Shown piece after piece: positions 1 to 33,442 of a DNA stretch of 33,442 nucleotides. Where the stretch lies: the IMG/VR virus record IMGVR_UViG_3300007734_000596, positions 1-33,442 of that record, one strand, 5' to 3'. The notes beneath the pieces are model-generated. The model was not told the origin of the DNA, did no database searches, and was given only the letters and a program-made list of their open reading frames with translations. Source of the DNA: a virus. Both the position numbers and the translations under genes were made by a program. The stretch's first letter is position 1. The number at the start of each line of letters is the position of its first letter.

Positions 1-116
1 GCCCAGACCCACGCGTCCACGTTCGAGGCCGGCCGTTCGGCGGTCCACTTCTCCGAGCGCATGTCCGCGATCAGGCGGCGAGGGACCGGGTCCCAGAGCT
101 CGTCAAGCTTCGCCAT
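1..116 (-). CDS. Unknown protein, 5' part only (runs off left edge)
   Basis: An open frame starts at ATG 116-114 and leaves the window at base 1. The first 38 residues begin MAKLDELWDPVPRRLIADMR, and no motif lets me name a family. Its start lies inside the last codons of the upstream ribbon-helix-helix gene (14-nt overlap, different frame), which matches the compact organisation of the region and supports the start. A weak purine-rich stretch (AAGGCGGGG) precedes it. The open frame could also be a chance extension, since only 116 bases are visible. Confidence 0.55.
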   Translation of the reverse strand, partial: MAKLDELWDPVPRRLIADMRSEKWTAERPASNVDAWVW

Positions 117-297
117 TGGCGGCCCCCGCCTTGCTGGGCGTGGGGATGCCGAGGGCTACCCGCGCGGCCTGAACGGCGTGGTAGCGCATGAACTGCGAGC
201 GGTCGCGCCCCTCGGCCACGGCGGCCCGGTCGAGCAAGTCACGCTCGGCGTCGGAGAGGCGGACGGTAGATCCGGTGTTTCGCTTGGCTGCTTCCAT
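103..297 (-). CDS. Ribbon-helix-helix DNA-binding protein (CopG/DUF1778-like), 64 aa
   Basis: A small basic protein with the pattern TVRLSDAERDLLDRAA followed by AEGRDRSQFMRYHAVQAAR. This is a short beta strand and two helices, as in MetJ/Arc or CopG/DUF1778 proteins. Family members dimerise and bind operator DNA, and many are antitoxins, but no toxin gene is adjacent. The start at ATG 297 is chosen because a near-perfect Shine-Dalgarno sequence (AAGGAGG) lies 6 bases upstream. The frame is open for 16 more codons, but those overlap the promoter. A consensus promoter with a GTTAC...GTAAC palindrome sits directly upstream, so autoregulation is an attractive inference. It overlaps the next gene by 14 nt. 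Confidence 0.75.
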   Translation of the reverse strand: MEAAKRNTGSTVRLSDAERDLLDRAAVAEGRDRSQFMRYHAVQAARVALGIPTPSKAGAANGEA

Positions 298-316
298 GGT
301 GAACCTCCTTCCAGTC

Positions 317-345
317 AAGTTACCGTGTAACGCATGGAATGTCAA
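317..345 (-). promoter_or_regulatory. Sigma70-type promoter with embedded palindromic operator
   Basis: On the minus strand TTGACA (345-340), a 17-bp spacer and TAACTT (322-317) form a near-consensus promoter for the ribbon-helix-helix gene. A perfect 13-bp inverted repeat, GTTAC-N3-GTAAC (319-331), covers the spacer and -10 box, where a repressor would block polymerase. The -35 region shares ATGTCAAGCGTG with the major-capsid promoter near 24.14 kb. Operator function is inferred. Confidence 0.7.
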
Positions 346-357
346 GCGTGTTACAGG

Positions 358-990
358 TCATGCCGCGCCCCTACGTTGACGCGATTGATTCATCAGCAAG
401 TGCCATCGTGAATGGCACTCCTTGCAGACCTGAACTGTTGGCCACCGGTCAGCCTCAGCCCCAAAAACCTCATACGGGGCGAGATGATGTCTTTGGGTCG
501 GCGCCTCCACACCGCACACATAGCAGGGCATCTGCTCAGGAAGTCGGCGGATGGGAATCGTTGCTCCGTTGCACGGGAAACGCGCCGGTCGAAAGTACCG
601 CTGGTGAGGGGTTCGGTAGTTACACCATCGGCAGTCCGCACGGATTCTGACCCCCTCCTCCTCCACCCGCTCAAACCAGCATGGCGCAAGGCAGAGCGGG
701 CAGATCGGCGGCCGCTCCACACTCAGCATGGATTCTTGATCGCAGTGTTCGACGGTGATTGCGCGCGCATCGGCTCGAACGACCGAAAACAGGCGATTTC
801 TCCAGTGCCGTGTCATCAACGGCAGCAGGACGGAAAGTTCACCAGTCTTCGGGGTGTCGTCATTTATGCCGATCCACTCGGCAATCATGGCGCAGTCTGA
901 TTCTGGTCGCCAGGGGATCAGAAGAAGCCGCTCGATCGGCGTTCGATCGTTTAGCAGGCGGAAGTCGAACGACTTTGTATCCTTTTGCAA
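358..990 (-). CDS. Zinc-ribbon / HNH-like protein, about 210 aa
   Basis: The C-terminal part has CYVCGVEAPTQRHH, then VQVCKECHSRWH. This is a CxxC...RHH...CxxCH arrangement like the metal-binding core of HNH-type nucleases. A preceding segment has CPLC and CRWC, which suggests a second zinc ribbon. The N-terminal half (SFDFRLLNDRTPIERLLLIPW) is not recognised. The start is ambiguous. I chose TTG at 990 because GGAGAGG lies 6 bases upstream; a GTG at 1077 extends the frame by 29 residues but has no convincing ribosome site. A strong promoter lies about 150 bp upstream. The second Asn/His pair of a canonical HNH is not obvious, so it may be a zinc-binding protein rather than a nuclease. Confidence 0.65.
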   Translation of the reverse strand: MQKDTKSFDFRLLNDRTPIERLLLIPWRPESDCAMIAEWIGINDDTPKTGELSVLLPLMTRHWRNRLFSVVRADARAITVEHCDQESMLSVERPPICPLCLAPCWFERVEEEGVRIRADCRWCNYRTPHQRYFRPARFPCNGATIPIRRLPEQMPCYVCGVEAPTQRHHLAPYEVFGAEADRWPTVQVCKECHSRWHLLMNQSRQRRGAA

Positions 991-1137
991 GGCGCACCTC
1001 TCCGTGCCCGTCCTGACGGGGCGCTTGTGCTGGGGGTCTACCGAGGTCCGCTCTCTCGTCCGGGATGCGCCCTCCACCGGGGATCAGCCGGGGAGGGTCG
1101 CAAGACCTGGGACGCACCCGCACAAGGGAGCAAGAGG

Positions 1138-1166
1138 AGTCTACCCCGCAACGGAGCGCGGGTCAA
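1138..1166 (-). promoter_or_regulatory. Sigma70-type promoter TTGACC-N17-TAGACT
   Basis: On the minus strand TTGACC (1166-1161) is followed by exactly 17 bp and TAGACT (1143-1138). It lies in the largest gene-free gap of the left region (about 991-1240) and points at the zinc-ribbon/HNH-like gene, leaving a leader of roughly 140 nt if the TTG start at 990 is right. A second TTGACG sits 14 bp upstream of the -35. Apart from this promoter I see nothing else in the gap. Confidence 0.65.
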
Positions 1167-1240
1167 GCGGTGGCGTCAAGGTGGCAGCATCGCCCTACCC
1201 TCCGCCCGGCCGAGGGCGCCGGACGGGGGAGGGGAGCGGG

Positions 1241-1525
1241 TCAGACTCCGCCATCAATGGATGAGTATGGAACCTTGTTGACGGCGTCGAACGCCTGTTC
1301 CAGCAGAGCCGATTGGTGAGCCACGCTTGAGAAAAACTGCGACACGGCGCGGACTTCAGCGGGGGTTCCCTTGCTTGCGACGGCAGAGAGGATCTGGTAC
1401 ATCGCCATCAGCTCGGCCTGCTTACGATTTGACTTTTCGGCTACCTCGCCCTCGGCAAAGTAAGCCTCCGCCAGATCGATCAGGTGTTGCTTGTGCTGGT
1501 CGGGGGTGGCCTTTGGCTGTTTCAC
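1241..1525 (-). CDS. Small helical protein of unknown function, 94 aa
   Basis: Starts at GTG 1525 with TGGAG six bases upstream. The frame is open much further upstream, but that part is Arg/Pro-rich antisense-like sequence over the neighbouring gene. The protein (KQPKATPDQHKQHLIDLAEA, then YFAEGEVAEKSNRKQAELMA) looks mostly alpha-helical and charged, with a short hydrophobic-faced helix around AVSQFFSSVAHQSALLEQAF. There is no cysteine motif, signal peptide or membrane span, and I recognise no family. It lies downstream of the 98-aa gene and is separated from it by a stable hairpin. Confidence 0.65.
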   Translation of the reverse strand: MKQPKATPDQHKQHLIDLAEAYFAEGEVAEKSNRKQAELMAMYQILSAVASKGTPAEVRAVSQFFSSVAHQSALLEQAFDAVNKVPYSSIDGGV

Positions 1526-1550
1526 GGTATCTCCAGTGCCCGGTGATTGA

Positions 1551-1579
1551 CTCCCCACCTTCGGGCAGCGGGTGGGGAG
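1551..1579 (-). terminator. GC-rich intercistronic hairpin
   Basis: A perfect 9-bp inverted repeat, CTCCCCACC (1551-1559) and GGTGGGGAG (1571-1579), with an 11-nt loop, lies between two minus-strand genes. There is no U-tract on either strand, so it is a weak intrinsic terminator or an mRNA processing/stability hairpin. Confidence 0.4.
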
Positions 1580-1587
1580 GGAGCGGG

Positions 1588-1884
1588 TCAGGGGGTGACG
1601 ACGGCGGCGGCCTCGGACTCGGCGCGGATGCGCGCGGCCTTGAGCGCTTCGTCCGCCACGGCCTTTCGGCAGTGAATGATGTTGACCTTGTGGACGCACA
1701 GGTCGGCCTCTGCGGGCTCGACGAAGATCCACACGTTGCCGTCGCCGTCCGTGGTCATCCCGAGCGCGCGGCCGAGGCGCTTGACCGGCTCGGGCTGCGG
1801 GCGGGAGTCTCGAGTGAGGGCAGGCAGCGGCGGGAGGGAGGGGAAGGTCAGGTAGGCGACGTAGTTAAACGGGGGCGAGTGCAT
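1588..1884 (-). CDS. Unknown small protein, 98 aa
   Basis: Start ATG 1884 is preceded by CAGGAGCCACC, a good ribosome site. The 37 extra upstream codons in this frame are discarded as antisense-like. The N-terminus (MHSPPFNYVAYLTFPSLPPL) is proline-rich. The middle GMTTDGDGNVWIFVEPAEAD reads like a small beta sheet, and the C-terminus is an Ala/Arg/Glu helix. No family recognised. The stop is 36 bp before the 1551-1579 hairpin complex, and the gene follows the 114-aa gene with an 11-bp gap. Confidence 0.65.
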   Translation of the reverse strand: MHSPPFNYVAYLTFPSLPPLPALTRDSRPQPEPVKRLGRALGMTTDGDGNVWIFVEPAEADLCVHKVNIIHCRKAVADEALKAARIRAESEAAAVVTP

Positions 1885-1895
1885 GGTGGCTCCTG

Positions 1896-2240
1896 TCAGG
1901 TGGGGAGGGGAAGCGCGGCGAGCAGAGCCGCGCGCTGGTCTTCGGTACGGTCGGGCATGTCGAGGGCGATCGTCTCGCAGAGGTGCGCGCGGCACCAGAA
2001 CGCCTCCCGGGCTGTCCCATGCCCACAGACGGCCCAGAGTTGCCCGTAGGAGCGCCGAGCCGCGGCGCTCCAGTCGGTGCGGCGGGTGTAGAGCACAGCG
2101 CCGCCAAAGGGCCAGCCGGGGGCGCCGGCGAGGTCGAGGAGGATCGGCGAAAAGCCGAGCCCTGCGTCGCGCGCCTGGATGCGGGTGCAGGGGCGGAGGG
2201 TCGCGGCGGAGGCGAGGCGGAGGAGGTCGGCGGGCGTCAC
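1896..2240 (-). CDS. Unknown protein, 114 aa, coupled to a 10-codon upstream ORF
   Basis: The frame is open from 2501, but residues before GTG 2240 look like antisense of the neighbouring gene, so I start there (VTPADLLRLASAATLRPC). No Shine-Dalgarno precedes this GTG. Instead the stop of a 10-codon ORF (2237-2269), which has its own CGGAG site, overlaps the start as GTGA and suggests coupled translation. The protein has four cysteines (RPC, AVCGH, WCRAHLC) and aromatic-rich segments (GWPFGGAVLYTRRTDW) but no family I can name. Confidence 0.55.
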   Translation of the reverse strand: MTPADLLRLASAATLRPCTRIQARDAGLGFSPILLDLAGAPGWPFGGAVLYTRRTDWSAAARRSYGQLWAVCGHGTAREAFWCRAHLCETIALDMPDRTEDQRAALLAALPLPT

Positions 2241-2269
2241 GGCAGACCCATGGCTGTAATGAGGGTCAT
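2237..2269 (-). CDS. Possible 10-codon leader ORF
   Basis: ATG 2269 to TGA 2239-2237 reads MTLITAMGLP. CGGAG lies 5 bases upstream of the ATG, and the stop overlaps the next start (GTGA). It may simply deliver ribosomes to the downstream gene, which has no ribosome site of its own. Ten codons is too short to judge coding potential. Confidence 0.35.
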   Translation of the reverse strand: MTLITAMGLP

Positions 2270-2313
2270 AGGGACTCCGAGCCGAGGCCAGCGGCGGCCC
2301 CGGCGGTAGGTGT

Positions 2314-2329
2314 GGGCCCCGGAGGGCCC
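2314..2329 (-). terminator. Intercistronic GC hairpin
   Basis: GGGCCC (2314-2319), a 4-nt loop and GGGCCC (2324-2329) lie between the 84-aa gene and the 10-codon ORF. There is no U-tract, so it may attenuate or protect mRNA rather than terminate. Confidence 0.35.
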
Positions 2330-2337
2330 GAGGATGG

Positions 2338-2592
2338 TTAGACCCAAAACGGGCGGTATCGGGGCGCCGCATCGGGCCGGGGGATGGTCCGCTCCTCAGC
2401 CCTGACGGCTTCGATGTGGGCGGCGATGGTGGCCAGAGCCGAAGAATCGGGAGCGGCGCTGTGGGCGCAAGCGAGCACGCGATCGCAAGCGGCGACAACA
2501 TTGGAGTTCCCGGCGGCGGCCATCCGGCGGCGGAGAACCCGGATCGTGGCGGTGTTCATGTCGATGGAGGCGAAAGCGTCGGCGCGGTCCAT
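2338..2592 (-). CDS. Unknown small protein, 84 aa (first gene of module copy 1)
   Basis: Start ATG 2592 follows CCGGAGCACACC. Predicted mostly helical (MDRADAFASIDMNTATIRVL, RRMAAAGNSNVVAACDRVLA, ALATIAAHIEAVRAEERTIP). No family recognised. It is the first gene after copy 1 of the repeated promoter-leader module (2633-2703). An overlapping frame starting at ATG 2635 begins MSGADNNP, like the leader peptide of copy 2, but here it runs into this gene in another frame and does not stop at the start codon. Confidence 0.65.
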   Translation of the reverse strand: MDRADAFASIDMNTATIRVLRRRMAAAGNSNVVAACDRVLACAHSAAPDSSALATIAAHIEAVRAEERTIPRPDAAPRYRPFWV

Positions 2593-2632
2593 GGTGTGCT
2601 CCGGTTCGGCGGGGGTTGTTGTCGGCCCCGCT

Positions 2633-2703
2633 CATGTACTACATATACATTCGCGCTCCCCAGCCGTCAAGCGTTCGCCCCTCATCCGGCGCAAGATTCT
2701 TGC
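2633..2703 (-). promoter_or_regulatory. Promoter module, copy 1 (TTGACG-N17-TATATG-N6-ATGAG)
   Basis: On the minus strand: an upstream element AGAATCTTGC (about 2700), GAGGGGCG (2683-2676), 5 bp, TTGACG (2670-2665), 17 bp, TATATG (2647-2642), 6 bp and ATGAGCGGGGCC from 2635. The same order and spacings recur at 7406-7471 and 8858-8926. The -10 box sits where transcription would begin at or next to the ATG, which implies a leaderless transcript. Confidence 0.75.
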
Positions 2704-2729
2704 GGGCGCCGCGGGAAGGCCCACAACGA

Positions 2730-2781
2730 CGCGATCGCCGTGGTCCGCCCGGTCAACCTCCGGGGGAGCACAGCGATCGCG
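2730..2781. repeat. Long imperfect inverted repeat (stem-loop)
   Basis: CGCGATCGCCGTG (2730-2742) and CACAGCGATCGCG (2769-2781) are 12/13 complementary, and an inner CCCGG...CCGGG pair extends the stem. It lies between the 28-aa membrane gene (ends 2828) and promoter module copy 1, so it could insulate the two transcription units. No T-run follows on either strand. The rest of 2704-2827 shows nothing else. Confidence 0.6.
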
Positions 2782-2827
2782 GAGCCTTCGAGCGTGGGCT
2801 GTGAGGCAGCTAACCGACCCCGGCGGC

Positions 2828-2914
2828 TCAGCGCCACCAGCTCGGGCGGACGAGGCTGGCGGTGAAAACGAGGAGGGCGGTGAGCAGGACGGCGGCGAGG
2901 ATGGGGGAGGTCAT
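2828..2914 (-). CDS. 28-aa single-pass membrane micro-protein
   Basis: ATG 2914 to TGA 2828 encodes a 28-residue peptide: MTSP, an uninterrupted hydrophobic stretch (ILAAVLLTALLVFTASLV, 18 residues) and a basic, Trp-containing tail (RPSWWR). This is one transmembrane helix, likely N-out/C-in by the positive-inside rule. The start overlaps the previous stop as ATGA and has AAGGTG upstream. No family assigned. It is one of several micro-membrane proteins wedged between regulatory genes here, and the last gene before a large stem-loop. Confidence 0.65.
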   Translation of the reverse strand: MTSPILAAVLLTALLVFTASLVRPSWWR

Positions 2915-3549
2915 GGGGTCACCTTTTTGCGGTTGCGGGTTCGTTTGGGTAGCGGCTTGCCTATCAGGTGCGCCCGATAGACCTTCAACCGAGCGCGAGC
3001 GGTGCCCGCCTTCAAACCGACGGCGGCGGCGGCCTCGTTGATGGACAGGCCCTCCGCCGAGGTCAGCACGAAAAGTCGCATGGTCACCGGCTCGTGCTCG
3101 CGGCGAGTCGCGGCAATCCGAGCGGCGCGCGGGTCGAGGCCCAACCGGCGCCAGTTCCGGCGGAGCGTGTCCACAAGGCAGCCAATCTCGGCGGCGAGCT
3201 CGCCCGCGGTCACCCCGCCGGCGACGAAGCGAGCCCACGCGGCTCGGGCCACGTCCACGCGGAGCCCGTAGGGGGTGCAGCCGGCGGCGGCGCGCTTGGC
3301 CCGGAACGCCTCGGCGGCGGCGTCGATCTCGGCCTGCTTCGCCTTCGCCGCTTCCTGTCGGCGGACGTTGCCGCCACGATCGGCGGCGGGGCAGCACGGA
3401 AGATCGAGGCGCTTCCAAGCCTTGTGCAGCCCGCTTGGAGAGATCCCCAGCGGGGCCGCCAGCGTGTCGAGGGTCAGCAGCGGATCGGCCAGATAGGCGC
3501 GGTGGGCCTTTCGCGCGGCGGCGTGACTGAGTTTCTGTCCGGTCCTCAT
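2911..3549 (-). CDS. DNA-binding protein with three helix-turn-helix segments, 212 aa
   Basis: Three separate segments have the HTH pattern: residues about 24-49 (LDTLAAPLGISPSGLHKAWK), 112-137 (VTAGELAAEIGCLVDTLRRN) and 167-193 (LSINEAAAAVGLKAGTARAR). They are joined by basic helical linkers (an EAAKAKQAEIDAAAEAFRAK stretch) and followed by a very basic tail (PKRTRNRKK). Such a protein most likely binds DNA at an extended site as a regulator or replication/packaging accessory. The start at ATG 3549 overlaps the previous stop (ATGA). The 76 upstream codons in frame are antisense-like. It is coupled upstream to a ribbon-helix-helix gene and downstream to a micro-membrane protein. Confidence 0.7.
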   Translation of the reverse strand: MRTGQKLSHAAARKAHRAYLADPLLTLDTLAAPLGISPSGLHKAWKRLDLPCCPAADRGGNVRRQEAAKAKQAEIDAAAEAFRAKRAAAGCTPYGLRVDVARAAWARFVAGGVTAGELAAEIGCLVDTLRRNWRRLGLDPRAARIAATRREHEPVTMRLFVLTSAEGLSINEAAAAVGLKAGTARARLKVYRAHLIGKPLPKRTRNRKKVTP

Positions 3550-3719
3550 TGGGGCCGCTTGGCCGTGCCGATGGCTGCCCACTCGGCGACGATGCGAGAG
3601 AGGGGGACGCCGCGCCGCTGCGCCTCGGTGTGGGCCTCGGCGGAGAGGTCGGGCGGGAGGTAGACCGTGAGCTTGACGAGGTCGCGGGATGGGCGCCCGC
3701 GGGGCTTGGGGGCGGTCAT
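3546..3719 (-). CDS. Ribbon-helix-helix protein (Arc/CopG-like), 57 aa
   Basis: KLTVYLPPDLSAEAHTEAQR followed by GVPLSRIVAEW is a typical ribbon-helix-helix: a beta strand for the DNA groove and two helices for dimerisation. A basic arm (PKPRGRPSRD) precedes it. The start is ATG 3719, with GGGAGGTG upstream and an ATGA overlap with the previous gene, so the 6 extra codons are rejected. Likely a transcriptional repressor. It is a candidate, untested ligand for one of the palindromic operators in this window. Confidence 0.75.
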   Translation of the reverse strand: MTAPKPRGRPSRDLVKLTVYLPPDLSAEAHTEAQRRGVPLSRIVAEWAAIGTAKRPQ

Positions 3720-4084
3720 TGCACACCTCCCGGCCATCGGCCAAGGTCAATCGCGCACAGGCAGCACGCCTCGGCAAGCGTGGCGGACTCGTGCAACGTC
3801 AGCACAGCCTTTCCCGGCTGCTTCGAGACGAAAAGCCGGACTCGCCCCTCAGACGTTCGGCCCATGGTCCAGCCATCGCCGAGAAGGCGGAGGAAAACGC
3901 CGTCGGTGGCGCCTGAATAATCCATGAGGTCAGGCACCCACGGCCCGCGCGGATGGCTGGAACGAACCCACAGGATGCCGCGCTGTGACCTGCGCGGTTC
4001 CATCTTGTGTGATTCCGGCGCCGTGAAGCCCCAGCCCGGGAGGTCCATGGCGCGGCGGGCGGTTTCGATCTGCTCGGGGCTCAC
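3716..4084 (-). CDS. Unknown protein, 122 aa
   Basis: Start GTG 4084 follows GGGAGG at 5-bp spacing and overlaps the micro-protein stop as GTGA. Sequence begins VSPEQIETARRAMDLPGWGF. The centre (GVFLRLLGDGWTMGRTSEGR, VRLFVSKQPGKAVLTLHES) suggests a small beta-rich fold, followed by a Cys-containing helix (TLAEACCLCAIDL). No family recognised. It lies in a tightly coupled cluster with the ribbon-helix-helix gene. Confidence 0.65.
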   Translation of the reverse strand: MSPEQIETARRAMDLPGWGFTAPESHKMEPRRSQRGILWVRSSHPRGPWVPDLMDYSGATDGVFLRLLGDGWTMGRTSEGRVRLFVSKQPGKAVLTLHESATLAEACCLCAIDLGRWPGGVQ

Positions 4085-4152
4085 GACTGCCTCCCGGCGA
4101 AGAGCAGGACGACGAGCAGCGCAGCGATGGCGAGCAGGTGGAAGGGGCTCAC
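4081..4152 (-). CDS. 23-aa membrane micro-protein
   Basis: GTG 4152 to TGA 4081 encodes 23 residues: MSPFH, then LLAIAALLVVLLFAG and a polar RQS tail, i.e. one transmembrane helix. Both ends overlap neighbours by 4 nt (GTGA at the start and at the stop). This geometry matches the real genes around it and supports translation despite the length. Function unknown. It resembles the 28-aa product at 2828-2914 only in its architecture. Confidence 0.55.
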   Translation of the reverse strand: MSPFHLLAIAALLVVLLFAGRQS

Positions 4153-4571
4153 AGCCGACCCGCCGCCAGCGCGTCCACCTCGTGGCCGAGCAGAAAGATC
4201 GCGGGCCGCCCCTCGTGTTCATGCACCGCGGCCCACTTCTCGCACCACAAGGCCACGGGGCCCGCAAAGTGGGCGGGGCGGTCGCGGTAGCTCGTGGGCA
4301 GCGTCCGCGAGCCGACGACGGCCCCGCTCGAGCGGCGGAGGGTCACCGTCTTGTTGACGATCTTGAGCATGGCGGCCCGCTCGTCGCGGAAGCCGACCAC
4401 GAAGGCGGCCTCCGCGGCCACGGCGCCCAGCGCTGCGGCGCACTCGAGGGCGCTCGCCTCGCCGGTCTGGAACCACTGGGCGGCGGCGGCGTCGCAGTTG
4501 AGCGAGCCGCCCTGGGCGAAGCGAGCGCCCGCGGCGAGGGCTTGCTGGCGAGGGTCGGAGGGAGGGGACAT
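4149..4571 (-). CDS. Unknown protein, 140 aa
   Basis: Start ATG 4571 follows CCGGAGCCTCCG. The Pro/Arg-rich upstream extension is rejected. The N-terminus (SPPSDPRQQALAAGARFAQG) leads into an Ala-rich helix containing ALECAAALGAVAAEAAFVVG, then a basic segment (MLKIVNKTVTLRRSSGAVVG) and a polar C-terminus (FAGPVALWCEKWAAVHEHEG). No family recognised. It lies directly after the RecT-like gene, so a recombination accessory role is possible but unsupported. Confidence 0.65.
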   Translation of the reverse strand: MSPPSDPRQQALAAGARFAQGGSLNCDAAAAQWFQTGEASALECAAALGAVAAEAAFVVGFRDERAAMLKIVNKTVTLRRSSGAVVGSRTLPTSYRDRPAHFAGPVALWCEKWAAVHEHEGRPAIFLLGHEVDALAAGRL

Positions 4572-4629
4572 CGGAGGCTCCGGGGGGAGGGAAGCGGGCA
4601 CCGCGGCTGCGGGCACTTGGTGGGGTGGG

Positions 4630-5415
4630 TCAGATCTGCGGCGCGGGGTTCGCCTCTTCGGGCGGGATGTCGGCGGGGTCGAAGGCGGCGGGCTGGCGGT
4701 TGGTGGCCTGGACCTCGACGCGCGGCTGCTCGGCGATGGCACGGGGCTCAGCGCGAGGCGCGCGGCGGACGGTGGCCGAGCTGACCACCTCGCCCGTACC
4801 CATGTCCACGACGGCGAGGTCTTCGGCCTCCACATCGGTCATGCCGCCCATCAGCACGTCCGGGCAGGTCCGGCGGATCAGCATCGTGGCGGCGCGGTAG
4901 CAGAGCATCTGCTCGCCGAGGGCGCGGCCGGAGTATTTTTCATTCGCCGTCCAGCCCTCAATGATCGCGTCTTCCATCGAGACGGTGACTTTCACGGTCT
5001 TTCCGCTCTGGGCATCCACCGCCCACGCGGTCACGGTGATGTTGGGCACCGTCGAGTCGCGTCGGTTCTTGTTTGGCAGTCGGGTGCCGTCGCCTTCCAC
5101 GTCGAACTGGATTCGACCCTTGAACGCGCCGGAAGCGTTCGCCCGGCCGATCATGAACTGCGCCGACCACGAGGCGCGACCCTTCACAAGGTACAGCGAT
5201 TGCATGACGAGCAACGGAGAGATCCGAAGCAGGTCGGCGTACTCGAAGGCGACGATACAGTCTGCCACCTTGCCGAAGAAGTGAGCGGGGATGATTTCCG
5301 CCTCTGCAAAAGCCTTCGCCTTGCGGTACATGAGGTTGAACGCAATGTCCGCGTCGGACATGGGCCGCCCCATGGGGGCGGGTTGAGGGGCGGGCTGAAT
5401 GGGGGTGTCGGACAT
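4630..5415 (-). CDS. RecT-like single-strand annealing protein, 261 aa
   Basis: Residues 20-100 match the RecT/Bet-type phage recombinase pattern: a helical N-terminus (ADIAFNLMYRKAKAFAEAEI), then FFGKVADCIVAFEYADLLRI, SPLLVMQSLYLVKGRASWSA and FMIGRANASGAF. A beta-rich core with TAWAVDAQSGKTVKVTVSME follows. The C-terminus is acidic and disordered (PAAFDPADIPPEEANPAPQI), as in many annealing proteins. RecT proteins anneal complementary ssDNA produced by a partner exonuclease, and the YqaJ-type exonuclease is directly upstream in the same operon. ATG 5415 has GAGG at 7-bp spacing. ATG 5421 overlaps the upstream stop (ATGA) but has its ribosome site too close, so the start could be either. Confidence 0.75.
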   Translation of the reverse strand: MSDTPIQPAPQPAPMGRPMSDADIAFNLMYRKAKAFAEAEIIPAHFFGKVADCIVAFEYADLLRISPLLVMQSLYLVKGRASWSAQFMIGRANASGAFKGRIQFDVEGDGTRLPNKNRRDSTVPNITVTAWAVDAQSGKTVKVTVSMEDAIIEGWTANEKYSGRALGEQMLCYRAATMLIRRTCPDVLMGGMTDVEAEDLAVVDMGTGEVVSSATVRRAPRAEPRAIAEQPRVEVQATNRQPAAFDPADIPPEEANPAPQI

Positions 5416-5417
5416 AG

Positions 5418-6314
5418 TCATTCCTCACTGGTGTCGGATTTATCGAATCCATGAGCCGCCAGAAATGGCGACCCACGCTGATACTGGACCTGCACGAATG
5501 ACCGAGAGCCCGCGAACAGGCGCCGGTCACCGATGGTCTGCATGATCTCCTGTCCGAGCGCATCGGCCTCGGACTTTGCCGCGGCGGCGGCCCTCTTCGT
5601 GGCTCGCCATTCGGCGACACGTTGAAGTATATACCCGTCCGGGTCCGCCCGCAAGCGCTTTGCCGGAACCGGCCCGATCTGGAGCGCCAGCCATCGCGCA
5701 GCGGATCGCCCACCGTCGAAGGCCGGCGGGAGGCCAGTCAGCATGTGCGCGGCGTACCACTCTTCGACGATCGAGAGGTGCCGGGCGGCCTCTTTGCGGG
5801 CGGCGGCGTGCCAGTTGAAGCCCCGGAGCATGTAGGGCGATTGGCCTCGGGCAGCGCGGGAATGGCTCCAGATCGGGAACTCGACGCGCTCGATCCGGCG
5901 GCCCTCTTCCTCCGCGAGCCTGGCATACCATGACCCCTGCACGACGTAGCCCGCTGGGATGTCCTCCTCTTCGTCGAGATACCAGATCCCGTCCTGTAGG
6001 CAGGTCTTCGGGTCGAGCACGTAGGGCCCGGCGATGCCGTCGAGGTGCCCCACCTGCCACCCGCGGCGGATCACGGGCGAGCGCTCCAGGGTGAGCCCGG
6101 CGCCGTGCTCCCGCATCCACCAGTCGAGCAGGACGGGCTCCAGGGTGAGTCCGGTGGTGAACAGGGCCGGAACCGGCGCGGCCTCGTCTCGCTCGACCCC
6201 GTGCGCGGCGGCCCACACGTCCCAGGGCGACGAGTAGTACGGCTCCCCATCATGGTCGCAGACCAGCGCCGCCGCCGCGGTCCCGCCGATCTCCCACGGC
6301 GACCGATCGCTCAC
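5418..6314 (-). CDS. YqaJ-type (lambda-exonuclease-like) PD-(D/E)xK nuclease, 298 aa
   Basis: The catalytic pattern of phage recombination exonucleases is visible: Glu59 (GLTLEPVLLDWW), Asp92 (VGHLDGI), D101-P-K103 (VLDPKT) and a later Gln motif (YVVQGSWYA, about residue 126). Family members digest one strand of dsDNA 5'-to-3' and load the paired annealing protein, here the RecT-like product encoded next. The length is normal for YqaJ proteins with a helical C-terminal extension (AEWRATKRAAAAAKSEADAL). Start GTG 6314 has GGGGAGGT upstream and overlaps the previous stop (GTGA). The 76 in-frame upstream codons are Arg-rich shadow. Confident as a PD-(D/E)xK nuclease. Confidence 0.85.
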   Translation of the reverse strand: MSDRSPWEIGGTAAAALVCDHDGEPYYSSPWDVWAAAHGVERDEAAPVPALFTTGLTLEPVLLDWWMREHGAGLTLERSPVIRRGWQVGHLDGIAGPYVLDPKTCLQDGIWYLDEEEDIPAGYVVQGSWYARLAEEEGRRIERVEFPIWSHSRAARGQSPYMLRGFNWHAAARKEAARHLSIVEEWYAAHMLTGLPPAFDGGRSAARWLALQIGPVPAKRLRADPDGYILQRVAEWRATKRAAAAAKSEADALGQEIMQTIGDRRLFAGSRSFVQVQYQRGSPFLAAHGFDKSDTSEE

Positions 6315-6535
6315 GGCTCGACCTCCCCGGCGCCGCACGGGCAGGGGTAGGTGTCGGTGCAGCCCCGATCCGACCCGTCGCACTGGCCACCGTGGCGGGC
6401 GCAGCCTCGGACGGTCCCGGTGCCCTCGCAGACCTCGCACGGCCCGGGGTCGTCGGTCGTGTCGCGCTCCCACGTCCCGGCGGGCTCCCCGTCGGCGGTG
6501 CCGTAGCCGTGGCAGGCAGCGCACAACGGCATCAT
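6311..6535 (-). CDS. DnaJ-like zinc-finger small protein, 74 aa
   Basis: CAACHGYGTADGE, then CEVCEGTGTV and CARHGGQC/CPCGAG: repeated CxxCxGxG elements like the zinc-binding repeats of DnaJ, with further Cys/His pairs. This indicates one or two small zinc sites but no J-domain. It begins with two consecutive ATGs (6535, 6532), and the first overlaps the upstream stop as ATGA. Such small proteins are frequent in phage early operons, and their targets are unknown. It sits just upstream of the exonuclease in the same coupled run. Confidence 0.7.
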   Translation of the reverse strand: MMPLCAACHGYGTADGEPAGTWERDTTDDPGPCEVCEGTGTVRGCARHGGQCDGSDRGCTDTYPCPCGAGEVEP

Positions 6536-6942
6536 GGCGCACTTCGCAGCGTGGCCAGCACGCGCAGCCCGTCGGCGGTGGCGGTCATCATGCCGGCCTT
6601 GGTTTGGAGGAGGCCCTGCAGCTCCAGCCGGTCAAGAGCGCCGGCCGTGGTCCGCTGGAGGGCGGCGGAGCGGCGACGCTGATCGCCGAGGTAGCAGAGC
6701 AGATCGGCGTCTCCATCGGCGAGGATCGGCGGGGCGCCGGCCGCGAGGCGCGAGGCGGGCTCTTTGAGGAGGGTCAGGATTTCGGACAACTCGGCTACGG
6801 TGAGCTCTACGTGAGCCCCGGCGGTGTCCGAGAGGCGCCGGGCGGCCCAATGGCGGTGGCGCCCGAGCGCCGCGGAGAGGGCAGCGAGGGACGGGTGGTG
6901 CAGGAGGATCAGCGCGTGGAGGCGCTGGAGGTCGGTGGACAT
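6532..6942 (-). CDS. Unknown helical protein, possibly winged-helix, 136 aa
   Basis: Start ATG 6942 is preceded by CGGAGTCATC. Mostly helical: STDLQRLHALILLHHPSLAA, LSAALGRHRHWAARRLSD, VELTVAELSEILTLLKEPAS. The C-terminal part GALDRLELQGLLQTKAGMMT followed by TADGLRVLATL resembles the recognition helix and wing of a winged-helix domain. I would call it a possible DNA-binding protein and no more. It overlaps the next gene by ATGA and is separated from the upstream gene by a UUCG-capped hairpin. Confidence 0.6.
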   Translation of the reverse strand: MSTDLQRLHALILLHHPSLAALSAALGRHRHWAARRLSDTAGAHVELTVAELSEILTLLKEPASRLAAGAPPILADGDADLLCYLGDQRRRSAALQRTTAGALDRLELQGLLQTKAGMMTATADGLRVLATLRSAP

Positions 6943-6978
6943 GATGACTCCGAAGGGCCCGCGGCTGCGGGAGGTTGG

Positions 6979-6994
6979 GGCCCCCGAAGGGGCC
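6979..6994 (-). terminator. Hairpin with C(UUCG)G tetraloop between genes
   Basis: On the minus-strand transcript GGCCCC-UUCG-GGGGCC forms a perfect 6-bp GC stem closed by a C(UUCG)G tetraloop, one of the most stable RNA hairpins. There is no U-tract, so it may act as a partial terminator or a 3'-end protector for the 119-aa gene transcript, just past its stop at 7002. Confidence 0.5.
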
Positions 6995-7001
6995 GGGAGG
7001 G

Positions 7002-7361
7002 TCAGGCGCGGAGGGCACGCTGAAGTTCGGCGGTCATCCGGTCGCTGTGCTTGAAACCGTCCGAGACGGCGAAGATGCTGATCTGCCCGGCGATGACATC
7101 GAAGTACGCATCGGCGTAGGCAAGGGCGGCGCGGAACCCGGTGCCCCACTTAGAGATCGTGACCATGCCGAGGGTGTCAAGTTCGATGATCTTCTCGGGG
7201 CGGGTGGACTTCGCCGGGATGGTGCCGGGAGCGCCAGGGTAGACCAGGATCGTCCCGTTGCCGGCGCAGGTGAAGCAGCGGCCAGCCGCGATGTGGGCGT
7301 AGGGGGCGAAATATTTGGAGCCGAGGCACTTGGGGCAGGTGACTTCAATCTTGGCGTTCAT
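7002..7361 (-). CDS. Zinc-finger protein of unknown function, 119 aa
   Basis: The N-terminal 40 residues hold CPKCLGSKYF and CFTCAGNGTI, a DnaJ-like CxxCxG pair that probably binds one zinc. The remainder (KIIELDTLGMVTISKWGTGF, ALAYADAYFDVIAGQISIFA) looks like a small alpha/beta domain with a helical end. It is the first structural gene after promoter module copy 2. Its start ATG 7361 has CGGAGCCCACC upstream and overlaps the stop of a 15-codon leader (ATGA). Function unknown. Confidence 0.75.
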   Translation of the reverse strand: MNAKIEVTCPKCLGSKYFAPYAHIAAGRCFTCAGNGTILVYPGAPGTIPAKSTRPEKIIELDTLGMVTISKWGTGFRAALAYADAYFDVIAGQISIFAVSDGFKHSDRMTAELQRALRA

Positions 7362-7405
7362 GGTGGGCTCCGTTCGGCGGCGGGGTTGTTGTCGGCCCCG
7401 CTCAT
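7358..7405 (-). CDS. 15-codon leader peptide (module copy 2)
   Basis: ATG 7405 to TGA 7358 reads MSGADNNPAAERSPP. The ATG is exactly 6 bases after the TATATA -10 box, so the mRNA probably starts at or next to it (leaderless). The stop overlaps the next start as ATGA. The last seven residues (AAERSPP) are identical to those of the leader in copy 3, but this coincides with the DNA that forms the next gene's ribosome site, so peptide selection is not proven. Confidence 0.5.
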   Translation of the reverse strand: MSGADNNPAAERSPP

Positions 7406-7471
7406 GGTTTCTATATACCGTGCCCTCCCGTAGCCGTCAAGTAAACGCCCCTCAAATAGTCGCGAACGCTT
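7406..7471 (-). promoter_or_regulatory. Promoter module, copy 2 (TTGACG-N17-TATATA-N6-ATGAG)
   Basis: GAGGGGCG (7453-7446), 5 bp, TTGACG (7440-7435), 17 bp, TATATA (7417-7412), 6 bp, ATGAG at 7405. The upstream GCGACTATTT resembles GCACTATTA in copy 3. It drives the 119-aa zinc-finger gene and probably the genes beyond it leftward. The rest of the gap to the 333-aa gene (7472-7499) shows nothing. Confidence 0.75.
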
Positions 7472-7499
7472 GAACGTCGCCAGAATCCGCCGGTTGAAC

Positions 7500-8501
7500 C
7501 TACGCCGGACCCAACCGCCCGATCAAGTCCAGCGCCCCGCGGAGGGTGTCGCGCGACCGGCGAGCGTCGGCGGCGGAAGCGGCGGCCTCGCGGCTGAGTA
7601 GGTCACGCTCGGCGGCGGTGTCGGTGAGTCGGCGGGTCAGCGCGGCGACCTCCTCGCGGCTGGCGTCGAGCTGCGACTCCAGCACGGCGATCCGGCGGCG
7701 CTGGGCCTCGCAGTCGGTGGGCGTGCGCGCGGCGGCCCCGGCCTCGAGCTGCTCGATCCTCGATCGCTGCGCCATCCCGAGCAAGGAGGGCTCGGGGACG
7801 GGTCCGGGCAGGCGATTGGCGATCCGAAGTCCGTGATCGTGGCCATCAGCGGCGGCGCTCCCCACATCGATCCACTCGACCGGCGGATCGCCAAGCGCGG
7901 CCAGCAGATTGTTGAGGTACTCGGCGAAGGCCGCCGCTGCGGCGAAGTGACGGCACGGATGCTCGGGCGCCTCCGCCGGGAGGTAGGCGTGCGAGGTCTG
8001 CGCCCGCGGCGTGACCGCGCCACCGTCGATCGCGCCGTCGTCTTCGTCGAGGAGGGTGTAGACCGGCTGAGTCACAAGGGGCGACGGTGCCACCTCCGCC
8101 GCGGGCTCATCCTCCGGCCGCCCGACGCGCTCGACGGTGGCGGCGTCCACGGTCTGCACGCGCCCGCCATCCCAGGTCACCTCGACAGTGGAGCCGTAGA
8201 CCGCCTCGACGCTGCCGAGCAGCCCCCCGGAGCGGACGCGGTCGCCCTCCTGGTAGCGCACGGGGGCGATGGCGGGCTCCACAGCCGCGCTCGGCTCGGT
8301 GGTGGTGTCGGCGGTGGGGGCCGCCTCGGCGACGGGCTCAGCGGGCCGCGGGGGCCGCCCTCCGCCGGGACATCGGGCATCGCGGGGGCCGTGGGCGATC
8401 ACAAGGCCGCCGGCGATCAGGGTGAGCTCGGTCGAGCACTCGGCGCAGACGCCTCGGCCGGCGAAGGTGCGGGTGCGGGAGGGTTTTTCGGTGGTGTCCA
8501 T
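7500..8501 (-). CDS. Unknown 333-aa protein: zinc ribbon, disordered linker, coiled coil
   Basis: Three parts are visible. Residues 18-50 hold a probable zinc ribbon (GVCAECSTELTLIAGG and DARCPGG). Residues about 50-165 are Ala/Pro/Glu-rich and probably disordered, with a small KOW/SH3-like patch (VRYQEGDRVRSGGLLGSVEA) where such beta barrels often bind nucleic acid. Residues about 240-325 form a long coiled coil (RIEQLEAGAAARTPTDCEAQ, RRRIAVLESQLDASREEVAA). Start ATG 8501 follows CCGGAGCCCCAA. No complete family match. A nucleic-acid-binding scaffold is a guess from architecture. Confidence 0.65.
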   Translation of the reverse strand: MDTTEKPSRTRTFAGRGVCAECSTELTLIAGGLVIAHGPRDARCPGGGRPPRPAEPVAEAAPTADTTTEPSAAVEPAIAPVRYQEGDRVRSGGLLGSVEAVYGSTVEVTWDGGRVQTVDAATVERVGRPEDEPAAEVAPSPLVTQPVYTLLDEDDGAIDGGAVTPRAQTSHAYLPAEAPEHPCRHFAAAAAFAEYLNNLLAALGDPPVEWIDVGSAAADGHDHGLRIANRLPGPVPEPSLLGMAQRSRIEQLEAGAAARTPTDCEAQRRRIAVLESQLDASREEVAALTRRLTDTAAERDLLSREAAASAADARRSRDTLRGALDLIGRLGPA

Positions 8502-8552
8502 TTGGGGCTCCGGTGCCCGGGCCTCTCGACCCGGGGCGGTGGTTCAGTTGAG

Positions 8553-8813
8553 TCAGACGAGATAGAACGTCCAGTCGCCGTCGCCGCTGAGGTACACGTT
8601 CTGAGTGGCGCGGTGGACGATGCCCCAGCCGCTTTCGGTGCAGCCGATCGCCGAGCCGTCGGGGAAGACGATCACGGTGTCGTCGCGGTCGGTGGTCTCG
8701 TGGGTCACCCCGCCGTGCTCGGTCGAGACGGCGGACAGCGTGCGGCCGTCGCTGAGGCGGAAGAACTGACCGTCGTCGTTGAAGATGGCGGACACGGTGA
8801 GGGAGGCGTTCAT
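8553..8813 (-). CDS. Unknown beta-rich small protein, 86 aa
   Basis: MNASLTVSAIFNDDGQFFRL, then DDTVIVFPDGSAIGCTESGW and QNVYLSGDGDWTFYLV suggest an all-beta fold. No motif recognised. It is the first gene of promoter module copy 3. Start ATG 8813 has CGAACGGAGCCCACC upstream (identical to that at 7361) and overlaps the leader stop. The C-terminus is hydrophobic but too short for a membrane span. Confidence 0.7.
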   Translation of the reverse strand: MNASLTVSAIFNDDGQFFRLSDGRTLSAVSTEHGGVTHETTDRDDTVIVFPDGSAIGCTESGWGIVHRATQNVYLSGDGDWTFYLV

Positions 8814-8857
8814 GGTGGGCTCCGTTCGGCGGCGGCTGGTTGGTGTGCCGCCCTCAT
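8810..8857 (-). CDS. 15-codon leader peptide (module copy 3)
   Basis: ATG 8857 to TGA 8810 reads MRAAHQPAAAERSPP. It has the same length, start position (6 nt after the -10 box) and ATGA overlap as the leader at 7358-7405, although the first half of the peptide differs. The retained length and overlap despite sequence divergence are mild evidence that translation matters. Confidence 0.5.
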   Translation of the reverse strand: MRAAHQPAAAERSPP

Positions 8858-8926
8858 GGAATCTATATACACCTGCCCTCGCTCCACGTGCAAGGGTCCG
8901 CCCCTCTAATAGTGCGAGATTCTTTG
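8858..8926 (-). promoter_or_regulatory. Promoter module, copy 3 (TTGCAC-N18-TATATA-N6-ATGAG)
   Basis: AGAATCTCGCACTATTA then GAGGGGCG (8906-8899), 5 bp, TTGCAC (8893-8888), 18 bp, TATATA (8869-8864), 6 bp, ATGAG at 8857. It has the weakest -35 of the three, and the spacer is one base longer. The upstream AGAATCT matches copy 1. Bases 8927-8957 up to the lysis genes show nothing recognisable. Confidence 0.7.
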
Positions 8927-8957
8927 CGTCCGGTTGAAAGTCGGCCGCCTACCTACG

Positions 8958-9593
8958 TCAGATCCGCGGGCGCCGCCGGACCCCGCCACGCTCGTCGGTG
9001 CCCTCGTCGGGAGGCAGGACGGCGCGCGGGGCCTCGTGGTGGTGCAGGTCGAGCCGCGGCGCACCCTCGGGGATCGTGTGGACGAGCTCGATCCTCACCT
9101 TGACCCCCTTGGAGATGATCCCGTTGATCTGCCGCAAAAGGAGCCCGGCCACGAGGATGCAGGTGGCCCAGCTCGGGGTCTGCCCGCCGGCCACGGAGAG
9201 AAGCAAAGACATCAGCGGGTCAGCGGTGGGCGCGGCCGCGACGGCCACCGGCTCTGTGGCGTAGGCCGGCGTGATCGCGTGGAGCACTCCGAGGGCCAGC
9301 GCGGAGGCCGAGAGGAGGATCGTCCAGCGCCAGCTCCACCGCTCAGCGATCGAGAGGGCGGTGAGACCCACGATCGGCAGTCCGAGGCCGATCACAAGGG
9401 TGGCGATCAGGCCGCGCGCTGACTCCCAGGTGGGCATCAGGGGGCGGAGCGCGACGACTACGACGACGGCGGCAACGGCAATAAAGGCGTTGATACGCCA
9501 GCCAGTGATCAGGTACGGCCACGCGATCGGCACGAAGCACATGCCGAGGATCGCCAGCGGTCCAAGCGCCATGGGCAGATATTCGAGGGTCAT
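8958..9593 (-). CDS. Multi-pass membrane protein of lysis cassette (holin candidate), 211 aa
   Basis: About five hydrophobic segments are visible: LGPLAILGMCFVPIAWPYLI, INAFIAVAAVVVVVAL, IATLVIGLGLPIVGLTAL, WTILLSASALALGVLHAI, and later SWATCILVAGLLL. A polar, His-rich and basic C-terminal tail follows. It lies directly after the endolysin and two one-span micro-proteins, all overlapping, so a holin or other membrane-lesion role is a reasonable inference. It is larger than classical holins. Start ATG 9593 is preceded by AGAGGATTGGGCG and overlaps the previous stop (ATGA). The 10 upstream codons are rejected. Confidence 0.6.
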   Translation of the reverse strand: MTLEYLPMALGPLAILGMCFVPIAWPYLITGWRINAFIAVAAVVVVVALRPLMPTWESARGLIATLVIGLGLPIVGLTALSIAERWSWRWTILLSASALALGVLHAITPAYATEPVAVAAAPTADPLMSLLLSVAGGQTPSWATCILVAGLLLRQINGIISKGVKVRIELVHTIPEGAPRLDLHHHEAPRAVLPPDEGTDERGGVRRRPRI

Positions 9594-9691
9594 CGCCCAA
9601 TCCTCTGACGGTGCAGATCCCACAGGGCGCCACTCGCCCGCGCCACGGCGACCGCGACGACGGCGACGGAGGCGGCCTGGAGCCAGGTCAC
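9590..9691 (-). CDS. 33-aa membrane micro-protein of lysis cassette
   Basis: GTG 9691 to TGA 9590 encodes 33 residues: MTWLQ, a hydrophobic stretch (AASVAVVAVAVARASGALW) and a basic tail (DLHRQRIGR). One transmembrane helix with a cytoplasmic tail is the likely arrangement. Both ends overlap neighbours by 4 nt (GTGA at the start, ATGA at the stop). Position between endolysin and a multi-pass protein suggests a lysis helper (holin, antiholin or spanin-like piece), but no family is recognisable. Confidence 0.5.
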   Translation of the reverse strand: MTWLQAASVAVVAVAVARASGALWDLHRQRIGR

Positions 9692-9780
9692 GGGCTGCCC
9701 TGGAGCCGGTCAGCGGCGGCGGTCGCGACGAGGGCCGCGAGGAGGAGCCCGGCGGCGAGGTGGCGGAGGAGGGATGTCAC
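9688..9780 (-). CDS. 30-aa membrane micro-protein of lysis cassette
   Basis: GTG 9780 to TGA 9688 encodes 30 residues: MTSLLRH, LAAGLLLAALVATAAA and the polar tail DRLQGSP. It is either one transmembrane helix or a cleavable signal peptide (ATAAA-D) leaving a tiny periplasmic peptide. It overlaps the endolysin stop and the next micro-protein start (GTGA twice). It may be a lysis accessory protein, but there is no homology support. Confidence 0.5.
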   Translation of the reverse strand: MTSLLRHLAAGLLLAALVATAAADRLQGSP

Positions 9781-10178
9781 CGGAGCTCCCAATGGGGCCG
9801 ATCGACGAACGAGGTCCAATCGCCGCCCCACGACAGGGTATGCCCGCCGCGCTCGGCCTCGGTCATCGTCTCCCACGTCGCCTTGATGTGGCGGGCGATC
9901 GGCGGATAGTCGGGCGCGAACCACGAGATCGAGCCGCGGACCCACGGAGCCACGTCCACCGCGAGCGAGGGCGATTGGTTGTGCTTCGACTTCGGGTAAT
10001 GGAGCCGCGAGGCACCGCTTTTGACGGCCGCTTCCTGCTCCTCCTTGGTGCGATGCCCGCACACGATCATCCAGTCCAGCCCCGCCGGGCAGGTGGTCAT
10101 CGCCCGGTGCATGAGGGTCTGTAGCACCGGATGGCAGGTCGCGAGCCTGCCGAGACTGGTAGCCCCGTAGGTGCTCAC
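9777..10178 (-). CDS. Endolysin, M15-family peptidase, 133 aa
   Basis: The peptidase M15 signature is clear: SKHNQSPSLAVDV (His66 and Asp75, zinc ligands) and the distal DRPHWEL (His129), with the fold-typical MIVCGHRTKEEQEAAVKSG before them. M15 phage endolysins (T5-like) cut the L-alanyl-D-glutamate or a D-Ala bond of peptidoglycan stems, releasing progeny at the end of infection. The protein is one domain with no signal peptide or cell-wall-binding domain, so it needs a holin to reach the wall, consistent with the membrane genes downstream. Start GTG 10178 overlaps the previous stop (GTGA), and AAGG lies 8 bases upstream. Length matches the family. Confidence 0.9.
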   Translation of the reverse strand: MSTYGATSLGRLATCHPVLQTLMHRAMTTCPAGLDWMIVCGHRTKEEQEAAVKSGASRLHYPKSKHNQSPSLAVDVAPWVRGSISWFAPDYPPIARHIKATWETMTEAERGGHTLSWGGDWTSFVDRPHWELR

Positions 10179-10441
10179 GACGACGCCTTCACCATTCGAG
10201 CGCGGGCCCGGCCGACCATCGCCACGATCCGCCGACGGAGCACGCGGAGGATGATCCCGTCCAGACGCTCCAGCATCGGGCCGGCGCCGGGGACGTAGCC
10301 GAGGGGCAAAGCGGCGTCGGCGAGCTCGATCAGCATGTCGGCGATCGCCTCGTCGGTGAGGTCGCCCACGTCGCCAGCGAAGACCGCGGCGATGTCGTCG
10401 CGGGCCTCGTCGAGGATCGCGCGGAGGGCATCGCGCCTCAC
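10175..10441 (-). CDS. Unknown small protein, 88 aa
   Basis: Start GTG 10441 overlaps the upstream stop (GTGA). The sequence VRRDALRAILDEARDDIAAV, LTDEAIADMLIELADAALPL, then VPGAGPMLERLDGIILRVLR and a basic tail is mostly amphipathic helix. There is no strong transmembrane segment. It resembles small proteins between tail and lysis genes in many siphoviruses, but I cannot name it. Confidence 0.6.
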   Translation of the reverse strand: MRRDALRAILDEARDDIAAVFAGDVGDLTDEAIADMLIELADAALPLGYVPGAGPMLERLDGIILRVLRRRIVAMVGRARARMVKASS

Positions 10442-10623
10442 TGGCCACCCCCGGCCGCGATCACGGCGGGGTCTTCGAGCAGCCGGAGCCGGATGGCCTC
10501 CAGAGCGGCGGCCCACGCGGCAGGGTCGGAGAGGGAGCCGAATGGAACGGCGACGGACACGGTGATCATTCGCGCACCTTCGGCAGGCTGGTCGGGGATG
10601 CCGATAGAGTATATTTCAGACAC
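10438..10623 (-). CDS. Unknown small protein, 61 aa (or 43 aa)
   Basis: Two starts are credible. GTG 10623 has TGAGGTG at 6-bp spacing (MSEIYSIGIPDQPAEGARM...). ATG 10569 has AAGGTG at 7 bp and begins MITVSVAVPFGSLSDPAAWA. The shared part ends with a helix (ALEAIRLRLLEDPAVIAAGG). It lies 8 bp after the tail-fibre gene and overlaps the next gene as GTGA. Function unknown. Confidence 0.6.
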   Translation of the reverse strand: MSEIYSIGIPDQPAEGARMITVSVAVPFGSLSDPAAWAAALEAIRLRLLEDPAVIAAGGGQ

Positions 10624-10631
10624 GATGCACC

Positions 10632-12572
10632 TCAGAGGTTCGGGGCTTCAAGCACGCGTGTCTTTCGCCAGTAGCAGGACGATGCCGCGACATCGAGGTG
10701 TCCCATCGCTACGCGGATCGTTGAAGACGCGGTGATCCACCGGGTATAGGTTCCGCTCGGGGTCTGCGCCTTGCTCTGATAGGCGGTGAAGACCGCGCCG
10801 GTGTAGATGCTGTCGGGGTTCACGTAGTCCGAGCAATTCTGATGCACGAGCAGCGTGATCTGGTAGCCGTCTTCGATGATCGTGACACACGCGGGCCAAG
10901 TGATGTCGGCCGCGTTGTCCCGCACCGTGGACTCACTCGGCGTCGAGGCCGAATGAAAATCCGTCTTCAACTGGTAGTTCCCCGGCTTCACCGCATAGAC
11001 CAGAGACGACAGGGCGGCCGCGCCATTCCATCCGGCGGTGTCGCTGATTCGTCCAAGAACGTCGGCCGAGCCGGCCGAACTGTAGCCCGGAGCGCCGACG
11101 ATCCACTGAACCATCATCTTTTTCGTCGAGGACGACGGGGTAGCCGCGAGGAAGTCGAACCAGACCTCTCCGACGCCGGCCGAGTACGACACCTTGATGC
11201 CGGACCCATTGACCGCGTGCCACACGGGCGAGGTCACGGCGCCGGAAGTGTAGGTGTTGAGCGTCTTATACGCCGCCCCACGGACAATAAGCGCGATCGT
11301 GCCGGCGCTGGTCGTCGTCGTCGAGTCCACCGTGGTCCAGTCGTAGGATTCCAACTGGGTCCACGTCGGGCCGGTCGGCGCATAGGCCAGCGTGCCGGTC
11401 GCCTGTGACGACTGGCCGATCGTGTCCGTCACCGACTGAGTTACGGCGTAGGTGCCCGGCGTGTCGGTCGTGAAGGTGTAGGCGCCGTAGCCGCTGCCGG
11501 ACAGGGACGCCGACGAGCCGGCCGGCTTTGCAAGCGAGGCGGTCCCCGGGGTCAGGGTTCCGATTCCGCCCGTGGCCGTCGAGAAGGTGATCGAAGCCGC
11601 GCCCGCCGTGGTCGCGGTCTGCGCCGCCGGATTGGAAAAGACGATCGGCGTCAGGCTGACCGTCACCATTACCGAGGCGACGGCCACCTGAGCCGGGCTG
11701 CCGGAGTCGGTGGCGGTGCAGGTCGCGATCACGCGCTGGGCGTAGGCGGTCGTCGTCAGAGTCGGATTCGCGACCGTGGTGGACGAGAGGAGCGCGTTCG
11801 CCGAGGTTCCGTCTTGGTATTTCGCCACCCAAGCGTAGGTCTTCGAGCCCGTGCCGCCGGTCGCGGTCGCGGTGATCGCCTGAGCGCCGGGGCTGGACTG
11901 GGCGACCGTCGCGCCGGTCGAGAGGGACAGGGTAAGGTCGGATGCGCCGCCGCTGCTTTCGCTCACGCTCACGACGTAGTCCGTGACCCGCCCGTAGCCG
12001 TCGGCGCATCGGTGGCGGACGCGGTAGGCGGTGCCCGCGGCGATCGTGATCGTGGGCGTCGTCGTCGCGGAGCCGGTGACCGAGACGGATGACCCGTCGG
12101 TGACCTTCGTGCAGCTCGTGGCCCACACGATCGACCCGTCGGCGCCCGCCGTCTCGGACAGGGTCGGGGCGTAGGTGCCGGCGGCCATGTAGACCACGGC
12201 GCCCAGCGTCGAGGACGGAGCCGGCCGGGGGCGCGTCACGGTGACCAGCCGGCGCAGCGTCGTAGAGCCGCCGAGGCCGGTGAGCTCACACGCGATCACG
12301 TAGTCCCCGGGGCCGTCCGGGGTCAGGCTCGTCGAGGCGCTGGAGGCCGACGCGGGGGCCGCCGTCGAGGTGTAGGAGCTGTCCGGGGGCTCCGAGCAGA
12401 CGGCCGACCAGAGGTAGGAGGATGCGCCCACGGCTCCGGTGACGGAGAGGGTGATCGCACTGAGGGTGGTCTGCGTCGAGTCAGCGGCGAGGGAGCCAGA
12501 GGGCGAATCGATCCCGTCCGGGTTCGTGCCGGACCCGCCGATACCCGAGTATGATCCAGCAATGCCGCTCAT
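10632..12572 (-). CDS. Tail fibre / tip protein with Ig-like domains, 646 aa
   Basis: A Ser/Thr/Ala/Gly-rich protein made of repeated beta-sandwich-like units of 80-100 residues, with strands such as TQTTLSAITLSVTGAVGASS, GPGDYVIACELTGLGGSTTL, GGTGSKTYAWVAKYQDGTSA and DTPGTYAVTQSVTDTIGQSS. These resemble PKD/Ig-like folds common in phage surface proteins. The C-terminal 250 residues change character (ESYDWTTVDSTTTT, then a Trp/Tyr-rich globular part, GEVWFDFLAATPSSSTKKMM) and may be the receptor-binding domain. It is the last large tail gene before the endolysin. ATG 12572 overlaps the previous stop (TGATG) and follows GAGGATGG. Confidence 0.75.
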   Translation of the reverse strand: MSGIAGSYSGIGGSGTNPDGIDSPSGSLAADSTQTTLSAITLSVTGAVGASSYLWSAVCSEPPDSSYTSTAAPASASSASTSLTPDGPGDYVIACELTGLGGSTTLRRLVTVTRPRPAPSSTLGAVVYMAAGTYAPTLSETAGADGSIVWATSCTKVTDGSSVSVTGSATTTPTITIAAGTAYRVRHRCADGYGRVTDYVVSVSESSGGASDLTLSLSTGATVAQSSPGAQAITATATGGTGSKTYAWVAKYQDGTSANALLSSTTVANPTLTTTAYAQRVIATCTATDSGSPAQVAVASVMVTVSLTPIVFSNPAAQTATTAGAASITFSTATGGIGTLTPGTASLAKPAGSSASLSGSGYGAYTFTTDTPGTYAVTQSVTDTIGQSSQATGTLAYAPTGPTWTQLESYDWTTVDSTTTTSAGTIALIVRGAAYKTLNTYTSGAVTSPVWHAVNGSGIKVSYSAGVGEVWFDFLAATPSSSTKKMMVQWIVGAPGYSSAGSADVLGRISDTAGWNGAAALSSLVYAVKPGNYQLKTDFHSASTPSESTVRDNAADITWPACVTIIEDGYQITLLVHQNCSDYVNPDSIYTGAVFTAYQSKAQTPSGTYTRWITASSTIRVAMGHLDVAASSCYWRKTRVLEAPNL

Positions 12573-12940
12573 CAGGTGCCATCCTCGGCCGCGGTGCTCA
12601 TCGCGACCTCACAGATCCCAGCGGCGAGGCCGGACACGTAGATGCTGCGGTAGGTGGTGATCTCGGTGGTCTGCGACCGGCCGAGAGCGGGCGGGACCGT
12701 GAAGTAGGTTCCGGCGGCCACGGTCATGTAGGCCGCCCCCATCGCGCTCCCGTCGGTCCCGGTGTGCGACACCTTCGCCGCCGCTGCCGTACCGCCGCTG
12801 TCGAGGAAGAACAGAGACACCCGCCGAAAGAGCACGGGGATCTTGATCTCTCGGACGTTTGCGGCGTTGGCGTCCATCGTCGCGCGGGCGGTCTGGAATC
12901 CGCCGTCGCCGGGAGCGTAAGAAATCGTGGTCGCAGCCAT
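12572..12940 (-). CDS. Small virion-associated protein of the tail tip, 122 aa
   Basis: MAATTISYAPGDGGFQTARA begins a beta-rich protein with a hydrophobic core (VREIKIPVLFRRVSLFFLDS, TVAAGTYFTVPPALGRSQTT) and GICEVAMST at the end. No family named. Its position between the 512-aa tip protein and the fibre, and its composition, suggest a structural tip component. ATG 12940 follows AGGTGATCC. Confidence 0.6.
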   Translation of the reverse strand: MAATTISYAPGDGGFQTARATMDANAANVREIKIPVLFRRVSLFFLDSGGTAAAAKVSHTGTDGSAMGAAYMTVAAGTYFTVPPALGRSQTTEITTYRSIYVSGLAAGICEVAMSTAAEDGT

Positions 12941-12943
12941 GGA

Positions 12944-14482
12944 TCACCTGTCGTCGGTGGGAGGATAGCACAGGAGCACGAGCCGAACCACGCCGGCCAG
13001 CCAGTCGGTGGAGACCTCGGAGACGAGCACAGCCGAGCCGCGGAAGCCCGCGGGCCGGGTGCGGCTGGTCAGGACGGCCGAGGTCAGGCGGATCACGTCG
13101 CCGGGGGCGAGCTGCGCAGAGCGGAGGGTGCAGGCGAGGGCCACCCGCTCGGGGATGCGCTGGGCGGATTCGGCCACGCGGGCCAGAATCTCTGACCGAC
13201 AGGCCGATTCGTTGTCAAAGAGGTAGGCCGACACGTCATAGTCGAGCAGGTAGTCAGCCGGGAGCGTGGCCACCCCGGGCGCCCCGCCGACAGTGGTAGA
13301 GCCCGTTGCGGAGGTGACGCGGGTTGAGTCGTACTCGGGCACGTGCTCGGTGTCGTAGTCGTCGTGCTCAACCGTGGCATCGGTGAGCAGGTCGGCGTCG
13401 GTCAGATCGAAGTCGAGCACGTAGGCGGCGGTGATACTCGCCTGTCCGGGCCGCACCGTGAGTAGGCCCTGACGCTGGCAGACGAAGACGCCGAGGGTGG
13501 ACAGGATGCCGGTGAGCCACCCGGGGCCATCCTCCTGAGTCTCCGTCTCGGGGATGTCGAGCACCCAGGAGCCCAACGACGGGACCATGACCTGATCACG
13601 GTGGAGCGTGATGTCGGTGTGGTCGAGGAGGGTGTAGCGGATGCGGAGGCCCCACGTTGAGGGGAGGCAGTCCCATGGCCCATTAGAGCCATCGGAACTC
13701 GTCAGGATGCGCCGGGCGATGTCGAGAGGATGCCCGTGGAGGTATGCGACCTCGGCGACCGCGGAGCCAACCCCGGCGTTGTGCGCCGTGGTCCCGAACT
13801 GGCCCGTGGTGGACACGCCGGTAAAGCGGATCGGGCCTGTCGCCGTGCCGGTGTAGGTCAGATAGAACGTGTCGCCGGACCCATTCGTGACCTGCACCGC
13901 GCCCGTCGCAGACCCGCCGGTCAGGCTGCTCGTCTCCTTTTCTAATAGGCTCGTTCCAAGCACACGAAGCGTCGTGTCCCCGACGGCGTAGCCGCTGTCC
14001 ACCTCGGTTGAGGTCAGGCCGTTGAACAAGGGAACGCCGGTCTTCGTCGGCGGTCGAAGCACGCCCGCGAGCAGGTCGCGCACCTCGACGGTCCAGAGCA
14101 ACGCGCGGCCCTGTCGAGACGCCTTCCAAAACACGCCGACCGCGATCGTCTCATAGTCCGCCAGCGGCCACCCGACAGGCGCGGCCCGCAACGTCAGGAC
14201 GGCACCCCGTGGCACGCTGGCCCAAAACGTAGCCATCTCGCCCACAAGGCCGAAGGAGAACGCGCCGAGCGTGGCGCTCCACCCACGCGGCGACATCCGC
14301 GCGCCCTGCACCTGCACCGTGTCAGGCGCCAGATAGCAGGTCGTGTCAATCATGCCGGGCGAGACGGCCGAACCCGCCGACCATGCGACGCCGAAGTCTA
14401 TGGTGGTCACGTACTCGACCACGAAGTCGAGAGTGACCGTCGGCCCGGCTAATGCCTCAAGGAAGGCGGGCGACCAGCTCAC
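12944..14482 (-). CDS. Tail tip / baseplate hub-like protein, 512 aa
   Basis: SWSPAFLEALAGPTVTLDFV opens a protein of mixed beta domains with GVFWKASRQGRALLWTVEVR, DLLAGVLRPPTKTGVPLFNG and DITLHRDQVMVPSLGSWVLD. The C-terminus (ARVAESAQRIPERVALACTL, PGDVIRLTSAV) resembles the later part of siphovirus tip/hub proteins that shape the distal tail. GTG 14482 overlaps the previous stop (GTGA). The assignment rests mainly on position after the tape measure. Confidence 0.65.
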   Translation of the reverse strand: MSWSPAFLEALAGPTVTLDFVVEYVTTIDFGVAWSAGSAVSPGMIDTTCYLAPDTVQVQGARMSPRGWSATLGAFSFGLVGEMATFWASVPRGAVLTLRAAPVGWPLADYETIAVGVFWKASRQGRALLWTVEVRDLLAGVLRPPTKTGVPLFNGLTSTEVDSGYAVGDTTLRVLGTSLLEKETSSLTGGSATGAVQVTNGSGDTFYLTYTGTATGPIRFTGVSTTGQFGTTAHNAGVGSAVAEVAYLHGHPLDIARRILTSSDGSNGPWDCLPSTWGLRIRYTLLDHTDITLHRDQVMVPSLGSWVLDIPETETQEDGPGWLTGILSTLGVFVCQRQGLLTVRPGQASITAAYVLDFDLTDADLLTDATVEHDDYDTEHVPEYDSTRVTSATGSTTVGGAPGVATLPADYLLDYDVSAYLFDNESACRSEILARVAESAQRIPERVALACTLRSAQLAPGDVIRLTSAVLTSRTRPAGFRGSAVLVSEVSTDWLAGVVRLVLLCYPPTDDR

Positions 14483-15324
14483 GGCCGGTACGTCCCGCCG
14501 CCGCCCGGGGGCCCGGCTTGCAGCATCGCCGACGTGCCAGAGAACGACAGGCCGCCTTTGCCGATCTTGATGGCGCTGTCGAGGCTTCCGCCAGACGAGT
14601 AGGTCGTGTCGCCGAGGGTGCCGCGAAGGGGAAGCGCACCGCTGTAGGGCGTCCGGTAGCCGTTGAAGAGCGCGATCACGTCACTCGGCGAGTAGCGAAG
14701 CGTCAGATTCATTCGGAAGTTGCGCCAGCCGTCATTCTCGACGAGGTTAGGCGCGTCCACCGGCATCCGACAGGCGGGCCAAAACCATCGGTAGCGGACG
14801 AAAGGCTTTTGGCTGTAGGTGTATCGGGGCCCCGCCGTCGGGACGATCTGAGTGGATGTGCCCGCGGTGAAGATGGACACCACCAGCGGCTCCTGTCGCG
14901 AATCCGGGGCCGGCGACTCAACCACGAACTCGTCAGCGGCGGCCATTGCGCCGGAGGTAGACCACGCCGCAAAGCCGTTGTTCCCGGTGCCGATTATGGC
15001 ATCCCCTCGGCTCACCGTCGAGCCACAGAGGGCGCCCCATGTCTTCGTGTGGTCAAGCGACAGGCCGACAGACCCGCCCGCGAGCAGGTGAGCGTGTAGA
15101 GCCTCCAGTCCCATCCGCATCGTGTCCGAAACGAAGCGGTCGGAGACGATCGAGATTTGATAGGCCGTGCCGCTGTAGGAGCGGACAAAGCCCCCATGGA
15201 GGATCTGAGCATCCGCCGCCGTGCTGACCGGGGTGCAGTCGTAGGTTGAGACGTGCGAGAGCGTCAGCGTCTCCAGCGAGCCGGCCGGGTCGGGGTACCA
15301 GTAGATGCGGGGGGCCCATGCCAT
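14479..15324 (-). CDS. Distal tail protein-like, 281 aa
   Basis: MAWAPRIYWYPDPAGSLETL is followed by a domain with AQILHGGFVRSYSGTAYQIS and LDHTKTWGALCGSTVSRGDA, and ends with a glycine-rich tail (LQAGPPGGGGTYRP). It lies immediately after the tape measure, the usual place of the distal tail (Dit-like) protein that connects tube and tip. ATG 15324 has a GGGGG site at about 7 bp; GTG 15330 overlaps the tape-measure stop and would add two residues. No direct family match. Confidence 0.6.
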   Translation of the reverse strand: MAWAPRIYWYPDPAGSLETLTLSHVSTYDCTPVSTAADAQILHGGFVRSYSGTAYQISIVSDRFVSDTMRMGLEALHAHLLAGGSVGLSLDHTKTWGALCGSTVSRGDAIIGTGNNGFAAWSTSGAMAAADEFVVESPAPDSRQEPLVVSIFTAGTSTQIVPTAGPRYTYSQKPFVRYRWFWPACRMPVDAPNLVENDGWRNFRMNLTLRYSPSDVIALFNGYRTPYSGALPLRGTLGDTTYSSGGSLDSAIKIGKGGLSFSGTSAMLQAGPPGGGGTYRP

Positions 15325-15326
15325 GC

Positions 15327-17525
15327 TCACCCCCTAACCGAGCCGGGAGGTAGCGACAGGCGCCGGCCTCCCGTGCCCATGTGCTGCGAGAGCTTGCGTA
15401 CCACCTCGTCAGCGGTGCCAATCATCAGCCCGGGGGGCATGTGGATATGGACCGATCCGCCGCCGCCCGCTGCGCCCGCAAGCCCGCCGCCGCCCGCCGG
15501 AGAAGGGGCCGCGAACATCGCCGCCTGGGGGCGGTAGGTGGGGCCCATGCGCTCGTTGCGCGACTGGTAGGCGCCCGGGTTGTACGTGTCGGTGTTGGCA
15601 ATCCCGAGCGTTACCCACTCGAGCGCCGTGTCGCCGACCTTCTTCCGAAACTGCGTCTTTTCCTCGTCGGTGCGCGTGAAAAAGTCGCGGATTGCGGCCC
15701 ACACGTCGCGCCACCAGTCGCGGAGGGCGTCCTTGATTCCGCCCCATCCGCCCATTCCGTCCCACCACTGGCGGATCGCGTCCCCGAAGGTGATCGCCTC
15801 CCACAGCCGCTTGCCGAGGTCGGCCGCGGCTCCGAGTAGCCCGTCTCTGAGCCCTGTCACGATCTGGGGGATGGCCTTGACCAGCGCCACGGGGATCTCG
15901 ACGGCGAGCATCGGGATCAACTCGCCGATGAGCGGGCCGAGCTCCTTGAGCCCCTTGACCACCCCCATCGCCGTAGCCTCGATCTGCTTTGCCGTAGCGT
16001 CCGCTCCCTGAGCCCCCAGCGCGCCGAGGCCCTGCACCGAGGCCATGATTGCCGCCGTCATCGGGTCCTTACCCATGACCGCGCCAAGCCCCCCCATGAG
16101 GTCGCCGGAGAGCGCCGAGCCAACCCCCTGACCGATCCGCTGCGTCCGCTGGTCGAGCACGCGCTGAGCATCGGCGGCCATCTTCTCGAATTCGGCCTGG
16201 AGTTTCGGAAGGGCCTCGGTCCCGGCGTCCTCGAATCCCTTCTCCAAAGCCGCCTGAAACGCCTTCATGTCTATGTCGGATAGGGCCAGCTCCAACTGAT
16301 TGACGTATCGTGCCGCATCCGTCTGTGATATTTCCCCAAGAAAGGCGGCCTGCCGAACGGCTCGCATCGTCTCGTTGATCGCATCCTTCGCCTGGTCCTC
16401 CTCGTTTCGGATGGCAGGGGCGAGTTTTTCGACCTGTGCCACGATGGCAGCGCCTGCCGCGAGTCGCGCCTTGTCACTTTCGGCATTTCGCCGGGCAAGC
16501 TCCCGCTCGGCATCGCTCAGCTCTTTCAGGGCATCCTTTCGGCCCTTCTTGTTGTTCTTGTCGTCCTCGGCCGCCTTTCGCTCCCACTCCGCCCAATCAA
16601 CTGTTGCGGCGGCGGCGTTGGCGATCTCATGCTCAACAGCTTGAAGCGCCTCCTTTTTTTTCGCCAACTCCTCGTTTCCCTTACGGATCGCGGTGTTGCC
16701 TTCTGCGATTGCGGTCGAGTTGGAAAGGTTGTTAACGCCGACTTTTGCAGACTGGACACTCTTTCGGCTTTCCGCGATCTCAGTTTCCACCCGTTCCACT
16801 TCGGCCGCCGCCAACAGGCGCATCTCGCCGAATTTTCGCTCTGCCGCAAACTGCGCCTCTGATGTAGTGAGGGCGCTTTTATCGAATTCGCCGGCCATGA
16901 TTCCGGCTTTTACGATGTCGATTCGTTGCGAGTCACGGAGCTTTTCAAAGGCGGTTTGTGCAGTGGTCGCGGCTGTCGACGCCTTTGCGGCGGCCTTCTC
17001 GGCGTCCTCAAGCTGCCCCTTGAAATACAGGAAGGCCCCGCCCGCCGCCAGCACAGCGGGGGCCAGCGCCAGCACGACGCCGCCCAATCCGGCAGCGGGG
17101 CCGAGGGCCGCTTTGAGCACGTCCGCGCTCTTTGCGGCGCCGCCGAACGCTTCGGCAATCTGCGGCCCCTGTTGCGCGAGCACCATCAGCGGGTTCATTC
17201 CGCCGGCCAGCGACGTGAACACGTCCGCCAACTGAAAGCGGAGGTTCTGCCCGGCCGATGCCGCGGACTTCATCCCGACCGCTGCCGCCTCGGCCGCCGG
17301 AGCGACCGCACGCGCCGCCTGAGCGGTCACCGCCGACTGACGGCCGGCCTCTTTGACGGCTTCGGCTTGTTCCGTTGCCGCTGCGGTGATGGACTTCGCC
17401 GAGGCCGACGCCGCATTTTCCGCCTCGGCCGCCTTGGTGACTTCGGCCGTGACCTGAGCGTAGGCACGGGCGACGGCGTCAGCGCCTTTGACCTCCAGCC
17501 CAAATACGACCGGTTCACCCGCCAT
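15327..17525 (-). CDS. Tail length tape measure protein, 732 aa
   Basis: Residues near 95-130 hold FQLADVFTSLAGGMNPLMVL and AQQGPQIAEAFGG, the hallmark segment of lambdoid-type tape measures. Long Ala-rich coiled coils (residues 15-90 and about 200-340) and hydrophobic stretches (AGLGGVVLALAPAVLAAGGA; LIGELIPMLAVEIPVALVKA) also fit. The protein is stretched inside the tail during assembly and sets tail length, at roughly 0.15 nm per residue in known systems. The start at ATG 17525 overlaps the chaperone-T frame by 11 nt. The C-terminus has GGGGLAGAAGGGGSVHIHMP, a flexible linker and beta segment. It has the longest coding capacity after the terminase, as is usual. Confidence 0.9.
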   Translation of the reverse strand: MAGEPVVFGLEVKGADAVARAYAQVTAEVTKAAEAENAASASAKSITAAATEQAEAVKEAGRQSAVTAQAARAVAPAAEAAAVGMKSAASAGQNLRFQLADVFTSLAGGMNPLMVLAQQGPQIAEAFGGAAKSADVLKAALGPAAGLGGVVLALAPAVLAAGGAFLYFKGQLEDAEKAAAKASTAATTAQTAFEKLRDSQRIDIVKAGIMAGEFDKSALTTSEAQFAAERKFGEMRLLAAAEVERVETEIAESRKSVQSAKVGVNNLSNSTAIAEGNTAIRKGNEELAKKKEALQAVEHEIANAAAATVDWAEWERKAAEDDKNNKKGRKDALKELSDAERELARRNAESDKARLAAGAAIVAQVEKLAPAIRNEEDQAKDAINETMRAVRQAAFLGEISQTDAARYVNQLELALSDIDMKAFQAALEKGFEDAGTEALPKLQAEFEKMAADAQRVLDQRTQRIGQGVGSALSGDLMGGLGAVMGKDPMTAAIMASVQGLGALGAQGADATAKQIEATAMGVVKGLKELGPLIGELIPMLAVEIPVALVKAIPQIVTGLRDGLLGAAADLGKRLWEAITFGDAIRQWWDGMGGWGGIKDALRDWWRDVWAAIRDFFTRTDEEKTQFRKKVGDTALEWVTLGIANTDTYNPGAYQSRNERMGPTYRPQAAMFAAPSPAGGGGLAGAAGGGGSVHIHMPPGLMIGTADEVVRKLSQHMGTGGRRLSLPPGSVRG

Positions 17526-17700
17526 TGATCACCGCCACAGGGAACGCGCCAGCCTTCGCTGCTACCTCGGTTATCTGCCGATCCAGCGCCTCCCCGGCGT
17601 CCATACACCGGACGGCGAGGGCCAGATCAAACGCCGACCAGCCCGACACGATGGCGCCCGGGTGGGTGCCGTAGCGCCGCGCCAGTCGGTCAAGCAGCAC
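17515..17700 (-). CDS. Tail assembly chaperone, T-type part (probable frameshift extension)
   Basis: RLARRYGTHPGAIVSGWSAF, then DLALAVRCMDAGEALDRQIT is a typical small segment found between a G-type chaperone and the tape measure. Nominal start GTG 17700 has a purine run directly abutting it, which is too close to act as a ribosome site. The frame is open upstream through the end of the G-type gene and is +1 relative to it. It is therefore probably expressed by +1 frameshifting as the C-terminus of a G-T fusion of about 246 aa. The role is to hold the tape measure while the tube polymerises. Confidence 0.7.
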   Translation of the reverse strand: MLLDRLARRYGTHPGAIVSGWSAFDLALAVRCMDAGEALDRQITEVAAKAGAFPVAVINGG

Positions 17701-17704
17701 CTCC

Positions 17705-18256
17705 CTACCCTCGAAACGGGGCGATCTGCTCAGCGAGAGACCTCCCGTCGGTGGCCAGCACCTTCTGAGCGACCAGCATCAGCACGGCATCGGAGAGGGC
17801 GCCGATCTCGATAAACCCTTCGGAGCTGGCCGGCTGGCGGGTGACCGTCACAGCCTCGAAGGGGAGCCGGTTGTGCGGGATACCATCGATCGCGACCGCG
17901 ACGCCGACGATCGAGGCGCACGCCACTTCCCGGCAGAGCTCGAGGTAGGCCGCCGCGCGCTTGGCCATTTCGCTCGGGGTGAGGTCTACCGGCAGGGCCT
18001 CGCTGGGGGCCTGGGAGGCCGCCACGGTCGCGAGCCGCTGGCGGACGCTGTCCAGTCCGGTGATGGTTCGCCCGCACGTCACGCGCCAAACGAAGCCCTC
18101 GGCCTCAACGGTCGCGGTCGAGGTCTGCGCCGTCGCGAGACGGAGGGCCGTGCTGATCGACACCTTGCGGCTCTGCTCGGCGCGGAGCGCAGCCTCGGCC
18201 GCCTCCTGTCGGGCGACCTCGGCGGCGGCGATGTCTTCGGGGGTCTGAGGGTCCAT
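17705..18256 (-). CDS. Tail assembly chaperone, G-type, 183 aa
   Basis: A helical, Ala/Glu-rich N-terminus (DPQTPEDIAAAEVARQEAAE, AALRAEQSRKVSISTALRLA), a central beta segment (GFVWRVTCGRTITGLDSVRQ) and a C-terminal helix pair (GALSDAVLMLVAQKVLATDG). It lies between the tail-tube gene and the tape measure, the fixed position of G/GT chaperones. Start ATG 18256 has AGGAGAC at 7 bp. The final codons CCG TTT CGA GGG TAG contain a TTT_CGA context for +1 slippage just before the stop (see 17711-17716). Family assignment is by position and by the frameshift geometry rather than by conserved motif. Confidence 0.7.
   Translation of the reverse strand: MDPQTPEDIAAAEVARQEAAEAALRAEQSRKVSISTALRLATAQTSTATVEAEGFVWRVTCGRTITGLDSVRQRLATVAASQAPSEALPVDLTPSEMAKRAAAYLELCREVACASIVGVAVAIDGIPHNRLPFEAVTVTRQPASSEGFIEIGALSDAVLMLVAQKVLATDGRSLAEQIAPFRG
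17711..17716 (-). other. Candidate +1 programmed frameshift site TTT_CGA
   Basis: In the G-type chaperone frame the minus strand reads CCG TTT CGA GGG TAG. tRNA-Phe on TTT can re-pair with TTC after a +1 move while the slow CGA codon waits in the A site, the logic of the influenza PA-X UUU_CGU site. The new frame continues GAG GGT AGG GAG GTG into the T-type ORF without a stop. Confidence 0.5.
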
Positions 18257-18281
18257 AGGGCTGTCTCCTGTGGGGGTGAGG

Positions 18282-19235
18282 TCAGGCGGTGGCGCTGGAT
18301 TGGGTGTTGACGATGACGATCTTCAAACCCTCATCCGTGCCGTTGGAGAGAAAGACCATGTCGAGATTGGCGACCAGCACGCCGCTTCCGGTGGTGGCCG
18401 GGACAGGGTCTTTCGTGATCACGCCGTTGTGCCCGGTGATGGTCATTGACAGAGCGCTATTCGTGAAGCCCACCACGGCGTTGGATGTCGTCGAGGCCAG
18501 GAACTCGGTGACCGCGCTCGCGTCGTGCCCGTGGATCTCGAAAGACCCGGTGATCACGGTCGGCTTGGTCGGCGCCATGTCCAGCGTGAGGCCGCTGCCG
18601 ATCTCATACTGAGGTTCGAGGCCGTGATCCATCGTGAAAGAGAAGGCGCGAAGGCCGATGGTACGGCTGTTCCACGACAGGGTAGTGCCGTGCAGGTGGG
18701 TCACGAGCGACCGGCTGTAGGTCGGGGTTGTCGGTGTGCCGGCGGCGGAGGTCTGCCCGATGAAGTCGAAGGTGTACCAAACGGGTTCGCCGGCTTTGCC
18801 CTCGATCATCATCTTCGTGATCCGGCAGCCCTCGGCCACTCGGGTCGCTCCAGAGGCGCCGATCACCCATTCGATCGTCAGGCCGCCCGTCGGCGTGGCC
18901 CGCTGGAGCGTGTAGGTGTGGGTGTAGTCGGCGCCGGAAGGGCCCGTGGTGCCCGGGGTCTTTCGGAAGGCGTGTTTCAGCAGCATCCCGAGTCCGGTGT
19001 AGTTCGCCGTGACCTTGAATGACCCGCTGACCTTGACCGTTCCCTGGTAGGTGTCGGCCGAGTTGTACGATCCGCTGCCCGCGTTGGTCAGCACGGGGAC
19101 AGCCGTGATCGTCAGTTCGTGGGCGATCCCGGCAGACATCACCTCGTAGAACCGATTGCGGGTGACCGGGGTTCCCCACGCCGACTCTTCGCCGACGGCG
19201 ATGTAGGTTCCTACAGTGGGAGTTGGGCTTGCCAT
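18282..19235 (-). CDS. Major tail tube protein, 317 aa
   Basis: MASPTPTVGTYIAVGEESAW, then GTPVTRNRFYEVMSAGIAHE is the usual opening of siphovirus tail-tube proteins ('GxESxWGT'). A beta-rich core follows with GSFKVTANYTGLGMLLKHAF and LTIEWVIGASGATRVAEGCR ITKMMIEGKAGEPVWYTFDF. The C-terminus (GVLVANLDMVFLSNGTDEGL KIVIVN) is also beta. It polymerises into the tube around the tape measure. Start ATG 19235 has GAGGTT upstream. It is followed by the chaperone pair and tape measure as expected. Confidence 0.85.
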   Translation of the reverse strand: MASPTPTVGTYIAVGEESAWGTPVTRNRFYEVMSAGIAHELTITAVPVLTNAGSGSYNSADTYQGTVKVSGSFKVTANYTGLGMLLKHAFRKTPGTTGPSGADYTHTYTLQRATPTGGLTIEWVIGASGATRVAEGCRITKMMIEGKAGEPVWYTFDFIGQTSAAGTPTTPTYSRSLVTHLHGTTLSWNSRTIGLRAFSFTMDHGLEPQYEIGSGLTLDMAPTKPTVITGSFEIHGHDASAVTEFLASTTSNAVVGFTNSALSMTITGHNGVITKDPVPATTGSGVLVANLDMVFLSNGTDEGLKIVIVNTQSSATA

Positions 19236-19244
19236 GGTTGAACC

Positions 19245-20030
19245 TCAGCCTTGAACGACGTTGTTGACTTGGACGCCGAATCGGAACAGAATGGTATTCG
19301 CGGAGCCGGTGCCTGTGGTGGTCATGCTCAGGACGGCCGTGTAGTTCGCGGCGTTGGTGCCCGCCTTGATGCGGAGCGACACGAACGACTGGTTCGCCGT
19401 CCCGATGAATCGGCACTTCGATAGGTCGTACATTGACGACACGTCAGCGGCGCCGGAGTCGAGCACCTGCAGGCTGATCCGGTCGATCTCCTCGGCGAGA
19501 AGCCGCCCAGCGTGCGGAGCGAGGCGAGCCGACATCAGGGCGCCGTAATCGACCACCACGTCGAGCTCGTCTGCGGTGCCCTTCGCGACAGACAGACGCG
19601 GGATAGTCGCGCCGGCATCCTCGGGGATGGCGACCAGCACACGCCGCTTCATGTCGAGGCCGAGATAGCCGGTCTTCGGCGATGCGGTAGCCGGTGCCCC
19701 GGACGCGCTCCCGGCGGTGCCTACCGAGCCCCAATAGAGGCAAAGCCGCTGCATCGTCGAGGCGGTCATGCTCACCGACTCGATGCGGATCGTCCCCGTC
19801 CGGTTCGTCTTGTTGAACCCCGACAGATCCCAGACCTTCGCCGCTTGCCCGTCCGAGTCGGTGACCCGAAGCTCATTCCCGCTGGCGTCGATCGTGTCCC
19901 AGAAATCGTCCCACTGAGCGGGGATCGTGATTGAGACGTTATGCGCGGCCGTTGTGCCCGCGGAGTTGTCCACGGTGATGTCGGCGCGCTTCGTCCACTT
20001 GACGGTAGCCGATTCCCAGCGCCAGCTCAT
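19245..20030 (-). CDS. DUF2341-like virion protein, 261 aa
   Basis: The N-terminal 80 residues (KRADITVDNSAGTTAAHNVS, ITIPAQWDDFWDTIDASGNE, LRVTDSDGQAAKVWDLSGF) resemble the DUF2341 domain, a beta-sandwich that commonly binds ligand or carbohydrate in secreted proteins. The rest is beta-rich with SMYDLSKCRFIGTANQSFVS and a hydrophobic C-terminus. It sits between the tail-terminator-like gene and the tail tube, an unusual place for such a domain. It may decorate the tail tube surface. ATG 20030 overlaps the upstream stop (ATGA). Confidence 0.6.
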   Translation of the reverse strand: MSWRWESATVKWTKRADITVDNSAGTTAAHNVSITIPAQWDDFWDTIDASGNELRVTDSDGQAAKVWDLSGFNKTNRTGTIRIESVSMTASTMQRLCLYWGSVGTAGSASGAPATASPKTGYLGLDMKRRVLVAIPEDAGATIPRLSVAKGTADELDVVVDYGALMSARLAPHAGRLLAEEIDRISLQVLDSGAADVSSMYDLSKCRFIGTANQSFVSLRIKAGTNAANYTAVLSMTTTGTGSANTILFRFGVQVNNVVQG

Positions 20031-20518
20031 TGGCCACCTCCGATGCCGCGCCAGTACCGGCAGCGGACCTCAAACGAGAACGCCGCGAGGCGAGCCGGAA
20101 GCTGCATTTCGTCGCCAACGAGGTCGCGCATGTTGACGATGAGGCTGTCGATCAGCAGCCCGCCGAGGCTCATGTCAGTTTCAAGCGTGGTGGTAAGGTC
20201 TTGATAGCCCTTCGTGATCGCCAGCGTGCGCGCCTCGGTCGTGTCCGAGAGGAATGGAACGACCATCCAACCGACGACGTTCAGCGTCTCCGAGGTCATC
20301 GTCCGGATCTCGCCGAACTCCCGCGGGTTGCTGTCGATCCGGAGGAAGACCATGCCGCGGCTGGCCTGAGCGGGGAAAAGCTGCGCCGGCTCGCCGATGA
20401 CAACCTGTCCGGTGCCGCTGAGCGTGTGCCAGTAGGTCGAGCCCTCGACGGGGACGGCAAATCGGGTCTTCAGCGCCGAGAGGATCTGATAGGCGAGGGG
20501 CGTGGACGGCGACGGCAT
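20027..20518 (-). CDS. Tail terminator-like protein, 163 aa
   Basis: PLAYQILSALKTRFAVPVEG, then VVIGEPAQLFPAQASRGMVF and LNVVGWMVVPFLSDTTEART, ending with AAFSFEVRCRYWRGIGG. This is the alpha/beta pattern of siphovirus tail terminators (gpU-like), which cap the tube before head joining. It lies between the gp10-like gene and the tube-side genes, the conserved location. ATG 20518 overlaps the previous stop (TGATG). The assignment is by position and general pattern. Confidence 0.65.
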   Translation of the reverse strand: MPSPSTPLAYQILSALKTRFAVPVEGSTYWHTLSGTGQVVIGEPAQLFPAQASRGMVFLRIDSNPREFGEIRTMTSETLNVVGWMVVPFLSDTTEARTLAITKGYQDLTTTLETDMSLGGLLIDSLIVNMRDLVGDEMQLPARLAAFSFEVRCRYWRGIGGGQ

Positions 20519-21132
20519 CAGGCCACCGCCTTTCGGATGGCCTTCTCGATGACGGCCGGAATGGTCGCGGCCACCTCGTCAAATGCGGGGCGGAGGAAGG
20601 GGCGGGCGGGGATCTTGACCGACTGCTTGAGGATGTACCACGGACCCATGCGGGCATTCTTGCCGCGGCCCGTCTGCGCTCGGTTGGTCGAAATGAGGTA
20701 CATCCGATTGCCCCACCCTGCAAGGGTGAACTGACCGGCGGCAGTCGCCCGAAGCGGTGTAGCGAATCGGTCTACCCCAGCGCCTGTCAATGCCGGCCCG
20801 CCCGGGAAGGGGATGCGGAGCATCTTGGCGTTTTTCGGCGTGATCGTGGCGCCGAACTCATGCGTTGCCGCGTACTTCACGTCTCCGCCGGCCGCCACTC
20901 GACCGCCCGCGGACAGGGTAAGCTTGACCGCGTCGGAGGTCGTGCCGGGCTCGATCTTGCCAGCGATGGACTGCGAGAGGCGCCCCGTGCGGACGCGCAG
21001 CACGCGCTTGCAGTTGACCACGGCGGCCTTCTGACCCTTCAACGCGGCGCCTGTCAGCCCCGCCCGCAGCGCGTCAATGACCCGCTCAGGGGTCACGGCG
21101 CGAAGGCGGCGCACGGCCTCCTCGGGCGTCAT
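20518..21132 (-). CDS. HK97 gp10-like head-tail joining protein, 204 aa
   Basis: The central TGRLSQSIAGKI, KYAATHEFGATITPKNAKML and C-terminal KIPARPFLRPAFDEVAATIP form the pattern of the HK97 gp10/Mu gpG-type head-completion family (TGxLxxSI...HEFG...PARPFLRPA). These proteins sit at the neck between portal adaptor and tail. Start ATG 21132 (MTPEEAVRRLRAVTPERVID) overlaps the upstream stop (ATGA). The 45 upstream codons are rejected. Length is slightly longer than the family's usual 130-180. Confidence 0.8.
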   Translation of the reverse strand: MTPEEAVRRLRAVTPERVIDALRAGLTGAALKGQKAAVVNCKRVLRVRTGRLSQSIAGKIEPGTTSDAVKLTLSAGGRVAAGGDVKYAATHEFGATITPKNAKMLRIPFPGGPALTGAGVDRFATPLRATAAGQFTLAGWGNRMYLISTNRAQTGRGKNARMGPWYILKQSVKIPARPFLRPAFDEVAATIPAVIEKAIRKAVA

Positions 21133-21752
21133 GCGGCCACCCGGCCCATCAGGCGGAACGGCATCAGGCGCGCGACGATGGCGGGCGGGATTGGCCCGTC
21201 TGGGAGTTGAATGGACGACCCGCCAGCGGAGACGGAGACAGCCTGCCCCACGTAGCGGATCGTCCACAGGTGTGACACGAGCTCACCACAGGCGTATTTG
21301 AGCCCGCTCGGCACGGTCGCGTAGCCGGCGACACAGATCACGCGCAGCCCTCGGCCTCGGTTGACCCACGAATGGGCGCCCGTCGGGGCAGTCAGGACGC
21401 GCGATCGGGGGCCGTCCAGCACGTAGCTCGATGATGCGACGAGATCGCCGGACCCGTAGGCCCATGTCGTCGAGTCGTAGATCGAGGTGATCGAGGTGAC
21501 CGGCGGGACGTGGAGGGCAAGGTAGGCCCCGTCGTCGCCGTCGGTCTCCAGGGTGACACCATCGCCCCCGTAGAGCGTGTACGTGGTGCTTTCCAGCGTG
21601 GGGGAGACGGTGGCGGACACAGCCGGGACGCAGCAGAACTCGGCGATCAAGGCGCCGGCCTCCGCAATCAGCGTGTCCAGCAACGTATCTTCGGCCGTGC
21701 CGGACAGGCCCGGGATGAAGACACGCGCCTCGGCGGCGGTGATGAGCGTCAT
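21129..21752 (-). CDS. Head-tail connector (gp6-like adaptor), 207 aa
   Basis: MTLITAAEARVFIPGLSGTA, then EDTLLDTLIAEAGALIAEFC is the typical opening of DNA-packaging/connector proteins of the HK97 gp6 family, with a helical bundle and later a beta domain (PPVTSITSIYDSTTWAYGSG, LRVICVAGYATVPSGLKYAC). It probably forms the ring below the portal. ATG 21752 overlaps the upstream stop (TGATG). Confidence 0.75.
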   Translation of the reverse strand: MTLITAAEARVFIPGLSGTAEDTLLDTLIAEAGALIAEFCCVPAVSATVSPTLESTTYTLYGGDGVTLETDGDDGAYLALHVPPVTSITSIYDSTTWAYGSGDLVASSSYVLDGPRSRVLTAPTGAHSWVNRGRGLRVICVAGYATVPSGLKYACGELVSHLWTIRYVGQAVSVSAGGSSIQLPDGPIPPAIVARLMPFRLMGRVAA

Positions 21753-22021
21753 CAGGGCACCGGGCGAGCAGCGATGACCCGGGCGCGAGCGTCCACGGCA
21801 GCAACGGCAGCCGGAGCCCCGTAGGGGGCCCCAGCGCCAGCCAGGAGCGCGCGCAGCGCCCCGAGCCTGTCATCCCACTGCCCGTCGAGCACGGTAGCCA
21901 CGAGGGCCGCAGAGTCGGCGGGCAGGTCCCCCACCGCCACGCGCTGGGCCCCGACGGTGGGCCGCATCATGCGGTCCAGTCCGGCGGAGACATCGGCGCG
22001 GGTGATGGGGGTCGAGATCAT
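21752..22021 (-). CDS. Unknown small head/connector protein, 89 aa
   Basis: Start ATG 22021 (MISTPITRADVSAGLDRMMR) overlaps the previous stop (TGATG), and 96 in-frame upstream codons are discarded as Arg/His-rich shadow. Helical segment SAALVATVLDGQWDDRLGAL followed by Ala-rich ALLAGAGAPYGAPAAVAAVD. It lies between the decoration-like gene and the connector, so a minor head protein is likely, but no family is recognised. Confidence 0.6.
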   Translation of the reverse strand: MISTPITRADVSAGLDRMMRPTVGAQRVAVGDLPADSAALVATVLDGQWDDRLGALRALLAGAGAPYGAPAAVAAVDARARVIAARPVP

Positions 22022-22431
22022 CAGTCGTGCCGGATGATGACGCGGAATGTGCAGCAACCGCCGCCGGCCTGCCCGGAGCCGGACTCGGCCTTGTCGATCT
22101 TGAGCGTGTCGCCGGTCTGGATTTCCAGCGACTTGCCCACGGCGGCGGCGTCCACGGTCATCGCCGTGATAGTGTTGGCGGTGAAGCCGGTCCCAGCCAC
22201 GGTGGTCGCACGGGCCGCCAGCGTGGTCCCAGACGCGGCGCGGTACCGGGTCAGGGTGTAGGTGCTGTAGTTCGTGTCGCTGGCGGTGACACTGGTGTCC
22301 GGGTTCCACTTGATCCCGTAGGAGGTATCGATGATGCCCCCCTGGGGGATCGGCCAGCCGACCATGCCGGAGGAGACGGTGCCGGCCGCGGTCTTGGGGA
22401 CCGGGATGGAGACGAGCTGAAAGGTGTTCAT
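22021..22431 (-). CDS. Capsid decoration-like or minor head protein, 136 aa
   Basis: A Thr/Ser-rich beta protein: FQLVSIPVPKTAAGTVSSGM, GIKWNPDTSVTASDTNYSTY, TLTRYRAASGTTLAARATTV, AVGKSLEIQTGDTLKIDK. It ends with a Gly/Cys segment (GQAGGGCCTFRVIIRHD). It follows the major capsid gene by 7 bp, the usual place of decoration or cement proteins. No family match is claimed. Confidence 0.6.
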   Translation of the reverse strand: MNTFQLVSIPVPKTAAGTVSSGMVGWPIPQGGIIDTSYGIKWNPDTSVTASDTNYSTYTLTRYRAASGTTLAARATTVAGTGFTANTITAMTVDAAAVGKSLEIQTGDTLKIDKAESGSGQAGGGCCTFRVIIRHD

Positions 22432-22438
22432 CGTCTGC

Positions 22439-24091
22439 TCACTTGGTGATGTTGTAGAGGAGAGCGGTGTTCTTGATGCCGGTGCCGGTCTCGCCGTTGT
22501 CCACGTCGCGGAGGTTGAAGCGGACGGTCGCGACGAGGGCGATCGTGCCGGTCTCCTGATCGACGACCATGGAGATCGAGACGCCGCGGCGCAGAGCCCA
22601 CCGGAACCGGCCGCGGTTTGCGATCTCGATCACGGTCTTGGTCTTCGTGCTGTCGTCGAAGATGCCGCTGGCGTTGAACTGCTCGTCGATGAAGGGCGAG
22701 GTCTCGACCATGATCCCGTCGATCGCGGCGAGGCGGAAGCCCTTGATCGTGGCCATGTTGCCGAACTTCTCGACGGTGGACACCTCGGACAGCTTGCTGA
22801 TCTGCTTGAGGTAGGTCTGGTTCGCCATATACAGACAGAGATCGGGGCTCGTCTGGTGGGCGGCGTCGAGCACGCTCGGCAGGGTGCCGGTCAGCATGGC
22901 GCGGGTGATGGCGCCGGCCGCGTCGGAGATCGCCGAGGCGTCGAGGGCGCGGGAGCGGAGGCCGCGGATAGACCGGCGATGGTCGAGAGACGAGCCGGCG
23001 CCGCTGGTGGTGCCCCACATGCTGTTGGGGTTGAAGGTCGCAAGCCCGGTGTCCTGGTGGGTCGAGGCCGTGTCCGAGTTGTGGAAGGCGTCTTCGCGGG
23101 CCAGGGCGAGGTCGCGGGCGATCACCGACTGGAGCGCTTGAAAGCTCGGGAGGATCGAGTCTTCGACGGCGTTGATGTCGGCGACGTAGCGGATCGCCAG
23201 ATTGACCGGCGCGGTGCTGTTCTTGGCCCAGGTCGCCGAGGAGGCGGTGAACTTCGACGGCGCGTCGCTGCCCGCAGTGCCGTAGATGTACGGGCGGGTG
23301 TTGCCGGTCATAAAGACCTGATCGAACCGCGCGCCGGTCATCACCTCGGTTCCGATCGAGTCCATCGAGAGGGGCATGGACGGATCGTACTTCGCGTCCA
23401 GCGCGATCACGGGAGACAGCATCTCGTCGGGGATTGCGTAGCCGCCGGCCGCGTCGGAGGTCGCCGAGAAGACGCGCTGGATCACGTCGTGGCCGGCGAG
23501 GGCGCGCACCTCGGAGGGGGCGCGGGCCATCAGCAGGGCGATCTTGTCGGCGCTCTTGGGGGCGTGCCGGTTGATGTCGCCGAAGTTGATCCGGGTCGGG
23601 TTGACCGAGCGACCGCCCTTGATGGACGCGGCGATCTTGCCGGCGATCACGGCGTTCTTGAACTCGTGGTGCCACTCGCCGTGGGTCTCGTCGGAGTCGA
23701 GCAGACCGGCGACCTCAACCGGGCGACCGAGAGGGCCGGCGACGGTGGAGCGGAAGAGGGCGACGGGGAGGGGCTTGGCGCCGTTCGGGGAGTAGTCCAC
23801 CGCGAACTGCTTGAGCTGGGCGCTGTCGCCGGCCATCGCGCGGGCGGTGCCCCGCTCCACGTCGGCGCGGGCCGAGTAGGCGGCGATGTCGGACTGGATG
23901 CGCGAAAGATCCTCGCCCATCTTGCCCATACGCTCGTTGAACTCACCGGCCGCAAGGGTGCGGGCCTCGATCGCCTTGACCTCCAGCCGGCGGATCGTGT
24001 CGTCGATCTGCGACTCGACTTCCTTCTGGGGCTTGTCCCAGGCGATGCCCTTGAACTGGGGGGCGGCGTCGCCCGCGTTTCCGAATGCCAT
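22439..24091 (-). CDS. HK97-family major capsid protein, 550 aa
   Basis: Typical HK97 architecture: an N-terminal helical/coiled-coil scaffold region (residues 15-90, KEVESQIDDTIRRLEVKAIE), the core-start signature SATSDAAGGYAIPDEMLSPV (about residue 220), then domains including DSIGTEVMTGARFDQVFMTG and PSFQALQSVIARDLALARED. The C-terminal WALRRGVSISMVVDQETGTI ALVATVRFNLRDVDN is the typical end of this fold. The scaffold part is probably removed by the upstream-encoded protease. Start ATG 24091 follows AGGTGGAGCATCAA; GTG 24103 would extend it by 4 residues. It has its own promoter with operators. Confidence 0.9.
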   Translation of the reverse strand: MAFGNAGDAAPQFKGIAWDKPQKEVESQIDDTIRRLEVKAIEARTLAAGEFNERMGKMGEDLSRIQSDIAAYSARADVERGTARAMAGDSAQLKQFAVDYSPNGAKPLPVALFRSTVAGPLGRPVEVAGLLDSDETHGEWHHEFKNAVIAGKIAASIKGGRSVNPTRINFGDINRHAPKSADKIALLMARAPSEVRALAGHDVIQRVFSATSDAAGGYAIPDEMLSPVIALDAKYDPSMPLSMDSIGTEVMTGARFDQVFMTGNTRPYIYGTAGSDAPSKFTASSATWAKNSTAPVNLAIRYVADINAVEDSILPSFQALQSVIARDLALAREDAFHNSDTASTHQDTGLATFNPNSMWGTTSGAGSSLDHRRSIRGLRSRALDASAISDAAGAITRAMLTGTLPSVLDAAHQTSPDLCLYMANQTYLKQISKLSEVSTVEKFGNMATIKGFRLAAIDGIMVETSPFIDEQFNASGIFDDSTKTKTVIEIANRGRFRWALRRGVSISMVVDQETGTIALVATVRFNLRDVDNGETGTGIKNTALLYNITK

Positions 24092-24118
24092 TTGATGCTC
24101 CACCTGTGGCCTGTTGTA

Positions 24119-24155
24119 GTGCTACCGCACGCGTGACAAGATGTCAAGCGTGACA
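24119..24155 (-). promoter_or_regulatory. Major capsid promoter with tandem TGACA/TGTCA operators
   Basis: Minus strand TTGACA (24147-24142), 17 bp, TAGCAC (24124-24119). A perfect TGACA-AGA-TGTCA palindrome (24134-24146) overlaps the -35, and TGTCA-AGCG-TGACA (24142-24155) adds a third half-site. The leader contains an ordinary ribosome site, unlike the leaderless promoters elsewhere. The -10 is weak, so an activator is possible. Confidence 0.7.
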
Positions 24156-24160
24156 CATCG

Positions 24161-24988
24161 TCAGGGGCGGCGGCCCCACCTGAAACACTTGCCCGCCTGC
24201 AACGGCTCGATCTCCGTCTCGGGCTCGCACTCGTCGCTCTTCTTCGGCGCGGCGCTCATGGTCGCCTCCGCGTTCATTGGCACCGTCACGATCGAGCACT
24301 CCAAGAGTTCGTTCGCCGCAAACACGTAGCCGCGGGGGCTGTAGCGCGGGTCGGACTGGTCGAGCGATGCGCGCGAGAACGCCCGCCGCGGGAGGAAGCC
24401 GACCGACACGGCGCGGAGGATGCCCTGTGACAACATGTCAGCGACCGTCACCGCCTCGCCGTCGTAGGCGCCGAGGTCGCGGGGGACGTAGGGCGCGAAG
24501 TCACCTTGCAGGCGGCCCCCGACCACAGAGACATCGTGCCATCGCCCGATCGGCAACTGCCAGGAGGCATGGTTCAACGGCGCGATCGGATTGGCATTGA
24601 AGCCCGACAGATCCCAATCCTGCTCGACGATGTCCTGTGCCCTGTCCGGCGTGGCGGAGGACATCACGAATCGGTAGCGAGGGGGGGCGCTACTGCCACC
24701 CTCCACCGCGCGCTCGACCGGCTCGACGAACTCACCGCCGGCCCGGTAGCCGATGCTGCCCGTGTCGAAGCGCTGGACCAGCCCGCCAGCGGCGCGGAGG
24801 TGGGTCAGGTCGTCGAGGGTCAGGACGGCACCCCGCTCGACCTCGGCGAGCCCCGACAGGCTCACCCCAGAGGCTTCGGCGATCTGAGCTCGGGCGGTCG
24901 CCCACGAGCAGCCAGTCGCGCGGGTGACCTCGGCGGTGAGCGCGCGGAGGCCCTGAGCGGGGGTCGAGAGGATGCGGGCGAGAATCAT
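24161..24988 (-). CDS. HK97-family prohead protease, 275 aa
   Basis: The HK97/herpes-assemblin-like protease core is clear: YRFVMSSATPDRAQDIVEQD, APLNHASWQLPIGRWHD (catalytic His) and GILRAVSVGFLPR (catalytic Ser), followed by LLECSIVTVPMNAEA. It cleaves scaffold and capsid N-termini during prohead maturation. An extra N-terminal segment (residues 1-85, including TGCSWATARAQIAEASGVSL, HTH-like) precedes the domain and is not typical. Start ATG 24988 overlaps the upstream stop (TGATG) with GAGGG upstream. The C-terminus is acidic and Cys-containing. Confidence 0.85.
   Translation of the reverse strand: MILARILSTPAQGLRALTAEVTRATGCSWATARAQIAEASGVSLSGLAEVERGAVLTLDDLTHLRAAGGLVQRFDTGSIGYRAGGEFVEPVERAVEGGSSAPPRYRFVMSSATPDRAQDIVEQDWDLSGFNANPIAPLNHASWQLPIGRWHDVSVVGGRLQGDFAPYVPRDLGAYDGEAVTVADMLSQGILRAVSVGFLPRRAFSRASLDQSDPRYSPRGYVFAANELLECSIVTVPMNAEATMSAAPKKSDECEPETEIEPLQAGKCFRWGRRP
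24428..24440. promoter_or_regulatory. Intragenic TGACA-N3-TGTCA palindrome
   Basis: A perfect TGACA-ACA-TGTCA site lies inside the protease gene (encoding ADMLSQ), about 290 bp upstream of the related promoter site at 24134-24146. It could allow looping with that site; it could also be a chance result of codon choice. Confidence 0.4.
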
Positions 24989-25824
24989 CAGTCCCTCACG
25001 TTTGGTACGGTGCAACACCGGCAGTTGACGACCTCGGCCGCCTTGTCGAAGTCCCCGGGGAATCGCCCCGTGTCGCCCGCGTTGGGCCCGGTCGTGATCG
25101 TGAATCGGCCGCCCGGGGGAACGGTTTGCCCGTCCATCGCGACGTGAGACGGTCGGGTAGCCCGGTCAATCGCCGAACTCCACTCCAGATCGAAGTCAAC
25201 GCCGGCCGCCACGGCGGTCTGATAGCCGATGCCGTGGCCTTCGTTGACGGCCTTGGTGCTTTCGGTGCGGGCAATCCGAAGGGCGCGAGCAGGGCCGAAG
25301 AGACCACCGCTGTCCAGTTGGATCGTCGCCGTCATCTCGCCGATCGTCTGCCCCTCTCGGAGCCCCGTCCGCACGACATCGGCAACAAAGTCCTTGGCCT
25401 CTTGATTGACCCGAACGATCTCTGCCCCGATGATCTGGTCGCTCGGGTCGATGCTGGGATCGTAGGTGGCGCGCGGGAGGAGAGAGGCGATCCATTCGGT
25501 GCCCTCCCTGACCGAGGCGCGAATCCCGGGATCGATGATCTCGCCGAACGCAGCATCCTCGCCCGCAAAGAGCCGGGCCACGATGTCGTCGATGAGGTCG
25601 CGCCGCACGATCGACCGCGCCACTCCGAGCGCCGCGATCACCGGGTCGCTCTCGAAGCGGGCGATGATGCGGGCCTTTTCGGCGCGAAGGTAGCCGCGGA
25701 CGGCGACGAACTGGCGGCGCTCGGCGGGGCCCTGGACCTTGCGCACCCATGCCCGCCACGTCGGCTTGCGAGCGCGCTCGACACGGAAGGGAAGCACCTG
25801 CCCGGCCGGCTGGGCGACCATCAC
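24988..25824 (-). CDS. Mu gpF-like minor head protein, 278 aa
   Basis: The C-terminal half carries the family core: RIARTESTKAVNEGHGIGYQ, DLEWSSAIDRATRPSHVAMD, GQTVPPGGRFTITTGPNAGD, and FPGDFDKAAEVVNCRCCTVP (NCRC motif). SPP1 gp7/Mu gpF proteins are injected with or bound to the portal and aid DNA delivery. The N-terminus is basic and helical (RVERARKPTWRAWVRKVQGP). Two overlapping start options exist: GTG 25824 (GTGA with the portal stop) or ATG 25821 (TGATG). It lies directly after the portal, as usual. Confidence 0.85.
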   Translation of the reverse strand: MMVAQPAGQVLPFRVERARKPTWRAWVRKVQGPAERRQFVAVRGYLRAEKARIIARFESDPVIAALGVARSIVRRDLIDDIVARLFAGEDAAFGEIIDPGIRASVREGTEWIASLLPRATYDPSIDPSDQIIGAEIVRVNQEAKDFVADVVRTGLREGQTIGEMTATIQLDSGGLFGPARALRIARTESTKAVNEGHGIGYQTAVAAGVDFDLEWSSAIDRATRPSHVAMDGQTVPPGGRFTITTGPNAGDTGRFPGDFDKAAEVVNCRCCTVPNVRD

Positions 25825-27314
25825 GCGGCCTCATCGGCGGCGAGGCTGTCGGCCACAGACTGGAGCGAGGCGATCGCCGCGTCGATGTCCGAGCGGTCAG
25901 GGTCGCCGTCGAGGGCGTCCAGAGCCGCCTGGATCTCGTCGCGCATCGTAGCCACGTCGGGCGACGGGGTGCGGTCGGCGGCGGGCTCCTGAGCGGCGCC
26001 AGGGGCCTCGGCGACGGGGGCGGGAGCGGTGAACGTGAGGCCAGCGGCGCCGGGGTAGCCTTCGAGCGCGTAGGCCGCGGCAGGTTCAAGCCCGTTGGCG
26101 ATGTGCTTCGCCACCCGGTCAAGCTGTAGCGAGCGATCCTCTTGGAGAGCTCCCACACCGGAGTAGTCGTGTCCGATGGCGACCGGCGGAACGCATCGGG
26201 CGCCGACCTCCGCCCAGCCGTCTTCGATATCGGCGGCGGTGCCCTGTAGGCCCTGCCAATAGGTCTTGGACTGCTCACGAGCCGTGGCGTAGTTCGCCGT
26301 TGCGAGGCCGAGGATCGTCGGCGGCACGCCGGTAACGGCCATGACCGCTTCGCGCGTGACTGCCGATGTCTTCGTGGTCTCCATTTCGCGCGGAGACCAG
26401 CCCAGAACCTCGATCTCGAATGACCCGTCCAGCACGGCCACGCCGCCGTCACGAGCGGTAAAGACCTTGTTCAGCGTGTTGGCAGCGGCGGCCACCTGCC
26501 GGTCATTGACGACGCCGCCGGAGACAGGCTTTGCGATGGCGTCCGGCCGCCCGCGTTCGGCGGAGAGGGCTTGTCGGCGAGTCGTCGCAAGGTCAGACGA
26601 GATCACCGCGTCCAACGGCTCCATCGCGCCCGAGCCGAAAGACCCGGTCGGCCCGGTGTCCCACGTCGCCCCTCGGATGTGGACAATGCCGGCGCCCGTG
26701 CCGTTCTTGATGGCGTCCGGGTGCGACAGGGGGAGCCACGCGGGGCCGCCCCACTGGTCACCGAGCTGGTAGGCGGCGGGTCGGCCTTGGGCGTCCTCGA
26801 TGATCTGGACCCGGTCAGGGGGCCAGCGGATCAACTCCTTCGGCTGCCCGCGATAGAAGACCGCATGGATGTAGGCGTTTCCGCCGGTCTCCAGATCAAG
26901 CTGGAGCTGCTTTCGGAACCGCCGCCCCGACACGCCAGTGGAGGGCCGTGCCAATCGGGCAAGGAGCGGGTGAGACTGGACCTCATCGCCACGCTCGGCC
27001 TCGTTGTTGACCTGATACGCTTTGATCGGCAGGCTTGACAGGTCGCGGGTCTTCGACTGCAACGCCGCATAGACCCACGGGTGAGACCGGAAGGCCGACA
27101 GCGCGCGGGCGGGGTCGTAGGTCGGCGACTGAGGGACGCCCGAGGCGAAGCCCACCCCGACTGGCGGGGGCGGCGTCTTCTGGGCGTCCACCGTCGGGAT
27201 CGTGATCGAGCCGAACGACAGGGCACGCGCCACAGCAGCCAGCGCCCGGCCGTACCACGTCGGCGAGACGGACAGGGCGACAGGTGCGGGCGCGGGCGCG
27301 GGAGTCTCAGCCAT
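25821..27314 (-). CDS. HK97-family portal protein, 497 aa
   Basis: ALSAFRSHPWVYAALQSKTR, DLSSLPIKAYQVNNEAERGD, PLLARLARPSTGVSGRRFRK, NAYIHAVFYRGQPKELIRWP and later TGVPPTILGLATANYATARE QSKTYW are characteristic of HK97-type portals. The portal is the dodecameric ring through which terminase pumps DNA. The C-terminus is Ala/Pro/Asp-rich and disordered. There is no ribosome site before ATG 27314. Instead TAGCCT lies exactly 6 bases upstream, so the mRNA is probably leaderless. Confidence 0.9.
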   Translation of the reverse strand: MAETPAPAPAPVALSVSPTWYGRALAAVARALSFGSITIPTVDAQKTPPPPVGVGFASGVPQSPTYDPARALSAFRSHPWVYAALQSKTRDLSSLPIKAYQVNNEAERGDEVQSHPLLARLARPSTGVSGRRFRKQLQLDLETGGNAYIHAVFYRGQPKELIRWPPDRVQIIEDAQGRPAAYQLGDQWGGPAWLPLSHPDAIKNGTGAGIVHIRGATWDTGPTGSFGSGAMEPLDAVISSDLATTRRQALSAERGRPDAIAKPVSGGVVNDRQVAAAANTLNKVFTARDGGVAVLDGSFEIEVLGWSPREMETTKTSAVTREAVMAVTGVPPTILGLATANYATAREQSKTYWQGLQGTAADIEDGWAEVGARCVPPVAIGHDYSGVGALQEDRSLQLDRVAKHIANGLEPAAAYALEGYPGAAGLTFTAPAPVAEAPGAAQEPAADRTPSPDVATMRDEIQAALDALDGDPDRSDIDAAIASLQSVADSLAADEAA

Positions 27315-27320
27315 GGCGGG

Positions 27321-27371
27321 AGGCTACCGGCAGTTGGTCACGTTGTCAAGGGGCCCGTGACAAAGTGTCAC
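27321..27371 (-). promoter_or_regulatory. Leaderless portal promoter with 15-bp palindromic operator
   Basis: TTGACA (27349-27344), 17 bp, TAGCCT (27326-27321), 6 bp, ATG 27314. A 15-bp perfect palindrome GTGACA-AAG-TGTCAC (27357-27371) lies 7 bp upstream of the -35 and overlaps the terminase stop codon. The placement upstream of -35 would suit an activator. Confidence 0.7.
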
Positions 27372-29917
27372 GATGGGAGCGAGCGGGTCACGCCGGCCCG
27401 TTCGAGGCCGAGGCAGAAGTATCGGACGGTGTCCCATGCGTGATCGTCGCCCTTGACCTTCATTTCGTCGGCGCTGGTCTGCGGCGCCCATTGCAGGCCG
27501 GTCATCTCGCGGATCGCGTTCGTACAGCAGTCGTGGAACACGATGTGAGGCCGGCGCTCGGCGTCGAGGGCAAGGCGGCGCTCCACCGCGTCGTAGCCCG
27601 CGCGGCGGGCCTTCACGGCGGGCATACACCGGATGTCGTACTGCCGGTGCAAAGTGGCGATCGAGTTGGTATCTTCGGGGTCCGCCCAGCGCATTTCGAT
27701 GTGCTCGCGGCGCCCGGTGCCCTTGCAGTCCTGACAGATTGTCACGCCGTCGGGGCCTTTCGCCTGCCCCTGAGCGCCCGCAATCAACCACGTCCACCAG
27801 TCGGGGGAGCCGACGACAGCGGGCGTCTCTCCGCCGGGCCAGCACGACGGGCAGAGCTCGGCCTCGTGGATGGCCTGGGCATGGTCCAGCGTGGTCCGCT
27901 CGGGTTGGTAGCGCTCGCGGTAGACGTGCAGCACGTCGTCGGGAGCGAGGGCGCCCCACAGGTGGACGAATGGATCGCGCACGCCGAAGTCAATCGCGGT
28001 GAACCGGCGCCAGTCGGTCGGGATCGGGAAGGAGGGCACAACGTGGACCTCCCGCCGGAAGCCCGGGTGAACGCGGCCCTCGGCCTCGGTGATCGCGCCT
28101 TTCTTGCGGCTCGCGGCGTCGAAGCCTGTCCCGATGAGCTTGCGGAGGTAGGAGGCGGGGACGTGTGGGTTGTCCTCTCCGTCGAGGGGCGGCGGATGGG
28201 CCTCGTCAGCCGGCGGTGCTTCGCCCTTGTCCTCCCAGCCGACCAGCGAGCGCATCAGCGGCGTCCAGCCGGACAGGGGCGTCAGGGTGAAGACCTCAAG
28301 CCCGTGATGGTCAGCCAGTCGGAGGCGGCCCTCCTTCACCACCCCATCGTCGCGCGGCTCCTCATCCCACCAAATGCCGTGGATCTTGGCCCCTTGGAAG
28401 GCGTCACGGCCTTGCTCCACCACCTTGTTGACGATGACGCCGCCGCCGGGGAGGGTCATCGTCGCCTGCCCCTTCTGCGTCCAGTTTTTGCCGACGCAGC
28501 CCGGTGGCAGGTAACCCTCAATCGCCGGGCGCATAAATTCCATCGCCGTGTCCCAGGTCAGCGAGACGGCCCACACGCGACCGGGGCCCTCTTGGATGCG
28601 GGAGAGGTCGGCGCGGTTGATGCGGGCCCACTCCTTGACGGCGGGGTCATTTCGACCGAGTGCCATGGCAACGCAAATGGCGGCGCCGAGTCGGGTCTTT
28701 CCGCTGTTGTGGTGGTAGGCGGGGCCGACCTTGAAGCAGTTGGGGCCCGGTACCACCAGATCGTAGTGGTAATCGGTGCGGTCATACGTTACGGTTACCA
28801 CCTCAAGAGGGGGTGAGCATGAAGCCGTACAACTATCGAGAATGGCCCGTCGATCAGATCCGCCAGTGGGTGGAGGTTGACGGGAAGACCCATCAATGGA
28901 TCGGGGATCAACTCGGGACAACGCCGAAGCAGATCCACAAAATCTGCAAGCGGGAAGGGGTGAAGTCGCAACGCCGGGGGCCCCGCGCTGGGCCGGGGCA
29001 TCCAAACTGGAAGGGTGGTCGTCATCTGGATGTTGACGGCTACTGGATGGTGTGGGTGGCGGATCATCCGGGGGTACGGAAGCGTCCTGGTCGGGCGGGC
29101 TCCCAAGGGTACATCTTCGAGCATCGGCTGGTGATGGAGGCCAAACTCGGGCGCTACCTTGATCCCCAAGAGGTCGTTCATCACCTGAACGGCAAGAACG
29201 ACGACAACCGACCGGAGAATCTGGAGTTGTTCGCGTGCAACGCGGACCATCTTCGGGCCGAGTTGACGGGCCGGTGCCCAAACTGGACGGAGGATGGGAA
29301 GCGCCGGATGAGAGAAGGGCATCTTGGGCCCGGAGTGCGGCAACGGCGCGCCATTCACCCGATCGAAGCATCACCCGGTGAGCCCCCGTCGCCGTGAAAC
29401 TCGACCCGTCGGAGAGGTCCACCCGGTAGAGCGGGTCGGGCCCCTTGCGGGCGGTGGGGAAGGCGAGCGCGATCACCTCCTCGCCTTCGTACCACGCCAG
29501 AACGTGGACGGGCCCGGCGATGCTGTCGATGCGCCGATCGATGCCTTCCACCGGGTCGTAGATCAACGTCTCCCCGGCGAGGCAGCGATTCCCTCCTCTC
29601 ACCACCAGCGTATCCACCGACGGCCTCAGCGAATGGAGCGCCGCCCGCTGGGATGTCCGCTGCTCGACCACGCCGCACCGCGGACAGCGGAAGTCCACCC
29701 CACACGGCACCATTTCGACCGCCGGACAGGCGCGGCAGTGAGGCGCCCACGCGCGAAACCGAGCGATGGGGTGCTCCTGCCACCTTCGGTCAGCGGCGAT
29801 CAGCGCCTCGGCGGTCTTGCCAAGTTCCCCGCCCCGCCGCCGGCAGAGCTCCAGATAGATCGCGCGGGGCTCCCCGTGGAGTTCCCGCACGTCGATCGCG
29901 GCGAGGTCAAGGGGCAT
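27368..29917 (-). CDS. terL: Terminase large subunit interrupted by an intein, 849 aa (556 after splicing)
   Basis: Extein parts: an N-terminal zinc ribbon (CRACPAVEM...CGVDFRCPRCGV, residues 61-82), the Walker A P-loop formed by VVRGGNR joined to SGKTRLG after splicing, Walker B IHGIWWDEEP, and an RNase H-like nuclease with AIDFGVRDPF, an acidic RWADPEDTNS and GDDHAWDTVRY. A Cys-pair insert (CPSCWPGG and CQDCKGTG) interrupts the nuclease domain. TerL pumps and cuts genome concatemers with TerS. Residues 112-404 are an intein (28706-29584). Spliced length (556) is normal for this family; unspliced, the P-loop is broken and the motor should be dead. Start ATG 29917 overlaps TerS by 11 nt without a clear ribosome site. 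Confidence 0.9.
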   Translation of the reverse strand: MPLDLAAIDVRELHGEPRAIYLELCRRRGGELGKTAEALIAADRRWQEHPIARFRAWAPHCRACPAVEMVPCGVDFRCPRCGVVEQRTSQRAALHSLRPSVDTLVVRGGNRCLAGETLIYDPVEGIDRRIDSIAGPVHVLAWYEGEEVIALAFPTARKGPDPLYRVDLSDGSSFTATGAHRVMLRSGEWRAVAALRAQDALLSSGASHPPSSLGTGPSTRPEDGPRCTRTTPDSPVGCRRSCRSGDERPLGDQGSARVWPPSPADARRCTLGSPPDQDASVPPDDPPPTPSSSRQHPDDDHPSSLDAPAQRGAPGVATSPLPACRFCGSASALSRVDPRSIDGSSRQPPPTGGSDRRAILDSCTASCSPPLEVVTVTYDRTDYHYDLVVPGPNCFKVGPAYHHNSGKTRLGAAICVAMALGRNDPAVKEWARINRADLSRIQEGPGRVWAVSLTWDTAMEFMRPAIEGYLPPGCVGKNWTQKGQATMTLPGGGVIVNKVVEQGRDAFQGAKIHGIWWDEEPRDDGVVKEGRLRLADHHGLEVFTLTPLSGWTPLMRSLVGWEDKGEAPPADEAHPPPLDGEDNPHVPASYLRKLIGTGFDAASRKKGAITEAEGRVHPGFRREVHVVPSFPIPTDWRRFTAIDFGVRDPFVHLWGALAPDDVLHVYRERYQPERTTLDHAQAIHEAELCPSCWPGGETPAVVGSPDWWTWLIAGAQGQAKGPDGVTICQDCKGTGRREHIEMRWADPEDTNSIATLHRQYDIRCMPAVKARRAGYDAVERRLALDAERRPHIVFHDCCTNAIREMTGLQWAPQTSADEMKVKGDDHAWDTVRYFCLGLERAGVTRSLPS
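28706..29584 (-). mobile_element. Intein in the TerL P-loop, with an antisense HNH gene in place of a HEN domain
   Basis: Boundaries: Cys1 (codon 29584-29582) after GGNR, and final HHN (Asn codon 28708-28706) before Ser+1 of SGKT. Block A: CLAGETLIYDPVEG. Block B: SSFTATGAHRVM with TxxH at positions 66-69. Block F/G: TDYHYDLVVPGPNCFKVG, then PAYHHN. Splicing parts add up to about 126 residues (about 92 N-terminal plus 34 C-terminal), the size of a mini-intein. The roughly 167-residue middle is Pro/Ser/Arg-rich and lacks any in-frame LAGLIDADG or HNH motif. On the other strand this stretch is a complete HNH gene. All splicing residues are intact, so splicing is expected. Confidence 0.85.
28819..29397 (+). 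CDS. HNH homing endonuclease, encoded antisense inside the intein, 192 aa
   Basis: The only rightward gene in the window. Residues 26-46 form an HTH-like segment (WIGDQLGTTPKQIHKICKRE), followed by NWKGGRHLDVDGYWMVWVAD and the HNH_3-type core FEHRLVMEAKLGRYLDPQEV, VHHLNGKNDDNRPENLELF (His121-His122, Asn124, Asn134). This is a standard phage homing endonuclease arrangement. Start ATG 28819 has AAGAGGGGG about 8 bp upstream; GTG 28813 is an alternative. The last ~30 residues (HLGPGVRQRRAIHPIEASPG...) lie opposite intein block B and look like read-through rather than a domain. It would cleave intein-free terL to spread the element. No strong promoter is visible upstream. Confidence 0.85.
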   Translation: MKPYNYREWPVDQIRQWVEVDGKTHQWIGDQLGTTPKQIHKICKREGVKSQRRGPRAGPGHPNWKGGRHLDVDGYWMVWVADHPGVRKRPGRAGSQGYIFEHRLVMEAKLGRYLDPQEVVHHLNGKNDDNRPENLELFACNADHLRAELTGRCPNWTEDGKRRMREGHLGPGVRQRRAIHPIEASPGEPPSP

Positions 29918-30407
29918 CAGTCCGGGGGGCGACCGCCGCGAGTTGGGCCGCGAGTTGGGCCTCCAGATCCTCCGTCGGCGTCTCGGCGGTCTTCGTGGTG
30001 CGAACGTTCGCCGATAGGTCGATCTCCTGTTTCGGCGCGTGGCCGGCGCGGTCGAGGATGGCCGTTGCCGCCCGGATGATCACGTCCTCATTGCCAGAGG
30101 CGAGCCGATTGACAAGCGCGCGAGCCGCTTCCATTGCCGCCGCCTTTAGCGCGTTCTTGGTCTCCGCATGGCACGTCAACTGCCATTCAAGTAGTGCCGC
30201 CTGGAATGGCTCAGAGGCGAAAATCTCCCGAGCGTTCCCGTAGGAATGGCCCGCCACCTCCGCCGCCTCTTTGACTGACGGCATGGAAAGCCCGGTATAG
30301 GCCATGAAGAGGGCACGCGCACGCGGTCGAAGCGCCGAAAAGGCAACGCCGAAATTGTCGGCCTTTGGCGTCCCGTCGTCACTGTCATCCGGTTGACATT
30401 TTGTCAC
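29907..30407 (-). CDS. terS: Terminase small subunit (TerS-like), 166 aa
   Basis: The N-terminal half has an HTH-like DNA-binding segment (LFMAYTGLSMPSVKEAAEVA, GHSYGNAREIFASEPFQAAL) and then helices for oligomerisation (KNALKAAAMEAARALVNRLA), with an acidic C-terminus. This is the usual TerS layout: recognition of the packaging site and recruitment of TerL, encoded next. The start is GTG 30407 (ACA AAA TGT CAA...), with AAGGGG about 9 bp upstream. A TGACA-TTT-TGTCA palindrome overlaps the first codons. Stop TGA 29907, 11 nt into terL. Confidence 0.75.
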   Translation of the reverse strand: MTKCQPDDSDDGTPKADNFGVAFSALRPRARALFMAYTGLSMPSVKEAAEVAGHSYGNAREIFASEPFQAALLEWQLTCHAETKNALKAAAMEAARALVNRLASGNEDVIIRAATAILDRAGHAPKQEIDLSANVRTTKTAETPTEDLEAQLAAQLAAVAPRTDAP

Positions 30408-30416
30408 GGCTTGTCA
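30394..30416. promoter_or_regulatory. TGACA-N3-TGTCA operator at the TerS start codon
   Basis: TGACA-TTT-TGTCA (30394-30406) plus a third half-site TGTCA (30412-30416) overlap the TerS GTG start and ribosome site. No -10/-35 pair is visible between TerS and the upstream gene, so binding here would block elongation or act with the site at 30779. Confidence 0.55.
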
Positions 30417-30749
30417 CCCCTTCGCGATCGAGACTTCAACCGCCGTCCGAGCCCGCCCCATCCGAGGCAGAGTAACCGGCAGCGCCAGCAAGGTCGGCCA
30501 GCACACGAGCGAGAGCCCGCCCATCCATCCTGAGATCCGGGCCTGCCTCCGCCACTCGGCGAGGTGCGGCACCGCGTCACCCGCCCCACACTCGCGGAGC
30601 ACAGCGGCAGCGGCGGCCTCGGCAGAGCGGCCCTTGACCGGCATCGTGTAGCCGTCCACCGTGATCGACCCATGGCGGGCCTCAACGGCGACGGGGTGAG
30701 CGCCCCAAGGGCAGGCGGCGAGAGCGGCGGAGAGCATGAGGATCAGCAT
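30414..30749 (-). CDS. Lipoprotein-like membrane protein, 111 aa
   Basis: MLILMLSAALAAC ends with an LAAC lipobox, so a lipoprotein signal or N-terminal anchor is likely. A second hydrophobic segment (ISGWMGGLSLVCWPTLLALP, about residues 72-91) precedes a basic tail. The middle (EARHGSITVDGYTMPVKGRS) is soluble. No family recognised. Its start, ATG 30749, is 6 bases after TATAGG with no ribosome site, which suggests a leaderless mRNA and argues against the longer frame that begins at 30818. It precedes TerS with a 6-bp gap. It could be a superinfection-exclusion or lysis-related protein, but that is only inference. Confidence 0.6.
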   Translation of the reverse strand: MLILMLSAALAACPWGAHPVAVEARHGSITVDGYTMPVKGRSAEAAAAAVLRECGAGDAVPHLAEWRRQARISGWMGGLSLVCWPTLLALPVTLPRMGRARTAVEVSIAKG

Positions 30750-30755
30750 GGAACA

Positions 30756-30791
30756 CCTATACCCGTTCAACGGTGGTTTGACAAAATGTCG
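30756..30791 (-). promoter_or_regulatory. Leaderless promoter TTGTCA-N17-TATAGG with operator-like half-palindrome
   Basis: TTGTCA (30784-30779), 17 bp, TATAGG (30761-30756), 6 bp, ATG 30749. TGACA-AAA-TGTCG (30779-30791; one mismatch to the TGACA-N3-TGTCA site) overlaps the -35. This is the likely promoter for the packaging genes. Confidence 0.7.
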
Positions 30792-30818
30792 CGCGCCCAC
30801 TTGCGCCCGACTTGACAT

Positions 30819-30838
30819 CGTGGTCTAAGCTCACCACG
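30819..30838. repeat. Short inverted repeat in the 30750-30937 gap
   Basis: CGTGGT-ctaagctc-ACCACG, a 6-bp stem with an 8-nt loop, lies between the packaging promoter and the 72-aa gene stop at 30938. A plus-strand TTGACA at 30812-30817 has no matching -10. The remainder of the gap (30839-30937) shows nothing I can identify. Confidence 0.4.
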
Positions 30839-30937
30839 CGGACGCTCACACTCGGGAAAAGCCCCACGGTAGAGAGCGGCGGTAGGGCACGGCGGCGCCA
30901 GCCAGCCGGGGCCGGGACTTCCCACCCTGAACGCCGG

Positions 30938-31156
30938 CTAATCCACAAGGCCCATCTCCCACGGGAGATATACCGCCCGCCCCTTGGCATCGGCGAGATC
31001 GTCAAAGCCGACCTCCACCGCCATGATCGCACCGTCTGAGGTGCGCTCGACCATCAGGCGCCAGCCCTCGCTGTCGGCCTCGACGAGCAAGATCAGGCCC
31101 TCGTAGCGGGCATCGTAGGCGGTCGGGCCGCCCCTCCATGTCACGATCGGCGTCAT
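30938..31156 (-). CDS. Unknown small protein, 72 aa
   Basis: ATG 31156 overlaps the SLOG gene stop (ATGA). MTPIVTWRGGPTAYDARYEG, LILLVEADSEGWRLMVERTS, then DGAIMAVEVGFDDLADAKGR reads as a small alpha/beta protein, with strands around a central hydrophobic core. No family recognised. It is the last gene before the packaging promoter region. Confidence 0.65.
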   Translation of the reverse strand: MTPIVTWRGGPTAYDARYEGLILLVEADSEGWRLMVERTSDGAIMAVEVGFDDLADAKGRAVYLPWEMGLVD

Positions 31157-31572
31157 CGCGCGCCTCCTACCCGGACCAGTTCGACGTAGACCGGGAGCTG
31201 AAAGTGAACGGCGAAGGTGACCGCGTTTGCGGTTCCGCCGCTCACGCAGTCGTAGACCGCGACGACGACGGCATGGCGCCCGTCCTTCGCGGCCTCCCGC
31301 ATCATCCGGTAGTTTCGCCGCTTGCCCGCAAGAAACTTGCTCGCCTCCCACTCGGCCGGGGTCACGTCGAAGGCCCGCGGCGTGATGCCCCGGCTCTTGG
31401 CCCACTCGGCGGCGAGCAGGTCCACGCCCTTTGCGCCGCCGTGCCAGAGTTCGGTCACCTCGGCGATCGTGCTGTAGGCGCCCCACGGGCCGGTCACGGC
31501 GACCTCGATCGCCTTGGCCACGATGGCGGGGTCTCGGATGGATCGGCTGCCGGTGATGATGACGGTGCTCAC
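31153..31572 (-). CDS. SLOG / DUF2493 (YspA-like) nucleotide-sensing domain protein, 139 aa
   Basis: The SLOG-fold signatures are present: TVIITGSRSIRDPAIVAKAI, WHGGAKGVDLLAAEWAKSRG, a FDVTPAEWEASKFLAGKRRN segment with RNYRMM, and SGGTANAVTFA. DUF2493/YspA proteins have a Rossmann-like SLOG fold thought to bind nucleotide ligands. They are frequent in actinobacterial and other phages, with unknown function. Start GTG 31572 overlaps the upstream stop (GTGA). The Arg/Ala-rich 82 upstream codons are rejected. Confidence 0.75.
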   Translation of the reverse strand: MSTVIITGSRSIRDPAIVAKAIEVAVTGPWGAYSTIAEVTELWHGGAKGVDLLAAEWAKSRGITPRAFDVTPAEWEASKFLAGKRRNYRMMREAAKDGRHAVVVAVYDCVSGGTANAVTFAVHFQLPVYVELVRVGGAR

Positions 31573-31886
31573 GATCCACTCCGGCGGCGCGTGACCACAC
31601 AGAGCAGCACCACCCGGATCACGGTCGCCACGCCCCACCACTCGAGCGCGGTGGCGTAAGCGAGGGCGTCGAGGAGCTCCTCTTCGAGGTCGCGCGCCGT
31701 GTCGCGCCCGTTGCCCCGCTGGAGCGGCACCTCGTAGCGCTCGATCCCCAGCGCCCGCCGTGCCGCGTAGAGCTCGCGCAGCACGGCCAGCGGCTCCGCG
31801 TCGATGACCTCCTGCCACACGTCGCCGGTCGATGGGAGCGGGGCGGGCTGTCGGCCGAGGGCGGCGATTTGTTCGCGGTCGCTCAT
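31569..31886 (-). CDS. Unknown helical protein, 105 aa (weakly MazG-like)
   Basis: Start ATG 31886 follows AAGGTGG and overlaps the previous stop (ATGA). The C-terminal half TARDLEEELLDALAYATALE is reminiscent of the EExxDAxxY helix of all-alpha nucleotide pyrophosphohydrolases, but the second metal-binding helix is not evident. A hydrophobic end (WWGVATVIRVVLLCVVTRRR) could be a membrane span. I do not assign a function. Confidence 0.55.
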   Translation of the reverse strand: MSDREQIAALGRQPAPLPSTGDVWQEVIDAEPLAVLRELYAARRALGIERYEVPLQRGNGRDTARDLEEELLDALAYATALEWWGVATVIRVVLLCVVTRRRSGS

Positions 31887-33040
31887 GGATTCCACCTTCT
31901 GACTTGGCATTTCTTCACTAAGGTAGCCGCAATTGCCGCAGCGCACTCGTCACCCTTACGATCGAAGGGCGCCATTATCAGCACCCGGGCCCCGTTTGGG
32001 ATGCGGGCGGCGAGCTCGGCGGTCCAGCTCCCGGCCACCACCCCGAGCACGGCCGGCAGGCCGTCAGCGCCCGCAGCGAACCGGCGCGGGCCTGAGTCAG
32101 ATCGAAGGGCTGCCTCGCCTTCGACCACGGACATAGCACCTGACCATCCGGCATCAATGACAACCAGCCCCGACCATCGCCCAGTGGGTGACTCGGGAGT
32201 CGCTACATCGCCAGGGCGGGCGTCGGGGCCCCGACTTAGGAGCCAGCGGCCTATGTGGGATGCGACAACCATCCTGACAATGCGGCATCCCGGGGCAGGG
32301 CCGGGGCCGGCATCGTGGCGAGCCGTCTTGTGGTCCATTTCGGCGGCCACCCGCAGCACGGCGGCGAGCTCCACCAGCACCCGAGAGGCCGGATCATCGG
32401 GGTTCTCTCGCATCCCCTTGATTCGACCGTGCCGCACCCAAGCGCGCATGGTGGGGAGCGCCCGGTTGCAGATGGCTCCAGCATCCCGCAGCGGCACCCA
32501 CCCGGCCCGGTCAACATCGGCGGTCCTACCGTCGGCGGGGCGCACCGGTCGCCCGTCGCGCCATTCGAGGGTCCCGGTCGGGGTCGGCGCCGTCGGGAGG
32601 ACAGCCCCGAGCGTGCCGCACCTCACCGGCTCCCCGAGATCCGAGGGCCACGATCCGCCGGCCTCGTCATGGTCGGCCAGAGCCTCCCGGGCGTCGGCGA
32701 GGGCACAGATCAGGCGGTCCACCGAGGCGGTGAGGGGCTCGACTGGCCCGCGATTCAGGGCGGCAGCGATGTCCATGCAGGCACTGTCGATCTCGGAATG
32801 CAGGGCCAGCAGGGCATCCCTGAGCGCCGGGGCCGCGGCCTGGAGATCAAGGTAGGTACGGAACCCTTTCCTTTCCCATACCGGCTGCCCATCCTCGGAG
32901 CGCACAGCGAGACACGGGGGCGCGGGGTACGACGGCGAGTAGTGCTCCCCTCCCGGGCTGTGCGAGGGACAGCAGGCGACGTGCCAGGGGCCGAGATCGG
33001 GGAGGGCCTCGACCTCGGCGCGAGTAAGGGGCGGAATCAC
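31883..33040 (-). CDS. HTH plus TOPRIM-like protein (primase-related?), 385 aa
   Basis: Residues 1-150 form an unrecognised helical part (LTRAEVEALPDLGPWHVACC, ALLALHSEIDSACMDIAAAL). A MerR/excisionase-like HTH follows around residues 180-215 (DAGAICNRALPTMRAWVRHG). The C-terminal 110 residues have a TOPRIM-like layout: VVIDAGWSGAMSVVEGEAAL, VVAGSWTAELAARIPNGARV, LIMAPFDRKGDECAAAIAAT. The first Glu (VVEGE) is present, but the usual DxD is replaced by APFDRKG, so metal-dependent catalysis is doubtful. Phage primase-helicase TOPRIMs end similarly. Start GTG 33040 overlaps the upstream stop (GTGA), and the 70 upstream codons are rejected. Confidence 0.6.
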   Translation of the reverse strand: MIPPLTRAEVEALPDLGPWHVACCPSHSPGGEHYSPSYPAPPCLAVRSEDGQPVWERKGFRTYLDLQAAAPALRDALLALHSEIDSACMDIAAALNRGPVEPLTASVDRLICALADAREALADHDEAGGSWPSDLGEPVRCGTLGAVLPTAPTPTGTLEWRDGRPVRPADGRTADVDRAGWVPLRDAGAICNRALPTMRAWVRHGRIKGMRENPDDPASRVLVELAAVLRVAAEMDHKTARHDAGPGPAPGCRIVRMVVASHIGRWLLSRGPDARPGDVATPESPTGRWSGLVVIDAGWSGAMSVVEGEAALRSDSGPRRFAAGADGLPAVLGVVAGSWTAELAARIPNGARVLIMAPFDRKGDECAAAIAATLVKKCQVRRWNP

Positions 33041-33159
33041 GGGCACCTCCGAATGAGCATGGACACGATAGGAATCAGCCAAATAGCGGCAACGAGTACC
33101 CCGGCCAGAAGGGCCAGCCGCTCGGCCTCTTTTGTGGAATCTTCGGGTTCCGGGCTCAT
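33037..33159 (-). CDS. 40-aa membrane micro-protein
   Basis: ATG 33159 has GGAGACGAA upstream and overlaps the previous stop (ATGA). Layout: a polar N-terminus (MSPEPEDSTKEAERLA), one hydrophobic helix (LLAGVLVAAIWLIPIVSMLI) and a basic end (RRCP). Single-span, N-in or N-out uncertain. It overlaps the TOPRIM-like gene start (GTGA). Function unknown. Confidence 0.6.
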   Translation of the reverse strand: MSPEPEDSTKEAERLALLAGVLVAAIWLIPIVSMLIRRCP

Positions 33160-33440
33160 TTCGTCTCCGGCAGCGCCAGGAGGGCGGCGGGGAGGCGGCG
33201 CCAGAGAAAGTCCGCCGACGTACCCTGGATGGTAGTCGAGAAGACGGCATGAATCCATGGGACGCCGCCCTCAGTGGTTCGCATCAATACGATCTCCCCA
33301 AGGTCGGGAGTCTGATCTCCGACGCGGGCCCACGGGCCCGGCGTCAGGGTGGCGACCTCGGCGCGGAGGGCGGTCACCTCGGCCACCAGCTCCGCGCACC
33401 CCGGCTCCGTGCGCCACGTCGGCCGCTCCCTCTGGTCCAC
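33156..33440 (-). CDS. DUF551-like protein, 94 aa, 5' end uncertain at window edge
   Basis: The central WARVGDQTPDLGEIVLMRTT and the end FLWRRLPAALLALPETK resemble the DUF551 pattern (a small beta domain ending in a W/LPLP-type motif). The N-terminus has a short coiled coil (AELVAEVTALRAEVATLTPG). The visible start is GTG at 33440, two bases from the window edge, so the true start may be further upstream. It overlaps the next gene by ATGA. Confidence 0.55.
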   Translation of the reverse strand: MDQRERPTWRTEPGCAELVAEVTALRAEVATLTPGPWARVGDQTPDLGEIVLMRTTEGGVPWIHAVFSTTIQGTSADFLWRRLPAALLALPETK

Positions 33441-33442
33441 GA

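Follow-up and report, generated by a model that had tools for sequence, protein, structure and literature searches.

We have identified a module of about 125 bp that occurs in three diverged copies, all on the minus strand, in the 33,442-base virus record IMGVR_UViG_3300007734_000596 (GC 68%), the whole of which was analyzed and is referred to here as the window. The copies, designated c1 (2584..2707), c2 (7353..7479) and c3 (8805..8931), point to the gene starts at 2592, 7361 and 8813, respectively. With reasonable confidence, we read each of them as a phage promoter followed by a 5′ leader of its own, the three probably switching on three adjacent operons together. Co-regulation of the three units follows naturally from a common promoter-leader and is likely. 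This is a clean three-copy promoter set in a phage without a near relative in the collections searched, and it would mark three transcription units of the non-structural region.

Three copies of one module

All genes recognized by family searches lie on the minus strand of the window. They include a terminase (27368-29917; 849 aa), a portal protein (25821-27314), a tape measure protein (15327-17525) and an endolysin (9777-10448), and head and tail proteins were also recognized. Based upon this set of head, tail, terminase and portal genes, the window belongs to a tailed phage, uncultured and GC-rich. A search of 50,697 phage records with bases 1-25000 found no near relative at the DNA level. 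Distant relatives of the portal protein belong mostly to Arthrobacter and Gordonia phages and those of the terminase mostly to Pseudomonas and Arthrobacter phages, which makes an actinobacterial host plausible. Neither the family matches nor the phage hits listed cover the first ~380 residues of the terminase, which may represent a fused N-terminal part.

A preliminary description of this DNA had placed a recurring layout at 2592-2703, 7361-7471 and 8813-8926, and all three copies were indeed found there on the minus strand. The elements occur in a fixed order, namely GAGGGGCG, 5 bp, TTGAC or TTGCA, TATATR, 6 bp, ATGAG, the leader, CGGAGC and the ATG of the gene. Blocks that are invariant across the alignment, including GAGGGGCG, CTTG, GTATAT, CATGAG, CGGAGC and CACCATG, fall where a promoter and a ribosome site should have their elements. 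Farther upstream, AGAATCT is found in c1 and c3 and ACTATT in c2 and c3, c3 thus having both.

The similarity between the copies is far above chance. Pairwise alignments contained 85/131, 79/130 and 91/130 identical columns (~61-70% identity), with local alignment scores of 97 (c1/c2), 65 (c1/c3) and 109 (c2/c3). None of 2000 dinucleotide shuffles reached these scores, the largest shuffle score being 28-33, and among 3332 window tiles on both strands the best matches of each copy were the other two copies. When the -35 and -10 hexamers were masked, scores of 76, 55 and 93 were retained against shuffle maxima of 29-33 (1000 shuffles each). The similarity is therefore not limited to the -10/-35 consensus, which the preliminary description had named as one outcome that would undo its reading. 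A profile of the module matched the window three times at E values between 6e-32 and 7e-36 (c1, 5.7e-32; c2, 7.2e-36; c3, 7.1e-36); the next match had an E value of 0.68, and no fourth copy was found in the window by this search. The exact pattern TATATR-N6-ATGAG likewise occurs three times in the window, each time inside a module.

Putative promoter elements, downstream genes and candidate regulators

Putative promoter hexamers were located from the sequence and the alignment. In c1 (2642..2670), a -35 element TTGACG (2665-2670) is separated by 17 bp from a -10 element TATATG (2642-2647). In c2 (7412..7440), TTGACG (7435-7440) and TATATA (7412-7417) are also 17 bp apart, and in c3 (8864..8893) the spacing between TTGCAC (8888-8893) and TATATA (8864-8869) is 18 bp. 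The 16-18 bp spacing of sigma-70/SigA promoters fits all three copies, and the -35 elements of c1 and c2 are near TTGACA; that of c3 is weak. The -10 element of sigma-70/SigA promoters usually has A at position 2 and T at position 6, and all three modules have a purine at the latter position instead. A standard sigma-70 scan, which requires T at this last position, returned four sites in the window, with none of the three modules among them because their conserved hexamer is TATATR. A purine at the last -10 position would suit a promoter needing help. Sigma-54 promoters, for which the consensus is GG at -24 and GC at -12 with a distance of 10 bp, were considered and rejected: TTGC stands at the -12 place in c3 only, and c1 and c2 have TTGAC. 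In the mode of action that we propose, the TTGAC/TTGCA and TATATR hexamers would be recognized by host RNA polymerase, possibly assisted by a phage factor. The presumed first transcribed base is the A of ATGAG; it follows TATATR after a gap of 6 bp, and hence is the seventh nucleotide after the -10 element, in all three copies.

The first genes of the three units encode products of 84 aa (2338..2592, after c1), 119 aa (7002..7361, after c2) and 86 aa (8553..8813, after c3). No family was assigned to the first or the third, although high third-position GC supports coding of the latter. The 119-aa product has a small zinc-finger-like N-terminus with a weak, sub-cut-off match to Anti-TRAP/RtpA. 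It is similar there to the cysteine-rich zinc motif found in Anti-TRAP and DnaJ-like proteins, again below curated cut-offs. Pairwise comparison of the three products gave one alignment at an E value of 2.0 and none in the other two cases, in agreement with the preliminary description, in which the downstream genes were held to be unrelated. The unit after c2 contains recombination genes, encoding a RecE-like exonuclease (5418..6542; phrog_434, E 5e-13) and a RecT-like annealing protein (4630..5421; phrog_561, E 2.7e-49), and at its end the genes for proteins of 63 aa (3546-3737) and 212 aa (2911..3549). The modules are on the same strand as the genes, behind that for the endolysin and on either side of RecE/RecT, with c3 following the lysis region. 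This arrangement points to three consecutive operons of non-structural genes, which the same machinery would turn on. Early expression of these units may be supposed from their gene content and position, since RecE/RecT are in the second unit and the units follow the lysis gene.

The GAGGGGCG box lies 5 bp before the -35 element (c1, 2676..2683; c2, 7446..7453; c3, 8899..8906). As a sequence by itself it is not special: in this genome, which is GC-rich, the 8-mer is frequent, with 11 occurrences on both strands of the window, 3 of them in modules. Its place upstream of the -35 element would be an obvious one for a common regulator, and a factor bound there, centered ~45 bp upstream of the start, might help or block the polymerase. 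Along these lines, a phage repressor or activator could use the upstream boxes as operators, the 212-aa protein encoded just upstream of c1 being one example, and the three units could form an immunity or timing regulon. This possibility is a serious one, although we rate it below an even chance; it is compatible with the promoter-leader reading, to which it adds a regulator. The box is invariant at a fixed distance in all three copies, and the AGAATCT of c1 lies in a perfect inverted repeat (7+1+7; 2690..2704, minus strand) that may be an operator. However, the arms of this repeat are absent from c2 and kept only partly in c3. The 212-aa protein has a helix-turn-helix match (PF12840, E 1.6e-9) as well as weaker helix-turn-helix and sigma-70 region 4-like matches, from which we infer that it is a candidate regulator, but it has no match in phage records. 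Nor was a repressor or integrase recognized by family searches among the window proteins tested. The 63-aa protein appears ribbon-helix-helix-like by eye and has a sub-threshold Pfam match only.

The presumed leader and its 5′ reading frame

The presumed leaders begin with ATGAG and measure 43 nt in c1 (2593..2635) and 44 nt in c2 (7362..7405) and c3 (8814..8857). A strong GGAG ribosome site, 6 nt ahead of the ATG of the gene, would form the end of each. A possible hairpin is found in every leader (c1, 2609-2631; c2, 7380-7401; c3, 8831-8852), in which a 6-bp stem would begin at nucleotide 5 or 6, and thus 4-5 nt from the presumed 5′ end, and would enclose 10 or 11 nt of loop. The arms are shared by c1 and c2 and different in c3, and as evidence the hairpins amount to one independent case. 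Shuffled leaders gave the hairpin 19, 62 and 36 times per 5000, and folding z-scores of the leaders were weak (-0.26, -0.23 and -0.95). Stems of this geometry are present in 5.3% of the 66796 44-mers of the window and in 44 of the 730 that begin with ATG (~5-6%), and RNAalifold chose another register, with breaks. Because of this genomic background and the different register, the hairpin is suggestive only. No module had an Rfam match; two chance-level matches in 2400-9100 were both outside the modules. In E. coli and B. subtilis, 5′-terminal hairpins stabilize mRNAs (PMC3997798). The leaders are similar in that a possible stem lies no more than 5 nt from the presumed 5′ end and is followed by a ribosome site, and differ in that the stem is not clearly above the background of this GC-rich genome. 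If real, the hairpin might shield the mRNA end.

The ATG at the start of the leader may itself be functional, with ribosomes binding it in a leaderless fashion and translating a 15-codon peptide, and with a TGA/ATG overlap coupling translation of the gene. In its favor, the ATG occurs 7 nt after TATATR in all three copies, and in c2 (7358-7405) and c3 (8810-8857) it opens a 15-codon reading frame that ends exactly on the gene start, the TGA overlapping the ATG of the gene. There is also precedent in E. coli, where mRNAs led by a Shine-Dalgarno sequence and having a 5′-terminal AUG bind 70S ribosomes, some of these AUGs affecting the downstream gene (PMC4965119). The modules share with those mRNAs a presumed AUG at the transcript end together with a normal ribosome site, whereas the start point here is presumed from sequence and the stop/start overlap is absent in one of the three copies. 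That copy is c1, in which the leader is one base shorter and the ATG opens a 79-codon, out-of-frame reading frame that runs into the gene (2396-2635). The overlap in c2 and c3 is not statistically strong and counts once, as their DNA is identical there. The two peptides agree mainly in this last, identical part and are therefore not independent, and leaderless initiation would be expected to suffer from a hairpin lying 4-5 nt away from the AUG. On balance, we consider a functional 5′ AUG unlikely. If the AUG does form the end of the transcript, the modules would constitute a natural repeated test case for leaderless versus ribosome-site initiation on one mRNA.

A stronger form of this proposal is improbable in our estimation. 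It would hold that the non-standard TATATR -10 element and a GAGGGGCG activator box define a phage-specific promoter class, and that three operons are controlled, in their transcription as well as their translation, by a repeated dual-start leader combining AUG-first, leaderless initiation with a normal ribosome site.

Origin of the copies and comparison with other phages

In the preliminary description, the module was taken to be a mobile or duplicated regulatory cassette. Duplication remains the better part of that statement, as the degree of identity between copies noted above is most likely explained by a duplication long ago, after which the elements were conserved, presumably through selection on them. 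A mobile or recent origin is very improbable. Three copies do stand before unrelated genes, but they are only ~61-70% identical and share one orientation. They cease to resemble each other where the functional parts end, upstream at about the AGAATCT/ACTATT element and downstream at the first codons of the gene, and have no longer flanks in common. Neither the search of the window nor exact-pattern searches of the collections turned up a further copy.

Also very improbable is that the leader acts on RNA polymerase as an antitermination element similar to put of phage HK022, whose putL lies just downstream of PL (PMC9378689). Like put, the modules have a leader element adjoining phage promoters; it is repeated, directly follows the presumed start and could form a hairpin of equal size in each copy. 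But put RNA is ~70 nt long with two stem-loops, and the single 6-bp stem here, its weak folding scores and its background frequency, and the lack of an Rfam match in the modules speak against membership.

The promoter-leader reading has its nearest known counterpart in the ESAS/SAS promoter set of cluster K mycobacteriophages, and literature searches on repeated promoters and leaders in actinobacteriophages brought up nothing closer among the papers listed. In Adephagia, a cluster K phage, a motif of 46-47 bp is described in seven copies, its SigA-like hexamers being separated by 17-18 bp (PMC11373665, PMC3203893), and the cluster K motif copies precede different genes together with a putative SigA-like promoter (PMC11373665). 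The modules are like ESAS and SAS of Adephagia and TM4 (PMC3203893, PMC11373665) in being copies of a putative promoter motif with conserved sequence before the start codons of unrelated genes. As to the general kind, a multi-copy promoter-leader set of a phage, the window does show similar putative promoter regions ahead of genes that are unrelated. SAS is defined in cluster K by GGGATAGGAGCCC just before start codons, with up to two (rarely three) deviations. The best sites in c1, c2 and c3 had 5, 4 and 4 mismatches, and none of the 13 window sites with three mismatches or fewer was in a module. What defines ESAS is the association of a SigA-like promoter with inverted repeats that are imperfect and 15-17 bp long. 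With perfect 6-mer arms within 40 nt scored, only the leader stem of c2 and c3 and the 7+1+7 repeat of c1 were found, and no promoter inverted repeat of this form common to the copies. The modules further differ from ESAS/SAS in their fixed GAGGGGCG box, TATATR and 5′ ATGAG. Since the SAS consensus was absent and no ESAS repeat showed up in the form scored, the modules resemble the ESAS/SAS set in plan and, judged by sequence, do not appear to be members of it.

The preliminary description had also proposed looking for the module upstream of further genes, both in this genome and in relatives. Beyond the three copies in the window, no convincing one was found in the relatives examined. The exact promoter pattern matched 16 stretches in viral contigs, none with the leader on reading, and these were taken as chance; promoter pattern plus ATGAG was absent from genome contigs. 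A distant blastn search of c2 against phages gave short matches only (E 0.1 or worse). Single-protein scans with TerL, portal and RecT in viral contigs, and with RecT in genome contigs, confirmed no relative. The alignment scans took the best 80 of 482 TerL relatives and the best 80 of at least 557 RecT relatives, the latter having up to 47% identity among the matches listed. The module profile yielded no convincing copy in the stretches examined at loci of the listed TerL and RecT relatives. Of the weak matches, the alignments of those in L107, L085, L099 and L111 were read, and the match in L107 lies inside a long ORF. Among 13 GC-rich RecT relatives (L145-L157), a looser promoter with a 5′ ATG occurred in none, and a repeat search of five of these found no promoter-like repeat and other repeats in two. 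As no relative with the module was found, its conservation is that of three copies in one contig.

Leader patterns matched 12 and 18 stretches in viral contigs, and on reading only one of these was also promoter-leader-like. It is a single exact site (L031 1437-1490, minus strand, by pattern scan) in IMGVR_UViG_3300001815_000026 (L031), a 38.9-kb phage with baseplate proteins. The site has TTGCAA, 17 bp, TATATA, 6 bp and ATGAG, followed by CCGAACGGAG and an ATG. In contrast to the modules, it has no GAGGGGCG box at the same distance and no matching hairpin by eye, and its 5′ ATG shares the reading frame of the gene. Its profile match (20.5 bits, E 6e-4 among the loci compared) is not independent evidence, because the contig was selected by this very pattern. 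No match was found between its proteins and those of the window. Were the dual-start class to exist, this look-alike would represent an independent or horizontally shared case. The same contig also contains direct repeats at 295-624, in which 15 overlapping copies follow one another in 15-base steps inside a long minus-strand ORF.

What the first reader, a model, noticed from the sequence alone, without database searches (positions are those of the whole stretch)
28706..29584. Intein whose endonuclease is a separate gene on the opposite strand
The TerL P-loop carries an intact intein (Cys1 ... HHN/Ser+1), but its middle is not an in-frame LAGLIDADG or HNH domain. The complementary strand of that middle encodes a complete HNH homing endonuclease with its own ribosome site and stop. 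The intein frame stays open across the antisense of that gene. Known inteins either carry an in-frame endonuclease or are mini-inteins; an antisense nested endonuclease would be a new composite of protein splicing and homing. It decouples endonuclease expression (rightward transcript) from late terminase expression and requires one sequence to satisfy two proteins. It also predicts that the HNH mRNA is antisense to terL.
Basis: partly seen in the sequence, partly recalled or inferred. Interest (0 to 1): 0.92.

Follow-up and report, generated by a model that had tools for sequence, protein, structure and literature searches.

The report
Inteins hiding antisense homing endonucleases
A self-splicing protein insert in a phage DNA-packaging motor gene carries, on the opposite DNA strand, the gene for the DNA-cutting enzyme that probably spreads it, and the same two-strand arrangement recurs in over a hundred distinct lineages, including cultured phages, although I found no published description of it.

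Summary
In this phage contig, TerL (27368-29917, -) has an intein at 28706-29584 in the Walker A motif (GGNR^SGKT). An intact HNH endonuclease gene lies antisense inside it (28813-29397, +), and the intein frame stays open across it. In the window alone the open frame is weak evidence (P about 0.04 at 67% GC).

Relatives settle it. In 108 clusters of HNH homologues (<85% identity, GC 29-71%), HNH is antisense inside an open P-loop ATPase frame, almost always with recognisable intein motifs. The overlap phase is always the same. There are 0 intein-frame stops where synonymous shuffling expects 714; homologues outside this arrangement show 339 against 385.

Selection divides cleanly: HNH evolves as a protein (dN/dS 0.05-0.33), the splicing domains as a protein on the other strand (pN/pS 0.22-0.28), and the intein middle is kept only stop-free. 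AlphaFold gives a Hint fold with a disordered middle. TerL alleles exist as empty, mini-intein and antisense-HNH forms, with divergence peaking at the joint, as homing predicts.

Cultured members include phages Ymer and PHS3. The nearest precedent found is antisense endonuclease genes in group I introns. Splicing, cleavage and HNH transcription are untested.

The parts
27368..29917 (-). terL ORF (large terminase) with intein, 849 aa
   Evidence: phrog_2 2.4e-15, phrog_5653 6e-14; Pfam Terminase_6N 1.5e-4, just under its gathering score
29585..29917 (-). N-extein, ending ...VVRGGNR (first half of Walker A)
   Evidence: empty-site relatives read GGNR directly followed by SGKT
28706..29584 (-). 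Intein, 293 aa, Cys1 ... His-Asn, +1 Ser
   Evidence: C1, K47, H69, D275, H292, N293 invariant over 46 inteins; TIGR01445 6e-4; AlphaFold and PDB inteins
29315..29584 (-). N-terminal splicing domain (intein aa 1-90, blocks A and B; block-B His69 codon 29378-29380)
   Evidence: pLDDT 95-98; purifying selection in relatives, pN/pS 0.28
28706..28807 (-). C-terminal splicing domain (intein aa 260-293, blocks F and G)
   Evidence: pLDDT 96-98; pN/pS 0.22 in relatives
28813..29397 (+). HNH homing endonuclease gene, antisense inside the intein (194 aa from GTG 28813; ATG alternative at 28819): N-terminal HTH plus HNH_3
   Evidence: model pLDDT 85.5, best PDB match I-HmuI, weak; window vs L021 pN 0.26, pS 0.73
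28807..28810 (+). Shine-Dalgarno-like GAGG, 8 nt before ATG 28819
   Evidence: sequence; stronger SDs in other lineages
29315..29397 (.). Stretch coding on both strands: HNH tail opposite the intein N-splicing domain, including block-B His
   Evidence: codon-position pattern changes here in relatives; in Ymer vs PHS3 both proteins are 51% identical over 81 aa of such overlap
27371..28705 (-). C-extein, starting SGKT (Walker A Lys/Thr) to the TerL C terminus

Best explanation
This is a mobile intein whose homing endonuclease is a separate gene on the complementary strand of the intein coding sequence. The terL transcript is translated straight through; the region antisense to the HNH gene becomes a long, disordered, unselected loop at the place where ordinary inteins hold an in-frame endonuclease domain, and the Hint domain splices it out to restore the Walker A motif. 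The HNH protein is made from its own start site on the opposite strand. It cleaves intein-less P-loop DNA, and repair copies the intein and the antisense gene together. Shown by sequence: the anatomy, the selection on each strand, avoidance of stops, presence/absence alleles, divergence at the joint. Inferred: splicing, cleavage specificity, HNH expression. The fixed overlap phase argues for a single origin of the composite, followed by spread among P-loop ATPase genes.
For: (1) Recurrence: all 80 loci (79, L092) and 74 of 76 loci (L315 is cut by a contig end) have HNH antisense inside an open frame in the same phase; also Ymer-genus phages, Setonix and PHS3 and bacterial contigs. (2) Intein-phase stops 0 observed vs 714 expected over 108 clusters; other antisense phases 1164 vs 1053 and 886 vs 886; forbidden Phe-[IMTNK] dipeptides 0 vs 82. 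Controls outside the arrangement: 339 vs 385 stops, 47 vs 53 dipeptides. (3) Close pairs: substitutions at HNH codon positions 79/49/253, HNH dN/dS 0.05-0.33, antisense frame mostly above 1; intein frame pN/pS 0.28 (N domain), 1.18 (overlap), 0.22 (C domain), 0.23-0.33 (exteins). (4) Pfam Intein_splicing hits 41 of 44 inteins, spanning the antisense gene in L253; catalytic residues invariant. (5) AlphaFold Hint fold with middle pLDDT 42-55; Foldseek to RecA, DnaB and DnaE inteins. (6) TerL alleles: 98 empty, 9 mini-intein of 131-136 aa, 26 antisense-HNH. L194 (intein) vs L193 (empty): 98.6% identity over 3 kb, with synonymous changes in both codons flanking the joint; divergence within 30 nt is 13.1% for intein vs empty, 4.5% for empty vs empty, 6.0% for intein vs intein.
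Against: No splicing, cleavage or transcript data. No sigma-70-like promoter in the window near HNH, and only about half the lineages have a clear Shine-Dalgarno. The window intein gives no Pfam Intein_splicing hit. The HNH-I-HmuI structural match is weak (E 0.06). The window itself has no close relatives and no empty allele was found for it. The divergence-peak comparison rests on 12 non-independent pairs.
Confidence: 0.9

Rival explanations
1. The HNH ORF is a chance ORF opposite a real intein middle domain.
For: The window is 67% GC in this region, where long chance ORFs are common.
Against: HNH matches Pfam and PHROGs families; substitutions concentrate at HNH third positions, and the intein frame in the same region has pN/pS above 1; HNH catalytic residues are invariant.
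Confidence: 0.01
2. The open intein frame over HNH is incidental: terL is a broken gene or is expressed as two pieces (split intein, trans-splicing), as in 'fractured genes' with a free-standing endonuclease between split-intein halves.
For: Split inteins with intervening endonuclease genes are known (Dassa et al. 2009, cited in PMC3229294; the paper itself was not held).
Against: No intein-frame stops in 108 clusters down to 29% GC against 714 expected; TerL exteins and both splicing domains under purifying selection; no split form seen among the loci examined.
Confidence: 0.03
3. The HNH gene sits in an RNA intron (group I or II) nested in the intein, so the antisense region is never translated.
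For: Antisense endonuclease genes occur in group I introns (PMC9548176).
Against: No Rfam match in the window; an RNA intron would not need the frame to stay open.
Confidence: 0.01
4. The HNH protein is no homing enzyme but a packaging or marker-exclusion nuclease housed in the intein.
For: HNH proteins can cooperate with terminase (HK97 example discussed in PMC10448857); phage endonucleases can exclude competitors.
Against: Presence/absence alleles, divergence peak at the joint, mini-intein alleles without HNH, and the same composite in helicases and a primase-helicase. Exclusion and homing are not exclusive.
Confidence: 0.08

Closest known systems
Large inteins with in-frame endonuclease domains, including TerL P-loop inteins of mycobacteriophages (PMC5050341)
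   Same: Hint splicing domain, insertion in the TerL ATPase domain, mobile between alleles
   Different: There the endonuclease is a domain of the intein protein; here it is a separate gene on the complementary strand, and the intein middle is not a domain. PMC6801210 describes nested endonuclease domains at a conserved site of the Hint fold
Antisense homing endonuclease genes in nuclear group I introns (I-DsqI, PMC9548176)
   Same: Endonuclease gene on the strand opposite to a self-splicing element, expressed in vivo and active
   Different: There the splicing element is RNA, so no second reading frame must stay open; His-Cys enzyme; rDNA
Fractured genes: split inteins with a free-standing endonuclease gene between the halves (Dassa et al. 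2009; cited, not readable here)
   Same: Separate endonuclease gene in the middle of an intein (from memory)
   Different: There the host gene is broken in two and spliced in trans; here one continuous frame runs across the antisense gene
Free-standing phage HNH homing endonucleases (I-HmuI type, HNH_3, phrog_20891 and phrog_10730)
   Same: HNH motif, DNA-binding HTH, homing-type co-conversion signature
   Different: Not free-standing: nested antisense in the element it is inferred to mobilise

Membership tests
Intein | Nucleophile at position 1, block-B His, C-terminal His-Asn, +1 Ser/Thr/Cys | tested here: met
   C1, H69, H292, N293 invariant over 46 sequences; +1 Ser or Thr, occasionally Cys
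Intein | Hint fold from the N and C parts | tested here: met
   AlphaFold pLDDT 95-98; Foldseek to NpuDnaB and NpuDnaE (TMt 0.81-0.82) and RecA inteins
Intein | Precise insertion in a conserved motif; intein-less alleles restore the host sequence | tested here: met
   GGNR^SGKT empty alleles in two TerL groups; none found for the window itself
Intein | Protein splicing | not testable with these tools
   needs expression and mass spectrometry
Large intein with in-frame endonuclease domain | LAGLIDADG or HNH domain in the intein reading frame | tested here: not met
   middle is unselected (pN/pS 1.18) and disordered; HNH is on the other strand
Split intein / fractured gene | Host gene and intein in two ORFs | tested here: not met
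   continuous frame in 108 clusters
HNH homing endonuclease | HNH catalytic motif and DNA-binding region | tested here: met
   HNH_3; invariant HR, HH, N, N, H positions; HTH
HNH homing endonuclease | Cleaves element-less allele at the insertion site | tested here: inconclusive
   only indirect: divergence peak at the joint
HNH homing endonuclease | Own gene under purifying selection | tested here: met
   dN/dS 0.05-0.33 in close pairs; window vs L021 pN 0.26, pS 0.73

The most novel reading that the evidence does not exclude
A large class of mobile inteins codes on both strands. The opposite-strand endonuclease is expressed under separate control from the host gene, and its transcript is antisense to the packaging-motor mRNA, so element mobility and host-gene expression are coupled antagonistically.
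Probability: 0.25. Interest if true: 0.93.

Novelty: new variant of a known kind. Interest (0 to 1): 0.87.

Why it matters
Inteins are usually described as either carrying an in-frame endonuclease or lacking one. A third architecture, spread over diverse phages and apparently overlooked because annotation keeps one strand, changes how mobile inteins are catalogued. It is also a clean natural case of antisense overlap in which one frame is a real protein and the other is held only stop-free, with a handover of constraint at a defined boundary. Cultured phages carry it, so splicing, cleavage and two-strand expression are directly testable.

Tried and rejected
TerL protein as a query against IMG/VR found no relative of the window, so conclusions about alleles come from other TerL groups. 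In-frame stops above the C-terminal half of some inteins (L119, L126, L147, L201) first looked like split inteins; reading the loci showed 131-136 aa mini-inteins. Promoter and terminator scan of the window: nothing. Rfam and tRNA scans: nothing. HNH relatives in Mycobacterium phage Bipolar and cyanophage Cr-LKS3 are not antisense inteins; Providencia phage PSTNGR2lys has an ordinary gene at the match. L014, L015 and L360 lack the arrangement. Ten literature searches found no description of antisense endonuclease genes in inteins; the library is open-access only, and the fractured-genes paper was not held.

Full report
What is in the window. The window is a 33,442-base virus record. TerL lies on the minus strand at 27368-29917. 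It is interrupted in the Walker A motif, GGNR^SGKT, by a 293-aa intein at 28706-29584, exactly the coordinates of the finding. Inside it, on the plus strand, is an HNH gene at 28813-29397, with ATG at 28819 and GAGG 8 nt upstream. In the window alone the open intein frame across HNH is only mildly surprising: 2.3 stops expected, P=0.044. The case therefore rests on relatives.

Recurrence. HNH homologues from IMG/VR are, almost without exception, antisense inside a long open frame. All 80 loci fetched with the HNH profile have it (79, L092), as do 74 of 76 loci from a second, more distant profile; of the two others, L315 is cut by a contig end. G+C ranges from 29% to 71%. Isolated phages have it too: Pectobacterium phages Ymer, Abuela, Sabo, Amona, Koroua, Pappous and Taid, Dickeya phage Setonix, and Pseudoalteromonas phage PHS3 (the frame itself was read in Ymer and PHS3, the others match Ymer DNA at 96-100%). 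In every case examined the overlap phase is the same: first codon positions face each other, and HNH wobble positions face intein second positions. Three phases are possible, and this is not the easiest one to keep open, so one origin of the composite is the simplest reading (inference).

Stops. In this phase an intein-frame stop arises from NTT|A, NTC|A or NCT|A on the HNH strand. Shuffling synonymous codons within each HNH gene gives 714 expected stops in 108 clusters (<85% protein identity); 0 are observed. The other antisense phases show 1164 against 1053 and 886 against 886 (the last is fixed by the codons themselves). Phe followed by Ile, Met, Thr, Asn or Lys makes a stop unavoidable: 0 observed, 82 expected. 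In 33 homologues outside the arrangement, stops are 339 against 385 expected; in 32 such homologues the dipeptides are 47 against 53. Loci entered the 108 because the frame is open, but nearly all fetched homologues of these profiles qualified, so the selection effect is small.

Which protein is selected. In close pairs, substitutions fall at HNH codon positions 1/2/3 as 79/49/253; HNH dN/dS is 0.05-0.33, while the antisense frame is mostly above 1. Read in the intein frame, pN/pS is 0.33 (N-extein), 0.28 (N-splicing domain), 1.18 (overlap), 0.22 (C-splicing domain) and 0.23 (C-extein). The middle of the intein is thus kept stop-free and nothing more. At the HNH 3' tail, which faces the N-splicing domain, the pattern changes from 0.09/0.07/0.26 substitutions per codon position to 0.24/0.29/0.23, so constraint passes from HNH to the intein there. 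In Ymer versus PHS3 both proteins are 51% identical over an 81-aa overlap, a stretch coding for two proteins. The window against its nearest HNH relative L021 shows the same: HNH pN 0.26, pS 0.73; intein frame pN 0.42, pS 0.23.

The splicing domain. Cys1, block-B His69, His292 and Asn293 are invariant in 46 aligned inteins. Pfam Intein_splicing matches 41 of 44; the window intein is not among them, but matches TIGR01445 at 6e-4. AlphaFold gives pLDDT 95-98 for residues 1-90 and about 260-293, and 42-58 for nearly all between. Foldseek finds RecA, DnaB, DnaE and gp41-1 inteins. The HNH model has an HTH and an HNH region; its best PDB match is I-HmuI, weakly.

Mobility. In two TerL groups there are 98 empty, 9 mini-intein (131-136 aa) and 26 antisense-HNH alleles at GGNR^SGKT. 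L194 with the element and L193 without it are 98.6% identical over 3 kb of flank, and the two codons at the joint differ synonymously (CGC|AGC versus AGG|TCC). Divergence within 30 nt of the joint is 13.1% for element versus empty, against 4.5% (empty versus empty) and 6.0% (element versus element), as co-conversion after cleavage predicts. HNH and intein distances correlate after allowing for TerL distance (partial rho 0.44).

Range. Two insertion points in Walker A are used: x^[ST]GK in 34 and GK^T in 10 of 44. Hosts are Terminase_3 and Terminase_6 proteins and other P-loop ATPases: SNF2-type helicases (L244, L344), a strawberry-notch-type helicase in a Polaromonas contig (L253) and a primase-helicase-like protein (L080).

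Mechanism. Translation of terL runs through the antisense region, giving a disordered loop in the excised intein; the HNH enzyme is made from the other strand and is inferred to cut intein-less P-loop DNA. Splicing, cleavage and HNH expression are inferred. About half the lineages have a good Shine-Dalgarno before HNH; no sigma-70-like promoter was seen in the window. Whether the antisense transcript affects terL is unknown.

Known relatives. TerL inteins with in-frame endonucleases splice and cut (PMC5050341). Antisense endonuclease genes are known in group I introns (PMC9548176), where no second frame has to be kept open. Split inteins with an intervening endonuclease gene were described by Dassa et al. 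2009, which I could not read here. Searches of the open-access literature found no antisense endonuclease gene in an intein; a report in a journal not held cannot be excluded.

Noticed in passing
L017 (Mycobacterium phage Bipolar) 1740-3743 and 2447-2998; L020 (cyanophage Cr-LKS3) 1830-3809 and 2216-2968: HNH ORFs on the same strand but in another frame inside a DNA-methylase ORF that stays open; no intein motifs seen. A possible second kind of overprinted endonuclease gene.
   Followed up: partly
L258 1523-4489 (-) and 3004-3471 (+): DNA methylase from a Nitrospira contig with an antisense HNH in the same phase but no intein motifs.
   Followed up: partly
L244, L253, L344, L080: The antisense-HNH intein also occurs in helicases and a primase-helicase-like protein, at a P-loop.
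   Followed up: partly
L025 2189-5341 (-), L328 1072-4362 (-): TerL ORFs that appear to hold two inteins (a second Hint domain downstream of the antisense-HNH one).
   Followed up: no
L018 (KX912252.1) 1149-3275: PHS3 record annotates HNH and a truncated terL; the TerL ORF with intein runs across the HNH gene. In Ymer (L016) the TerL ORF is called hypothetical and HNH is not annotated.
   Followed up: yes
L126, L147, L201 and six others: Mini-inteins without HNH at the same TerL site as antisense-HNH alleles: candidates for the decay stage of the homing cycle.
   Followed up: partly
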